Part shown: piece by piece, positions 1-64,000 of the stretch
Layout of the letters: every line of letters begins with the position of its first letter
How positions within the stretch are numbered: position 1 is the stretch's first letter
Origin: Lepiota brunneoincarnata
Lineage: Eukaryota; Basidiomycota; Agaricomycetes; Agaricales; Agaricaceae
Direction: 5' to 3'
NCBI GenBank assembly: GCA_023014365.1
Contig: JAEBUN010000066.1
Coordinates: 61,601-125,600, forward strand
Length of the DNA stretch: 64,000 nucleotides
Program-made: the position numbers and the translations under genes
Notes under the pieces: generated by a model
Database searches by the model: none
Seen by the model: the letters and a program-made list of their open reading frames with translations, nothing else
Told to the model about the DNA's origin: nothing

Positions 1-3000
1 GGCATAAACCCCAGAAAATCAACCACTGACAAGCACGATGGGTCCAGACCCTCACCGACTACAACTTCAAATTAGAACACATCCCAGGATCCAAGATTCC
101 TGCACCAGATGCTCTATCAAGATGTCCAGACCACATCCCTGATGAGGATAACAATAACAAAGATGTCACCATGCTTCCAGACAACCTCTTTGTCACTGCA
201 GCCAACTTAGAAGATCAAAACATGATCACAGTACTCCCAGAACACCTCTTTATTGCCACTGTCAATATGGAACTTCAAGAAAGAATCATGGAATCACCCA
301 AGTATGATGCTAGAACCACCAAAGCATTCAAACTCCTCAAAGAATCACACCCTAATGCCACTGATAAAGACTTCAGAACAATCCCAACCCCAAACAGTCC
401 ACTCCTCATGTTCCAAGAATGTGTCATCATTCCAGAAGACCTCCAACTCAGACACAATGTCATCGCAAGATACCATGACCACCCCACACATGGCCACCCT
501 GGAGAACAAGAAACATATCACCTCACCAAGAAAGAAGTGTATTGGCCAGGAATGTCAACGTTTATAAAGAATTACATCAAAGGCTGTCCAGAATGTCAAC
601 AACACGAGATCATACAACATTCAGACCATGCCCCAATCCAACCAATCCAACCAGCATCTTCTTTACACCCATTCAGCCAGATCTCTTGGGATCTAATCAC
701 TGGTCTCCCACCATCCATGGGAAACAATGCCATATTGTCCATGGTGGACCACAGCCTTACAAAGGGGGTAATTTTGATCCCTACATCAGAAAACACCACA
801 GCCAACGATATCAGAAGACTTCTTATCAAAAAAGTATTCACAAGATATGGTCTTCCTGACAAAATCATATCAGACAGAGACCCTAGATTTGCCACTCAAT
901 CCCTCAGGCAACTAGCAAAATGACTAAACATCAAACAAGCATTCTCTACCGCCTATCATCCACAAATAGATGGAATGACTGAATGATACAACCAAGAAAT
1001 AGAAACCTACCTATCCATATACTGCACTAGAAACCCTCACAAATGGTCAGAAACACTCCCAATCCTCAAATTCTCACACAACTCCAAAATGCATGCCAAG
1101 AAACAAAAATCCCCATTTGAACTCATCATGGGATACAACCCCCTGGCAATCCCCACCATCATGGAAGCATCAAACTTTCCATCAGTAGATGATCACATCA
1201 GACTTCTAGACGACGCCTGAAAAGAAGCACACACCACTCACCAAATAGCTGCCAATATTATGAAACAAAGAAGCAGAAGAACTGCCAAACCCCTTGAAAC
1301 ACTTCAGAAAGTATGGCTAGAAGCCAAAAACCTCAAACTTCCATTCCAATCATGAAAAATATCCCTAAAACAATTAGGACCATTCATCATCACAGAAGTC
1401 CTGTCACCAATGACATACAAACTCCAACTTCCAATCAAATGGAAGATACATCCAGTATTTCACCAAAACCTTCTCACCCCATTTAATGAAACAGAAGCAT
1501 ACAGATCTTACCCAGCACCACCACCACCTGACATCATCAATGATAAAGAAGAATATGAAATCAAAACCATCCTCAATCACTGCTGATATTGCAGAAAACT
1601 CCAATACTATGTCAAATGGAAAGGATACTCCCACACAGAGAATGAATGGATCACTGATGAAACACTCTGCACAAATGCTGAAGAATACTTAACTGAGTAT
1701 AAAGAAGCCCATGGAATTCCCCAGAAAGATCAGGAACCCACCAGAACCTACCAGAAACAACTTTGCTCCCACACCAAAACAACTTCAAAATGCCCATGAA
1801 CCTTGACCTCACTCACCCCCAGACTACTCCCCCCTTCTCCACAACACCTTCCCCCACCTCCTCATCTTCCTCAATCATCATCACCAATGACCAGAACATT
1901 GAATATACAACACTTCAGACAACTCCCATTCCAGCCCCATCTCCCCACACCTCCTCTCACACCTTTGCCGCTGCCTATGCCTCTCTTAGAGATGAGACCC
2001 CCGACCCCAATACCACCCCAGAACCCACAGTTGCCCCAGCCGCCTCCCTTAGATTCCACTCAGCTGGAGTACAACTATCAAGATCAGATCACCCTTCTAA
2101 TGGAGATCTGCGTGAGGCTGCCACCAGCCAAACCTTTACTAATAAATTGGAACACTCTCCAATTTCAGAATATGACTGACAACTCTGGTCCAATTACACC
2201 CACCACGTACAACAGACTAAGGCTCTTGCTGCTGCATATGACACACAACGAGCCTGGGCAGAATCACTTGAGGAACTTCTCCAAACACGATCAGGCCTCA
2301 TGTCTGAGGTGTCAAAGAACATACCCAAACAAGATGAGATACATCCCTCGAAGCCCCCCACCACAACCATCTCCCCCACTACCATGACTACCCCTGCCCC
2401 TATCACCATCACCACTCCCAACAAGGGGAAGAAACCTATCAATCTCAGAAATCCATTCAGACATCTCACCCCCACCAGAAACACCACCCACACCATCACC
2501 AATAACAACATCCTGGTTTGGAACTCCCCCAATCCCATTCACACACGAACTGACCCCTGAACCACCAACAGATCAGTCTGCATCCAATGCAGACACACCA
2601 GACATTGGGCTATGGACTGCCCACAATTTGCCTGCCTTGGATGCAAACAATATGCTCCAGGGCACTACTCTTACAACTACATCAAATACAGATGTCCCCA
2701 TTGTGCTGTTTTCCAACCTCATCATAAACAGACCAAATGTCCAGCTCAAAATACTCAACACACCCCTTACTCCAGAAATTCTGCAGCCTGACCCTCGATG
2801 ACCCCTACCACTCATAATCAATACATTGACCTCACCAATGACAACTACTATGAGGAATGTTACAACAAGGTTGCCAAATCCAACATTACAGGAGAACCAT
2901 GTGGTAACTTCTGAAGAAAACCAAACTAATCCCATAGAAGAAAGAATAGAAAGCCCCCATTTCAGACGACTCCTATACGACATCTTCTATCCAGGACAAC

Positions 3001-3582
3001 CCCCATCCCCAAACACAGCAGCTGCACTTGACCTGCACAGAACCCCCACTCCAACCTTCTCCCCAGTCATTCCTCCTCCCCCAGACTCCACCAAAAACCC
3101 TCAAGTCAACTATTACAAACCATACTACTTACCGGAATACCCTGAGGAAGGAAACTAACAAGTTGTGATGGAAAACAACTTTAGAAATGGACCTAATGTT
3201 ATCAGAAATCCACATCAGAAGGACGGTTATATTTAGCTTAAGTTTCCCATGTCACTATGAAACAATCAATAGTGTACATCAGAAGGACTATATTTAGTTT
3301 ATGACTTGTTTCTTATCTCTGACTCATAATTACTCAGGTCCATACATTTATAGTAGGAGCACAGCCACACTTAGTAGTATATAAGGATACAGTACATCTC
3401 TATGTATCCTTATCTTAGTGTTATACAGTTCTTGCCTCCTATACCTCTTTGCCCTTAAACTGGCTGGACTTATAGTGCTCCATTGTCTCCAAGTCACGCC
3501 TAGTAGGACAAGACCAAGTCTGTATAGACATCTTGCCTCAAACACTGTGCTACTCAAGAGCAAACCCCTAACCTGGGTAATA
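1..3582 (+). mobile_element. A1: decayed Ty3/gypsy chromovirus, 3' part
   Basis: This is the 3' part of a degenerate copy of the same family as B (5308-13441). It enters from the left window edge. In + orientation it reads end of RNase H, integrase (zinc-binding HHCC region about 430-600, core about 660-1000), chromodomain (about 1540-1700), ORF3 (1763-3158) and a 3' LTR (3197-3582). Many in-frame TGA codons stand where B has Arg codons, for example GAA-TGA-TAC against GAA-CGA-TAC in B. CpG is scarce, so the copy looks old and mutated by deamination. Its LTR abuts A2 pol sequence directly, so A1 was inserted into A2. The other end lies outside the window. Open stretches such as 171-923 are remnants, not genes. 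Confidence 0.93.
3197..3582 (+). repeat. 3' LTR of A1
   Basis: This 386-bp LTR starts TGTTATCAG and ends GGGTAATA, a mutated form of the GGGTAACA end. It aligns over its length to the reverse complement of the B LTRs. A TATATAAGG box lies at 3378-3386 and the conserved TATCTTAGTGTT stretch starts at 3411, 33 nt further on. A2 pol sequence starts right after it. Confidence 0.93.
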
Positions 3583-5044
3583 AGGGATTTCAGGTGGTTC
3601 TTTGTTTGATTCCAGTTGTTTTCCTTTTTGGTTTGCCAATTTTGTTGGATTATGTTGCTCATTATGGAGTGTTGTAGCATATGTAGCTTTGGCATTTACT
3701 TCTAATGGAGTTAGAAGCATTGGGTTCATTTCTCTTTCCAAAGAGAAGGTGTCGAGGTCAACACTTGAAAGGTCGACATATCCTTCTGGGTTGTCTTCAG
3801 GTTGAGAGGTTTTTCCAGCCATTATGTCCATGGTGATGGAGTTGAGTTCAACAGGTCGTCAAAGGGTTCTGAGGAGTTTGGAAAAGTCCTGGTGATCAAT
3901 TTGGGGTTTCCAAGAGAATGTCTTGGTTTTCCAGTTAATGTTGGGGTTGTATTGTTCCAACCAGGGAAATCCGATGATGAGATCTTTTTCACCAGTATTG
4001 GTAACATATGCTTCTAGTGTGCAGTCTCTTCCATCAATGATGGTTTTGATCTTGATGTATTCATGGATCTTGCCATGTTAATTGTCAGTCCCATCCATGT
4101 TGCTGAGAGGGATTGGTTGGTCCAGCCTTTTGATTTGATAACCACTATCAGGGCAGTGATGGCCATGGGTTTTGATGTCCATTCACTCCAAATCTCAATA
4201 GGTAGGAAAAGGGATTGTTTATTCAGGGAAAGTCATAATTGTACAGAATTTATTGAGAAATTGTCCTTCTGGGAGTGAGAGTATGTAAAGTCCTTCTGAG
4301 TTCTGGAACATGCAGGGGTACATTGATTGACAGTATTCTGTTTTAAAAATCCTGGAATGGACACATCTCCAGATCCTCGGCTAGTGTGGAGTGGAGTTCC
4401 TGTTGTAATTCAGGGTCAAGTTCATCAACCATTTAACGCATCTGGGATGCAACTTCTGCAATGGCAAGGGAGTACTTGTGTTGTTGGGGTTTGAAGCTGG
4501 GGTTAGGCTTGTTTCCTTGAAAAGGAGGGCGATTTGGGTTTCTGACTGGGCATGGTGGACTGGTATGCATTCCTGGGAAGCATCTAGTGGGTGGTGGATG
4601 TGGGCATTTACTAACCCAATGGTTGTTTGCTCCACATCGGAAACATTCTTTCTTTTGGTAGGCTTTCATCTGTTGTCCTGTGACAACTGCATCTAGCTCC
4701 AATGATTCTTGGGCAAGGTCTTCTTCAGCATATTCTGGTTGTGGTATTTCAGGATAAGGATCTTCATATCCTTCTTCCATCAAGGCATGGTCTATTTCCA
4801 TGGTGTGTGGGTCTCATGGTGTGAATTTGGGAGCATTGCTCCTTTGATAGAATTGTGCATATACATAGCATGTTGTTGTTGGGGCAGTTTAGTCCATGAT
4901 TTGGTTGATATTGGTTCCTTTGAGGAAACATGTTTCTGGGGGTGCCATATAGGGCATTGATTCAGCAGAAAGTTTATTGGCTTGTGTGTACCAATTGGTA
5001 ATGGTTGTTGGGGTATTTTTGGATTTGTCTATCTTCATTGCAAT
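3583..5044 (-). pseudogene. A2 gag 3' end, protease and early pol remnant
   Basis: The reverse strand matches B at about 10130-11650 with many transitions. The stretch 3568-3831 matches the pol linker of B, and 4433-4801 keeps a gag CCHC knuckle (CFRCGANNHWVSKC). The protease DSG core is missing: about 49 bp that B has at 10691-10739 are deleted near 4140. Stops break every frame. Homology ends at about 5044, where X begins. Confidence 0.85.
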
Positions 5045-5302
5045 GTGTGTAAAGATATGAAATGTATATATTCAGCCTTGGTGTGAGAGCTGAGAGCTCG
5101 ATGAAGTACCTGTAAAGATATGAAACGTATATACTATGTAGCATGATTAGTACAGTAATTAAGAGAGTGTATAAGGAGACTTACTTCAGCCTTGGTGTGA
5201 GAGCTGAAGTATAACTACATGAATAGGACAGTATCTATATCTACACTGGTCTACAGGTGATTGTCCAAAGGACAATAAACACAATAACATGATAGAACAA
5301 TA
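5045..5302. repeat. X: unknown insertion in A2 gag, left part
   Basis: These 258 bp are not related to the B family and separate two parts of A2 gag. The segment has internal direct repeats: TGTAAAGATATGAAAYGTAT plus ATA at 5048-5070 and 5111-5133, and TTCAGCCTTGGTGTGAGAGC plus TGA at 5071-5093 and 5185-5207. The rest of X lies at 13447-13604, after B. I see no ORF. It could be a solo LTR or a short non-autonomous element; clean ends are not evident. About 50 bp of the gag alignment is also missing here. Confidence 0.6.
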
Positions 5303-5307
5303 ACAGC

Positions 5308-5693
5308 TGTTACCCGGGTTAGGGGTTCGCTCTTGAGTAGCACGGCATTCGTGGCAAGATGTCTATACAGACTTGGTCTTGTCCTACTAGGCGTGACTTA
5401 GAGACGACGGAGCACTATAGTCCAGCCGGTTTAAGGGCAAAGAGGTATAGGAGGCAAGAACTGTATAACACTAAGATAAGGATACAAGGTATTGTACTGT
5501 ATCCTTATATACTTCTAAGTGTGGCTGTACTCCTACTATAATAATCCAGACTGGGGTAACTATGAGTCAGAGATAAGAAAACATGAGGCGTATACTAAGA
5601 ATAGTCCTTCTGATGTACACTACTGATAGTTTCATAGTGACATGGGAATGTGAGCTAAAAATAACTGTCCTTCTGATGTGATTTCTGATAACA
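5308..5693 (-). repeat. 3' LTR of B
   Basis: This 386-bp LTR is nearly identical to 13056-13441; the only difference I find is CGGCATTC here against CGGCGTTC there, a CpG transition. TSD ACAGC precedes it at 5303-5307. Read as DNA on the + strand it starts TGTTACCCGGG and ends CTGATAACA. Confidence 0.97.
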
Positions 5694-5730
5694 TTAGGTC
5701 CATTTCTAGAGTTGTTTTCCATACAACTCG

Positions 5731-6999
5731 TTAGTTTCCTTCTTCCGGGTATTCGGCTAAGTAGTTTGGTTTGTAGTAATCGATCTGGGGTAGGTTGGTG
5801 GAGTCTGGTCTGGGGGGAATGATGGGGGAGAAGGTAGGAGTGGGAGTTCTGTGAAGATCGAGTGCGGTGGCGGTTTCTGGGGATGGGGGCTGTCCTGGGT
5901 AAAAGATATCATAGAGAAGGCATCTGAAATGGGGACTTTCGATTCTTTCTTCTGGTGGGGTGAGTTGGTTTGTTTCAGAAGGAACCACATGGTTCTCCTG
6001 TGATGTTTGATTCGGCCACGTCGTCGTAGCATTCCTCGTAATAATCATCGTGGGTGAGGTCGATGTATCGATGGTGAGTTGTGGGAGTGGTCGAGGGATG
6101 GGTTGTAGGATTTCTGGAGTAGGGGGTGTGTCGAGTCTTTCAACTTGGGCATTCGGTCCGTTTGTGGCGCGGTTGAAAGACGGCGCAGTGGGGGCATCTG
6201 TATTTGATGCAATCGTATGAGTAGTGCCCTGGAGCGTATTGCTTACATCCGAGGCAGGCAAATTGGGGGCAATCCATGGCCCAGTGTCCTGTGTGTCTGC
6301 ATTGGATGCAGACCAATCTGTCGGTGGTTCGGGGGTTGGTTCGCTGGTGAATGGGGTTGGGGGAGTTCCGAATCGGGACGTTGTTACTGGTGACGGTGTG
6401 GGTGGTGTCCCTGGTGGGGGTGAGAAGTCTGAAGGGATTTCTGATACTGGCGGGCTTTCTTCCCTTACTGGGGGCGGTGGTGATGATAGCGGCAGTGGTC
6501 GTCGTGGTAGTGGTGGGGATGGTTGTGGTGGGGGGCTGCGAGGTATGTACCTCATTTCGTTTGGGTAGGTTCTTTGACACCTTGGACATGAGGCCCGATC
6601 TTGAGTGGAGAAGTCGCTCAAGTGATTCTGCCCAGGCACGTTGCGTATTGTACGCAGTAGCGAGAGCCTTAGTCTGTCGTACGTGGTGGGTATAGTCGTA
6701 CCAGAGTTGTCGGTCGTATTCTGAAATTGGAGTGTGTTCCAATTTAATCGTAAAGGCTCCGTCGGTGGCAGCCTCGCGCAGATCTCCGTCAGAAGGGTGA
6801 TCTGGTCCATATGATCGTACTCCAGCTGTATGGTATCTAAGGGAGGTGGCTGGGGCGGCTGTTGGTTCTGGGGTGTTGTTGGGGTCGGGGGTCTCGTCCC
6901 TGGGGGAGGCGTATGTTGCGGCGAAGGTGTGAGAGGGGGTGTAGGGAGACGGGGCCGGAACGGGAGTTGTTTGAAGTGTTGTATGTTCGACGCTTGCAT
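5731..6999 (-). CDS. B ORF3b: long frame overlapping ORF3a
   Basis: This 422-codon open frame lies one base downstream of the ORF3a frame and overlaps it for about 1 kb. The product would be very rich in Pro, Thr and Ser. It continues about 80 codons past the ORF3a stop with a less biased tail (around LLYDIFYPGQPPSP) and ends YPEEGN 38 bp before the 3' LTR. The tail is recognisable in A1 and A3. C has an equally placed long frame. Where B and C can be aligned, changes are synonymous in ORF3a but not here, and C-rich DNA rarely contains stops. The overlapped part may therefore be open by composition only. The unique tail is the best candidate for real coding. Confidence 0.4.
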   Translation of the reverse strand: MQASNIQHFKQLPFRPRLPTPPLTPSPQHTPPPGTRPPTPTTPQNQQPPQPPPLDTIQLEYDHMDQITLLTEICARLPPTEPLRLNWNTLQFQNTTDNSGTTIPTTYDRLRLSLLRTIRNVPGQNHLSDFSTQDRASCPRCQRTYPNEMRYIPRSPPPQPSPPLPRRPLPLSSPPPPVREESPPVSEIPSDFSPPPGTPPTPSPVTTSRFGTPPTPFTSEPTPEPPTDWSASNADTQDTGPWIAPNLPASDVSNTLQGTTHTIASNTDAPTAPSFNRATNGPNAQVERLDTPPTPEILQPIPRPLPQLTIDTSTSPTMIITRNATTTWPNQTSQENHVVPSETNQLTPPEERIESPHFRCLLYDIFYPGQPPSPETATALDLHRTPTPTFSPIIPPRPDSTNLPQIDYYKPNYLAEYPEEGN

Positions 7000-7099
7000 T
7001 GTTTATGATGACGACGGAGGACGATGAAGAGGTTGGTGAAGGTGTTGTTGAAAAAGGGGGAGTAGTTTGGGGGCGAGTGAGGTCGAGGTTCATGGGCAT
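5975..7099 (-). CDS. B ORF3a: zinc-knuckle third gene after pol
   Basis: The ATG lies 2 nt after the pol stop. The frame encodes about 374 residues with one in-frame TGA at 6140-6142; A1 has CAA at this site, so the ancestor was probably CGA. The first half is Ser/Thr/Pro-rich with a Trp-containing helical stretch (about 130-180). Three knuckles follow: CIQCRHTGHWAMDC (CX2CX4HX4C), CLGCKQYAPGHYSYDC and CPHCAVFQPRHKRTEC (both CX2CX6HX4C). The end reads AESNITGEPCGSF. Element C keeps the APGHY knuckle and the SNITGEP tail. A nucleic-acid-binding accessory protein is inferred from the knuckles; I know no named family. The TGA splits this copy into 319 residues plus a tail. Confidence 0.75.
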
Positions 7100-7101
7100 C
7101 T

Positions 7102-10100
7102 TTAAGTACGTTTGTTGTGGGAGTGAAGTTGTCTTTGGTTGGTTCTGGTGGGTTCCTGTTCTTTCTGGAGAATTCCATGAGCTTCTCTATACTCAGTCAA
7201 GTATTCTTTGGCGTTTTCATGAAGCATTTCGTCGGTGATCCATTCGTTCTCCGTGTGGGAGTATCCTTTCCATTTGATGTAGTATTGGAGTTTTCCACGA
7301 TGTTGTCGGTGGTTTAGAATGGCTTCTATTTCGTATTCTTCTTCTTCATTGATGATGTCTGGTGGTGGTGGGGTCAGATGAGATCCGTATGCTTCTGTTT
7401 CGGTGTATGGAGTTAGAAGGTTTCTGTGGAATATTGGATGTATCTTCCATTTGATCGGAAGTTTTAGTTTGTAGGTGAGCGGTGATAGGACTTCTGTGAT
7501 AAGGAAGGGTCCTAGTCGTTTTGGGGATATTTTGTTGGAAATGAAGGGGAGTTTGAGGTTCTTGGCTTCTAGCCATACTTTTTGACGTGTTTCAAGGGGT
7601 TTGACAGTTCTTCTGGTTCTTTGTTTCATAATGTCGGCGGAGAGTTGATGTGCCGCGTGTGCTTCTTTTCTGGCATCGTCAAGGAGTCTGATGCGTTCGT
7701 CTACTGATGGAAAGTTCGATGTTTCCATTACCGTGGGTATCGGTGGAGGGTTGTATCCCATGATTAGTTCGAATGGGGATTTCTGCCTCGAGGCATGTAT
7801 TTTGGAGTTGTGTGCGAACTTGGCGATAGGGAGGGTTTCTGACCAGTCAAGGGGATTCCTGGTGCAGTATATGGCGAGATAGGTCTCGATTTCTTGATTG
7901 TATCGTTCTGTGGAACCATCTGTCTGGGGATGGTATGCGGTTGAAAATGCCTGTTGGATGTTAAGGCGTTTGGCTAGCTGTCGGAGGGAGTTGGCGGCGA
8001 ATCTGGGGTCTCGATCTGATATAATTTTGTCGGGTAGTCCGAATCTGGTGAAGACTTTTTCTATTAATAGTCGTCCGATGTCATCAGCGTTTGATCGATC
8101 TGAGGTTGGGATGAAAATTACCCCCTTTGTAAGGCCGTGGTCCACCACGGACAATATCGCATTATGGCCAGCGCTAGGCAGTAGACCGGTGATAAGATCC
8201 CATGAGATCTGGGCAAATGGGCATTTAGATGCTGGTGGAGGGATCGGTTGAGTCGGTGCGCGATCCGGTTTGCGTATGATTTTATGTTGCTGACACTCTG
8301 GACAGCCTTTGACGTAGTTCTTTATGAATGTTGACATTCCTGGCCAATATACTTCTTTCTTGGCGAGGCGGTATGTTTCCTGTTCTCCAGGATGGCCATG
8401 TGTAGGGTGGTCGTGGTATCTTGCGATGACATCGCGTCTGAGTTGGAGGTCTTCTGGAATAATGACACGTTCCTGGAATGTGAGGAGTGAACCATTTGAG
8501 GTTGGAACTGTTCCGAAGTCTTTATCGGCGGCGTTAGGGTGGGTTTCCTTTAGGAGTTTGAACGCTTCGGTGGTTCTAGCGTCGTATTTGGGTGATTCCG
8601 TGATTCTTTCTTGGAGTTCCGTATCGACGGTGGCGATAAAGAGGTGTTCTGGGAGTATTGTGGTCAGGTTTTGATCTTCCATGTCATTGGTGGCGACAAA
8701 GAGGTTGTTTGGAAGCATGGTAACGTCTTCGTTATCATTGTCCTCATCGGGGATGTGGTCTGGACGTCTTGATAGGGCGTCTGGTGCAGGGATCTTTGAT
8801 CCTGGGACGTGTTCTAGTTTGAAGTTGTAGTCAGCGAGGGTCTGGACCCATCGTGCTTGTCGGTGGTTGATTTTCTGGGGTTTACGCCAGTATGTGAGGT
8901 TTTGGTGGTCTGTTCTGATACGAACAGTGTGGGGGCTGCCAAGGAGGTAGTGGCGCCATTCTTCAAGGGCTCGGATGATAGCGAGGAGTTCCCTGTCATA
9001 GATATCGTAATTGCATTCCGCTGGTCCGAACGTCTTTGAGTAGAATGATACGGGTTTCCGTATTCCGTTGATGTCGTATTGATACAGGACGGCTCCTGAT
9101 GCAAATTTAGAAGCATCAGCTTCTATTTCGAAGGGTTTTGTGGAGTCGGGCATGAGGAGTACCGGTTCTTTTAGGAATTTGTTTTTGAGCGTTTCGAATG
9201 CTTTCTGTTGTTCTTCTTTCCATTCGAATTTGTTTGACTTGGAAAGGAGTTGGTTCAGGGGTTTGGTATGGTGGGAGTAATTGCGGATGAACTTCCGGTA
9301 GAAGTTACAGAATCCGATGAATTTTCGAACATGTCGGACCGTTTTTGGTACTGGCCAGTCTTCTATTCCTTTGAGTTTTCCGGGATCCATTTTGATCTCG
9401 TCTGGCGTGATGATCATGCCAAGATATTCGAGTCGTTGTTTGTTGAACTCGCATTTCTCCGTTTTGAGGTAGAGGTCGTTTTCCTGCAAGATTTGCAGTA
9501 CTTTTTCCGTAAGTCGGTCGGTTTCTTCCTGGGTTTTACCATAGATTAGGATATCATCCATGTAGATGATGATTCCTCCTTTTTCCATTATTTCGGAGAA
9601 TAACGTGTCCATCATATGTTGGAACGTCGCGGGACTATTGCAAAGTCCGAAAAACATGACAGTCGGTTCGAAAAGACCCATGGGAGTCTTGAACGCTGCT
9701 TTCCATTGATCGCCATCTTTGATTCTGACGTTATTGTATCCTAGGCGGACATCGAGCTTAGTGAAGTACTTAGCTCCTTTGAGTTTATCCATGATAGAGG
9801 AAATCATGGGGATTGGGTAGGCATTTTTGATGGTATGATCGTTTAGATAACGATAGTCTTGGCAGGGTCGGAGGTCTCCTCCTTTCTTAGCAACAAAGAA
9901 GAAGGGTGATGCCATAGGGGATTTTGAGGGGCGGATGTAGCCTTTTCGGAGATTTTCGTCTATGAATTCCTTCAACGCTTTTTCTTCGGCAGGTGCCACT
10001 TGATAAGGTTTCATCGATTTTGCTTCGAATGTCGGTTTTAGTTCGATTTCATGATCAAATGTTCTTGATGGTGGGAATCGTCCGGAGGCTTTCTTGTTGA

Positions 10101-10947
10101 ATATTTTAGCCCATTGGGCAAATCTCCGAGGGATCTCAGGTGGTTCCTTGTTTGATTCCGGTTGTTTTCCTTTTTGGTTTGCCGATCTTGTCGGATTATG
10201 TTGCTCATTGTGGAGCGTTGTGGCGTGTGTCGCTTTGGCGTTTACTTCTAATGGGGTTAGAAGCATGGGGTTCATTTCTCTTTCTAGAGAGAAGGTGTCG
10301 AGGTCAACATTTGACAGGTTGACGTATTCTTCGGGGTTTTCCTCGGGTTGAGAGGTTTTTCCAGCCATTATGTCCATGGCAATGGAGTTGAGTTCGACAG
10401 GTTGTCGTAGGGTTCTGAGGAGTTTCGAGAAGTCCTGGTGGTCGATTTGTGGTTTCCAAGAGAATGTCTTGGTCTTCCAGTTGATGTCGGGGTTGTATTG
10501 TTCCAACCAGGGAAATCCGATGATGAGGTCTTTCTCACCAGTGTTTGTGACGTACGCTTCTAGCGTGCAATCTCTTCCATCAATGATGGTTCTGATTTTG
10601 ATGTATTCATGCATCTTGCCATGTTGATTGTCAGTTCCGTCAACGTTGCTGAGGGGAATTGGTTGGTCCAGCCGTTTGGTTTGATAACCATGTCATTCAA
10701 CGACTTTGTGGGAGATGAAATTCCCTTGGGCTCCTGAGTCTATCAGGGCGGTGATGGCCACAGGTTTTGATGTCCGTTCACTCCAAATCTCGATGGGTAA
10801 GAAAAGGGATCGTTTATTCGGGGATAGTCGTAATTGTACAGAGTTTATCGAGAAAATGTCCTTCTGGGAGTGAGAGTACCAAATGTCCTTCTGAGTTCTG
10901 GAACGTGCAGGGGCACATCTGTCGACAGCGTTCCTTTTTAAAAATCC
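7102..10947 (-). CDS. pol: B pol: protease, RT, RNase H, integrase, chromodomain
   Basis: The frame opens in the -1 phase over the gag end (shift site 10940-10947). It passes the protease core ALIDSGAQGNFIS and meets one TGA at 10693-10695 just after it, followed by an uninterrupted 1170-codon stretch (10614-7102). Domains in order: retropepsin; reverse transcriptase with YMDD at about 9550; RNase H (FEIEADASKFASGAV); integrase zinc-binding region (HDHPTHGHPG ... CPECQQH); integrase core (WDLITG, SDRDPRF, HPQTDGSTERYNQE); and a C-terminal chromodomain (EYEIEAILNHR ... WKGY). The domain order and chromodomain place it in the chromovirus branch of Ty3/gypsy. The TGA probably arose from CGA by deamination and would separate the protease from RT. 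Confidence 0.95.
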
Positions 10948-12707
10948 TGGAATGGACGCATCTCCGGGTCCTCGGCTAGCGCGGAGTGGAGTTCTTGTTG
11001 GAGTTCTGGATCAAGGTCATCGACCATTTGGCGCATCTGAGATGCGACTTCTGTGACGGCAAGGGAATACTTGCGTTGGGCATTCCGGTTTGGGAATCCG
11101 GGACGAGTGTTTTGTTGTCTAGGGAAGGGACGGTCGGGGTTTCTCGCAGGGCGAGGGGGATTAGTGCGCATTCCTGGGAAGCGTCTAGCTGGCGGTGGTT
11201 GGGGGCATTTGCTGACCCAATGATCTTTGGCTCCACATCGGAAGCATTCCTGGTTTTGGTATGATTTCATCTGTTGTCCGGTGATGACAGCATCTAACTC
11301 CAATGGTTCTTGTGTGGAGTTTTCTTCAGCATATTCTGGTTGTGGGATTTCGGGATAAGGATCTTCGAATCCTTCTTCTATTGCGACATGGTCTACTTCC
11401 ATGGCGTGTGGGTCGCGTGGGGTGAATCGTGGAGCGTTGCTCCTTTGGTAGAATTGTGCGTAGGGCACGTTGTTGTTTGGACGGCTTGGTCCGCGGTTGG
11501 GTTGGTATTGGTTTCTTTGGGGAAACGTATTTCTGGGGGTGCCATAGAGGGCATTGATTCGGCGGAAGTTGTCATCGAGTTTGTTTGCTCGGGTGTACCA
11601 AGCGGTGATAGTTGTCGGAGGGTTCTCCGATTTGTCGATTTTCATGGCAATGCGACGGTCAATTGCCTTGCGGTATAGATCGATTAATGTGCGATCTTCG
11701 TTTAGTCCGGATTGTCGGACAAGTTCTTTGAACTGAGCGTTGAACTCAGTCATTGGTTTGCCTGCTTGGTGCAGGGTTTGAAGTCTGGTATGTGCGTACG
11801 CATGTTCGTCCGCTGGGGTGAAGTCGGCCCTAAGTCGGGCGGTGAAGTTGTCCCATGATTCCATGATTATGGGTTGTCCTTGTGGGGTTTGGGCGTTTCT
11901 TTCGTGGAGGTACTGTCTAGCCCAGGCTCGGGCATCTCCTGATTGCATTGTCGAAAGGACAAATAAGGTCCTAGCGAGATCGGTGTTGTAAGTGGTTGCA
12001 TTAGCGAGCACGTAAACTTCGCATTGGAAGATCCAGTCTTTGAATAGTCTTCTAGTTCCATCGAAGGCGATGGGTTTGAGGAGTCCTAACTCCTTTGGGG
12101 TAGCTGCGGCAGCCATTATTTGTAATTGTCTGGGTGGCAGCGGCGGTGGTGATGGGGATTGTGCTGGTCGCAAAGGTGGAGCCGGTAGGGCTAAGGGTAC
12201 GGTTGGTGCGGGTAATGTGGGTGGTTGTGGATCGGGGTCTGATTGGTTGTTGTCTGTGATGTAGACGTCTGAGTCGTTATCAATTGGGGTTTTTCCTTGG
12301 TTGAGTTCAATGAAGGCCTCGTGTCTTGAGAGGAGATTTTCTTCAGAACCTGTGAGTTCTCTAGGTTGTTGTACGGCTTGTTGAAGTCGTTCAAGTTTGT
12401 ATGGGGAAAGTTGGTTTGCGATGATATCGCGTTTTTCTTGTTCTTCACGTTGTCTTTGTTTTTCAGCTAGTGCGGCTGAGAAACTTGTTTGGGTTCATGT
12501 TGTGGTGACGAGTTGGGTTGATGTTGATGCACGTGGGGTAGGTGAATCAAATGGGGATGGGGGATAGAATGGCGACGGTGTTTGAGTGGGGATAGGATTT
12601 CTTCTGGGATCCGGGTTTTGGGTTCCTGATCCTGAGATTCTGCTTCTCGATTTGGGAGGAGGGGGAGGTGATGGGGATTCTCGGGCCGAGAATTTCTTTG
12701 GTGGCAT
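10938..12707 (-). CDS. gag: B gag
   Basis: The frame runs from an ATG at 12707 to TAA at 10938-10940 and would give about 589 residues, but a TGA at 12495-12497 interrupts it after 70 codons. The uninterrupted core has its own ATG at 12173 (411 residues). The leader is Pro/Ser-rich and then charged. The core holds the retrotransposon gag region (FDGTRRLFKDWIFQCEVYV, W-D-F-R motifs) and a CCHC knuckle (CFRCGAKDHWVSKC) near residue 310, followed by basic and acidic tails. The stop lies just downstream of GGATTTTT, the likely -1 shift site for making Gag-Pol. The TGA may be a CpG mutation, or the core ATG may be the working start. Confidence 0.88.
10940..10947 (-). promoter_or_regulatory. B gag-pol -1 frameshift site
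   Basis: On the minus strand GGATTTTT precedes the gag TAA. Gag reads GAT-TTT-TAA and pol reads GGA-TTT-TTA in the -1 frame. C has GGATTTT at the same place (19071-19077). This is not the textbook X-XXY-YYZ heptamer, so the mechanism is inferred from frame geometry and conservation. Confidence 0.55.
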
Positions 12708-13042
12708 GGTGGCGGGTGTCTAGCGATCAATTATCGCTAGAAGTATGAAAATTTGAAGGGTGGCGATGGATATTCCCGAGTACAGGTTCCACGATCTGAC
12801 GACACAGCAGTGGCAGGGGCACGTGATGCGTTCGAGTTCTAGGTTGATGATTCTGTAGGCGAGGAGGGTGGCAGTTGTCGTGAAGACGAATATGAGGAGG
12901 TGAGCCAGGTTTGCTGGCAAGAGAGGAATGGATGGGATTGTAGCAACGGCTACAGAGAACGTCGCAATTGGCGACACAGAGTACCTCGACGTGTTCAGTA
13001 CGTTGGCAGAGCAGAGGGCGAGCAGAGGATAAGCAGCAAGAG

Positions 13043-13054
13043 TATCTTAGTGTT
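13043..13054 (-). promoter_or_regulatory. B primer-binding site (self-priming type)
   Basis: One base inside the 5' LTR, the minus strand reads AACACTAAGATA. This is exactly complementary to TATCTTAGTGTT in the LTR (plus 13215-13226), which lies 33 nt after the TATATAAGG box and would be near the 5' end of the transcript. No tRNA-type TGG site adjoins the LTR. This is the geometry known for Tf1-type self-primed elements. Confidence 0.65.
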
Positions 13055-13055
13055 T

Positions 13056-13441
13056 TGTTACCCGGGTTAGGGGTTCGCTCTTGAGTAGCACGGCGTTCGT
13101 GGCAAGATGTCTATACAGACTTGGTCTTGTCCTACTAGGCGTGACTTAGAGACGACGGAGCACTATAGTCCAGCCGGTTTAAGGGCAAAGAGGTATAGGA
13201 GGCAAGAACTGTATAACACTAAGATAAGGATACAAGGTATTGTACTGTATCCTTATATACTTCTAAGTGTGGCTGTACTCCTACTATAATAATCCAGACT
13301 GGGGTAACTATGAGTCAGAGATAAGAAAACATGAGGCGTATACTAAGAATAGTCCTTCTGATGTACACTACTGATAGTTTCATAGTGACATGGGAATGTG
13401 AGCTAAAAATAACTGTCCTTCTGATGTGATTTCTGATAACA
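13056..13441 (-). repeat. 5' LTR of B
   Basis: This 386-bp LTR is followed on the + strand by the duplication ACAGC at 13442-13446. It carries the promoter of B: on the minus strand the TATATAAGG box occupies 13259-13251, and the predicted start of the transcript lies near 13226. Confidence 0.97.
13251..13259 (-). promoter_or_regulatory. TATA box of B LTR
   Basis: TATATAAGG on the minus strand. The same nonamer occurs in the LTRs of A1 (3378-3386) and C (16816-16824), each 33-35 nt before the stretch that matches the primer-binding site. Confidence 0.65.
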
Positions 13442-13446
13442 ACAGC

Positions 13447-13604
13447 AGCAGGAACATGTGTGGTACAAAAGAAGCAAGATGGCAGTAAACATACAAGTAA
13501 GATGTACAGCGGGACTTGGGATGCATTTGCAAATGCCAACAATGTGACAATTGATTGCTTCTCAATATAAATCAATAAGAGCTTGGTTTTCTGTGAGTCC
13601 AGAT
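13447..13604. repeat. X: unknown insertion in A2 gag, right part
   Basis: This is the continuation of X after B. If B and one ACAGC copy are removed, it joins directly to 5302. It has no ORF and no relation to the B family that I can see. A2 gag homology resumes at about 13605 (AGTCCAGATTGT against AGTCCGGATTGT in B). Confidence 0.55.
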
Positions 13605-14597
13605 TGTTAGAAAAGTTCCTTGAATTGGGCATTGAATTCAGTCATTGATTTGCCTGCTTGGTGCAAGGTTTGGAGTCTGGTGTGTGCATAAGCGTGTTCA
13701 TCTGCCAGGGTGAAGTTGGTTCTTAAGCAGGTTGTAAAGTTGTCCCATGATTCCATGGCTATGGGTTGTCCTGCCTGTGTTAAGGCATTCCTTTCATGAA
13801 GGTATTGTCTGGTCCAAGCTCAAGCATCTCCTGATTGCATTGTCGATAGAACAAATAAGGTTCTGGCAAGATTGGTATTATAAGTAGAGGCATTGGTGAG
13901 TATGTATACTTCACATTGGAAGATCCAATCTTCAAACAGTCTTCTGGTTCTATCGAAGGCAATAGGTTTAAGGAGTCCTAATTCTTTTGGGGTTTGTGCA
14001 GCCATTTGTATTTGTCTAGGGGGTGGTGGTAGTGGTGGTGCTGGAGGTTGCAGTGGTTGTATGGGTGGTGCTGGTAGGGCTAAGGGTTGTGTTGGTGCAG
14101 GTAGTGCGGGTGGTAGAGGATCTGGTTCTGATTTGTTATTGTCTGTGATGTAGACATCTGAGTCATTATCTACTAGTGGGGTTCTTCCTTGATTTACTGT
14201 GAAATTGTGGCATGTAAGTAAATCTTCTTCTGATTTGGTAAGTTCTCTAGGTTGTTTGAGAATGTATTTGAGTCTAGCAAGTTTGTAGTTGTTTAAGGGA
14301 TGTGCTTTTGCATGGTATTCTTCAGCTTCTATGTGTTCTCTTTCTTCTCGTTCTAGTTGTCTTTGGACTAAGAGTTTGTGTGCTGAGGGTCTCAGGATTA
14401 ACTGTGTAGAGCTAGAGGCTCATGGAGTGGGAGAGTCAAATGGAGATGGGGGATAAAATGGGGATGATGTTTGAGTAGGTGTAGGATTTCTTCTTGGATC
14501 AGGGTTTTGGATTCCTGGTCCTGAGATTCTGCTTCTCAATTTGGGAGGAGGTGGTGATGGAGTTTCTCAGGCTGAGAACTTCTTGGGAGGTGTGGTG
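13605..14597 (-). pseudogene. A2 gag 5' part, decayed
   Basis: The reverse strand aligns to B gag from about 11705 to the start codon region at 12707. The core start (MAAQTPKELGLLKPIAFD) is still readable at 14005-13820. Stops and CpG loss are frequent, and the site of the B start codon reads GTG on the + strand instead of ATG, so the leader start is lost. The gag leader and 5' leader sequence continue to about 14965. Confidence 0.85.
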
Positions 14598-14965
14598 ATG
14601 GTTGCCTAGCAATCAATTATCACTAGAAGAATGAAAAATTGGGTGGCAATGATGGATATCCCAGAATATAGGTTCTATGATCTGACAACACAACAGTGAC
14701 AGGAGCACATGATGCATTCAAGCTCTAGGGTAATTATTTGGTAAGCAATGAGAGTGGCGGTGGAGGCAAAGATGAAGATGAGTAGGTAAGCCAGGTCTTC
14801 TGGTGGGGAGAGGTTTAGGGACGTAGCAATGGCTACACAGAGAGGCAGTTTTCTTTCACATGTTGTTTTGGATGACCAGAGTACCTCAACACATTCAGTA
14901 CATCAGCAGAGCAGAGCAGAGTAGAGGGCAAGCAAGAGGATAAGCAGCAGAGTATCTTAGTGTTT

Positions 14966-15358
14966 TGTTACCTGGGTTAGGGGTTCACTCTTGAGTAGCA
15001 TGGCATTTGAGGCAAGATGTCTATACAGACTTGGTCTTATCCTACTAGGCATGACTTGGAGATGACAGAGCACTATAAGTCCAGCCGGTTATGGCAAAGA
15101 GGTATAGGAGGTAAAGACTTTATAACACTAAGATAAGGATACATGATAATGTACTGTATCCTTATATACTACTGAGTGTGGCTATGCTCCTACTATAAAA
15201 AGATCTGGACCAGAGTAATTATGAGTCAGAGATAAGAGAGCAAGTCATAAACTAATTATAGTCCTTCTGATGTACACTACTGATTGTTTCAGAGTGACAT
15301 ATGACATGGGAAGCTGAACTAAAGATAACTGTCCTTCTGATATGGAATTCTGATTACA
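14966..15358 (-). repeat. 5' LTR of A2
   Basis: This diverged 393-bp B-family LTR runs from TGTTACCTGGG to CTGATTACA on the + strand. The internal side keeps the primer-site stretch (TATCTTAGTGTT at about 14953-14964). On the other side A3 ORF3 sequence begins at 15359. Confidence 0.9.
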
Positions 15359-16025
15359 ATGCAAACAGTATGCCCCAGGACATTATTTCTATGACTGCAT
15401 CAAATACTGATGCCCCCACTGTGCAGTTTTTCAACTCCACCATAAACAGACCAAATGCCCAGCTTGAAAGACTTGACACACCCCCTACTCCAGAAATTCA
15501 GCAGCCCATCCCACAATGACCCCAACTACCTACCATCATTACATCAACCTCACCAATGACAACTATTATAAGAAATGCTATGATGAGGTCACTGAGTCCA
15601 ACATTACAGGAGAACCATGCAGTACCTTCTGAAGAAAATCAAATTGCTCCTGCTAAAGAAAGAATAGAAGACCCACAATTCAGATGACTCTTATACAACA
15701 TCTTCTATCCAGGACAACCCCCATCCCCAGAAACAGCCACCATACTTGACCTCTACAGAACCCCCACTCCAACATTCTCTCCCATCATTCTCCCTCAACC
15801 CAACTCCACTGAACCCCAAGTCAACTACTATGAACCCTCCTACCTTACCAAATCCCCTGAAGAGGGAAATTAACAAGTTGTAATAGAATACAACTCTAGA
15901 AATGGACCTAATGTTATCAGAATTCCCATGTCATATGTCACTCTGAAATAATCAGTAGTGTACATCAGAAGGACTATATTTAGATCATGACTCATAGTTA
16001 CTCCAGTCCAGACAAATAGAGTAGG

Positions 16026-16333
16026 TGTTATGAACAGTCCAGACCGGGAGAAACAAGAACTATTGTTCGACTTTACAAGATGGGTACAGGAGACTACAGA
16101 CCAATTACGGGCACAAGAATACGAAGACGAGGAAGGGGAATATTACACCGCCATGCAGGACCTGGCGAGAGAAGCAGGAATGGAGATAACCTTGGAGGAT
16201 ATATTGGAATACCCCGAGGACGAGGAAGATAACCATGGATCAACCGACCCAACCTCCGATACGGATGGAAGCACTGAGAGAATGGAGAGCGAGAACGAAG
16301 AAGACTCCATGGAGATACAATCGGGAGAAGAAG
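16026..16333 (+). repeat. Extra partial LTR (first 308 bp) in front of C
   Basis: These 308 bp align without gaps to 16334-16641 at 12 transition differences. They carry the same open frame (16030 onward) and are directly joined to the full LTR. The outer GTAGG duplication encloses this piece. It fits an older C-family LTR that received C at its position 308, after which the 3' LTR of C recombined with the remainder of the old LTR. Confidence 0.85.
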
Positions 16334-16337
16334 TGTT

Positions 16338-16706
16338 ATGAACAGTCCAGACCGGGAGGAACAAGAATTACTGTTCGACTTTACAAGATGGGTACAGGAG
16401 ACCACAGACCAACTACGGGCACAAGAATACGAAGACGAGGAAGGGGAATACTACACCACCATGCAGGACCTGGCGAGAGAAGCAGGAATGGAGATAACCT
16501 TGGAGGATATATTGGAATACCCCGAGGACGAGGAAGATAACCATGGATCAACCGATCCAACCTCCGATACGGATGGAAGCACCGAGAGAATGGAGAGCGA
16601 GAATGGAGAAGACTCCATGGAGATACAATCGGGAGAAGGAGATTATGAGTCAGAGGAAAGCGATGGAACATCGCACAGCAGTAGCGAGAGCACTGACTCA
16701 TTGTAA
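16338..16706 (+). CDS. LTR-encoded acidic ORF of C
   Basis: This 122-codon frame starts four bases into the LTR. The product is strongly acidic: MNSPDREEQELLFDFTRW is followed by Glu/Asp runs and a Ser-rich end (ESTDSL). The identical frame in the 3' LTR is the in-frame continuation of ORF3b, so the genomic RNA would encode it as the C-terminal part of that protein. In the 5' LTR it lies upstream of the predicted transcript start and is probably silent. Against the partial LTR (16026-16333) I count 8 synonymous and 4 amino-acid-changing differences, which suggests selection on the protein. I recognise no domain. Confidence 0.5.
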   Translation: MNSPDREEQELLFDFTRWVQETTDQLRAQEYEDEEGEYYTTMQDLAREAGMEITLEDILEYPEDEEDNHGSTDPTSDTDGSTERMESENGEDSMEIQSGEGDYESEESDGTSHSSSESTDSL

Positions 16707-16815
16707 TATAAATAACGCTAGGATGCCATCAGCCAGGATGTGCATCATGGTCAGGACTGCGCACGACCAGTAGAACAGCCAAGTAACCTATAACGAGTAT
16801 ATAGCATCTCATAGG

Positions 16816-16862
16816 TATATAAGGCCTGTACAAGTAGAGATTAAAGCCTCAAGCTTTAATCT
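16816..16862 (+). promoter_or_regulatory. C LTR promoter and predicted transcript start
   Basis: TATATAAGG occupies 16816-16824. AAGCTTTAATCT at 16851-16862, 35 nt later, is exactly complementary to the site just inside the LTR (17034-17045). A transcript starting there would carry the self-primer at its 5' end. Confidence 0.6.
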
Positions 16863-17033
16863 TGTTAACAGCGGTCGTTTACCTCTCTGCCTTAACTTGG
16901 CGTCTTCCCTCGTTATCTCATTGAGCGCGATCCACTAAGCTCTATAAGGCCAACCGTCTCGGACACCTTGTAGAGTGATTGAAGGCCGTCTCCAGTTATC
17001 CTCGGATACAGAAGGAGCACGGATCATAACATT

Positions 17034-17045
17034 AGATTAAAGCTT
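17034..17045 (+). promoter_or_regulatory. C primer-binding site (self-priming type)
   Basis: AGATTAAAGCTT lies two bases after the 5' LTR. It is the reverse complement of 16851-16862. No tRNA-like TGG site adjoins the LTR. B shows the same geometry. Confidence 0.65.
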
Positions 17046-17221
17046 CCTTTGGACAACCTCCATCGTACACCCCGTGGTATCGGTACGCCTTGTCGCTACC
17101 CTTCCACACCGGCAGACGATACGCTTTATCGCTATCCGAGTGCCAACCGTATCTGACGACACGCCTTGTCGCTGTCCGGTGATACACCCCCGTAGAGCAG
17201 GCCACCATACCCTCTGCACCC

Positions 17222-19083
17222 TTGGTCAGACGCACCGAAAGCGTTGATAGGTCATCCACACCTTTAAGTGTTGATTGGGATAACGCACCCGTAAGCGTTG
17301 TATACAGGTCATCCGCACCTTCAAGCGTCGATTGGGATAACGCACCCGCAAGCGTTGTTTATTCACCCTCACCCTCACCTTCGACTTCTTCCCTCTTCAC
17401 CCTGTCTACAAACCGAAACGACCCCCTTGCCACCGACTACGAAGAATCCAACAGTTCTGACTGGTCGACAACCGACTCCGAACCCGACTTCACACCCCCT
17501 CCACCACGGACCCTAAAAAGAAAACAAAACCTATACCCCTCACTCGTTCACCCTCTGGTTCCGCACCGTACCCCACACAACCTACCGAGAGAGTTCAACG
17601 TCGAACAGAAGACCCAGGATACCCAGCACCCCCAGCATCAGTTCTTCAATCCCTACCTAAACAACCACCACCTGAAAGAACTGCCACCTCTACCCGCTCA
17701 AAGCTCGGGGAACCGATTCATAGAACATCTACCCCATCCTCCGGTCCTCAACCCTCAACAAGTACAAGAACTAGCGACAACACTTCGCAACAGAAACCCC
17801 CAAGAACATTCTCACCCCTCACATCACCACTTGGATCACCGGTACATTCACCGCCTCGATCCAGTTCCCCTGTACAATCCGAACCATCCGAAGTTAGCCC
17901 CACTACCGGGTCTATTCACACTTCCGACGAGGAATCCACAACCTCTGACATTAACAATATGGCCTCCTCCGCAAAAATCAATACACCCCCAACCTTTAAT
18001 GGAGAGACCGACTACTTCCGCCTCTGGAAGGATGCAGTACAACTATACATCGATGCAAAGCCAGGAGCCTTTTCCGATGACAAGACCAAGATACAATTCG
18101 CCCTTTCATACATGTCCACCGGCCCCGCCGCAACATGGAGAGGAGCATTCTTGGAATCAAACAAAGAACTCGATGGAAGCCAGACCCTTCCGACATGGAA
18201 GAAATTTCTCGAAGGACTCGATACATCCTTCGCCCCAAACAATGTCCCCGCCGACGCAATGGACAGAATCCGCCACCTCAAACAGAATGGACGATATATC
18301 GACGATTACATATCCCAGTTCCAGATACTTGCCTATCAGGCCGACCTTGGAGATGGAGTGGTGGCGGTCAACTATTTCAAGAACGGGCTGGATCGCCCCG
18401 TCGCAATCAAGACAATTAGCCTCAATCCAGGAAACAAACTCAGCGACTGGTTCAAGCAAGCTCGAACAGCATATCAGATACTACAAACTCAACGCGACTA
18501 TATGCAAACTCGAGGAACTCCCTCGTTTCCAACGACTTCGCGCACTCGCCCATTTAAAGGGAAAAGAAATGCTTTTACGCGCCGTGTCCCACTGCCCTAT
18601 CAAGCAACAGACCCTAACGCAATGGATATTGACCAACTCGCCGAAGCAGTCTACAACCTCGACTTTGAGGACGAGCCAGATCTACTCGCCGAGGAAGCTG
18701 ATGAAGACGAGGAGACCGAAGAAGACAGACTCCACCAGTTGGTACAAGAACGCACCCGCGAAGCCCTCAATGCAATCCTCACGGACGCCCAAAGAAAGGA
18801 TCTCAAAGAAAAGAGATGCTTCAACTGCCGCAAGACTGGACATTTTGCCCGCGAATGCCCCACCAAGAAGACAATATATCGCCGATCCGAATTACCCCGC
18901 AATTTGGATGCCAGAAACCGGTCAAATGCGATATCCAGAAGAAGACAAGCAAGCTACAGGAAAAAGAACTCGCTATACAACATACTAGAAGATGCAACCG
19001 ACGAAGAAGTCGAGGACATCTACGAACATTTTGCAAATGAATCCAACCACCCAGATGCCCCTCTGGTTAAGGATTTTGCCTAA
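17222..19083 (+). CDS. gag: C gag (leader plus core)
   Basis: The core has its own ATG at 17959 (374 residues, to TAA at 19081-19083). It begins with the gag fold (FNGETDYFRLWKDAVQLY) and carries a CCHC knuckle, CFNCRKTGHFAREC, near residue 292, followed by a basic stretch. Upstream the core frame is open back to 17461 without an ATG. A convincing Ser/Pro-rich leader with a repeated SVDWDNAP unit starts at ATG 17222 in another frame. Joining leader to core needs a -1 shift near the A-rich stretch at 17512-17530. In B a TGA separates a similar leader from a core that also begins with its own ATG. The leader may be a separate product, a shifted extension, or broken. Confidence 0.85.
19071..19077 (+). 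promoter_or_regulatory. C gag-pol -1 frameshift site
   Basis: GGATTTT is read GAT-TTT by gag (stop TAA at 19081) and GGA-TTT by the -1 pol frame, which opens right after a TAA at 19068-19070. The same heptamer sits at the gag end of B. The gag/pol overlap is only 13 nt, which limits where a shift can occur. Confidence 0.55.
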
Positions 19084-22000
19084 GGAGACTAGCCACCACG
19101 TCTAGCCCTCCACAAAGACCTCCTTCCCTTTCCTATTCACAAAATGATATTAATGTTGTAAAGTTACAGGAATCGTCAGCACGCGTAATACATCTACCCT
19201 GTCGAATCCGAAAACACAAGTTCACTAAGGAAGGACCCGAAAGCGTGGAACTACTCGCCCTACTCGACTCAGGAGCAGCAGGAAACTTCATTGACCCCGG
19301 AATGGTCAAACAACATTCATTCAAAACAACACCCCTCGATCGACCCATCGAAGTACGAAATGCCGATGGATCTGTTAACGAAAATGGAACGGCCACCCAC
19401 TACACGACCCTCAACCTAACGGTTAACGGGAAGAATATGGAGATCAAACCAAAAGTAGTCTCCCTCGGAAGCCCAAGACTCATCCTTGGATTCCCTTGGC
19501 TTGCAGAACACAACCCAGACATCGACTGGGATGCCAAACAACTACGCTGGAGAAACGAACGTTGGGACAACACTATATTCCGAGAACTCATCCAATCCAT
19601 GGAACCCGATTGGATCTACAACGACCAACTCAACCACATCTCCACACTAGAACCCACAAGCTTCGAAGAAATCAACTTCAAAGCCTCCGCATCACAATTC
19701 CTCGCTGTACAACACGGAGAAAAGAAAAACGATGACCCAAGAAAAGTCGTACCTACAGAATTCCACGAATATCTCCCAGTATTTAGCAAGAAACAAGCCG
19801 AACGATTCCCCCCACAACGACCATGGGATCACAAAATTGAACTCAAAGAATCATTCAAACCAATTGCCATGAAATCCTACCGACTCTCCCTCAATGAAGA
19901 AAAGGAACTCGACACGTTCCTAGAAGAAAACCTTCAAAAGGGATACATTCGACCATCCGAATCGCCAATGGCATCACCTTTCTTCTTCGTAGGAAAGAAA
20001 GATGGAAAATTACGCCCCTGTCAAGACTACAGGTACCTCAACGAGCATACCGTCAAAAATGCATACAACCTCCCCCTCATCTCTCATATTCTCGACAAAC
20101 TTCGAGGATCAAAATATTTTACCAAACTCGACGTACGAGCAGGATACAACAACATCCGCATACGCAAAGGAGATGAATGGAAAGGAGCCTTCAGGACACC
20201 CCGAGGATTATTCGAACCCACGGTTATGTTCTTTGGAATGTGTAACTCCCCAGCAACATTCCAAACCATGATGGACTCATTATTTCGAAAACTCATCGAC
20301 AATGGAGGAGTAATCGTTTACATGGACGACATCCTCATCCATGCAAAAACAAAACAAGAACTCCGGCGCCTCACAAGAGAAGTACTCAAGATACTCAAGG
20401 ACAACGATCTATACCTCAAGACCGAGAAATGCGAATTCGAACGACAACGACTTGAATATCTAGGAGTTATTATCACTCCCGACTCAGTTTCGATGGACCC
20501 AGCAAAGCTCAAAGGCATCGCTGAATGGCCAACACCAACTACCCCGCGCGACGTACGAAAATTCATAGGATTTTGCAACTTCTATCGAAAATTCATACAC
20601 CAATACGCCACATGGGCAAAACCTCTCAATGCTCTAATGTCCAAAACCAAGAAATTCGAATGGACAGAAGAATGCCAGAACGCCTTCGATACTCTCAAGA
20701 GAAAATTCCAAAGCGAACCGGTATTAATGGTCCCCGACCGAGACAAACCCTTCGAAATCGAATGCGACACATCACTATTTGCATCAGGAGCAGTCCTACT
20801 TCAACGCGACAATAATGGAGTTAAACACCCAGTCGCATACTTCTCGAAAGGATTCTCACCAGCCGAACGCAACTATCATTGCTCCGAACAGGAACTCTTC
20901 GCCATTATCCGAGCACTCAAAGAATGGCGTCACCACATAGAAGGATCATCACACAAGACCATCGTATGGTCAGATCACGACAACCTTCGCCGCTGGAGAA
21001 AACCTGAAGACCTCAGCAGAAGACAAGCCCGATGGATTGCCTACATGCAACGATTTGACATCGAAATCCGACATATCCCTGGAAAGAAAAATGGACCAGC
21101 AGACGCCCTTTCCAGACGACCCGATCACGAACCCAAGACAAGAGACAACAAACAGGTCGTTGCACTCCCGGACAAATTCTTCACCCCAGAACAGCCACAA
21201 CATATCCATATTATCGACGAAAATACTAAGCGGGAAATAAAAGAGCTGTGGAAGAAAAGGAAACAGACCGACATCGCCCAAGAAGACGACTCAGGACACC
21301 CACGTGTTCAAGGAAAACTATTTATACCACAAGATTTACACCTCAGACGCCGCTTACTGCAAAGAGTACACGACTCACCCACCGCAGGACACTCTGGAAT
21401 CGCAGAAACAACTAGAAAACTCCAGGAATACGCCTACTGGCCCGGGATGCGATCATTTGTCAAAAACTATGTCAAAGGATGTGGTACTTGCCAACAATAC
21501 AAGATCAATCGCCACCCCTTGAAACCACCGCTTCAACCCATCCCTGGACCCCGTTCTACCCGTCCATTCTCGAACATCTCGATGGATCTTATCACAGACC
21601 TACCCCCGGACGGACCCCATGATTCTATACTGGTCGTGGTCGACCAGCTTACGAAGGGGATAATTCTAGAACCTACTGCGAAAACCGCCAACGCGGACAA
21701 GATCGCCGAAATTCTTATCAAACGGCTATTCTCTAGATTTGGCCTTCCCGAGAAAGTTCTCAGTGATCGCGACCCCAGATTCGCTGCCAAATCTATGAAA
21801 GAATTCTACAAACAACTCGGAATCGAACAAGCACTCTCTACCGCCTACCACCCCCAGACAGACGGACAAACAGAGCGATTCAATCAAGAAATAGAACTCT
21901 ACCTTGGCATCTATTGCTCATCAAACCCGAACAAATGGGTAAAGGCACTCCCACTCCTGGAATACGTCCATAACTCGAAAACACATGCCGAACACCAACA

Positions 22001-22739
22001 TACCCCATTTGAACTCCTCTATGGATCAAGCCCCAAAGGATTTCCGACCTCCGAGGAGCCAACGAACATTCCAGCAATAGGAGAGAAGTTTAAATATCTC
22101 GCCAAGATACGCCAAGAAGCCCAAGCTGCGCATGAACAAGCCAGACTAAAAATGGCTGCAAGATATAACCGGCCAGATATCAATCTAAAAGTTGGACAGA
22201 AGGTTTGGCTCGACAACCGCAACCTCCCAATCCAGTACGCCTCAAAGAAACTGGCCCAACGCCGAGAAGGTCCCTTCACCATAACAAGAAAACTCGGACC
22301 TGTAACCTATGAACTAAAATTACCCATCAAATGGAAGATCCACAACAAGTTTCATGCGAGCCTCCTAATGCCTGCAGAAGAGAACGACACACATGGGGAA
22401 TACAACACAGCCCCACCACCCGACCTTGTAAATGGAGAAGAAGAATACGAGGTCGAGTCAATACTGCGCCACAGAAAATTCCGGAACAAGTATCAATTCC
22501 TAGTCAGATGGAAAGGATACCTTCCCACTGAGGATTCCTGGGAGCCAGAAGGAAACCTGGAGAACGCCAAGGAAATCATTGAAGAATATAAAAGGGCCCA
22601 CAAATTAGACAACCCCACCAATGACCCAACCACCCAACACTCGAGCAACCACTCCAGACCTCCCAGAGCCAGACAACGATGGACGCCTTCTCATCCGGGA
22701 AAGAATCATATCCCTGGCGAACCGCGTCGAAGGAAATAG
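19071..22739 (+). CDS. pol: C pol: protease, RT, RNase H, integrase, chromodomain
   Basis: The frame is continuous from the shift site to TAG at 22737-22739, about 1220 codons. No ATG is needed if it is made as Gag-Pol; the 1164-codon stretch from 19245 begins at GTG. Domains in order: retropepsin ALLDSGAAGNFID (about 19254); reverse transcriptase with YMDD at about 20320; RNase H (FEIECDTSLFASGAV); integrase HHCC region (HDSPTAGHSG ... CGTCQQY); integrase core (MDLITDLPPD, SDRDPRF, HPQTDGQTERFNQE); chromodomain (EYEVESILRHR ... WKGYLPTEDSWEP) at about 22440-22590. All catalytic motifs that I can see are intact. The last 119 nt overlap ORF3a. Confidence 0.96.
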   Translation, partial: GFCLRRLATTSSPPQRPPSLSYSQNDINVVKLQESSARVIHLPCRIRKHKFTKEGPESVELLALLDSGAAGNFIDPGMVKQHSFKTTPLDRPIEVRNADGSVNENGTATHYTTLNLTVNGKNMEIKPKVVSLGSPRLILGFPWLAEHNPDIDWDAKQLRWRNERWDNTIFRELIQSMEPDWIYNDQLNHISTLEPTSFEEINFKASASQFLAVQHGEKKNDDPRKVVPTEFHEYLPVFSKKQAERFPPQRPWDHKIELKESFKPIAMKSYRLSLNEEKELDTFLEENLQKGYIRPSESPMASPFFFVGKKDGKLRPCQDYRYLNEHTVKNAYNLPLISHILDKLRGSKYFTKLDVRAGYNNIRIRKGDEWKGAFRTPRGLFEPTVMFFGMCNSPATFQTMMDSLFRKLIDNGGVIVYMDDILIHAKTKQELRRLTREVLKILKDNDLYLKTEKCEFERQRLEYLGVIITPDSVSMDPAKLKGIAEWPTPTTPRDVRKFIGFCNFYRKFIHQYATWAKPLNALMSKTKKFEWTEECQNAFDTLKRKFQSEPVLMVPDRDKPFEIECDTSLFASGAVLLQRDNNGVKHPVAYFSKGFSPAERNYHCSEQELFAIIRALKEWRHHIEGSSHKTIVWSDHDNLRRWRKPEDLSRRQARWIAYMQRFDIEIRHIPGKKNGPADALSRRPDHEPKTRDNKQVVALPDKFFTPEQPQHIHIIDENTKREIKELWKKRKQTDIAQEDDSGHPRVQGKLFIPQDLHLRRRLLQRVHDSPTAGHSGIAETTRKLQEYAYWPGMRSFVKNYVKGCGTCQQYKINRHPLKPPLQPIPGPRSTRPFSNISMDLITDLPPDGPHDSILVVVDQLTKGIILEPTAKTANADKIAEILIKRLFSRFGLPEKVLSDRDPRFAAKSMKEFYKQLGIEQALSTAYHPQTDGQTERFNQEIELYLGIYCSSNPNKWVKALPLLEYVHNSKTHAEHQHTPFELLYGSSPKGFPTSEEPTNIPAIGEKFKYLAKIRQEAQAAHEQARLKMAARYNRPDINLKVGQKVWLDNRNLPIQYASKKLAQRREGPFTITRKLGPVTYELKLPIKWKIHNKFHASLLMPAEENDTHGEYNTAPPPDLVNGEEEYEVESILRHRKFRNKYQFLVRWKGYLPTEDSWEPEGNLENAKEIIEEYKRAHKLDNPTNDPTTQHSSNHSRPPRARQRWTPSHPGKNHIPGEPRRRK

Positions 22740-23835
22740 CCAACCTAACCCTGCCACCGATACCGCTGACGACCAACCAGACAGGACCAACAGTCCTTAT
22801 ATCATCCGGCATACCTTCCTTCCCTCCAACCAACCCGAGATACGATCCATCCTTTTACACGAAGTTCCCTTTCATATTACCGGAACCCGTCTTAAACGCA
22901 GTCCAGCGATGGTACCCCTGGTCGACACCTGCTGGAAGACATTTACTGCTCTTCTGTATCACAAGCGCCTCGTCCACGACCGAGCAACAGAATTCGAAAA
23001 ACTATGCGCCACTATTCTTTCTAGCGCAACAGAGGAACAGGACCGCAATACCATTTCTGCCATGCTATCAACCGCTCTCACCGAATTCCCGTTCGAGAGT
23101 CCGATCCCAAGCCCGAGCAATGGAAGCGGAAGTCAGGACCGCCCTATCCTACCTATCGGGACCACCACCCAACCTTCCAACCCTCCCATGGTGGATACGA
23201 GTAACCAACCATCAAGTGTTGTACAAGCTATATCTGCTTCTAATGACGCCCCCGTCGGGACTACCACCACTCACTTATCCACCACCCGAACTCGCTGCAA
23301 TTGCTGCCGTCAATTCGGCCATATCAAAGCAGGATGCCCGCGCTACCAATGTCGATATTGTCGAAAGATTGCCCCAGGCCATTACAAGAAGCACTGCGAG
23401 AGAAACCCTTACCAACATCAACCCGCAAGTATGGTACCTGGCCTGTATCGCCGCCCACGAGGAATACCAAGCAGAGCTCGATCCCTCACACGTGAAACCA
23501 CAAACAACAATATTCGACACATTGTTGCAAGCACCGAGCAGCGCCCCGCTTCAGCCAGACCCCTCCGCACCCGAATTCAAAATGCCCCCGTCGTCATTCC
23601 GACCACCAACGCCACCACCACATCTGCTAGTGGAAGCCACCGACTTCCTGAATCGATCCTTCGGCACACCCGCCACCATTCACTCCAGAGAACCCATCGT
23701 CATCGACCTCACCCAAGACCCGCCATCCCCAGACCACCAAGCTACCGAAGCGACTCCCCAGAACCCAACCCATACTTCGACTGGGACCCCATCGCCGAAT
23801 CAAATATTACAGGAGAACCTGTCGGACTATACTGA
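22621..23835 (+). CDS. C ORF3a: zinc-knuckle third gene
   Basis: This intact 404-codon frame overlaps the end of pol by 119 nt. A Trp-containing helical region lies near residues 105-150. Two adjacent knuckles follow at about 222-255: CNCCRQFGHIKAGC (CX2CX4HX4C) and CRYCRKIAPGHYKKHC (CX2CX6HX4C). An Arg/His-rich tail ends AESNITGEPVGLY. The APGHY knuckle, the SNITGEP end and the position after pol match ORF3a of B. In the tail the two elements differ only at synonymous third positions over nine codons, which argues for selection on this protein. A role in binding element RNA or DNA is inferred; I know no described family with this layout. Confidence 0.8.
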   Translation: MTQPPNTRATTPDLPEPDNDGRLLIRERIISLANRVEGNSQPNPATDTADDQPDRTNSPYIIRHTFLPSNQPEIRSILLHEVPFHITGTRLKRSPAMVPLVDTCWKTFTALLYHKRLVHDRATEFEKLCATILSSATEEQDRNTISAMLSTALTEFPFESPIPSPSNGSGSQDRPILPIGTTTQPSNPPMVDTSNQPSSVVQAISASNDAPVGTTTTHLSTTRTRCNCCRQFGHIKAGCPRYQCRYCRKIAPGHYKKHCERNPYQHQPASMVPGLYRRPRGIPSRARSLTRETTNNNIRHIVASTEQRPASARPLRTRIQNAPVVIPTTNATTTSASGSHRLPESILRHTRHHSLQRTHRHRPHPRPAIPRPPSYRSDSPEPNPYFDWDPIAESNITGEPVGLY

Positions 23836-24250
23836 GGATATGTCTGATGAGGACATCAGACCTTACGAAGGGGATAATGTTATGAACAGTCCAGACCGGG
23901 AGGAACAAGAATTACTGTTCGACTTTACAAGATGGGTACAGGAGACCACAGACCAACTACGGGCACAAGAATACGAAGACGAGGAAGGGGAATACTACAC
24001 CGCCATGCAGGACCTGGCGAGAGAAGCAGGAATGGAGATAACCTTGGAGGATATATTGGAATACCCCGAGGACGAGGAAGATAACCATGGATCAACCGAT
24101 CCAACCTCCGATACGGATGGAAGCACCGAGAGAATGGAGAGCGAGAATGGAGAAGACTCCATGGAGATACAATCGGGAGAAGGAGATTATGAGTCAGAGG
24201 AAAGCGATGGAACATCGCACAGCAGTAGCGAGAGTACTGACTCATTGTAA
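22679..24250 (+). CDS. C ORF3b: overlapping frame running into the 3' LTR
   Basis: This 523-codon frame lies one base downstream of the ORF3a frame, as in B. It overlaps ORF3a for 1157 nt, continues through the polypurine tract and ends inside the 3' LTR. The last 122 codons are the acidic LTR-encoded ORF. The overlapped part shows little protein similarity to ORF3b of B and may be open because of base composition. The final part (EDMSDEDIRPYEGDNV plus the LTR domain) is the credible coding portion. It might be expressed by a frameshift from ORF3a near its stop or from its own start. Confidence 0.45.
   Translation: MDAFSSGKESYPWRTASKEIANLTLPPIPLTTNQTGPTVLISSGIPSFPPTNPRYDPSFYTKFPFILPEPVLNAVQRWYPWSTPAGRHLLLFCITSASSTTEQQNSKNYAPLFFLAQQRNRTAIPFLPCYQPLSPNSRSRVRSQARAMEAEVRTALSYLSGPPPNLPTLPWWIRVTNHQVLYKLYLLLMTPPSGLPPLTYPPPELAAIAAVNSAISKQDARATNVDIVERLPQAITRSTARETLTNINPQVWYLACIAAHEEYQAELDPSHVKPQTTIFDTLLQAPSSAPLQPDPSAPEFKMPPSSFRPPTPPPHLLVEATDFLNRSFGTPATIHSREPIVIDLTQDPPSPDHQATEATPQNPTHTSTGTPSPNQILQENLSDYTEDMSDEDIRPYEGDNVMNSPDREEQELLFDFTRWVQETTDQLRAQEYEDEEGEYYTAMQDLAREAGMEITLEDILEYPEDEEDNHGSTDPTSDTDGSTERMESENGEDSMEIQSGEGDYESEESDGTSHSSSESTDSL
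23867..23877 (+). promoter_or_regulatory. Polypurine tract of C
   Basis: GAAGGGGATAA directly precedes the 3' LTR, the expected position of the plus-strand primer. It is also inside ORF3b, where it reads as part of YEGDNV. Confidence 0.7.
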
Positions 24251-24575
24251 TATAAATAACGCTAGGATGCCATCAGCCAGGATGTGCATCATGGTCAGGA
24301 CTGCGCACGACCAGTAGAACAGCCAAGTAACCTATAACGAGTATATAGCATCTCATAGGTATATAAGGCCTGTACAAGTAGAGATTAAAGCCTCAAGCTT
24401 TAATCTTGTTAACAGCGGTCGTTTACCTCTCTGCCTTAACTTGGCGTCTTCCCTCGTTATCTCATTGAGCGCGATCCACTAAGCTCTATAAGGCCAACCG
24501 TCTCGGACACCTTGTAGAGTGATTGAAGGCCGTCTCCAGTTATCCTCGGATACAGAAGGAGCACGGATCATAACA
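23878..24575 (+). repeat. 3' LTR of C
   Basis: This 698-bp LTR is followed by the duplication GTAGG. It codes for the acidic end of ORF3b up to 24250 and then contains the same TATA box and hairpin as the 5' LTR (about 24360-24406). Confidence 0.96.
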
Positions 24576-24613
24576 GTAGGAACATAGCCACATCAAGTAG
24601 TATATAAGGATAC

Positions 24614-24996
24614 TGTTACCCAGGTTAGGGGTTTGCTCTTGAGTAGCACAGGGTTCAACACAGGATGTCTATACAGACTTGGTCCTGTCCTACTAAGCAT
24701 GACTTGGAGACGATGGAGCACTATAAGTCCAGCCGGTTATGGCAAAGAGGTATAGGAGGCAAGAACTTTATAACACTAAGATAAGGATACAAGGTATTGT
24801 ACTGTATCCTTATATACTTCTAAGTGTGGCTGTGCTCCTACTATAATAGTCTGGACCAAGGTAACTATGAGTCAGAGATAAGAAACATGAGGCATATGGT
24901 AAGAATAGTCCTTCTGATGTACACTACTGATGGTTTCATAGTGACATGGGAATATAGCTAAGAATAACTGTCCTTCTGATAAGAGTTCTGATAACA
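24614..24996 (-). repeat. Solo LTR of the B family with TSD GATAC
   Basis: This 383-bp LTR runs from TGTTACCCAGG to CTGATAACA and is flanked by GATAC at 24609-24613 and 24997-25001. It has no internal element sequence and lies inside the 3' LTR of A3. It was probably left by recombination between the LTRs of a former full element. Confidence 0.95.
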
Positions 24997-25001
24997 GATA
25001 C

Positions 25002-25193
25002 AGTACATACTCATGTATCCTTATCTTAGTGTTATACAGTTCTTGCCTCCTATACTTCTTTGCCCATAAACTGGCTGGACTTATAGTGCTCCGTCATCTC
25101 CAAGTCATGCTTAGTAGGACAGGACCAAGTCTGTATAGACATCCTGTGTCAAACCCCATGCTACTCACAAGCAAACCCCTAACCTGGGTAACA
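25002..25193 (+). repeat. A3 3' LTR, last part
   Basis: The sequence continues A3's LTR from the GATAC duplication to the terminal GGGTAACA. The short piece 24581-24608 between C and the solo LTR belongs to the same LTR. The next five bases (GAGTG) are the expected A3 target duplication, whose partner is outside the window. Confidence 0.88.
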
Positions 25194-25657
25194 GAGTGCT
25201 TGTATGAAGGCTGAGCCAAAAGCTGAGGAGCCAACAGCCATACTGTACCATTCATGGCATGTATCAGGATTAAATTTTATTCACATTTACACAGCAACTG
25301 TGTAGAGACCTATAGAGCACATTGCTGAATGCAACAAGCAGATCCAGGAACTTTGAAGAGCAGTGGAGCAGTCTTGATGACAACTGGCCACAGATTTATT
25401 TGCTTCTTTAAATCACTTGCTGATAGATTATTATTATCCAATTTGATATACACCCCTTGTCGCATTTGGAATGAGGGCCAACCTGTCATGGGCACCCCAA
25501 TGCGTTATTTGAATTTTGTACTATGCAGTCCGCAATCCAACAGCACCACAGAAACGGAAAGAAAGAGAAAACAGAAAACAAGGGTGGAACAAAATACAGG
25601 AGGGGACCTTACTACGGTACTGTACATGAGCGAAAAACCTTTCTATGTAGGACCTCC
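25194..25657. other. Flank between retrotransposon nest and first host gene
   Basis: I see no convincing gene, RNA or repeat here. Short open frames lack recognisable features. Confidence 0.5.
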
Positions 25658-25659
25658 TA

Positions 25660-26173
25660 TTATACTTCCTGCAATTTGCGACAAACGGCTTTGAACGGAA
25701 ACGAAGACAAGAACACCTCTGGTACATCGGTGTACTTCACCTGTCCATCCTCGTATGCTTCTAGGTTTTCACCTCCCTTCAGCCCTTGCAATGAATGCAT
25801 CCCCCCACACACCCCCACCAAAATGCTTGTTGGGTGGCAAATCGTCCAACGCGAAGCTCTTAAACCCAAAATACCACCCGCCCATCAAAGGATAGCTCGA
25901 CTCGTAGACATACGCCGTGCACAAGTCGCGATACTGCCATCCCCGTTCCACGCCCCAAAAGGGCTTCACATCTGGGATATGGCGGAGAAAGCAATCGGGC
26001 CCATGGTTGACCCTCGTGGTCTGGAGAACGACGATGTGTGGAGGAGATCCGTCAGCAGGGATACGTGCACAGCGAATGGTGACTGGTTTGTGTGTTTCCG
26101 TTTTCACCACAAAGTAGAGAGTAAAGCCAGCTGAACATGGTGTGGTATCGCAGGAAGTTGGCAGGCCAAGCAC
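25660..26173 (-). CDS. Hypothetical protein, probably frameshifted
   Basis: A 134-codon frame (26173-25769) has the composition of a globular protein (CARIPADGSPPH, PDVKPFWGVERGWQYRDL, PNKHFGG, GDAFIARAEG). It is continued in another frame by EDGQVKYTDVPEVFLSSFPF to a stop at 25660. The switch falls at the G-rich stretch GAAGGGAGGTG (about 25772-25782), without a plausible intron. A one-base indel, real or from assembly, is the simplest reading. The ATG at 26173 is uncertain, and an upstream exon is possible. I do not recognise the family with certainty. Confidence 0.55.
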
Positions 26174-26952
26174 GAGGCAGTGACCGTTACTTATCCTAAG
26201 TTATACCAAGCACACTCACTTTACGACATCTCTCTATTACCGCCCAAGTCTAGCGCTCGTGCTGCCGTGCTCGTGATCTTCACGACTGAGGCGCCCTTCC
26301 CTACAAGTAGAGACCGACCTCGCCATCGCAAATCCTGCTAGGTTATGACAACCGTTGAGCACAAAAATCTCCGTGGCATGGAATGCAGTGCATTTCAGCT
26401 CGTTATGGACCAGAAAGAACCGTGAGCCCGCTGTATGTTGCCACGGGCTTAGAGGGGGTGCTTACAAGAAGTCCATCCGATGCAAATTAGAAAATCAAAT
26501 CCCCAACCTTTCTGGCTAACCAATCTTCGGGTCGAATGCGGCTACGTAGAAAATGGTTAGAGGTACATATTACTTGCAACACTCACTGAGACATGTCCAT
26601 GAAGAGAATGATCCTGTCGGGGCTGATATCCGCACCGCCATCCGCACTGCGGCACTGGGTGTGGTGTGAAGTGACAAACCAAGTGCTCCGGTCCTCGAAT
26701 GCACAATGGGGGAGACCTTGTGTATGGTCAGGCGGGGGGAGAACCGAACAACCAAAAGTGTAGATAGTTGGTGTTTAGATGTACAAGGAGGTATCAAAAT
26801 GCGATTCGCAAGACGTCCAAGATATACGTAGTGACAGGCGATATAGAAATTCATGACTCCGAATTCGCGCTGCGTTTTACGGAGGGAGCCGCCCAAGGTC
26901 GTATGAGTCATTCGTGGCCGCTATAAAGGGTCCGGGAAAGGTGCTTTCAGTG
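26174..26952. other. Intergenic
   Basis: No gene or structured RNA is recognised. The region would hold the promoter of the preceding minus-strand gene and the 3' end of the coiled-coil gene. Confidence 0.5.
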
Positions 26953-27771
26953 TTAATCCCTTCCGATGCTGATCTCCTTGCTGAGCTGCTCAAATTTCCG
27001 ACCCTCTCCTTCTGCCCGTTCAATGGTCTTGACGAGTTTCTCTTCTCGCATTTGCAGTCTCTGTTCCATCCCCAAGATTAGCAACCTTACTTGCTCGATG
27101 TGGGCAAGGGTTTGTTGACGGTCTGCTGTTGCCTCTTTCGAGTTTGCCTGAGACAGCATGATGGTTGGTGTCGGTATCTGTGCGGTGGGAGATATCATGC
27201 TCATTGGAGACGATGTAAGTGTGTTGGATCGTCCGTGTCCAAGTCGAGTGGAGATGGTTGCGGGGGCGATGTCAAGGGACGACTACAAGCCACATTAAAA
27301 CTCAAGAGCAGGAAGAAACGAACGGTGTAGACTTGCCTGCCAGTTCTCGCCAGCGAGTTTTGCAAGCGTCTGTTCGAGCATCTTTTCTCGTTGCTTTGCC
27401 CTAGCCAAGGAGGAGCTTGAGACCCGCGCCAACGAGTGAGGGTGGGGGAACATACCTGTCCAATTCAGCCATACATCTCTCGTTTTCTCGTTGTGTGCCT
27501 TGGAGCAGCAGGTCGAGGTTCTTGTACTCCTTTTCAAGTTCCTGAATGTGCTCTGCGGGCGGTCGCTGTGCAAGCTGAGCCTGGAGTAGTTGTACCTGTG
27601 TTTGCAGCTGGAGCACTCAAGACGTTAGCTCTTGGACGGCTAGTTCATCAGACGTCAAGATGAACCCACTCGGTCGTTCTCTCTATCCTTCTCGAGAAGT
27701 TGACGCCTCAAGACGTCTTCGTTCGATTCATCTCCTTCTTTGAGCACACCGAGATCATCGGCAGCGAGAGC
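26953..27771 (-). CDS. Coiled-coil protein, 5' end unresolved
   Basis: Exons that join in phase are 27771-27670, 27607-27456, 27400-27337 and 27282-26953 (stop). Introns are 62, 55 and 54 bp. The last begins GCAAGT, the known GC-AG donor form. The visible 215 residues are heptad-like throughout: RRQLLEKDRENDR, LQTQVQLLQAQLAQRP, EKEYKNLDLLLQGTQREN, a Ser/Thr-rich linker, then EQVRLLILGMEQRLQMREEK. This suggests a long coiled coil. An acceptor (CTCTAG) precedes the first listed exon, so at least one exon is missing. It should lie between 27775 and about 28300, near the divergent SNF1 promoter. Function is unknown. Confidence 0.75.
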
Positions 27772-28347
27772 CTAGAGAAGGCCGCGCATAGTGCTTGACA
27801 GATTGTGCGCGTCGCATGCCGGGTATTTGATGTGGACGATGCTTCGGGGACTGGCTAGGGGTAGCCTCGTTGCCTATTTGCGAACTGCAGCTGACATGCT
27901 GGTTCACGACGCGAGGCACTCACGTGCCAAGGACGTTGGTAAACACCTGTAAAGACACCCCTTGTGTTGTCCAGTGGGTCCAGCAAGGTCCAGCAGCGCG
28001 GACGAAGCGTGTTGCTTTGCTCGGCTTGAGGGGGTGCTTTGGTACTTTTATATGGACACGCGTGGGCCAGCACAGGTCTTGAAGCTGGTGACTTTCTTCC
28101 GATTTTGTGATAGTGGTTTGTACGGTGTCCGTCGTGACACCGTTTACGGCGTAAGGCACGCCATACAGACGATCCGAGACGCCCTCCAACGGTTGGCCTA
28201 GCCTCGTGACTTTGCAGGGAAAGTGCGTGCCTTGAGTGGACGTCGAGCATGTTTCAATGATCAGATCGTTCGGAGCCAAACAAAACCACACAAGATTATC
28301 CACCTGCCTTCCATCTCGATCCCCGCATATCCCACTCACCCCTCACC
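27772..28347. promoter_or_regulatory. Divergent region between coiled-coil gene and SNF1
   Basis: The region must hold the first exon or exons of the coiled-coil gene and the SNF1 promoter. Two overlapping minus frames (28250-27855 and 28339-27920) are open, but I cannot connect either in phase to the next exon. No TATA box stands out. Confidence 0.35.
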
Positions 28348-30614
<2,267 letters not shown>

Positions 30615-32088
30615 GTCCCCTATCTCACAGATCTTATCATCTATAACCTACAACCATCGCCCTTCTAGGCCCCCTTGATTCCTTGCTGTACAGCTCACAG
30701 AGAGGGATATGATGGTGCCGTGATGTCCTTATGTATAGTGTACCATTACTATTGATCCTTCATCGGTCGCTTGCTTTTCTCCCTTCCCCCCTTTGATTTC
30801 GCCATGCTTTCTGCTCGGTATATGTAGTATGTATATCGGTTTACTAACCTTGTAGAGTACTTCGTGATTGCTTTGCTTGTTTACCATCTCCACTGTTGCT
30901 TTTACTCGTCTCATTTTCATACGTTTTTTCGACCTGAGCTACCATCGCTTGTCATTCCAACTTTACATTACTTAGTGTAGCAGATTCTCCGGTATCTATG
31001 AATCGTTGCGTAGGAATTCCTTTTTCGCAGCAAGCCACTACCATTCATCTTTCACCTCGAAACGGGCGAATCAGAGTGCAGCCCTCCCCCCGAAGGCTGT
31101 TCGCATTTGTAGCACCATACCTCATCAACATTCTAACGACCCTCCCGCAGGCTCTGCAAATAAACATTGTTAGCTGAGGGCTGATCAATTGATCACCTAC
31201 ATTGTTGCTCACGACCAAGTGATTCGAACTGCACCCGTGCTCCATATCTGCCATCAGGTGTCACAAGTTGCCTGGTGATCACTGTATGTAAATTCTTTTT
31301 TTTGGCATTTTTCTTCCACACATCGTTCTGGGCTTAATTGACGTGGGCTGCGAAGAAAAAAAGAAACCCATATGGTACCTGGGGGGTTGTGGGGCACGTT
31401 AAGTTGATATTCAACAGTCGGAGTTTGCCCGATCTCGCCGTTGCTAAGATTGTAATGTAATTTCATATGTGTCTGTGTCTATGTCTCCTTGGTTCAACCC
31501 TGGTATCCAGAACTGCGGTTATCGTGTGCCACGTGATTTTTCCTTCGTCTAGCCCCTCCAACCGGGCACGGAACTCGTGTGTAAGAGTACGTGGAGTGCG
31601 TTGCATGGACTCGGGGAGACGAGTAATAGAGTGGAGAGGCTACAGCCTCCACCCGGTCGCCATCCCTACTCAGGTGTCATTATCTGATCTTCCCCACGCC
31701 TGGCACAGAAGTTGGATAATGATGCTGTTGAGTATCTTGAAAGGTCTTGGAGAGAAGCTATTTACAAAGAACAGGTTGCGAGGAGGCCTGGGAGTGGAAA
31801 TTTAGTGGTGACTCTATAAAATATGTCGAAGAACCCGAAGAGAGGGTTCTTTACCACCACCACTACCACCCACATTTTCTTCTTTTCCCTTCCTTCCCCC
31901 TTTTTCCTTTCGGCCTGGTTTTGTCGTTCAGACCTGGTGTCTGGTTGCAGTTGATCTAATCGTTCATAAACACCTTTTGCCGTCCCCTAACTTCGTTCAC
32001 TCAACACACACCGTTCTGTTCAGGCTAGCCCCCTGCAATTGAATTGCATTTTTTTTGTTCTTCCCTTTGCCCCTCTTATCGTAAAATC
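30615..32088. other. Intergenic, about 1.5 kb
   Basis: I recognise no gene or tRNA. Near the right end CTATAAAATATG (about 31813) and long pyrimidine tracts (31862-31920 and 32049-32078) are plausible promoter elements of the next gene. Confidence 0.5.
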
Positions 32089-33796
32089 ATGGCTCGCGCA
32101 TTTGCGTATCTCCTTACCCTCCTCTACATCTCCACCTCTGTCGTCGCGAGTTAGTTGCAAATGTCTCTAGTCCTCCAAATAGGGGTCACTGACGATATCT
32201 CCTTTCCACAGTCCCAATCGAGCCCCGTCAACTAGGTGGTATCGGTTGCAATGTCGCTCGCCTAAAGACAGTTGCTGGTCTTCGGCAGACAACCAAAGCC
32301 GTCGACAAACTTGCCGCATCAAGGTCAGTGGGCATAAGGGGATTGATTCCCCGCACAATCTTCCGTAATAATGCTTACGAAAATGTGATGATTCCCCCTC
32401 CAGTGATCCAGCTGTAGCCGATGCTGCTGCCACTGCTCAAGGGGGCTTGCAAACCGCAAGCGACAACATCAAGACCATCGCTACTGCCCTTTTGACTGGG
32501 CAAGACCCGCCCGCTGATGCTAGAGATCAAGTCGGCGAAGGCTTGGCCACAGCTCAGGATGCTTTGAATGGTATTGAAACGTGAGTCGTCACCCCTCATC
32601 CCCCCACATCAGAGCGGGGGGCCTGTGACGATAGCTGAGCGATTGTGGTCGAACACTATAGCACTGACGACGCTGATGCTGAGCTGGTTCAAGATGCACA
32701 GGGCAAGTTGGAGAAGACGGTTAGTGCTGGCCAGGATGTTGTGGCCAAGTGCGGTGGAGGAGACGCGGCTGCGGCTGCTGACGACGGGGCTGACGCTGCG
32801 GATGCCGACGACGAGGCTGATGCTGCGAATGCCGACGACGAGGCTGACGCTGCGAATGCCGACGACGAAGCTGATGCTGCGAACGCCGACGACGGGGCCG
32901 ATGCCGCGAACGCAGACGATGGTTCCGATGCTGCAAACGCCGATGATGGTTCCGACGTCGCGAATGCCAACGATGATTCCGATGCCGCAGATGCCAACGA
33001 CGGCTCTGATGTTGCGAATGCTGATGATGGATCGGATGCCAACGCAGATGATGATTCCGATGTTGCGGACGCTGATGATGAGTCTGATGACGCCGCTGCG
33101 AACAATAATGTTGCCGCCGTTGCCAATGGTGGGCGCAAGTGAGTCTTGATGTGTCCGATGGCAAAGGTTCCGTCCCGCTGATAGGTTCGAACAATTCAAG
33201 CAGACAACAACAACAGACTCAGCCTCAACGCAACAGCCGTAAGTTATAGAAACTTGTCGCAGCAAAGGGATTTCTGACCTGTAACGATACAGGCATCTTT
33301 GGCAAGCGCCAGCTCGGGGGTATCGGATGCAATGTCGCCCGCATCCAAACCGTGAGCAGGCTTGCTCAATCATCGGCAGCAGTGAAAAAGCTCAAGACCG
33401 CTGCGGCAGAGTGAGTTACCTGATTTTTGTTTTTGTGTGTAAGTATCTTCTTACTGACACACGGAGTATAGTGATGCTGCAGTAGCGGACGCTGCTGATC
33501 AAGCAAGCACCGGCCTCACGACCGCAAAGACGGCCATTGGGAAGATTGCTGGTGCCTTGGTTGCTGGACAACAGGCACCTGCAGCAGAACGTGACGCAGC
33601 GGAACAAGGATTGAACGATGCCATGGCCGCCCTCTCCGGCGTTAGCTCGTAAGTATTCTGCTTTGTGCGCACTGTGTAGCCTCGATTTGACATTTTGCAC
33701 AGGACTGATAGCGCAGTGACAACTGCTCTCACCAATGCTATGAATAAGGTCGCCAGTACCATCAAGGCTGGCCAAGGTGTCGTTAGCAAGTGTTAG
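32089..33796 (+). CDS. Secreted protein: two related domains around an Asp/Ala repeat
   Basis: Eight exons join in phase: 32089-32149, 32212-32333, 32404-32579, 32662-33138, 33204-33238, 33293-33410, 33472-33648 and 33703-33796 (419 residues). A signal peptide (ARAFAYLLTLLYISTSVVA) is followed by domain 1, which starts RQLGGIGCNVAR and ends GQDVVAKC after about 100 helical Ala-rich residues. Then come about 120 residues of a DAANADDEA-type acidic repeat and a Gln-rich linker with a dibasic site (GKRQLGGIGCNVAR). Domain 2 ends GQGVVSKC. Each domain has one Cys near each end, so one disulfide each is likely. KR before QLGG suggests Kex2 cleavage. The helical pattern resembles HsbA-like hydrophobic-surface-binding wall proteins, but this is a weak call. 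Domain exon boundaries repeat, which fits a tandem duplication. Confidence 0.88.
32769..33113 (+). repeat. Degenerate Asp/Ala-coding tandem repeat
   Basis: Units of about 24-27 bp with the core GATGCTGCGAATGCCGACGA recur inside exon 4 of the secreted protein and code for D-A-A-N-A-D-D-E/G. Bias toward GCN and GAY also leaves the antisense frames open, which explains the long minus-strand frame here. Confidence 0.85.
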
Positions 33797-33963
33797 TGGA
33801 CGGATATGAACGAACGAACAATTGTAGAGTACATGTATGACCTAAGTCAACTGTATTTAGCGCTTAGTTAGGAAACTGGGACACTTTTCGTGGTGAATGG
33901 CTTTATAAAATAATACGACCAAATACTCCCGGCTCCTCTCTCCCCCGTCCATGCCTATATGAA

Positions 33964-34683
33964 ATGTCGGTCTTGAGGACTGTTGTGCGTCCCCGTCTGG
34001 GAGCAAACGTTGTAAAGAGCTTTACTCGGCACTACCGCCCGACTCCGGCACTCCGTCTCTATCAGCTCCCTCTGCAGCCCTATACCTGGAGAACCTGGTT
34101 GTTTTACCGACGCGATGGGACCCCTCGGTCAAAGCTCAAGGGGACGCTTCTCAGTGCGTAGCTTAGAACCCAGATGCCTCCGGAATATGCCTTACCTTGA
34201 TCACACACAGCGACTTTGACGGCTGGCACGGTGCTATTTATCCTGCAAATGATGAATATCCTGGATGCACTCATCAAGCAAAACCTCACCCTTAGAGTTC
34301 TCGTATCCCTTCAAAAACTTGACACTGAATACGCCTCCCATGATCTTAATGCCACGGACGACACAGTTACATACTTTCTCAGAATGTTTGCCTGTTTTCA
34401 TTCTCATGTTCATCCGGACAAGTCTCTTGATGAGCTCAGGAAGGCTTTGCGGTCGTTGGTGGAGAAAAGGGAAGGTGCCCATATCATTCTGCGAGAATGC
34501 ATCGAGGAACTACATGCCGCCATCTCCCAAAGCATGGAGGAGGATCCTGCAGCAACGGGGTTGGTGGCACTGGATATACTGAACAAGACTCTGGTGCGGT
34601 TGATCAAAGTGGATGATCAGATTGGGAGTGTGATTAAAGAGCAGGCACAGAATGGTGAAGATTCGTATGAGGTCGTTGGATAG
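33964..34683 (+). CDS. Hypothetical protein, probable mitochondrial membrane protein
   Basis: Two exons, 33964-34153 and 34211-34683, join in phase through donor GTGCGT (57-bp intron) to give 220 residues. The first 40 residues are Arg-rich with no acidic residue (VLRTVVRPRLGANVVKSFTR), like a mitochondrial presequence. A hydrophobic segment (LTAGTVLFILQMMNIL, about 66-82) spans the junction and supports the splice choice. The rest is soluble and helical (RMFACFHSHVHPDKSLDEL, ECIEELHAAISQSMEE). I do not recognise the family. It ends about 260 bp from the convergent UstYa-like gene. Confidence 0.7.
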
Positions 34684-34944
34684 GTGAGCATTTTAAATGG
34701 CCTTTTGGTAACCGATAACAGAGTTTTTTGTAGAGTAATGTAGGACCTTGTATCATCCCTTTACACATAATTGATGTGCTCGAGCGCTGGTATCGTTATC
34801 TACTGGATAAAAGATGCGATGTTCGGGGATCTCTGGCACTCGACAGCACAGAAGTATGTTTGTTTATCGTGTGCTTATTAAAAGCGGGTAAAATAACTAC
34901 AGATGTTTTACGTTAACGAGCCAAAGAGAAGGAAATATTCAACC

Positions 34945-35648
34945 TCATTCTGGGTCATGCCATGGAATGTCATGCGCTACACGGAAGTCCTCCCACTCAA
35001 CCCACTTATCCTTCATAAATTCATATGACGGCGTCCAGTCGATACACGTATGCGTTGCACCTTGTCTTTCAATCGTGAAGTTGCGCTTCGTGAAATCGCC
35101 TGGCTCCAAGGTGACGTCTGCCGAACACAAGATCCACTGTCGTAAATAATTGTAACAGTGATGAATGTGTCTTTTCCTTGAACGCCCGATATGATGCCAT
35201 CCTTTGACCAGCGCATTTCTCATCCCCCGCAGACAATGCATCTGATGAAACATGGCAACTGCAAACATCCGTTTATTGTCTCCCAAACGGACGTGCCCGT
35301 CTCCTATCGTGGCCGTCCACAGCCACTCATCCTCGGATTCTGGCTCTGCGAGTGCGTAGTGCACACTCTCCTGCACTGACATCTTTACATATTGTTCGGG
35401 AACTGGAAGACGCTTTGGATGATCTGCTCCAATGAGACCTGAAGGATTTGTGTCAGTAATGTTTTGTAAAGTCGTCTTTGAAATCAACACGTACTGTATG
35501 ATTGGAGGGGAGGTTTGTCGACTGTTCTTCTCAGCTGGGCGTCTCTCAATACTTTCAGATCTCGAGCCAGCTGAGCAAGGGAAACAGTCAGGTACAAGGA
35601 TGCCGACCCTAGCAAAAGGACAAGGAAGAGGTCGACGTGTTTACGCAT
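34945..35648 (-). CDS. UstYa-like (DUF3328) protein 1
   Basis: Two exons, 35648-35495 and 35438-34945, with a 56-bp intron give 215 residues. A short basic N-terminus precedes one membrane segment (VDLFLVLLLGSASLYLTVSL). The luminal part holds both hallmark motifs, FHQMHCLRGMR and HIHHCYNYLRQWILC, then ADVTLEPGD and CIDW. DUF3328 proteins act in ribos. peptide and other toxin or metabolite pathways of fungi, where the HxxHC motifs are needed for oxidative ring formation. Which pathway is served here cannot be told. A second family member lies at 41022-41697. I see no terpene, polyketide or nonribosomal peptide core enzyme between them. Confidence 0.92.
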
Positions 35649-36298
35649 GGCGTTACGGTTGTTCCAAATCTTAGTTCAACGTTCATATATGAGCAGCACA
35701 GCCTCGTATACTCTCGCAGGCGCTGTCACTTACGACGGGTTTGATGATCACCTCGGCTTCGCGTCTCAGCATCTGCTATTCCCGAAGGAGTCACCGACTC
35801 AGCTTCAGGGACCACCTTTATATCTCAATTCAACTGAAAACTTAGTACTTTGCTGCCAGATGCGAGTCTAGTACGGGTTTCAAGAATTCGCATCAGCTCT
35901 GGTGTCCGGAGATTGTTGTTGACTCGACTATCAGCTAGATATGAGTCATCTAATGCTATTACTAATGAGCCTGTGCCTTAACACAATGTGATGCTGTGCC
36001 CTATAATTCTGGAACTGACTCGGTGTCTACATTGTCGGAGCCTGCGGAATTGCATCATTTTGCTGTTCACCACGGCGCTCGCCCCCATTCAGGGCATCAA
36101 AAGGGACCGTGGCAATGTTATAAAACGCTATTGACAGCCGAGCGCCGGTTCCGATCAAGTTAAGGAAACTGATGGTGGTAACAGACACAGTCCGTATATC
36201 CAACAGGACAAATCTCGGCGTTGCTGAGGGATCTGCCACGAAGGCTTTATTACACCACCCCTTTCCTCTACCGCCACCCCCCGCTCTCTCTCTTCTCC

Positions 36299-37336
36299 AT
36301 GCGTCATACATCTTCCGAAGAATACAGGCTACTTCCCGAAGATGGGGCCACGACTGACGACGAAGGTAAGAGGCTTTGTGAATATCACTCTCTTAGCCTG
36401 ACACTCAATGTTTCCCACCGTTCCTTGTTCCCAGGTTATCAACGGAAATCCAGGGCTACTACTTCATCGTCTAGAGTCCCCGTATGGGTCGTGGCCCTAT
36501 TCACGGTCTTCATCGTACTCGACATCGTTATCTACTTCCACATTAATCGACTTCTGGCTGGAACGAAGCCCGTAACTGCAGACCTGCCCATACGATACGC
36601 ATACGTGGGATTAGACGAGATGTACCAGTCGGGCCAAGTAAAACCCTCGAAATATGACCCTCTGATCAACGTCCCTATACTCGCGACCCAAGTCAGCCGA
36701 GCGGAGCCGGACAAGGTATTCCCTGTGGATACTCATCAGTGGCTGAGCGACTATGGGACACTTTCGCCTCCGGATCGTAATCTTCGTGTGTCAAATACTG
36801 TGGGTGCTGTCTACGGGGATGGTCTTACTAGTTCATGATCTAACAGCCCCTTCTTCCCTTTTTTGACAGATCCATACTATCCTACAATTCCACATCCTTG
36901 ATTGGGGAATGGAGAAATGTGCACTGACAGTGAAACTCCCTGGGTATGATGCCGTCCTGCCACACGAATACAAGATCCAAGACACTCGGGGTACCTTACG
37001 TCTAGACATCTGCGAGCTTGACACCCCTTCTCGACCTCTCAACGCCTTGGATGTGACATGGAGGCAGAAGCCGAAATGCCTCAAACACGCGGGGACAATC
37101 GACGCCCGAGTGGGGGATGAAGTCCAATTGGAGCCTTTTGCGTGTCAGACGGGGACATTCCGCGCATTTGAAGTTTCTTGTTCCTCGGATGTGCCGAGTT
37201 GTGGTGTCAATGTCTGGTCGAATCACAATGATACTTGGGGTGCGTCAAAGTTGTTTGTTTGTTCGGTGTGATCTTTTTGCTGAAAAAAAACCCGCGATTA
37301 GGGCTGTATTTGACACAATATCAGACAGTGTTGTGA
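36299..37336 (+). CDS. Single-pass membrane protein, But2-like ectodomain (tentative)
   Basis: Four exons, 36299-36365, 36435-36799, 36870-37239 and 37302-37336, give 278 residues. A short cytoplasmic N-terminus with EYRLLPEDGATTDDEG precedes the membrane segment (VWVVALFTVFIVLDIVIYF). The ectodomain has QVSRAEPDKVFPVDTHQWLS, GTLSPPDRNLRVSNT, ILDWGMEKCALTV and ends WGLYLTQYQTVL. I know similar proteins as common lineage-expanded basidiomycete proteins, sometimes annotated as But2 C-terminal-like; function unknown. The first intron (69 bp) is in frame and open, so it could be retained. An alternative start at 36221 is less likely. Confidence 0.82.
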
Positions 37337-39307
37337 TAGCAGGGGTTCTACTTATTCTCATTAATTATTTATCCACGCAATCAGGTTCGAAGCGGTGTTG
37401 GATCTCCACATACAGGACTTTTATATAATTTATCCATAGCACAGTACAAAGCTTTGTAAAATTACTCCAACCTCGCTAATCATCGTCCTCTCCATCCTCC
37501 TGAGGGGAGGTCCTCAGAAAAAAAGGTTCAGCTAAAAACCAGGACGTCAAAGTCTCAGAGGAAGTTGTATCGTGAGTGTCTCGACGGTCGACCGTGACCG
37601 GGGTTGCTGTTGGGAGACCAAAAGCTACGCCTGCTGGAAGAAATTCACCAGTTAAGACTATTTTGTCAGGTTGGACGCTGCTCCCTTACGTCTGATGTAT
37701 TCTTCGTTTTTGGTACGGACGGGAGTTGGGATTATAAGATAGGGGAATCAGAAAGTAATTAACCTCTGTGGGGTCGTATCCACTAACCTGGCAGTATAGG
37801 AGGAACGAGTGCTCCGACGGTAGCAGTCATGTAGACGCAAATAAGAATTTTGGATTGAAGGTTGAAACGCATGTGAGTTACTTGGTAGTATTGGAAGGAC
37901 TCGTTGCTCAACGATTCCCTTATAATTCTGTAGTAATAATCGCATCCATTCGCCCACTGGAACAATCTGTCACTTTGTGTATCACAGTGGGACAAAGTCC
38001 GTTATGGAACAGCGTAGTTGAGAATGTATATTGGGTGCTCTCAACTTTTTGGAACCCCTTCTGGAACACGACACGCACCACCAGGAACAGTGCTAGGACC
38101 CGGCGAGAAAACAGGTACTATCATCTCAAGTCAAGGTAGACGATGATCGACATCCGGGTCAAGTAAAAACACTGACTAAGGGGTGGCAGGCATAACTTTG
38201 ACCCAGGCCCCCTACTTTTTTTCGGTCTTGAACAAAAGTATTCGGACCAAATAGACAGACAATGCCATTCCATCGACCATAACCTTCGTGAGACTGAACC
38301 CCGAAAATGAGTCGTTGGACAAAAAGGTTTGAGGGCCATACTGAGCCCATGAGTATCAAAAGTGGGATTATTACCGCTCTACGTCCAGGGGGGCAAGCAA
38401 ATCGTCCTGACGTTGCTCTGATGACGGGGAAATGATGGATCGTGGACGTAAGTAGGCCAATGAATGGAGGGTCATTCAGGATCATATCTGCCCCTTAAAC
38501 AAGGGGTATGTTTTACGGCATGGAGTGTTGTTCTTCTTCCGTCATTCCTGGAGGCGGATCCCCCAACGGATCAAACCCTGAAATAACGTAGGTATATATT
38601 CATTATCTTGCCGAAGTTGTGCTAACGCAAGAGGTAGATGTACGAAGGGGACAGTTTCTGCGTGTAATCTGTTAAACCATCACCATTCTCGACAAGAGAT
38701 ACATGGAATAATCTGAGAACTCAACAACTTATCTCCATTTCTGACGTTAGTTATCCCGAGTCAGCCACCCGGATTGTTGTGTTGGACCAGACACACCCCT
38801 GCTCGTGCCTTGGCAGTTCTCAACCCAGCAAAAGACAAATGGAACTATGTTATAAGACGAGCAAGTACAATGTCAATCAGCAGTTATTCTTGTGAAGGCA
38901 CCCACTGCTCAAATACCCAAAAGAAGCCCTCACGGCGCAAGTGGCTGGGTCCAGAGAGCTGTCATTCCTTAATCAGCTAAGACCGAACCAACAACCACAA
39001 AAAAAAAAAAAAGATGTCAAGCATGGGCATAGCTGAACGAGAAACATTGCTATCATCAGAACTAACATCGTTCTAAGCATGGCTTTTTGGCAGTAACTTT
39101 TGTCAATGAGCGTCATAATTCTCACGAAAGAGCTTTCCCCCTCGCGCGTCGAAGATCTCGACGGTTGTGCCAACAGTTGATGAATATTATCATTTAACGC
39201 TACCTAGGTCATTTTGTTACTTTGTCTTGGGGTATGTTTTTGTACTGCATTATGCTCCCGAAACCCGAAATAAACAGTCCAATCTTTTAAAAAAAGTTTT
39301 TTTACTT
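37337..39307. other. Region without a clear gene; possible membrane-gene relic
   Basis: On the minus strand, about 38140-37780, fragments read like membrane helices (LALFLVVRVVFQKGFQ, then QSKILICVYMTATVGALVPPILPG), but I cannot join them into one protein. They could be a relic related to the 7TM gene at 39308-40653. Nothing else is recognised here. A pure A run lies near 39000. Confidence 0.3.
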
Positions 39308-40653
39308 CTAGACGCTCAACTTGGCACTGCTGTTGTTACCGTGCCATTTTTCGATCGGAGAGCCCATGAACGTACTCCCATGACTCTCCTGCGGGCTCAC
39401 AGCATCATCCACCGATCCGACAGTGAATTTTGTCCCTGTCCGTGCTGGCATCTCGAGCGTCGCAGTTACTCCCGATTTCTTTCCATGCTCAAAGATGACG
39501 GTGCTTTCTGCCTCGGTGATCAAATCTCTCCGCCAAGCCTTTCCGCTGACCACTCGGAGCACGACGATTTGTGGGCATATGCACTATTTCAAATTATTAA
39601 CATCACAAGGTTTCATGGGGGGATTCTGTGCTCACCGTCAGCTTTGCCCACACTTGTCCGAATCCGATCGCAGTTGCACTATGCAAGGCATATGGTATCA
39701 GGAAAGTGATTCCCACAATACTGTATGGCGCCGCCGACTCCATCAGAATCGCAACCACATTGGTATACATCGCCGCGCTATCCTTCCCTAGCACCCGACT
39801 TATCGCACCCGATAGTCGGAGGAGTCGAAGACAGATAAGAAAGGTGACGATGATGTTCAGGCCGATGGTGATTGTATAGTATGCTATACCGTAGTTTGCT
39901 GCTTGGGTGCCGAAGAAGCTACCACCTGGTTTGCCTGCTATGACGAGTTCGATAATGGCCATCGCTATGCAAGGCACCCCCCCCCCCCCAAATACATTAG
40001 ATTTCATCGATTGATAGTGTTGATCAATTTGAAAATAACGTACCCAGACCACCGAGATATGCTAGCGCAGGGAACAATATCACCCAATAATTGGACCCCC
40101 AGATCACGAACAATCGATGGAGCTAGCGACACCGGGTAATCAGCTCCAAAATTTCCGATTCTCGGATAGATTTTTAGTTTGCTCACCAAGAGCGCATCTC
40201 CCATAAATATCATCGCAGCCACCGAGGTGGAACCCAGTGTCTGGTACCAGGCCGAGACCTCCTCCGCGTACCACCCAAGCACACCACCATCATGGGCTCG
40301 ACCCTTTATCCACATCATTTCGCCCCATACTGCGTTGACTGATATGTCGATCGTGAGCAATATCAGAAGTACGGTACTGTATGCCGCAAAGAACCGCCTC
40401 GCCCGTGGTGATCCTAATGTGTGTCTTGAAGTCAAGTGCCTCATGGTCTCAATGTATATCATGAGCTCGACACCTAATACAAGCGAACATCATCATCATC
40501 CGGCAGACGCAAACAGTGAGTTGTAGGGATGGAATCAAGGCAATCATCAGCGTCGCTGGCAACGTTGCCTGAACGATGAATCATACCATACAAGATCCCA
40601 CTCATATAGTTCCCAATGTAATAGGCATGTTCAAAAACGGCAAAGTCGGACAT
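39308..40653 (-). CDS. Seven-transmembrane protein, basidiomycete-specific type
   Basis: Five exons, 40653-40587, 40473-40187, 40122-40044, 39964-39636 and 39583-39308, join in phase to 345 residues. Membrane segments include FEHAYYIGNYMSGILYGVEL, FFAAYSTVLLILLTIDISV, the STSVAAMIFMGDALLLHRLF turn, NYWVILFPALAYLGGLG, YYTITIGLNIIVTFLICLRL and SIVGITFLIPYALHSA. The GDALL-x-R-x-x-IW and VAILMESAA motifs are typical of a large agaricomycete family of 7TM proteins of unknown function. The tail after SPQIVVLRVVSGKAW-like residues (here CPQIVVLRVVSGKAW) is Ser/Thr-rich and cytoplasmic. Intron 3 contains a 13-base C run (39977-39989). The exact ends of the first intron (113 bp) are less sure. Confidence 0.88.
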
Positions 40654-41021
40654 CCCGTCTCGTATATCACAGGATTTGGCGGGGGCGCAGCACCTAGGGG
40701 GCTGTGGAGACTTGGAGGGGAACTTGCCAGTTGATTGTGTGGATAAACAATCAACTGAGGACAAGTATCAGTATATATGAAACTCCGGCAGGGGGATACT
40801 TGCGCCCAGGCCGGACCTATTGTCAATAGCCATCACAGCTCCATGACATGATGGTGATATACGAAAATAGTCGTGGGTGTCGTTGGAGGTCACGTCACCG
40901 CCCAAAGTCATACAGGATCCCTTCCATAGAAAAGGGTCCCCATGCTTCCTCCTACCTTCCCTCTTTCTGCCCAACTCCCAGCTCATTCCCTCCACTGCTC
41001 CCCGAGCCGGCCGAAGTTCCC
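40654..41021. promoter_or_regulatory. Divergent promoter region, 7TM gene and UstYa-like gene 2
   Basis: These 368 bp separate two divergent starts. They are likely to hold both promoters. No clear TATA box or known motif was found. Confidence 0.4.
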
Positions 41022-41697
41022 ATGCTTCCCCCATCACAACAGCCAAGGGGATCACAGAACCTTCTCATCTTCTTAATAATTTTCTTGTTCGGAACCAGCC
41101 TACTTCTCAAAGTCGGGGGAAACTTGTGGATTAGAAACCGACTGCAAGATGTCAAAGGGTCGGGATACAGTACGTCGCCATCTCCACTTCCGTGACAGAC
41201 AACACCTAGCCGGTTGCTGATATTTTTATCAGGTTACCTCGGATACGACTACCCAGAGGCGTGGCCCATTGAACGGAACGATGTGCTCATGGCGTTCGAT
41301 AATCCCAAGCACTTCCGCCTTGACACTGAGGATGGTGCTGCGGAATGGAATGCTCTCATCCCCGGCGATGGCCAGGTGTATCTTGGATCACATCATCAAC
41401 CTTATACTATTTCGATGCTGCATCAGCTTCGATGCCTGGATATCGTACGTAATGAGACCGTGAGGAGCCCCAAAGGGGATAACGGACCATCGATGCTCGC
41501 AAGACACTGTTTGAATTACTTGAGGCAGATGGTCATGTGTCCGTGGAGACCTCGAGCTCGAGTCCTTCCAGTTCGCATCAAATAAGAACCCGATCGACAT
41601 GCATGGGTTGTATGAATGTAAAGATTGGGAGGCTGTTTATGCGGAGGTACGAGAGAACCAGAAGCAACATCGTGAATGGTTAGGGCAGCGGCAGTGA
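41022..41697 (+). CDS. UstYa-like (DUF3328) protein 2, frameshifted
   Basis: Exon 1 (41022-41169) codes for a Ser/Gln-rich start and a membrane segment (LLIFLIIFLFGTSLLLKVGG). Exon 2 starts at 41232 (62-bp intron). The domain reads IPGDGQVYLG, then LHQLRCLDIVRN and HCLNYLRQMVMC. After this Cys the frame is lost: one extra base at TGTCCGTGG (about 41538-41542). The next frame gives RGDLELESFQF ... YECKDWEAVYAEV, a normal family ending, to TGA at 41695-41697. The first motif is HQLRC instead of HxxHC, so a likely catalytic His is Arg. The gene is either decaying or a diverged paralogue with an assembly error. Confidence 0.8.
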
Positions 41698-41807
41698 CAC
41701 TGAGTATATTTAGGACATCAGGACAGGTAGTGTAGGAACGCACCTATTTATTAATGAGCCATGTGTATACCCTAGTAATCAGAGAAAATACTTACAATTC
41801 TGGATCA

Positions 41808-43722
41808 TCATAGGAAATCTTCCCAACTGTCATCCAAGCCCTCTTGAACCCTCCAGTCTTGTCCGTCTAACCATGTGCTAATTCGCTCGGCATCCCCCTG
41901 GGTTTGACCATCGTCCAATACACTAATATCACCCTTCCCCCACAATGATAAGACGGACCACCCAATAACCATCATACCAGGCGGCCTCTGCTCGCCACAA
42001 CTTCCAAGGGCTTCAACAACATTTTGGAGCGTCGACGTCAGAATTCTCTGATCAGGCATAGAAGCCCGCTCAATAATGGCAATAGGAGTATTTTGTGGGT
42101 ACGCAGCACCTTCCCGTTTTGCACTCTCATTCTCATCCGTAAGTACCCGAATAACACGAGCAAGGCGGGCAACTCCCATGAGAACGATGAGTGTCCGACT
42201 GCGCTCGTACCCCGGAAGCTGGACTTCTTTTCCGTTCCGGCCAACACCGGTACAAACGATGATCGACTCTGCCACACCACGTTGGGTGACCGGAATCCCT
42301 GCGAAAGTGGGTCCAGCAAGTACCGAACTGACACCCGGAACGACAAGCGGCTCAAAGCCATGGCCGCGGCAATAAATGACTTCTTCACCAGCGCGACCGT
42401 AGACGATGGGGTCCCCCTGCTTAAGCTATGAATATGTTGAATCAAAAAAAAATTTTATGAAGGAAGTTGATGAAAATCTTGCTTACCCGCACGACAGTGA
42501 GACCTTGTTTTGCTGCTTCTACTGCTGCTTCCATCATTTCTTGTTGGGCACCCTCGGCGTTTCCGGGGAATTTTCTTGCTATACGCACCTGAACCCGTTT
42601 TGGAATCAGTGCAAGTACAGCTTCGGGAACGAGTTTGTCCGAAAGAACAAGGTCGGCGAGTTTCGTCAAAGCAGTATGCGCAGCAAGAGTCAAGAGCGAT
42701 GGGTGGCCAGGACCTGAACCAACCAACAGTATCCTTCCACGTCGTATTGCAAGTAACGAGTGTCGCGAGTCAGCAGCACCCGAAACCCGCCGTAGGAGCT
42801 CGTCTGTACTCGTATCTTCCCCAAGAAGTACCTCCTTCATCTCCTCCTCCTCTATGGCCGCTAGTTTCGATATGGACCAATATTCGCTCACTTGAGCGAC
42901 CCACTTCATACGTCGTCTGGCAGTCTCAATGGCAGTTTCTGAACTACTCCGCGCAGGGACGGGTCGATTGGGAGTGGAAAGACCACTGTCTTCGTTGACC
43001 TCCTCAGACGCGATATCCCTTTCGACGGATCCCGGACACCCAACCAGCACCTCGGCTGAGGCTTTGGCCATAGCGCGAAGCTGGCCGAGTTTGGACGTAG
43101 CAGTCCCAATATCCTTTGGCAGTTTCGAGACGATATCACGGCGGATGCGACCAGCCAGCCGGCATCCTTGACCGTTGGTGGTAACACCCACTTGTAGTGA
43201 CGTCCGCTCTCCCGTGCGTGAATCCTCGAATCGGTGAGTGGAGGTAAAAGTATAGTCGCAAAGGTCGGGAAAGTCGGTTGTGTTAACAGGGATCTTGTAG
43301 TCTTTGAAGATATGGTAGAGCTGCTCTGCGGATGCGCGAGTACGCCCGTGTGGCCCGATGATGGTATCTGTGATACAAGCAAGCGCGATCGAGTTACTTG
43401 TGGATAGGAATAAATTAAGTTTTTCAGCTTCTTGTTGGGTAGCCGGAGTGAAGGAGGAGTCCGGAAGTGTGTCCCAGTCCACGACGCTGTACTGCCCCCT
43501 TTCTGCACGCCACTGGATTTCTGTGCATGCGTCACCAATTCCGCCTTTTGCAAGAATTTTCACGGAAAAATCGGCTTCAAGTGCAGCAAAGGCTCTCGAC
43601 GCCGCGAGGAGTCCAGAGCCCAAGATTAAGATGCTTTGTTGTTGACTGCGGAACGCAAGCAGGAGTGAAGCGCCTCTTGTCGGCGCAGGGAACGACGGGG
43701 AAGGGAGGGGGGTGGCTTGCAT
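41808..43722 (-). CDS. MET1: Siroheme synthase / uroporphyrinogen-III methyltransferase
   Basis: Two exons, 43722-42487 and 42425-41808, with a 61-bp intron give 617 residues. The N-terminal part (about 20-230) is a Met8-like NAD-binding precorrin-2 dehydrogenase domain (SILILGSGLLAASRAFAAL). The C-terminal part is an S-adenosylmethionine-dependent tetrapyrrole methylase: GRILLVGSGPGHPSLLTLAA, LVLSDKLV, KQGDPIVYGRAGEEV, VVPGVSSVLAGPTFAGIPVTQRG split over the text, and MVIGWSV near the end. It makes the siroheme precursor needed by sulfite and nitrite reductases. Fusion of both activities is usual in filamentous fungi. The linker between the domains (about 245-330) is Ser/Glu-rich. Confidence 0.95.
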
Positions 43723-44012
43723 TGTTTTCGATGTGGATGTGTGTGCTGCATTCTGCTTGGAGTGTTAGTATGCAGTGTTGTCGTGCTCATGAGCAATGAA
43801 TTAGACTTGGACTATCACGTGACTGATAACATATACGCAACTACGTCACTCCACCAGAAACGGTCCTCCAAGTCAAATCAGGATTCAGGTTTTCAGCGGC
43901 TACTGCGAAATTTTCTTGAATGCGATAAGGAGACTTATGTATCTCTATTAATTTGGAGAATTACCATTCCTGTTGCTGGAAATTTTTGAAAAATGTTAGA
44001 AGTTTCGTCATT
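43723..44012. promoter_or_regulatory. MET1 promoter region
   Basis: These 290 bp lie between the MET1 start and the stop of the next minus-strand gene. TATCACGTGACTG at 43814-43826 contains CACGTG (43818-43823), the binding core of Cbf1/Met4-type regulators of sulfur genes. In front of a siroheme gene this is a sensible site, but its use is inference. Confidence 0.5.
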
Positions 44013-45718
44013 CTACTGCTTAACGATCTTCCCGGCTTTGATTACTACTTTGACCCCTTCAGTCACAGCTCTCTCAAACTCTGTTGGCGTTCCTGTCATA
44101 TCACCTTCGATACCGACGAGGTCTGCGGCCCATCCTCTACGAATAACTCCAAACGGGACGCCGCGGTCCAAATCGAGACTTAATCCTGGGGTTTCTTCTA
44201 GTTTCCGGATTCGTTCCGCCCCAGCCTCTCCATCCCATTCGGACCCTCGGATGCACTCCCATCCTCCCAAGGTTGCCCACGACAAGACCTTCTCCCATGG
44301 AGCGCCGAGCTGACGCATCAGAACCAGCTCCAATGCGTTTTCACCATGGTCGAAAACACCTGTATCCCCTCCACAGGCAACGTTGTCTAGACCTCCCTCA
44401 ATTACCGCCTTCACAAACGTTTCTTTTGCCCTATCCCAGATGACTTTTCCCGGGACTTTTGAGTATTGAGATATTTTGTAATATGCTGCAAGTGTTGGTA
44501 CCCATTTGGTCCGCCCCTTCGCTGCAGCGAGTTTTTGAATCAAGCCAACATCTTCATTCTCATTCGAAAATATCCCGGCGCCGTGTTCAATGCTGTCAAC
44601 TCCCAAATCCAAGCAATCATGAATCGCGGCACTTGTATTCGCGTGTGCAGCCACCTTCACTCCAAGTTTATGGGCAGTCGAGATCATGGCTCTCAGCTCC
44701 TCTCGGTCGAATGTGCTGAGCGATTCTGGACCAAGAGACAGCGGCACGCTCCCTATCTGTGTCCGCACGCCATCACTATCTGGTCCCATCAGGGAGTCGT
44801 TGTCCATCGTGTATTAGCCATCCTTACCAGCGTACAACTATAACCCGACCCGGTTGTTCAGGACGGATGGCCGACAAGAATGAACGAACAATAAACCTTA
44901 CCTTCACCCAATCGGCTCCTACGCCGATCTGTCTCCTCACCGCGCGAATACAACCGTCAATGCCGTCTGCAACCTCGGCTCCCATTATGCCTTCGACACC
45001 GTCGGAGGACGGGTGTAACGAACTTTTGGGACCTGAACGACTGTCAGGTAGCGAACACGGAGCACAATGGCACGCACCGTAGGATCCCTGTGGTGACAAT
45101 GGCGCGGTTTGCACAGTAGTACCTGGGCCCAAGGATAATTGGTTCACGGCCTGACAAACACCTTCGAAGGTCTATGTCGGCATCGAGTGCCCCTTCCGTC
45201 CCCAGGTCTCTGTAACAAAACGCCGTTATAATCTCATCAACTTCCCCTATAGGAACTGATCGGTCTTGTAGCAGGGTTTACCTCACTGTGGTGAAACCAG
45301 CCATGAGCGTCTTGTGAGCATGAACGGTCGCCCGGATAGTTCGCTCTACGAGACTCTCCTTGGTGACTTGATCATTCCACGATGTCTCAGAATAGGCGTG
45401 CAAAAACACTGAAATGAATTCAGCCGGCTACCAAGGTCGGGCGGGTGAGGGCAGCTCACGATGAACGTGGGCATCCACAAATCCAGGGACAAAAGTTAAT
45501 TGGCCACAGTTGATGAATTCAACACCGTCATGCTCGGGAAGGCCCTGGAGCTCCTCGAGACCCTTCACATCCAAGATAACGCCGAGTGTTTTATCGACCG
45601 TGATCACCTGATTCAGCAGCAATCTCCGCTCACGGGAGTCGAAGAGCTTTCCTGCAAGAATGCGGTAGACCTTCTGATCAGTCTGGGTGTCGCTTTGTGC
45701 GGAAACTAGCGCCGCCAT
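44013..45718 (-). CDS. Amidohydrolase (imidazolonepropionase-like)
   Basis: Exons: 45718-45460, 45408-45282, 45209-45078, 45032-44902, a 10-nt microexon 44837-44828, and 44779-44013. The product is about 470 residues. Metal-binding and family motifs: VPGFVDAHVH, LMAGFTTVRDLG, HPSSDGVEG, GADWVK, GVKVAAHAN, GVDSIEHG, ACGGDTGVFDHGEN and a typical end WAADLVGIEGD. Members hydrolyse cyclic amides or dipeptides; the substrate is not predictable. Exon 3 has one base too many at CAGGGATCC (about 45083-45090) for the family reading TTGSYGPKS. An alternative acceptor 8 nt upstream (intron of only 37 bp) restores the frame but inserts odd residues. I favour a one-base indel. Confidence 0.88.
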
Positions 45719-46179
45719 CGAAGTTTTACGGCAAGAAAAATCCAAGGGATACCGCTCAGACCTTGGGTAGCGCTGGGAAAGAAGTCATGCATGTTCGGTG
45801 GGTGGGGAGCTACAATGTGCAGGAATAGCTCTGGGAAGCGCGTCAGCCTGGGATGTTGTCGCCACAAAAGGTCTGGAAAGCAATTTTGCCATTGGCCAAA
45901 GACCCTCTCGAGTTGTTGCAGTCGTTTGATACGGACCCCCGAGTAAGTGGCGCAGCAGGATGTATGCCGTATTTCTATCAGAATCCCAGAACAGTGTCAA
46001 TTTCCGATTTAAATTGGTTGCTGGTCGAACTTAAGTAGGCATCCGAGCCTTGGTGTCCAGCGCACATGGTGAGAGATCTAGAAGTAAACAAGGCAAGAAG
46101 AGTCACGTGCCTTGACAAAATGCATCGTCCAATGAGAAAATACGGATTGAGTGCGCGCAGATTAGCTCTGCGACCTCAA

Positions 46180-46835
46180 ATGCAGCTGGTTGACAACGAC
46201 TCCGTACGTTCTCTGCCTCCGTCCAGCACCAACATCCCAACTCACACCCCCCATCCAGTTTCTGACACAGCTGACTGCCTTGTTTGAGTCACCAAAAGAC
46301 CACAGCTCCTTATGGCTTACCCATAAACGATGTAGCATCCACCCTCCATACCCTTACAAACAATCCTGATTTCTCATTATTATTTTTTGCGTTAGTGACA
46401 CATGATGGCGAGGATGCCTCTATGAAACACGAAGAACAAGGCAACGACAACCGCGAATACCAATGTTTAATCCGCGTAACCGACGGCAAAAACGTCAACT
46501 TTTCCACTAGGGTGAGTTTGACATGACCGTACCTCACACCAGTCGCCCACCAACTCAGGCATGATCAGGTCGATCCGGGGCAACTGGGCAAATTCTATGC
46601 CACATACGGCTCACTACTCAAATCCTCTCTCACCACTCTCCGCAAAAGAGACAGGAAGCGAGAAAAGATACGCAGTGAGCAGGCTGCAAAGCGCAAGAAG
46701 CGGATGACCGAGCCCGTTGTTGTTGACGGTCCCAAGCGGGGCGCAGGGCGGAGGAAACGTCAGCGACAGCTCAAGGCAGTTGTGAAGCAGCGGGAGTCTC
46801 AGAGAAAATTCAAGGCGCGGGAACAGGCGCGGTGA
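46180..46835 (+). CDS. SRP14: Signal recognition particle 14-kDa subunit
   Basis: Four exons, 46180-46203, 46259-46331, 46396-46511 and 46569-46835, give 159 residues. The SRP9/14 fold is clear: FLTQLTALFESPKDHSSLWL, THKRLTHDGED, EYQCLIRVTDGKNVNFSTR and GQLGKFYATYGSLLKSSLTT. A long Lys/Arg tail (RKRDRKREKIR ... RKFKAREQAR) extends beyond the animal length and fits RNA binding, as in other fungi. SRP14 with SRP9, or as a homodimer in fungi, binds the Alu part of SRP RNA and delays elongation during ER targeting. The tiny first exon (8 codons) is supported by phase and by conserved start residues. Confidence 0.93.
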
Positions 46836-47134
46836 AAAGCGGGGGTACCCTCGTGAATTTCAAGTACGGAGATTCCAATGCCCTAATTCCTCCGTATACC
46901 TACTATCCTCAGCTGTAACAATATAGAAGACATTACCACAAAACGCGGTTTGATCATCCCATCCCGCACACCAGTGTCCTTACACGCGAATTCCAATGTG
47001 ATTGTAGATCAGAGAGAGCTAAATGAGTGAAACGAATGCAACCGAGAGGAAACGAAGAACATTAATCTAAACCGTAGGGTACCAGGCAAGCAAAGGCTCC
47101 ATCAACCAACCTATCGTATCATACATCTACCACC

Positions 47135-50100
47135 TCAAGACCAAGGATTGGCTCCAAACCCGGGCATCTGCTTTTTACCCGCCCTCGAATCTCCAGAAAC
47201 TATCCACGGATCCTGACCAAGTCCACCATTGCCCGGACCCGCACTCGTGATCGTACCATCAGCGCCCCCAAACGAGATTCCTGCACCTCCATCGCCGTAC
47301 TCACCCAAAGAGTGACTCGACATCGAAAATGGATTCTGCAACGAGGCCGACGAGAGCGTTGATCGATAAGAATCACCACCACCAAACCCATAGGAATCTC
47401 CACCGTGCCTTGTACTTGCCACTGACGCGGGAGTACCCCAATCGGGGGCGTCCAATGTAGTATCAAAAGCCAATGTTGGCATAGGCTGTGGCCTATCCAT
47501 TGTCTCCGTCTTCGCCGCCTCAGAGTGACCCGAACCTGGTGCATCCGACAAGGAAGCAGAACTCGGGAAACTTCTACCCATTTCCCTCCTCGAATCTGCC
47601 GGCGCTGACGATCTACCTTGCCCACTAAGTGGAGTCGAATGTGGTCTTGTAGGTAAAACCGCTGACGGCGACGTTCTCCCCCCTCCATTGCCAGTACCTC
47701 CAATCCCCAAGGGCGAAACCATCAGCTCGGAGGGATTCTGCTCAGCTTGACCAATCATCTTTTTCATCGCCTCCAAATCAAAGCCAGCGTGCTTGGGTAT
47801 ATGCGCTACTGCTGCATCTTCCTCTGGCGTCATCGTCGTCGTAGAAGTAGCAGCACCAGGAGTACACTGTGAGCTGGTGCCCTCTACTGACGCAAGTTCA
47901 GACGAGGTTCGTGTGCTGGCGGTCAAAGGGGATGATGTTGTCATTCGTGGAGGGAGGTCGTCCGTGGTATCCGTAGAGGCTGATTTCGCTGGCTTTGATC
48001 TCGCAAAGGAGGATGCACTTGGTGGTCGAGAGACGTGTTGTTGTGGCTGGGTCGTTGCTTTCTTCTTTGAAAACCACCCCGCTTTTTGCTTCTGTTTTTC
48101 ATCCTCCCGAACTACAATCCTATCCTCCGTGAAATCAGGCTCCTACAACCGCATTAGCAACGCAAATATAACCAATCGTATCCCCAAAGCACGCCAACAT
48201 ACCTCAGGCTCATCAAAATAATCAGCCGACACAGGGAACCCAAGCTGATCCAAAATGAGCGGCATGAACGTCCTATAACTCATATGTCCCGAAATCTTAT
48301 CTGTAATGTCCACATTCTCCAACCCAGGCACTTTCTGCACAGGCCTCAACCCTGCAACAGTACCTACACCCCCACTCGTCGCACGGAACAAATAATTCAA
48401 CACCCAATCATTCTTGGCAAATGCATTCACATATCGACCTGACACAACCGATCGTGTCTGGCACCACAAGGTTTGTGAAGCGGTGAGCGTGGCCCCGAGG
48501 AGGAACACATCTTGAACTATCCCAAACGCTTTCTGTTTCGCGAGTTCAAGGAGGGCATAAAAGATGACTCGGGCGCCGAGGGAGAAGCCTATGAGTGTGA
48601 TGGGGCGCACGCCGAGGTGACGATGGATTAGAACATCCGCGAGGACACGCCCTGCTGCTTTGGCTCGATCAAGAGCGTTATTCCACGGATTGTCAATCAG
48701 GTACCCCAGTTTGGTCAGGACTCGGTAACAGAATTAGATAAAAATAGTAGAAAAAAAGGGTAGAGCGCCTCACTAATGGGCCACTGCAAAGCACTCATCA
48801 ATGCCGTCATAGCTGTTGCTTGCAATACCGTCAATCCAAGCTGCGAGAGCACCTCGGCCGTCATAATCTTCAAGGCGCCACCAGTCTCCCTGATCATCTC
48901 CGGCTCCCAAAGCACACTGAACACGTCTCCCACAATAGGGTCCAATACACTGAATGGCAAGCGCACGTCATCATTCGCACCAGTCATGAACCTGGGGGAA
49001 AGACAGTGCGAAGCAGTTAGAACATTCGGGAAAATTGAAGAGGAGAGGAGTGAGCTGCGCGATGATAAAAAGAGGCAGGAGTACAAACCCAGAGACAGTA
49101 AGAATGCAATTGACCCGCTTGTTGTTGTGGAGCGGGAGAATGTCGAATGTCCGCACTTCCCGTGTCCGGTTGGCCATACCCCGCGCAGCAATGGTCGATC
49201 CTGTAAGAACACCACCCGTTGTGATGGCTGCTGCTCCCGCGGTTCCTCCAAGGAACGCTCCTGTGCCTGTAATCCCGATCGCTGAAAAGGCAGCTCCAAG
49301 GCCGACGCCGATGACTGGAGCGAGTAAGCCAGCAGATAGACCGATAACGAGGCCGCCACCTATTACGCGGATAAACGTATAGGTCCAGTTCATGGATTGG
49401 GAGAATGCGCACCTAGGGTAGCCAAGCCCATCATCATGTAACGTCTCTTCTTGCCTGCCTTCTGTACGCCTTCTACAATCTCCTGCTGTTCCAGCTTCTC
49501 GATGTCTTCTTGTATCTCCAGCGCTTCTGTTACTCGGCTTTCAAACTTGACAACATCTAGCCATCCGAGGCCCAACTTCTGAGCGACATTTTCCAGAAGT
49601 ACTCGCGATCGTGCGTCATAGACACTATCAGCAATTAAGATGAGGAACAAATCGCAGAGCACGGTCCATCTGATGTCCAGGGTAACATTCTTGTCTGCCG
49701 CCGACAGTGATGTAGTCACACCGGGCATATGCGCTGTAGTTTCCCCGAGTACTTTGGTCGTTGTTTGGGTAGGATTAGAAGTGGTGTTGGCGGCCTCGAA
49801 GGTGCTGGATGACGTAGGTGTGGGGGGTACCTGGGTATCCTTCTGTGAGGATTTCGGCGTTGGGGGATCGCTGGGTTCTTCAACCAGGGTCTGGTCTGAT
49901 ATTGACACGCCGTCATCGTCATCCCCTGAGTGATCCGGGCTTTTGGATGCTGCCAGCTCACTCCTCCTGAGGGCCTCTGCTGGATCATATTCTGGATTTG
50001 CGACGGTGTGGGTTGTCATGAGCGATGGAGCAAGATCAGCGGCATGGACACCGTGTTCAGCCAAGTTCTCGATCATCTTCTGCTCTGTCCATCGTTGTAA

Positions 50101-50690
50101 GAAGAGCTCAACTTGAGAACAAGTATAACCCTACCTGGCGTCTCGAGTTCCATATGATAATAAAGCCGACCCATAATCTTCAGTGCCCACAATTCCATAC
50201 CGCCCATAGCGGCCTTGAAATCCTTACGCTGGTATAGCTGCAAAGATTGCACCATCTCTCTAGCAGTCAGCGCACAAAGGCCGACATACGCAATCCTCTG
50301 CGCCTCCGTCAACAACTTCTTGGTAGCCTGCATCTGGCTGAGCGGAGTCATGGCTTTGTCCTCATCAAACAGATACCTCGTCCGCAGGTGCACTTCATCT
50401 GCTTCGTCCTCCTCGCGCATTCTCAACCGCGTGTATTCGCTCTCATTCTGGTCTATCTTCGAACGCCACTCATTACCCATATCGTCGACATCTATAAGGT
50501 TGCCGGTTGCGTTAGCTGCGGTTTTAAGCTTGGAGGTGGAGGGCGCTTGGTAGTGGTATTTCTTGCGGTCCTCCTCATCGAGGTCGGTTGCGAGGTGGTC
50601 GTCGCGGAGAACGGGCATGTCCTGCCAGCCATCGTCATCATCATCATCGAAGATGTTGAGTGCGGGTGGAGGGGCAGTCGTGACGGGCAT
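47135..50690 (-). CDS. DUF726 membrane-associated alpha/beta hydrolase (TMCO4-like)
   Basis: Six exons, 50690-50135, 50084-49413, 49359-49089, 48991-48774, 48720-48203 and 48142-47135, join in phase to 1080 residues. An acidic start (LNIFDDDDDDGWQDMPVLR) and helical regions lead to a Gly-rich membrane segment (GGGLVIGLSAGLLAPVIGVG, then AAFSAIGITGTGAFLGGTAG). The hydrolase part follows, with nucleophile GFSLGAR (about 640), GATLTASQ, and the family ending ITDKISGHMSYRTFMPLIL. The His in GHMSY is the expected catalytic one. The last 330 residues are Ser/Thr/Pro-rich and unstructured, ending MPGFGANPWS. Yeast Mil1 and human TMCO4 are relatives; Golgi or membrane traffic is likely but not shown here. 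Confidence 0.93.
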
Positions 50691-53600
50691 AATTGGGGAG
50701 GGATTAGCTGGCTGACTGCACTGTAATGGGGTATGGGTACCAAAAATGGAATGTTGTTCCCGCAGACAAAGGTTAGCTCGGCAAACAGTGCGGGGCACAG
50801 CATAACGTTGCCGGTCATGGGGACCGTTGCGGGCGCTCACAGGCGGCTACTTACTTCGTCATCGCCATCGCCATCGACCTGGGCGCACAACCCCCATCTA
50901 GTTGCATGTCATCGTGCAATCCTGTACCGGCCGAACCAACGCCCGTGCTCAGTTACACATCTTCGTCGGCAACTGCTTTTCGTTTACCGGCTAAGCCATC
51001 GATCAACGGAAGTCCTATTGATCAACGGAAGTCCTACTGACTTGCTGTTCGAAGCAACCAGGGTAACCGCCCCTTGCGGGGCTGAATGATTCTACGTTCA
51101 CCAGACCATTCTCATCTGCTCGTCTAGTATGGCAACCCTGGATATACAAAAGAGAAGTACTTGGTTGTGTGCCTGCTATTGCGACTTTCACGACTCTTAC
51201 GACCCGTAGGTGACCTCATCCTTGATTGAGTGTCTGCAACCAGTTCGTATTCATTGACAAGTTCCGTCCTGCTGGTTCCAGTGCTGCTCACACTTCAACA
51301 ACCGCCGCTGACGACATACCCCAATTCTTTCATCACTCTCATCATAATGGCATCACAAACCTTGGCAAGCATCAGTGCCGCCACCACCTCTGCATGGTCC
51401 GTTCTCAAGGCACCCAGCCTGAGATCTGTACTTAAATGACCCATCCCCCCTCCCGCTATCTCTCCTTCCTCCCTATCCCACAGGCCTTTCCCTCTCCTCC
51501 GCGAGTCTCTCTGTCCATGTCTCCCCATCCGTCCTCCCCATGAACATTTACCGCCTTCACCCTATATGACGTCTATCCCACCTTATACACCCACCTAACA
51601 CGTACGGCCGCGCACCAATATCCGTATCACTCAACCCACTTACGTTACCAGTGTGGGGTGACAAGGTGGACTCAGCCGTACTTGATGGCCTTCAGGCTCG
51701 CCGACCCACCAGAATCACATACCTCTGGTAGTATATCATTATGACTCACCCACATCGACGGAACGATCGGAACCCGCACTCGCCGAAACTAAAAACAGAC
51801 AAACGAAGAAGCACTAACACCCACCCCGCAGTAGCACCCGCTCGCTCGGAGTCCAACGGAACTAGCGCCCGTCGACCCAACTCGCGATCTCCGTATCCAT
51901 CTTCACTGATCTCTCCAACCGATTTCGATCACTCTACCAAAGGATGGTTACGAGTTCCACTCGTCCGATGATAGCAAACTCCGCAGGCCAAAAAAAGAAC
52001 ACAATAAAAAATCCCCCGGCGACATTTCCACCAAAAATATCACCACTCAGCGAAGACCCATCGGGGGTCCCGTGTACGAACAGGAAGGACAAGGGCTGAA
52101 AGGCCAAGGCTTCCAAGAAGGCCATGACCAACTACAGTTGGGGATGGGAATAATACTGATGACAACATAAATCTCAACGTTATCCCCCCTCACCATCGAC
52201 GTCATTGGCAAGGAAGGGCCAGGAGCGCGCGATTAGGTCAAGTAAAATTCTGGCAGTCTATGTCGTTGGTAGGGACAACGGCGGACCTGCAGGTGTGGGG
52301 AGAGCACGGATCTGGATATTTATGACGTCATGTGAGTATAACCCGCTTCTGCGGTGACGATGGCACGACACAACGATACCGACGTAGTAGGGTCCGGGGT
52401 TCCAGTATGTTTGCAAACGAGGGACGGGGTGTTGTAGTACCCTTGTCCTTTGGAGGAACTAGCCACCCTGGAACTACGTCATGCAGAGGATGGCGGCTGG
52501 GAGAACTTATTCGAGTTGGGAGAAGGAGAAGGAAGAACATTGGGGCTCGACGGTGAGTGTTTCGACACGAAAAGGGAATGATTCTCAAAGATCACTGATT
52601 ACTTCTCCGTTATCTATTGATCCAGGTGCTGCGTTCTCTATCGTTTCTCCGACGCTCTTTACGAGCCGAGTGATGCACGCAGACTGGCCCCAGAGCAACG
52701 GGACTGGTTGCTGTAACGTACCCCCACAAGAGCACAGGTTGTCGGACAAGGACCAACCCTCGTTGCCATCAACCGGACCATCGAGCACGCGCCTCGATCG
52801 ATAATGCGTGGAGTGGTGGCAGAGGTGGCGTGAGCACAAGACCACATGGGACGTTGGGGGATAGCAGCTTATAGGCGACTGTGGAGTTGTTTGATAGAAT
52901 TGTTTTGGAGTTAATCATGAGTTCAATACTAGCCTTTTCTTCCCAGAGGCGTTGACATTGGCCTCATGATTGTGTTCTGACGCCTAGAGAACAACATAGA
53001 ACAACCATTCTTATCACGTCGTAACTCAAGCGCAGACAAGAAGACCTTTGTTCGGGTCTCATCCGCCCACATCCGAGTGAGGTCAGGATGACAGGAGTAC
53101 CGCAGGCTTATTGTGGTAGTTATGTAATGGTATTTCGTTCTTCATTGCGTTGCTCGAGTCCTGTCCTGGCAGGGTGGACTCATTTCCCTGACACGTTCCA
53201 TAAGCCGCGGGTCAAGACCCAATAATCGCGCATCACAGCTGATTTCCTAATTCAGCCGGCGCGGTTTACCGGCTGATAGACATTTTCTTTCTTTCTCAAA
53301 GCCCAAGGGGGCTTACCCACGGCCGAACTGCTGGACAAGGGAGCAGCAAACGGTGGGGCCCTGCGCCCGGTCTATGGCGGAAAGATAGGTCACCCTCGCT
53401 AATCGTTATGTGATGGGTAATAGATAACTCCATATGTGCCCGAGTGGACGACTACAAAGTGGTGGGCTACATTTAGTGATTGCAGATTGGGATGCAGGAA
53501 GCCCCACAGACTCCCACACCGCCCCGAACGAGAGGTGTGGTTACGTTCAGGGGCCTAGAACTGAACTGAACTATCAGATGCATGATGGGGCGGCGGCCAA

Positions 53601-53855
53601 GCCCATTCCGGTGACCTGCTGTGCCTTGTTTGTTACCGGAGAGTTAATATAAATTACCATTGTTAATTCGCTCTTCTCTTCCTCCTCTATCAACAACCCG
53701 TTCCGCAAGTCCTTCCTTGCGCCTTGCTGGCCAAGTCCCCTGCCTCCGCCGGCGTTGGGAGCATCTGAGCTCCGAGCACTGACGAGGTCGTCGTTCTCCT
53801 CGCACTAGTCTAACCGACTTGCCCTGCCCCCTTTCCACTGCCCCTTTGCTCACTC
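50691..53855. other. Long intergenic region, about 3.2 kb
   Basis: I find no convincing gene. An 18-bp stretch GATCAACGGAAGTCCTAY is tandemly duplicated at about 51000-51038. A small Ser/Ala-rich frame (51230-51439) and a basic frame (51741-51971) are possible but unsupported. The palindrome TGACGTCA (52323-52330) is an ATF/CREB-type site. CTAATTCAGCCGGCGCGGTTTACCGGCTGAT near 53248 is an imperfect inverted repeat. Confidence 0.45.
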
Positions 53856-54290
53856 ATGTCTACCTACCTCGTCGACCATAAAATGCGCTCCCATGCCCCA
53901 CGGCCAATACTAAAATCACTACCCGAGTACAGCCCCTTACCATTTTCCTCCTATCCCCTGCACTCCCCTCATGTCCATTTCCCCCCTACTCCCACCCTCA
54001 CATCCACGAGTTTCACCCATTCTCCATTCGCCTATGACCGTGCGCCGATTGTTGTGTCGGAGAACCTTTGCGCACTTCCCGAACGGGGCGGGCGATGCTA
54101 CACCCTGCAACCCCGGAACAAGCGATCGTCTCGGCGTGCCAGCAATAGTGCCGGTAGCCGAACAACGAGTCTCGAAGAGCCCAAGGGCAGCTACTTCCAC
54201 CCTCGCGCGTTCGAGGCCTGTGAAACTGAATCTAACGACGACTGTTACGATCCATACTCCAGCTCATCAGAGCTCTCTATCTCCTCATGC

Positions 54291-54321
<31 letters not shown>

Positions 54322-54719
54322 CATCCTTGTCAGGCTCGGACTCGGACTCGCTATGTGGCTCTCCACAATTCACTCTGTCTTCTTCTTCGATACCCCGCGT
54401 CGTTGTGGACTCATCACCCGATGCATTATCATCAACATACCCGTCGGAATCATCATATATGTTACAACATGGCATTCAATCGCAACTGAATTCTTCACAC
54501 CAACAACAAACAGCGCTTGTACATTACTCATGTCCGTCCACAACGGCGATATGTAAACCGAAGAAGGCAATGAACGGGAGCGGGAGCAAGGGAAGGGTGA
54601 AAGACTCTACAACTCAATCCAGTGATAGCAGGCTGAATTCAGCTGCGAAACTGGCGAGATTCGGTGGGGGCTTCTCCGATCAGACGGTGTTCCTGGAAGG
54701 GTGCTTGGGGGGATTTTGA
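53856..54719 (+). CDS. Conserved Ser-rich hypothetical protein
   Basis: This single-exon frame of 287 residues has no signal or membrane segment. Its start has short conserved-looking motifs: RPILKSLPEYSPLPF, PHVHFPPTPTLTSTSFTHSP and YDRAPIVVSENLCALPERGG. I have seen such motifs in agaricomycete proteins of unknown role. The middle is an acidic and Ser-rich stretch with a poly-Ser run coded by a TCA microsatellite, and the end is basic (KPKKAMNGSGSKGRVKD) with a short conserved-looking finish (AKLARFGGGFSDQTVFLEG). It may be regulated by phosphorylation, but this is only an inference from composition. Confidence 0.75.
54291..54319 (+). repeat. TCA microsatellite in the Ser-rich gene
   Basis: About ten perfect TCA units in frame code for Ser. 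The tract length is likely to vary between strains. Confidence 0.9.
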
Positions 54720-55167
54720 AGTGCGAAGTTTTTTTTTCTTTCGCACGAAAATTTGGCTGCTATCTCCCTCGATCTTGTGAGCAGGGGCAGTTTCCTTCGT
54801 TGGGCATTCGGCTGTACCTAATGACAGGACTTGGTGTAATAGTTATTTTCCTACTATACCGAATTCTGAATCTTCACATGAGAATGTGTGCATGTGCGCG
54901 TGTATGTGTGGCTATGTGCCATGCTCGTGTTATTGATCTAGGAAAGGCGAGAAACACGAGGCGGTGAGCAGAGCAATAGGGTCCATAAGGTAAAACTGTC
55001 CGAAAGTTGGACCAGACCACATGATCCAAGTCCATCCGGTGCTAAATTGCAAATTCACACATTCCCGATCCCCATTCCTCTCCCCTGTTTCTTTTCTTCC
55101 GCTTTTCGATGGCAACCCCGCAAAAGCCGATAACTACCGACTGACAAATATCCTCACTATCGGAAAA

Positions 55168-56148
55168 ATGTTGTCCGTCCGCAGACAATTGGAAGAACTT
55201 GTCTTAATCCATTCTTCCTTCTTCTTGGGGGAACGATTCGAGTTTCTGGGCCCGGACCGTGAAACTGCGAAGTGGGGGGCTTTGCTCGATGAGGGTGCCA
55301 TTATGACTGAGCCACAGGGTGAAGAAGACATGATTGTTATTATTGAAGACCTGCCGGCCGCCGCTCAATTCCGAGTGAGAGTGGATGGTGCGACTGTGTG
55401 GTTTGATGTCGATTTCCAGGGGTATGGTAGTAGTAATGATTATGCAAGTCTGAATGAGTGTGTAAAGATCGGCGGGCAGAATCTATGTCGGGCTGAGCAT
55501 GAGAAGTGGAGAGGGAGGATTAAGGAAAAGGCTGGGGAGGTGGCGGCGACAGGTGGCGAGTGAGTGGTTGCGTTGTTTGGGCTTTCCCTATTCATACGCG
55601 TTCTTTTCTCCTTTTTTTGCCCAACTCAAAACCTTTCGTCCCTGTGTTGCAGATTTCCTATGTACGAGTTACTCTCGCTGCACCTACTCCCCCTGCTACA
55701 TGAGGAAACCCAAAGTGTAATGGCGGTTTCAACGCGCGAAACTTCCCCGATGGCGAAACCCGAAGATAAACAAATCTATCATGTCTTGTTCACATCCCAC
55801 CATTTGGTCTCACCCACTAAACGACGGAATCTCCAACACTGGAGTTCCTCGCTTAAAGTATCAGGATTCGCAAAAGTCGGATACCCGGGTGTAATTTACG
55901 CTCAGGGATCAAAGGACGGCATAGAAGAGTTTGTGGGGAACGTGAAGGCAATGCAGTGGTTGGCTCTGAAGGTCAGGTTCGTTGAGCCCTTGGAGGGTAC
56001 ACACTGCGATGTCGGTGAAACCGGGGAGGGACCGAGAGGGTGGAGGGAGTTTGAGAAGATAGGGGAGTTTGTGGAACAGATGAGGAAGCTGAATCGAGAC
56101 AAATACGTGCGTGAGATGGGCATTGGCGCTGGGGGAAAGGAGCCGTAA
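55168..56148 (+). CDS. RWD and DUF1115 protein (RWDD2-like)
   Basis: Two exons, 55168-55559 and 55653-56148, with a 93-bp intron (donor GTGAGT, acceptor TTGCAG) give 295 residues. The N-terminal RWD domain (QLEELVLIHSSFFLGERFEF ... YPMYELL-type strand here FPMYELLSLHLLPLLHEE) spans the junction, which confirms the splice. The C-terminal DUF1115 region reads YHVLFTSHHLVSPTKRRNLQ, FAKVGYPGVIYAQGSKDGI and EFVGNVKAMQWLALKVRFVE. The order matches RWDD2A/B proteins, whose function is poorly known. The frame is open upstream to an ATG at 55021; the shorter start is preferred because the RWD domain normally begins near the N-terminus. Confidence 0.9.
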
Positions 56149-57510
56149 GGAGATCATGGGGTTTTAGACGCACGTCCTTGTTGTTGCTCTGCATTGCGGA
56201 AAAAAAAAAGAGTGCCCTGCAGCCGACCGCCTGTCGGATGACAAATTCAAATTCATCTGTTTATCCATACCTCGACCCTCCCCGGCCTTAGCGTCCCCCA
56301 CCAGCCCCCACTCCCAGGATCACCCTAAAAACCACCCTAAGTACCCCCACCTCACCTCACTGCACAAATACCGGTAATCATGTGTCGATTGAGAGCGGCG
56401 ACCCCAATACGCCCGTCCCTATTTTGAAGACAAGTAATGCGATTATCCCTCCTCGCTCCAACGAGTCTCCAACACGAAACCCCAATGACGCGTAGTATCA
56501 TACAGAACACCAACTGCTACGGTCGTGAGTCAACACCAAATTAATACTCTGCAAGTTTAGGACCCTGCCGAGGCATCTGAGGACCCTGAAATCCCTCTCG
56601 ACCCTATGCATATACCCTGGTGGAATCTGATTGGTCTTGCACGTTATCTCCCTCCTCTGTGCCGTCCTACCCCCAGATGAACTTATCACAAAGAGGTTCA
56701 TCAGCAATTCCGAGATTCTAGACCGGACGTGGCTAGACAAAACATTCCAGAAGCTATCGGTGGTCGAAACAGCGAACCCTTGTTCCGGACAGAGTGCCTC
56801 TGACCGATGATTCCATCTTACTATGCATAAGCTTCTCACTCAGGAATGGGGCAGCAATATGAAATTCCAGCGGGAGCAGATGCAGAGATGGTGGTGGTGG
56901 TGGTGCCCGGAACACATCGCAAAGGGCAGCTTCCTTCTGTTCAGCTCGGGGGGGAGCGCATATACAACCTCACATGCACCCCCAGGCAAGGCCCCTATCC
57001 ATGCCTGTTGACGGCCTGCACGAGTGTGAGAGTGGTGTAACCGAGCCTGAGCTGGAGTGCTGAAACGCAGAACGTTGCCAACGTTATATGCAACGTTATA
57101 CGTTGACTAACAGATAACGCCACCTTCCTGGATTCAACGTCAACCGGCAAGTTGGCTAGTCCGTAATGCGCACAGTGAATGAAGTCCTGGTTCCTTACCT
57201 CAATCAGCAGGTTGTACCCGTCCAGAGTGGCCAGAAGACGCATTGCAACAATGGCTTAGCACAGTGTAGCTGGTTTGGGCCAAAAGACCTCTGAACGTGT
57301 CCTCAGTGTAATCAACCCACTTGCCTCTGGATTCGAGTTGCCCCTGTCAGCATGGCTTACGCAGAGAAAGAAGGCGATGCCCAAACTAGCGAGGGCCAGG
57401 CTCAACTACATCCATTCCACACTGGGCTCAAGGGTCTCTATTACCATCCAGCGGCTCAGGTTCACTGTCCGATGTTCGCATTCGATGAGGGTGCTGATTA
57501 CGGTTGATCA
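56149..57510. other. Intergenic, about 1.4 kb
   Basis: I see no supported gene. Several short frames lack features. AACGTTATATGCAACGTTAT around 57080 contains a short direct repeat. The right end approaches the MFS pseudogene, whose first exon is not found. Confidence 0.5.
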
Positions 57511-57517
57511 AAGGTAA

Positions 57518-59360
57518 CGATGCTTGGGTTTGTCGGTTTCATGTGTCCAGGTATGATTTTACTCGCGTATCATGAACGACCCCGACCTTGTGAAATGTAG
57601 GCCTGTTCAATGCCTTGACTGGGCTGGGAGCGGGTGGCTAAGTCGACTCCGAAACAAACGCGAACGCGAATGCAGCATTGTATGCAACATTCGCAGTCTC
57701 CGCTTTCTTCGCAGGGCAAGTCACCATCACCATTCTGATCAACAAGGGCAGAACCTTATCCTCCCTCTTTCTGTAGTTCCATTAACAACCTGATTGGTCC
57801 TCGCCTGACACTGTTACTAGGAAGTGTCGGATATGCGCTGTACATTGGGTCTTATTTGTAAGCGCCTTCGCTGTCCTTACCTTCCGCCGCCGAATAGCGT
57901 GTTTGCCAGGGCTCTGGATATGCACCCTAATGCTGATGGTTTCGTGATCGCCGCCGGAGCAATTCTTGGAGTCTGTGCCGGTCTGCTTTGGACTGCCCAA
58001 GGGTCCATCGTGCTGTCCTATCCGACGGAGAGCCAAAAAGGTCGTTTCATCGGTATATTCTGGTCCATCTTTAACATGGGTGGTGCTGTCGGAGCAGCAG
58101 TATCGCTCGGCACGAACTTCAACTCGGCGGTGCGCGATTTTAACTAGAGCCAAATCTCTCCTACTTACTCCCTGGACTCAGGCTAACTCGGGTAAGTTGC
58201 TAACCTGAAATCTGACCCTTCAACAGACTTATTACTTCTCGTTGTACTTCACTCAGTTGGAAGCGCTACTTATGTAAGTATAAAAACGCCGATTATCTTT
58301 CAATTATGTCTTTATACTAGCTAAAGATCGGGTTCTTGACCCTCTCCCTGGTCGGAGTGGTTATACCATTCCTCATGGCTGATCCCAGGAAGATGATCAG
58401 AACGGATGGGACCAGGGTAAGCACTCCCCATCATCCATCATGGAAAACAAAAATCTTCGGTCTATGGCTTCTGATCAAAATGGATCCCCTGATTGTCATG
58501 TTATTTCCCATGTTCTTTGCCTCCAACTGGTTTTGTACCTGGCGTGAGTATTTTATCGTCAAATACTCAGGGGCTCTGTTGATGTGTTCTAGAATTCAAT
58601 GATTATAATGGGGCGCTCTTCAATATCAGAGCACGTTCTTTGAACAACCTTGTCTATTGGATTTCACAAATTGTGGGCTCTTTGGCTATTGGCTCAATTC
58701 TTGATAAGAAGGGGGTCCGCCGAAGAGTCCGTGCGTTCATTGGTTGGGCGGTCCTTTTCGCCATGGTTTCTGGTGTCCATATCTGGGCGTATTTCTACCA
58801 AAGGTCAACACATTATAAAAGGAACTTTAACCCAACCGAAATATGGACACTGATAACCTAATACAGAACTTACACTCGAGAGTCTATACCTCCAGAATCA
58901 AAAAAAATCGATATTCACGACCCGCCATATATTGGGATGATATTCCTCTATACCTTTTGTGGGATTCTGAATGCCGCATGGCAGGTGACAACATACTGGA
59001 TCCTGGGTGCAATGTCGAATGATCCTGCAAGGCTTGCACACTACACAGGTCTCTGTAAGTTTTGTTTTCCTCCCCACGTCAAGATGTATATTACATTAAC
59101 CGACACCCAGACAGGTCAATCCAATCTGCTGGAGCTGCAGGCGTGTGGCGTGCGGATGCCGTCAAACTTCCGTGCGTGATTCTTGTCCACAAGCACGCCA
59201 CCAGACGGACTGATCAATCATGGGAAACGGTACCGCTTCTAGCTTCATGAACATCTTCCCTCTCTACATGGGCGCTGCTCATTGCCGGCCTGGTTTTTGC
59301 ACTTCCAATGATTTATCTGCATGTTAAGGACCAAACGAGCTCCACGGATGATGGGTACGT
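57518..59360 (+). pseudogene. UNC93-like MFS transporter, disrupted
   Basis: Exon-like pieces read KVTMLGFVGFMCPG, LFNALTGLGAGG, ALYATFAVSAFFAG, INNLIGPRLTLLLGSVGYAL, FVIAAGAILGVCAGLLWTAQ, LSYPTESQKGRFIGIFWSIF, LMADPRKMIRTDGT, ALFNIRARSLNNLVYWISQI and SIQSAGAAGVWRADAVKLP, in the order of fungal UNC93-type 12TM transporters. Introns are still recognisable, one with a GCAAGT donor. A TAA at 57639-57641 interrupts the GLGAGG-VDS region in frame, and one extra base near 59264 shifts the last helix (STWALLIAGLVFALPMIYLH). No start exon is found. A recent pseudogene is likely. The shift alone could be an assembly error, but the TAA and the missing start exon argue for real decay. Confidence 0.75.
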
Positions 59361-60151
59361 GTTTAATATCCCCCCTGCTTAATATCGCAGGTGGCTGAGG
59401 ATTGGAAGCTAGTGTCCACCTGGATGCCTGAAACCTCTTCAGGGCTGCCATTATGTAAGGGGTTAGTCGTGTGGTGGACCCGAACTTTCATCTTGCCTTT
59501 CATAAGCAACGATGGGATTGTTTGTATAAGAGGTTTAGGGTCAGATTCGGTACCCGAGCCATTAGATAACTGTAGCTCAAGGCTACTAAGAAAGATGCCG
59601 TTGATTCAACCCACGTCTGTCTCTTACCCATTCGCAGAGACAGCTTTGAGCTATTCCAAGTAATATGGGTAATGTTTGAAAGGACTCACGAGACGTCTAG
59701 GAGGCGAATTTGGCATGGTGAATTTTGGACTGTCCACCTCTCCTCCGGCTCTTAGACTCACCGATGACCGGACATATGGAAATCCTGACCAATAGTGCTT
59801 GAGTGAACTCTCGATAAAAGATGGCCTACAAAGAGGTACTCCAATCGCCGAACCCTTTTAGGTTTTGAGTTGCTGCGATTTCCATAAGTATTGGTGGGGC
59901 GTTGTGGGTTTCGCTGCGCTATGAAAAGCCTAATAAAGGGAAATAGTACGCTCGCCTTCTATGTGAACTCTTGATTCAGAAATTGGTCTCCTCTTTTGAC
60001 GTATTTTCATAATGACGGTGCGCCGTTGCTACTCGCCATCCCTGTTGTTAGTCAGTCTTCAAATCTTCATTCGCGTGCCACAGATGGGTGGTAATTTGGG
60101 AGTTTAATCTCACGTGATGTCATTTAACCCTCCTTGCCCATACCGGTCAGA
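59361..60151. other. Intergenic, about 0.8 kb
   Basis: No gene is recognised. The last 150 bp should hold the promoter of the CstF2-like gene. Confidence 0.45.
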
Positions 60152-61171
60152 ATGGCTGACCAGGGAAGTACAGAGCAGCTCCTAGAGCTCCTAACCCAGC
60201 TCAAAGTGAGTTTAAAACCTCCGCATATACACAATAATAAAATGAAAGAGGGCAGAAAACGACGCCAAAAGCCGCCCGTGAAATTCTGACCAGTCAGCCT
60301 GCAATTGCCTATGCACTGATCAGTTTAATGGTCTCCATTGGCGCGATTAACGTTGAGGTCTTCCAAGTCTGTATTCCACCCTTCTTATCCAACAGATTCA
60401 AGTCTGCTGACAGGGGAAATTTTGACCATACAGAGAACACTTGCCCAATTTCATGAAGCTGCTGCTCGAGGCCAGACCCAAGCTGCCTCGTCCATTAATT
60501 CGGTTCCTGTTCCAGTAACATCAACCCCACCCGTTCCTGTTCTTCCACCCTACCTTCAAGTGCAGCACCGGACAGATACACCACCTGCCGCAACGTCCAC
60601 TCCACCCGCAGCTCAGTACAACTACCCGACTCAAGTAGGATACCCCTCGCAAGGATATGTTCAGTCAAGCGCTTCTTCTAGTGCGTATGCGTATGGTACA
60701 CAGCAGCAAGGGTATCCTGGCTATCCTCTAGCCGCCCCTTCACAAGGCTATGCTGCGCCGCCACCGCCCCCGCCGCCTGCAGCAGCGCGACCCCCGAGTG
60801 CACCTGCTATTAAGCCAGAGCTTTTGGCCGCTTTCCCAGATGAACAAAAGGTGAGCGAGTTTCGCTCTACACCTCAAGCCATGGGTTAAGTTTGTTAGGC
60901 TTTGATTATGCACGTGGTATCAATGACGCAGGAGCAGTTAAACAAACTACCACCTGAGCAACGAACCACGTATATGCAGATTGTGCGTCCTTTTGCCCTG
61001 TCACAGGAATGTATGTGCGCTCATTGGAACACCTATAGCGTGCTACTCTTGGAATCTCATGATAGAACCGGGTTAATATTCTGGCTTTGGAGCTATACAA
61101 GGGATCGCTGCGGCGAGGTGGTAGTTTTGGGGGTTACTGTTTCCTTCATAGGTTATTTAGCACGGAAATAA
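60152..61171 (+). CDS. CstF2/Rna15-type hinge protein without RRM
   Basis: Exons 60152-60205, 60256-60366, 60434-60850 and 60899 onward join in phase. The start is MADQGSTEQLLELLTQLK, then KAAREILTSQPAIAYALISL and TLAQFHEAAA, which is the CstF2 hinge region that contacts CstF77 in known complexes. A long Pro/Tyr/Gln-rich middle follows (GYPSQGYVQSS, a run of seven Pro). The end ALIMHVVSMTQEQLNKLPPE plus QRTTYMQI is the CstF2 C-terminal three-helix domain. The RNA-binding RRM of Rna15/CstF64 is absent. After QI the frame stays open to 61171, but an intron at GTGCGT (60981) is possible, so the last residues are uncertain. The role would be mRNA 3' end formation. Confidence 0.88.
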
Positions 61172-61236
61172 CATAGGGACACGTCGCGTAGAATGATTTT
61201 CCCACGCACACATTTCGCCTCCTCCACGTCCAACCC

Positions 61237-64000
61237 ATGGCCACCTCGGATCCCTCCTGCCACACAGTTGTGTTCGAGAACAGCGCGGAGTCTGTCTCTA
61301 CACAGGAACTCAGGTCTGCTCTCGAGAAGGGATCCGATGAGCTTAAACTCGACACGTTGCGTAAAATCATCATATCCACTATCAATGGCAACCCTCAGGC
61401 GAGTTCATACAATACGCTGAGGTAGAGGAGAAATGCTGAAGGGATAACTGCCGTATAGCCCACGTTGATGATGCCCATTATCCAATATGTGATGCCTTCG
61501 CGGAACAAGCACCTCAAGAAACTACTGCACTTCTATTGGGAGGTCTGTCCCAAGTATGATGAGAATGGGAAGCTCAAGCAGGAAATGATTCCTTGTCGTG
61601 TGCGCTGTGTTCTTGTAATGGTGGTAAACCACAAAGAGCTAACTTTGGTGTGCTTGTAGCAATGCTGTCCGTAATGACCTGGTTAGTTCACCCACCCATC
61701 GATGCTCCACATCGCAGCTGTAACAACCTTTCTTGACACCAGCAACACCCCAACGAATACATCCGCGGCGCATCCCTTCGCTTCCTCCAAAAAATAGCCA
61801 AGGATGCCGAGCTTCTCGAACCCTTGATCCCAACCTGTCGCTCATGCCTCGAACACCGTCACTCCTACGTCCGTAAAAACGCAGTCTTCGCCATTTACTC
61901 TATCTATCGCGAATTTGAGCATCTAATTCCCGATGCGCCAGAAACTCATGCACACGTTCCTTATTGCCGAAACAGATTCGACGTGTAAACGGAATGCGTT
62001 TGTCTTCCTTGCACATTGCTCGATGCAGAAGGCAGTGGAGTATGTGTTGAGCATATACCCTACCATTCCGGCGTTGGACGAGACGTTGCAGATGAGTATT
62101 ATTGACGTGATCAGGTCGGATTGCAAAAATGACTCTACACATCGCGTAAGTGGTGGTGGGTTCTATCTGGAATTTCGTTCGCGTGGTGTTAACTAGGGAG
62201 ATAGGGGCGCTGGATTGCATCTATGCTAGAGCTATTGAATGCACCGTCACATGCGGTCAAATATGAGGCCGCAATGACCCTCACAACGCTCACCCAAAAC
62301 CCTGCCGCAGTCAAGGGTGAGTAATCTCAATAGTTGGTGTTAACTTTCCAATGCCTATCTAAACCCACATAGCCGCTGCCTCCTGTCTTATCAGTCTCGT
62401 CGTCAAGGAATCGGATAACAATGTCAAGCTCATAGTATTGGATAGGGTTGAGAGCCTCCGCGCAAAACACGGACACGTTCTTGACGGCCTGATTATGGAG
62501 ATCGTGCAGGCTCTGTCAAGGTGAGACCTCCCACCCAATAAACCACCACTCCCTTCGAGCTCACACAATCTAGTGCCGATATGGAAGTTCGCCGAAAGGC
62601 TATGGCGATTGTCCTTAGCATGACCTCGAGTAGGAATGTCGAGGACGTAGTTCTTTTCCTCAAGAAGCAGTTGCAGAAGACCCAGGAGGCCGACTTTGAG
62701 AAGGTTGGGGATCATCTACCTCCAATGTTCTTGAGCTGATTACACTATCTCTAGGCCCCAGAATATCGACAGCTACTCATTCAATCCATTCACGTCACGG
62801 CCATCAAGTTCTCCGAGGTCGCAGCCAGCGTTGTCCATGCACTCATGGAGTTCCTTGGAGATGCTAATAATCCCTCTGCACTTGACGTTGTCGCATTCGT
62901 TCGGTAAGTCGTAGGCCCCTCGCACCTGTCTAAGCAAAGCTTGTTGAAATCACATAACAGTGAAGTCGTCGAAAAATTCCCCGCACTCCGAACCTCCATC
63001 TGCGAAAAGCTTATCTTCACTCTCCCCGAAATCAAGTCCGGCAAAGTCTTTCGAGGCCTCCTCTGGATCCTAGGTGAATATATCGAAGCCGTTCCAACGA
63101 TCCAGGATGCTATGCGGGAGATCCGCAAAGTATTGGGCGAGATACCGATATTAGCTTCAGAGCAAAAGTTGCTGGATGAAGCTTCCCCTGGTGATGCCCA
63201 GAATGAGGCTGATGGTGAACCAAAGGACAAGGATAAACCCAAGACGGAGGGTACTGGACGCCGAGGGTGTTGGCGGACGGGACATATGCTACTGAGACCG
63301 CCTTTACTAGCGCTGCTACTGCACGGCTGGAGGCTGTTAAGGCTGCTTCCAAGCCTCCCTCCGAAGTAAGTTTCTACAATGGTTAGCTCCCTACTTGTTG
63401 AATTTACACGTTTACTCCAGCGCTCATCCTGGGAGGCGACTTCTTCACTGGCTCTGTTCTTTCCTCTTCCCTGACTAAACTCGTCCTCCGTTTTGCCGAC
63501 CTTTCAGCCGACGCCAATGCAACAAATACACTCAAAGCCGAAGCAATGCTCATAATGACGTCCATCATCCGCGTTGGCCAGTCCAAATTCGTCACGATTC
63601 CGATTGATGAGGACTCGACTGAGAGAATCATGAACTGTATTCAGACGCTAAGCGAGTTGGATGTGCAGGGACAGAAGGAGATTGTCAAGGCGATGTTCTT
63701 GGATGATACGAAACAAGCATTTGAGAGAATGTTGGGTGCCCAGGAGGTCCGCAGCTCGAAATATCTTTTTGTCACCAGCTTTTGAATACTGACTGGCACT
63801 CAACTTAGAAACGTGCAGCAGAGAAAAGGAAGCGGAGAGCACGAAGCCCGCGATTATTCAGGTTGATGACTTGCTTACTTTCCGGCAGTTCTCCAAGAAA
63901 ACGGCGGACGATGCCATCGACGTAAATATCACACTCCTCTTCAGCTTGATGCTGCAACATCTCTCAAACCCTTATGTTATTTAGTACGACGAGGATGTCG
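61237..64000 (+). CDS. SEC26: Coatomer subunit beta (partial, with indels)
   Basis: Exons: 61237-61398 (GC donor), 61459-about 61570, 61660-61681, 61743-62145, 62205-62316, 62373-62520, 62574-62703, 62755-62903, 62961-63365, 63421-63746, 63809-63929 and from 63994 past the window end. Motifs: [92 protein letters not shown]. This is the adaptin-like N-terminal solenoid of beta-COP, essential for COPI vesicles. The frame breaks at 61942-61944 (extra A in GAAACTC), at about 63264-63268 (CGAGGGTG) and at about 63827-63830 (one A missing in GAGAAAAGG). Junctions near 61570 and 63421 also miss phase by one base. The surrounding protein is well conserved. Confidence 0.92.

Follow-up and report, generated by a model that had tools for sequence, protein, structure and literature searches.

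A further gene follows the chromodomain in two chromovirus families

LTR retrotransposons, and fungal ones especially, are usually described as gag-pol machines. The locus studied here, a window of 64,000 nucleotides from the Lepiota brunneoincarnata genome, raises the question of what two of its elements, B and C, encode downstream of pol. Element C, on the forward strand, is bounded by LTRs at 16334..17035 (5′) and 23878..24579 (3′) that show 3 mismatches over 702 nt, and carries gag at 17959..19083 (Retrotrans_gag, Ty3_capsid and CCHC) and pol at 19245..22739, counted from the first GTG although the true start may differ, with protease, RT, RNase H, integrase and chromodomain (Pfam Chromo, 5.5e-15; RVT_1, RT_RNaseH and rve also matched). 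Element B, on the reverse strand, has LTRs at 13056..13441 (5′) and 5308..5693 (3′) with 1 mismatch over 386 nt, gag at 10938..12173 and pol at 7102..10614, in which Chromo (3.6e-12) and the same three further families were matched; its pol is 50% identical to that of C over 1154 aligned positions. Both elements are chromoviruses, with RT, RNase H and integrase in gypsy order, a C-terminal chromodomain in pol and flanking LTRs.

The start of C ORF3a (22621..23835, forward strand, 404 aa) overlaps the final 119 nt of pol. The knuckles described in the initial annotation, CX2CX4HX4C and then CX2CX6HX4C with APGHY, are present in this protein from residues 226 and 244 (23296..23337 and 23350..23397, coordinates converted from residues). 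The SNITGEP motif (23800..23820 in C, frame a) does lie at the tail in both families, but the protein does not end there as had been stated, since four more residues follow (VGLY in C, CGSF in B). The window copy of B ORF3a (6140..7099, reverse strand) has three knuckles (about 6269-6310, 6209-6256 and 6149-6196) and runs for 319 aa to an in-frame stop, past which lie its SNITGEP codons (5990..6010, frame a); in 26 of the 30 fetched copies (window copy included) the B-family protein is 374 aa long and ends in SNITGEPCGSF. Three of the nine AESNITGEP codons differ between B and C, all at the third position, in agreement with the earlier description of this tail. Decayed forms of the gene, likewise reported before, are carried by two relatives of B on the forward strand, namely A1 (ORF3 region at about 1763..3158, 81% to B) and A3 (ORF3 end with the tail motif at about 15359..15926, 77% to B).

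Protein searches of the genome scored 228 ORF3a copies, 103 of them C-type (663 candidates) and 125 B-type (729 candidates), and a degenerate DNA pattern for SNITGEP matched the genome at 449 places (238 on one strand and 211 on the other), whereas its reversed control matched neither strand. No third SNITGEP family was found among 20 further motif places sampled outside the scored lists, all of which were B-like or C-like. The CX2CX4HX4C spacing was present in 30/30 C and 30/30 B copies when the frame was read through stops for counting. The B and C proteins could be aligned only from the knuckles to the tail (z 12.6) and not in their first halves; this knuckle-to-end portion is basic (+21 in C).

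Searches of Pfam-A at E 0.1 gave no match for C ORF3a or for C ORF3b, the overlapping gene described below, and sub-threshold matches to zf-CCHC for B ORF3a and to Transposase_21 for B ORF3b; the curated cut-off of PF00098 was not reached (19.7 bits against 20.8 for the B segment, with no match for C). The signature had been presented as new, and no relative was found beyond a single 99% copy of ORF3a in the protein collection (7990 candidates scored, the query words being likely partly low-complexity), with none there for ORF3b or for the knuckle-tail part of B ORF3a (2 candidates) and none in the viral contigs searched; its novelty thus holds for collections that are taken to be poor in fungal genomes.

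A second gene, ORF3b, overlaps ORF3a

In both B and C we found a second gene, ORF3b, which is absent from the initial annotation. It lies in the +1 frame relative to ORF3a, overlaps nearly the entire length of ORF3a and extends beyond the ORF3a stop. In C it spans 22679..24250 (forward strand, 523 aa), so that its tail is encoded by the first 373 nt of the 3′ LTR, and in B it spans 5731..6999 (reverse strand, 422 aa) and stops 37 nt short of the LTR. The tail is acidic, with a charge of -43 in C and -9 in B, and the ORF3b proteins of the two families could not be aligned with each other.

Stops within the overlap were found in 1/38, 2/38 and 38/38 C copies for frames a, b and c, respectively, and in 4/30, 2/30 and 30/30 B copies; both ORFs were open from end to end in 34 of the 38 C and 21 of the 30 B copies. 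We nevertheless rejected open-frame length as evidence of dual coding. In 5% of 2000 trials, silent shuffling of B ORF3a left frame b equally open, and the gag of C also contains a striking open second frame, of 342 codons, that is not conserved to the degree of gag itself. Moreover, C pol has 30 out-of-frame stops compared with 41 and 51 in its shuffles, which indicates that the shuffling null is too liberal in C. AlphaFold gave no usable model for the proteins (pLDDT 35 with five sequences and 40 with one).

Both frames are held by purifying selection

About 100 near-identical but varying copies in one genome provide unusually good data on how selection divides DNA between two proteins. We sampled the 30 C-type (L001-L030) and 30 B-type (L031-L060) copies that scored best against the ORF3a of the window. 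This choice flatters frame a, and we therefore added a subset taken in contig order, consisting of nine of the eleven C-type copies on contigs C1-C2, one of which (L022) was also among the top 30.

Under a joint two-frame model, both frames of the C overlap were constrained in 38 copies (w_a 0.22, p 2e-7; w_b 0.23, p 3e-8), in variants present in at least two copies (w_a 0.09, w_b 0.11) and in the nine contig-order copies (w_a 0.16, p 6e-5; w_b 0.16, p 7e-6). Among non-CpG changes in C, those altering both proteins numbered 3 against 16.4 expected, and those silent in both numbered 6 against 0.6. In the 30 B copies, w_a was 0.24 (p 2e-14) and w_b 0.59 (p 0.018; bootstrap 0.02). A dN/dS near 1 was thus not seen for ORF3a in young copies of either family, and these values, together with the 228 copies, confirm that ORF3a is a real extra gene after the chromodomain, held by purifying selection in both diverged families as had been proposed. 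Purifying selection on both frames of the same DNA was found with p<1e-6 for each frame in C, and with moderate strength for ORF3b in B.

The two proteins do not share the C overlap evenly. Its first half is constrained mostly in frame b (w_b 0.07, p 4e-10), with moderate support for frame a (w_a 0.26, bootstrap 0.015; 0.35, p 0.14, in the nine-copy subset), and the second half retains moderate support for frame b (w_b 0.50, bootstrap 0.07). Genome-wide, among the best 150 scored rows per frame for the first half, 41 were at 100% in frame b and 5 in frame a. Within the C overlap, therefore, the first half serves mainly ORF3b and the knuckle half mainly ORF3a. The earlier reading as an accessory protein stands insofar as an extra gene is under selection; there are, however, two overlapping proteins rather than one, and the first half in C belongs mainly to the other frame.

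Downstream of the ORF3a stop, only frame b is constrained: w_b was 0.36 (p 8e-5) in B, compared with 1.27 for frame a, and 0.41 (p 0.0015) in 36 of the 38 C copies, L083 and L024 being left out of this test on account of their foreign tails. In B, ORF3b is thus clearly held past ORF3a and moderately within the overlap, where its p of 0.018 is not far from that of a control that misbehaved, the +1 frame of C pol (w 0.47, p 0.042 on all variants; 0.92 on shared variants). When frame c replaced frame b in the C model, w_a rose to 0.80 (p 0.31) and w_c was 2.34 (p 0.001), which we read as the effect of leaving out a constrained frame b.

Start sites and the likely route of expression

An out-of-frame AUG between the ORF3a AUG and the ORF3b start position was absent in 60/60 copies, and the ORF3b AUG, kept in 59/60, is the first AUG out of frame downstream of the ORF3a AUG, which makes leaky scanning likely. 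The AUG contexts in C were CCACCAATGA at ORF3a and ACAACGATGG at ORF3b in 30/30 copies; by the -3/+4 rule we take the former to be weak and the latter strong. In B, position -3 is A and position +4 is C at both AUGs in nearly all copies, so that leaky scanning is less obvious there. A stop closes frame b ahead of the ORF3b AUG, at a distance of 2 codons in B and 19 in C, and frame a in C is closed by a stop 5 codons upstream; in 7/30 B copies one additional base lies between the pol stop and the ORF3a AUG. These upstream stops and the additional base disfavour a fusion of pol with ORF3a or a frameshift from pol into ORF3b. No copy of spliced-cDNA type lacking gag-pol was found among the 40 leader places scored of 202 candidates, and at all 40, compared by eye, gag or ORF3a stood at full-length distance.

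We consider it probable, at roughly 0.62, that ORF3a and ORF3b form an overlapping pair, both members under purifying selection, which is likely translated by leaky scanning from one 3′ mRNA, with ORF3a a predicted RNA-binding protein and ORF3b its predicted acidic partner. A shorter mRNA, either spliced or internally started, would cover the 3′ ORF3 region, and the two proteins would be initiated separately on it at their own AUGs. The ORF3a protein might then bind element RNA as a free nucleocapsid-like factor and serve the handling of genomic RNA, for example its export, packaging or protection, and acidic ORF3b may act as a partner or activator. The two are likely to be helper proteins for element copying. 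For the B knuckle segment the best match among solved structures was retroviral nucleocapsid p10 (E 0.0014), a similarity that favours RNA binding by ORF3a while stopping short of proof of function.

A more far-reaching version, which we regard as tentative, is that some fungal chromoviruses could be 'complex' retrotransposons, in which overlapping trans-acting 3′ regulators evolved independently of those of retroviruses. ORF3a would be an RNA-binding export or packaging factor and ORF3b an acidic transactivator whose C-terminus in C is encoded inside the very LTR that it would regulate, both being expressed from one mRNA by leaky scanning and showing tat/rev-like segregation of constraint.

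Alternative explanations

The pair could be real and yet act chiefly in anti-silencing or chromatin regulation, element RNA not being its main target. CpG is strongly depleted in old copies (ratio 0.09-0.35 in 18/20 sampled, with 0.72 and 0.84 in the other two), suggesting that the host likely methylates B and C elements; the acidic tail of ORF3b would also suit such a role, as would VIDLT in C ORF3b, which we take to be a motif of SUMO-binding type, and IDLT in B ORF3a. The nucleocapsid-like first knuckle of B and the lack of Pfam similarity to any anti-silencing protein speak against it, and we think this rather unlikely.

It is also unlikely, somewhat more so, that ORF3a is the sole upstream product and that the frame-b tail is reached through a splice or +1 frameshift close to the ORF3a stop, with the remainder of ORF3b open by chance. 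In B and C alike, ORF3a ends in TGA and the adjacent frame runs on into the tail, stop-poor composition can keep long second frames open, and frame b in B is moderately constrained inside the overlap and strongly beyond it. This explanation does not account for the dominance of frame b in the first half of C, in w_b and in conserved rows alike, or for the maintenance of the ORF3b AUG and the frame-b stop that precedes it.

A single spliced gene with exons in alternating frames b, a and b appears improbable. Dominance in C does pass from frame b to frame a around the knuckles and returns to frame b in the tail, and an exon in a different frame is described for CERV of Cer1 in the available text of PMC10309623. 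However, the last b-type run and the first a-type variable sites in C lie no more than about 25 nt apart (nt 672 and 695), where an intron of usual size would not fit, and a further b-type patch (8/9 sites) occurs at nt 945-1005. In B, moreover, frame a predominates in the first part as well as in the knuckles, both ORFs are fully open in most copies of either family, and w_a in the first half of C stays below 1 even with frame b modelled.

It is very improbable that the long frames are artefactual, reflecting an A/C-rich, stop-poor composition and encoding no protein: the second frame of C gag shows that such frames can arise, but it is unlike gag in conservation (1/118 rows at 100%, the window itself, against 19/118 for gag), and codon-phase selection in both frames, including that on ORF3a and the ORF3b tail, argues against this view. 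An envelope-like protein, suggested by the position of a sense ORF after pol as in the plant env-like elements of PMC7264820, is hardly credible, since hydropathy shows no membrane-like segment in any of the four ORF3a and ORF3b proteins (the highest mean over 19 residues is 0.94).

Comparison with known systems

The preferred reading, an overlapping pair of helper proteins, invites comparison with the regulatory pairs of complex retroviruses, of which HIV tat/rev is one and HTLV tax/rex another. As described in the text available from PMC9119678, tat/rev resembles the C pair in that selection on the overlapping frames is segregated, each stretch serving mainly one protein; one member binds RNA and the other is acidic or activator-like, a division that may also apply to ORF3a and ORF3b. 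The ORF3 pair differs in its fungal host, in an overlap covering nearly all of ORF3a and in the entry of C ORF3b into the LTR, and no homology to tat/rev or tax/rex proteins was found in Pfam-A (E 0.1) or the protein collection. With its retention in two families that share just 50% pol identity, such an overlapping pair would extend accessory genes and overprinting beyond retroviruses and other viruses.

CERV of the C. elegans element Cer1, a gypsy/Ty3-type accessory protein that handles genomic RNA, offers a working model for what ORF3a might do (PMC10309623, in the part available). Unlike ORF3a, it comes from a spliced mRNA and lies partly in the polyprotein frame, its N-terminal half having some peptide sequence in common with GAG, and the same part of that paper makes no mention of an overlapping second ORF.

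Additional ORFs between pol and the 3′ LTR are also present, as here, in plant and rotifer LTR retrotransposons (PMC7264820, PMC11963269, PMC5408684). In the accessible portions of these papers they are env-like, enzymatic (GDSL, DEDDy) or antisense (TRP28), in contrast to ORF3a and ORF3b, with no mention of zinc knuckles or overlapping ORFs in the two plant papers or the rotifer paper. The sORF2 of the insect MDG1 group, an accessory small ORF found downstream of pol in some Lepidoptera, encodes according to the available text a short transmembrane fusogen-like protein (PMC11952523), whereas ORF3a and ORF3b are long and without a membrane-like segment. In fungi, the Boty-like gypsy elements of Botrytis carry an extra gene, brtn, which is antisense (cited in PMC8365987, as far as its text is available); ORF3a and ORF3b lie on the same strand as pol and so fall outside the antisense aORF class of brtn and TRP28.

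In annotating fungal genomes, the pair may be recognised by the knuckle pair, SNITGEP near the end and an ORF in the +1 frame. The first B knuckle resembles that of retroviral NCp10 over 20 residues (CX2CX4HX4C with GHWA-DCP); in contrast to NCp10, ORF3a stands as a gene of its own and its knuckles, two or three in number, come in two spacings, and a gag knuckle is already present in the elements besides those of ORF3a.

ORF3a lies downstream of the chromodomain in two chromovirus families

Two gypsy elements, each with a chromodomain and near-identical LTRs, are present: B on the minus strand (LTRs at 5308-5693 and 13056-13441, 1 mismatch in 386) and C on the plus strand (LTRs at 16334-17035 and 23878-24579, 3 mismatches in 702). 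Judged on their sequences they are separate families, since pol identity is 50% over 1154 aligned positions and gag identity 25% over 339. Directly upstream of the C 5′ LTR, at 16026-16341, there is a partial copy of the first part of that LTR (96% identical).

The initial annotation had placed an extra gene, ORF3a, with zinc knuckles and SNITGEP near its end, after the chromodomain of both elements, and this was confirmed. The C ORF3a encodes 404 aa, with knuckles starting at residues 226 and 244 and the C-terminus SNITGEPVGLY, and that of the B family encodes 374 aa, with three knuckles and the C-terminus SNITGEPCGSF. The B copy in the window is cut off after residue 319, as is one other fetched copy (L058), and ORF3a is full-length in 26 of the 30 fetched B copies. 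The knuckles and tail can be aligned between B and C (z 12.6), while the first halves gave no alignment (z 0.5). Further copies with the signature were found in the genome (55.6 Mb, 95 contigs), which is probably fungal judging by its genes: a degenerate pattern for the SNITGEP motif matched 449 times and its reversed control 0 times, and protein searches scored 103 C-type copies (identity 96-100%, 91/103 without a stop) and 125 B-type copies (80-100%). A1 and A3, which were said to carry the gene in decayed form, do so and are old B-like copies. At 20 sampled further motif places, representing older copies, the CpG ratio was 0.09-0.35 in 18 and 0.72 and 0.84 in the other two; this strong CpG depletion suggests decay driven by methylation, with transposons in this genome being heavily methylated at cytosines. 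At one of these places (L073, G000:C1:1311145-1313045), apparently a rearranged copy, a B-type ORF3 stretch gives way, near ORF3a codon 108, to a piece from the LTR side in inverted orientation.

A second reading frame, ORF3b, overlaps ORF3a

In both elements a long ORF, ORF3b, lies over ORF3a in the +1 frame: at 22679-24250 in C (plus strand, 523 aa) and at 6999-5731 in B (minus strand, 422 aa). It ends 415 nt (C) and 244 nt (B) past the stop of full-length ORF3a, and 373 nt of the C ORF3b are within the 3′ LTR. Both frames are complete in 34/38 C copies and 21/30 B copies. The 3b start follows the 3a AUG by 58 nt in C and 100 nt in B, with no out-of-frame AUG between the two positions in any of 60 copies; 59 of these keep the 3b AUG. 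In all 30 C copies the AUG contexts are CCACCAATGA for 3a and ACAACGATGG for 3b, and frame a has a stop 5 codons before the 3a AUG; a frame-b stop precedes the 3b AUG by 2 codons in B and 19 codons in C (30/30 copies each). A shorter mRNA would cover the 3′ end of the element, and ribosomes missing the 3a AUG would start at the 3b AUG.

When the silent codons of ORF3a were shuffled, frame b was equally open in 0/2000 trials for C and in 5% of trials for B. As a control we took the second frame of C gag (342 codons); it was likewise equally open in 0/2000 shuffles, and an open second frame alone is insufficient as evidence. This gag frame is less conserved than gag itself, since it is 100% identical to the window in 1/118 scored rows, the window itself, versus 19/118 for gag. 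Over the first half of the ORF3 overlap in C the +1 frame is the better kept one, as frame b is 100% identical in 41 rows and frame a in 5 (150 scored rows each). A 588-codon open frame at 17222-18988 spans the C leader and the 342 codons of gag in +1; it is likely due to chance in stop-poor sequence, because the copies do not keep its gag-overlapping part as they keep gag.

Both frames are under selection

Selection was estimated with a conditional model that assigns the weight w_a to any possible change affecting 3a and w_b to any affecting 3b (about 1 without constraint). The model is conditioned on the type of mutation and its CpG context, and a real copy serves as the reference. With 108 changes across 38 copies, the C overlap gave w_a 0.22 and w_b 0.23, falling to 0.09 and 0.11 for the 44 changes found in at least two copies. 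Nine copies taken by contig order gave 0.16 for both (54 changes), and their 22 shared changes gave w_a 0.24 (p 0.04) and w_b 0.19 (p 0.006). The 30 B copies have 197 changes in the overlap, giving w_a 0.24 and w_b 0.59 (p 0.018; bootstrap p 0.02). The frame-a weights uphold the earlier claim of selection on ORF3a. Past the 3a stop, w_b was 0.36 in B, with frame a at 1.27; in C it was 0.41 (shared changes 0.24) in 36/38 copies, leaving out two with foreign tails, and 0.75 (p 0.029; shared changes 0.49, p 0.004) with these included.

The pol control frames +1 and +2 gave 1.05 and 0.97 in B (shared changes 1.56 and 0.69), none significant, and 0.47 (p 0.042) and 2.39 (p 0.066) in C (shared changes 0.92 and 1.70). 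Because of the C +1 control, a p value near 0.04 cannot be trusted by itself. At p 0.018, the 3b weight in the B overlap comes close to the level of this misbehaving control; the C results and the B tail result are far beyond it. Putting the remaining sense frame, c, into the C model gave w_a 0.80 and w_c 2.34 when it replaced b, and w_b 0.72 and w_c 2.16 when it replaced a, the weakened w_a and w_b being as expected from omitting a constrained frame. In the B overlap w_c was 0.90.

The C stretch is divided between the two proteins, since frame b is the more constrained in the first half of the overlap (w_b 0.07; w_a 0.26, with bootstrap p 0.015) and frame a in the second (w_a 0.19; w_b 0.50, with bootstrap p 0.07). 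Variable sites are mostly at frame-b third positions in C nt 119-672 and mostly at frame-a third positions after about nt 690, except for a b-type patch at nt 945-1005 (8/9 sites). These switches leave too little room between them for introns of usual size. HIV tat/rev and rev/env are described as likewise sharing out a stretch between overlapping proteins (PMC9119678).

Relation to known accessory genes and possible functions

The finding is real and under-described. Extra ORFs are recorded downstream of pol in elements of plants and rotifers, in insect elements either there or upstream of gag, and in antisense in Botrytis Boty. Of two fungal LTR element surveys, one gives two ORFs as the usual state (PMC3248453), and the main text of the other (PMC2864245) lacks the terms 'third ORF', 'ORF3' and 'additional ORF'. 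Among the matches listed from the open-licence literature, no title or abstract opening pointed to a comparable overlapping pair in LTR retrotransposons. The pair belongs with the accessory genes of LTR elements, the overlap being its new aspect.

From the protein sequences we infer that 3a is likely to bind element RNA, because the first knuckle of B 3a resembles nucleocapsid (best match among solved structures, retroviral nucleocapsid p10, E 0.0014) and the knuckle-to-end part of C 3a is basic (charge +21). The nearest tested function to this is that of CERV of Cer1, which is required for genomic RNA export (PMC10309623). ORF3b, with a net charge of -43 over its last 143 residues in C and -9 over its last 81 in B, would act as a partner or activator. 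Structures modelled with AlphaFold were of poor quality (mean pLDDT 35 and 40) and were set aside. No membrane-like segment was seen in 3a or 3b. VIDLT, which we take to be of the SUMO-interacting motif type, is encoded in frame b of C (23699-23713, within ORF3b; 30/30 copies) by a stretch with DNA similarity between B and C; in B, frame a of this stretch gives IDLT (ORF3a residues 346-349; 29/30 copies).
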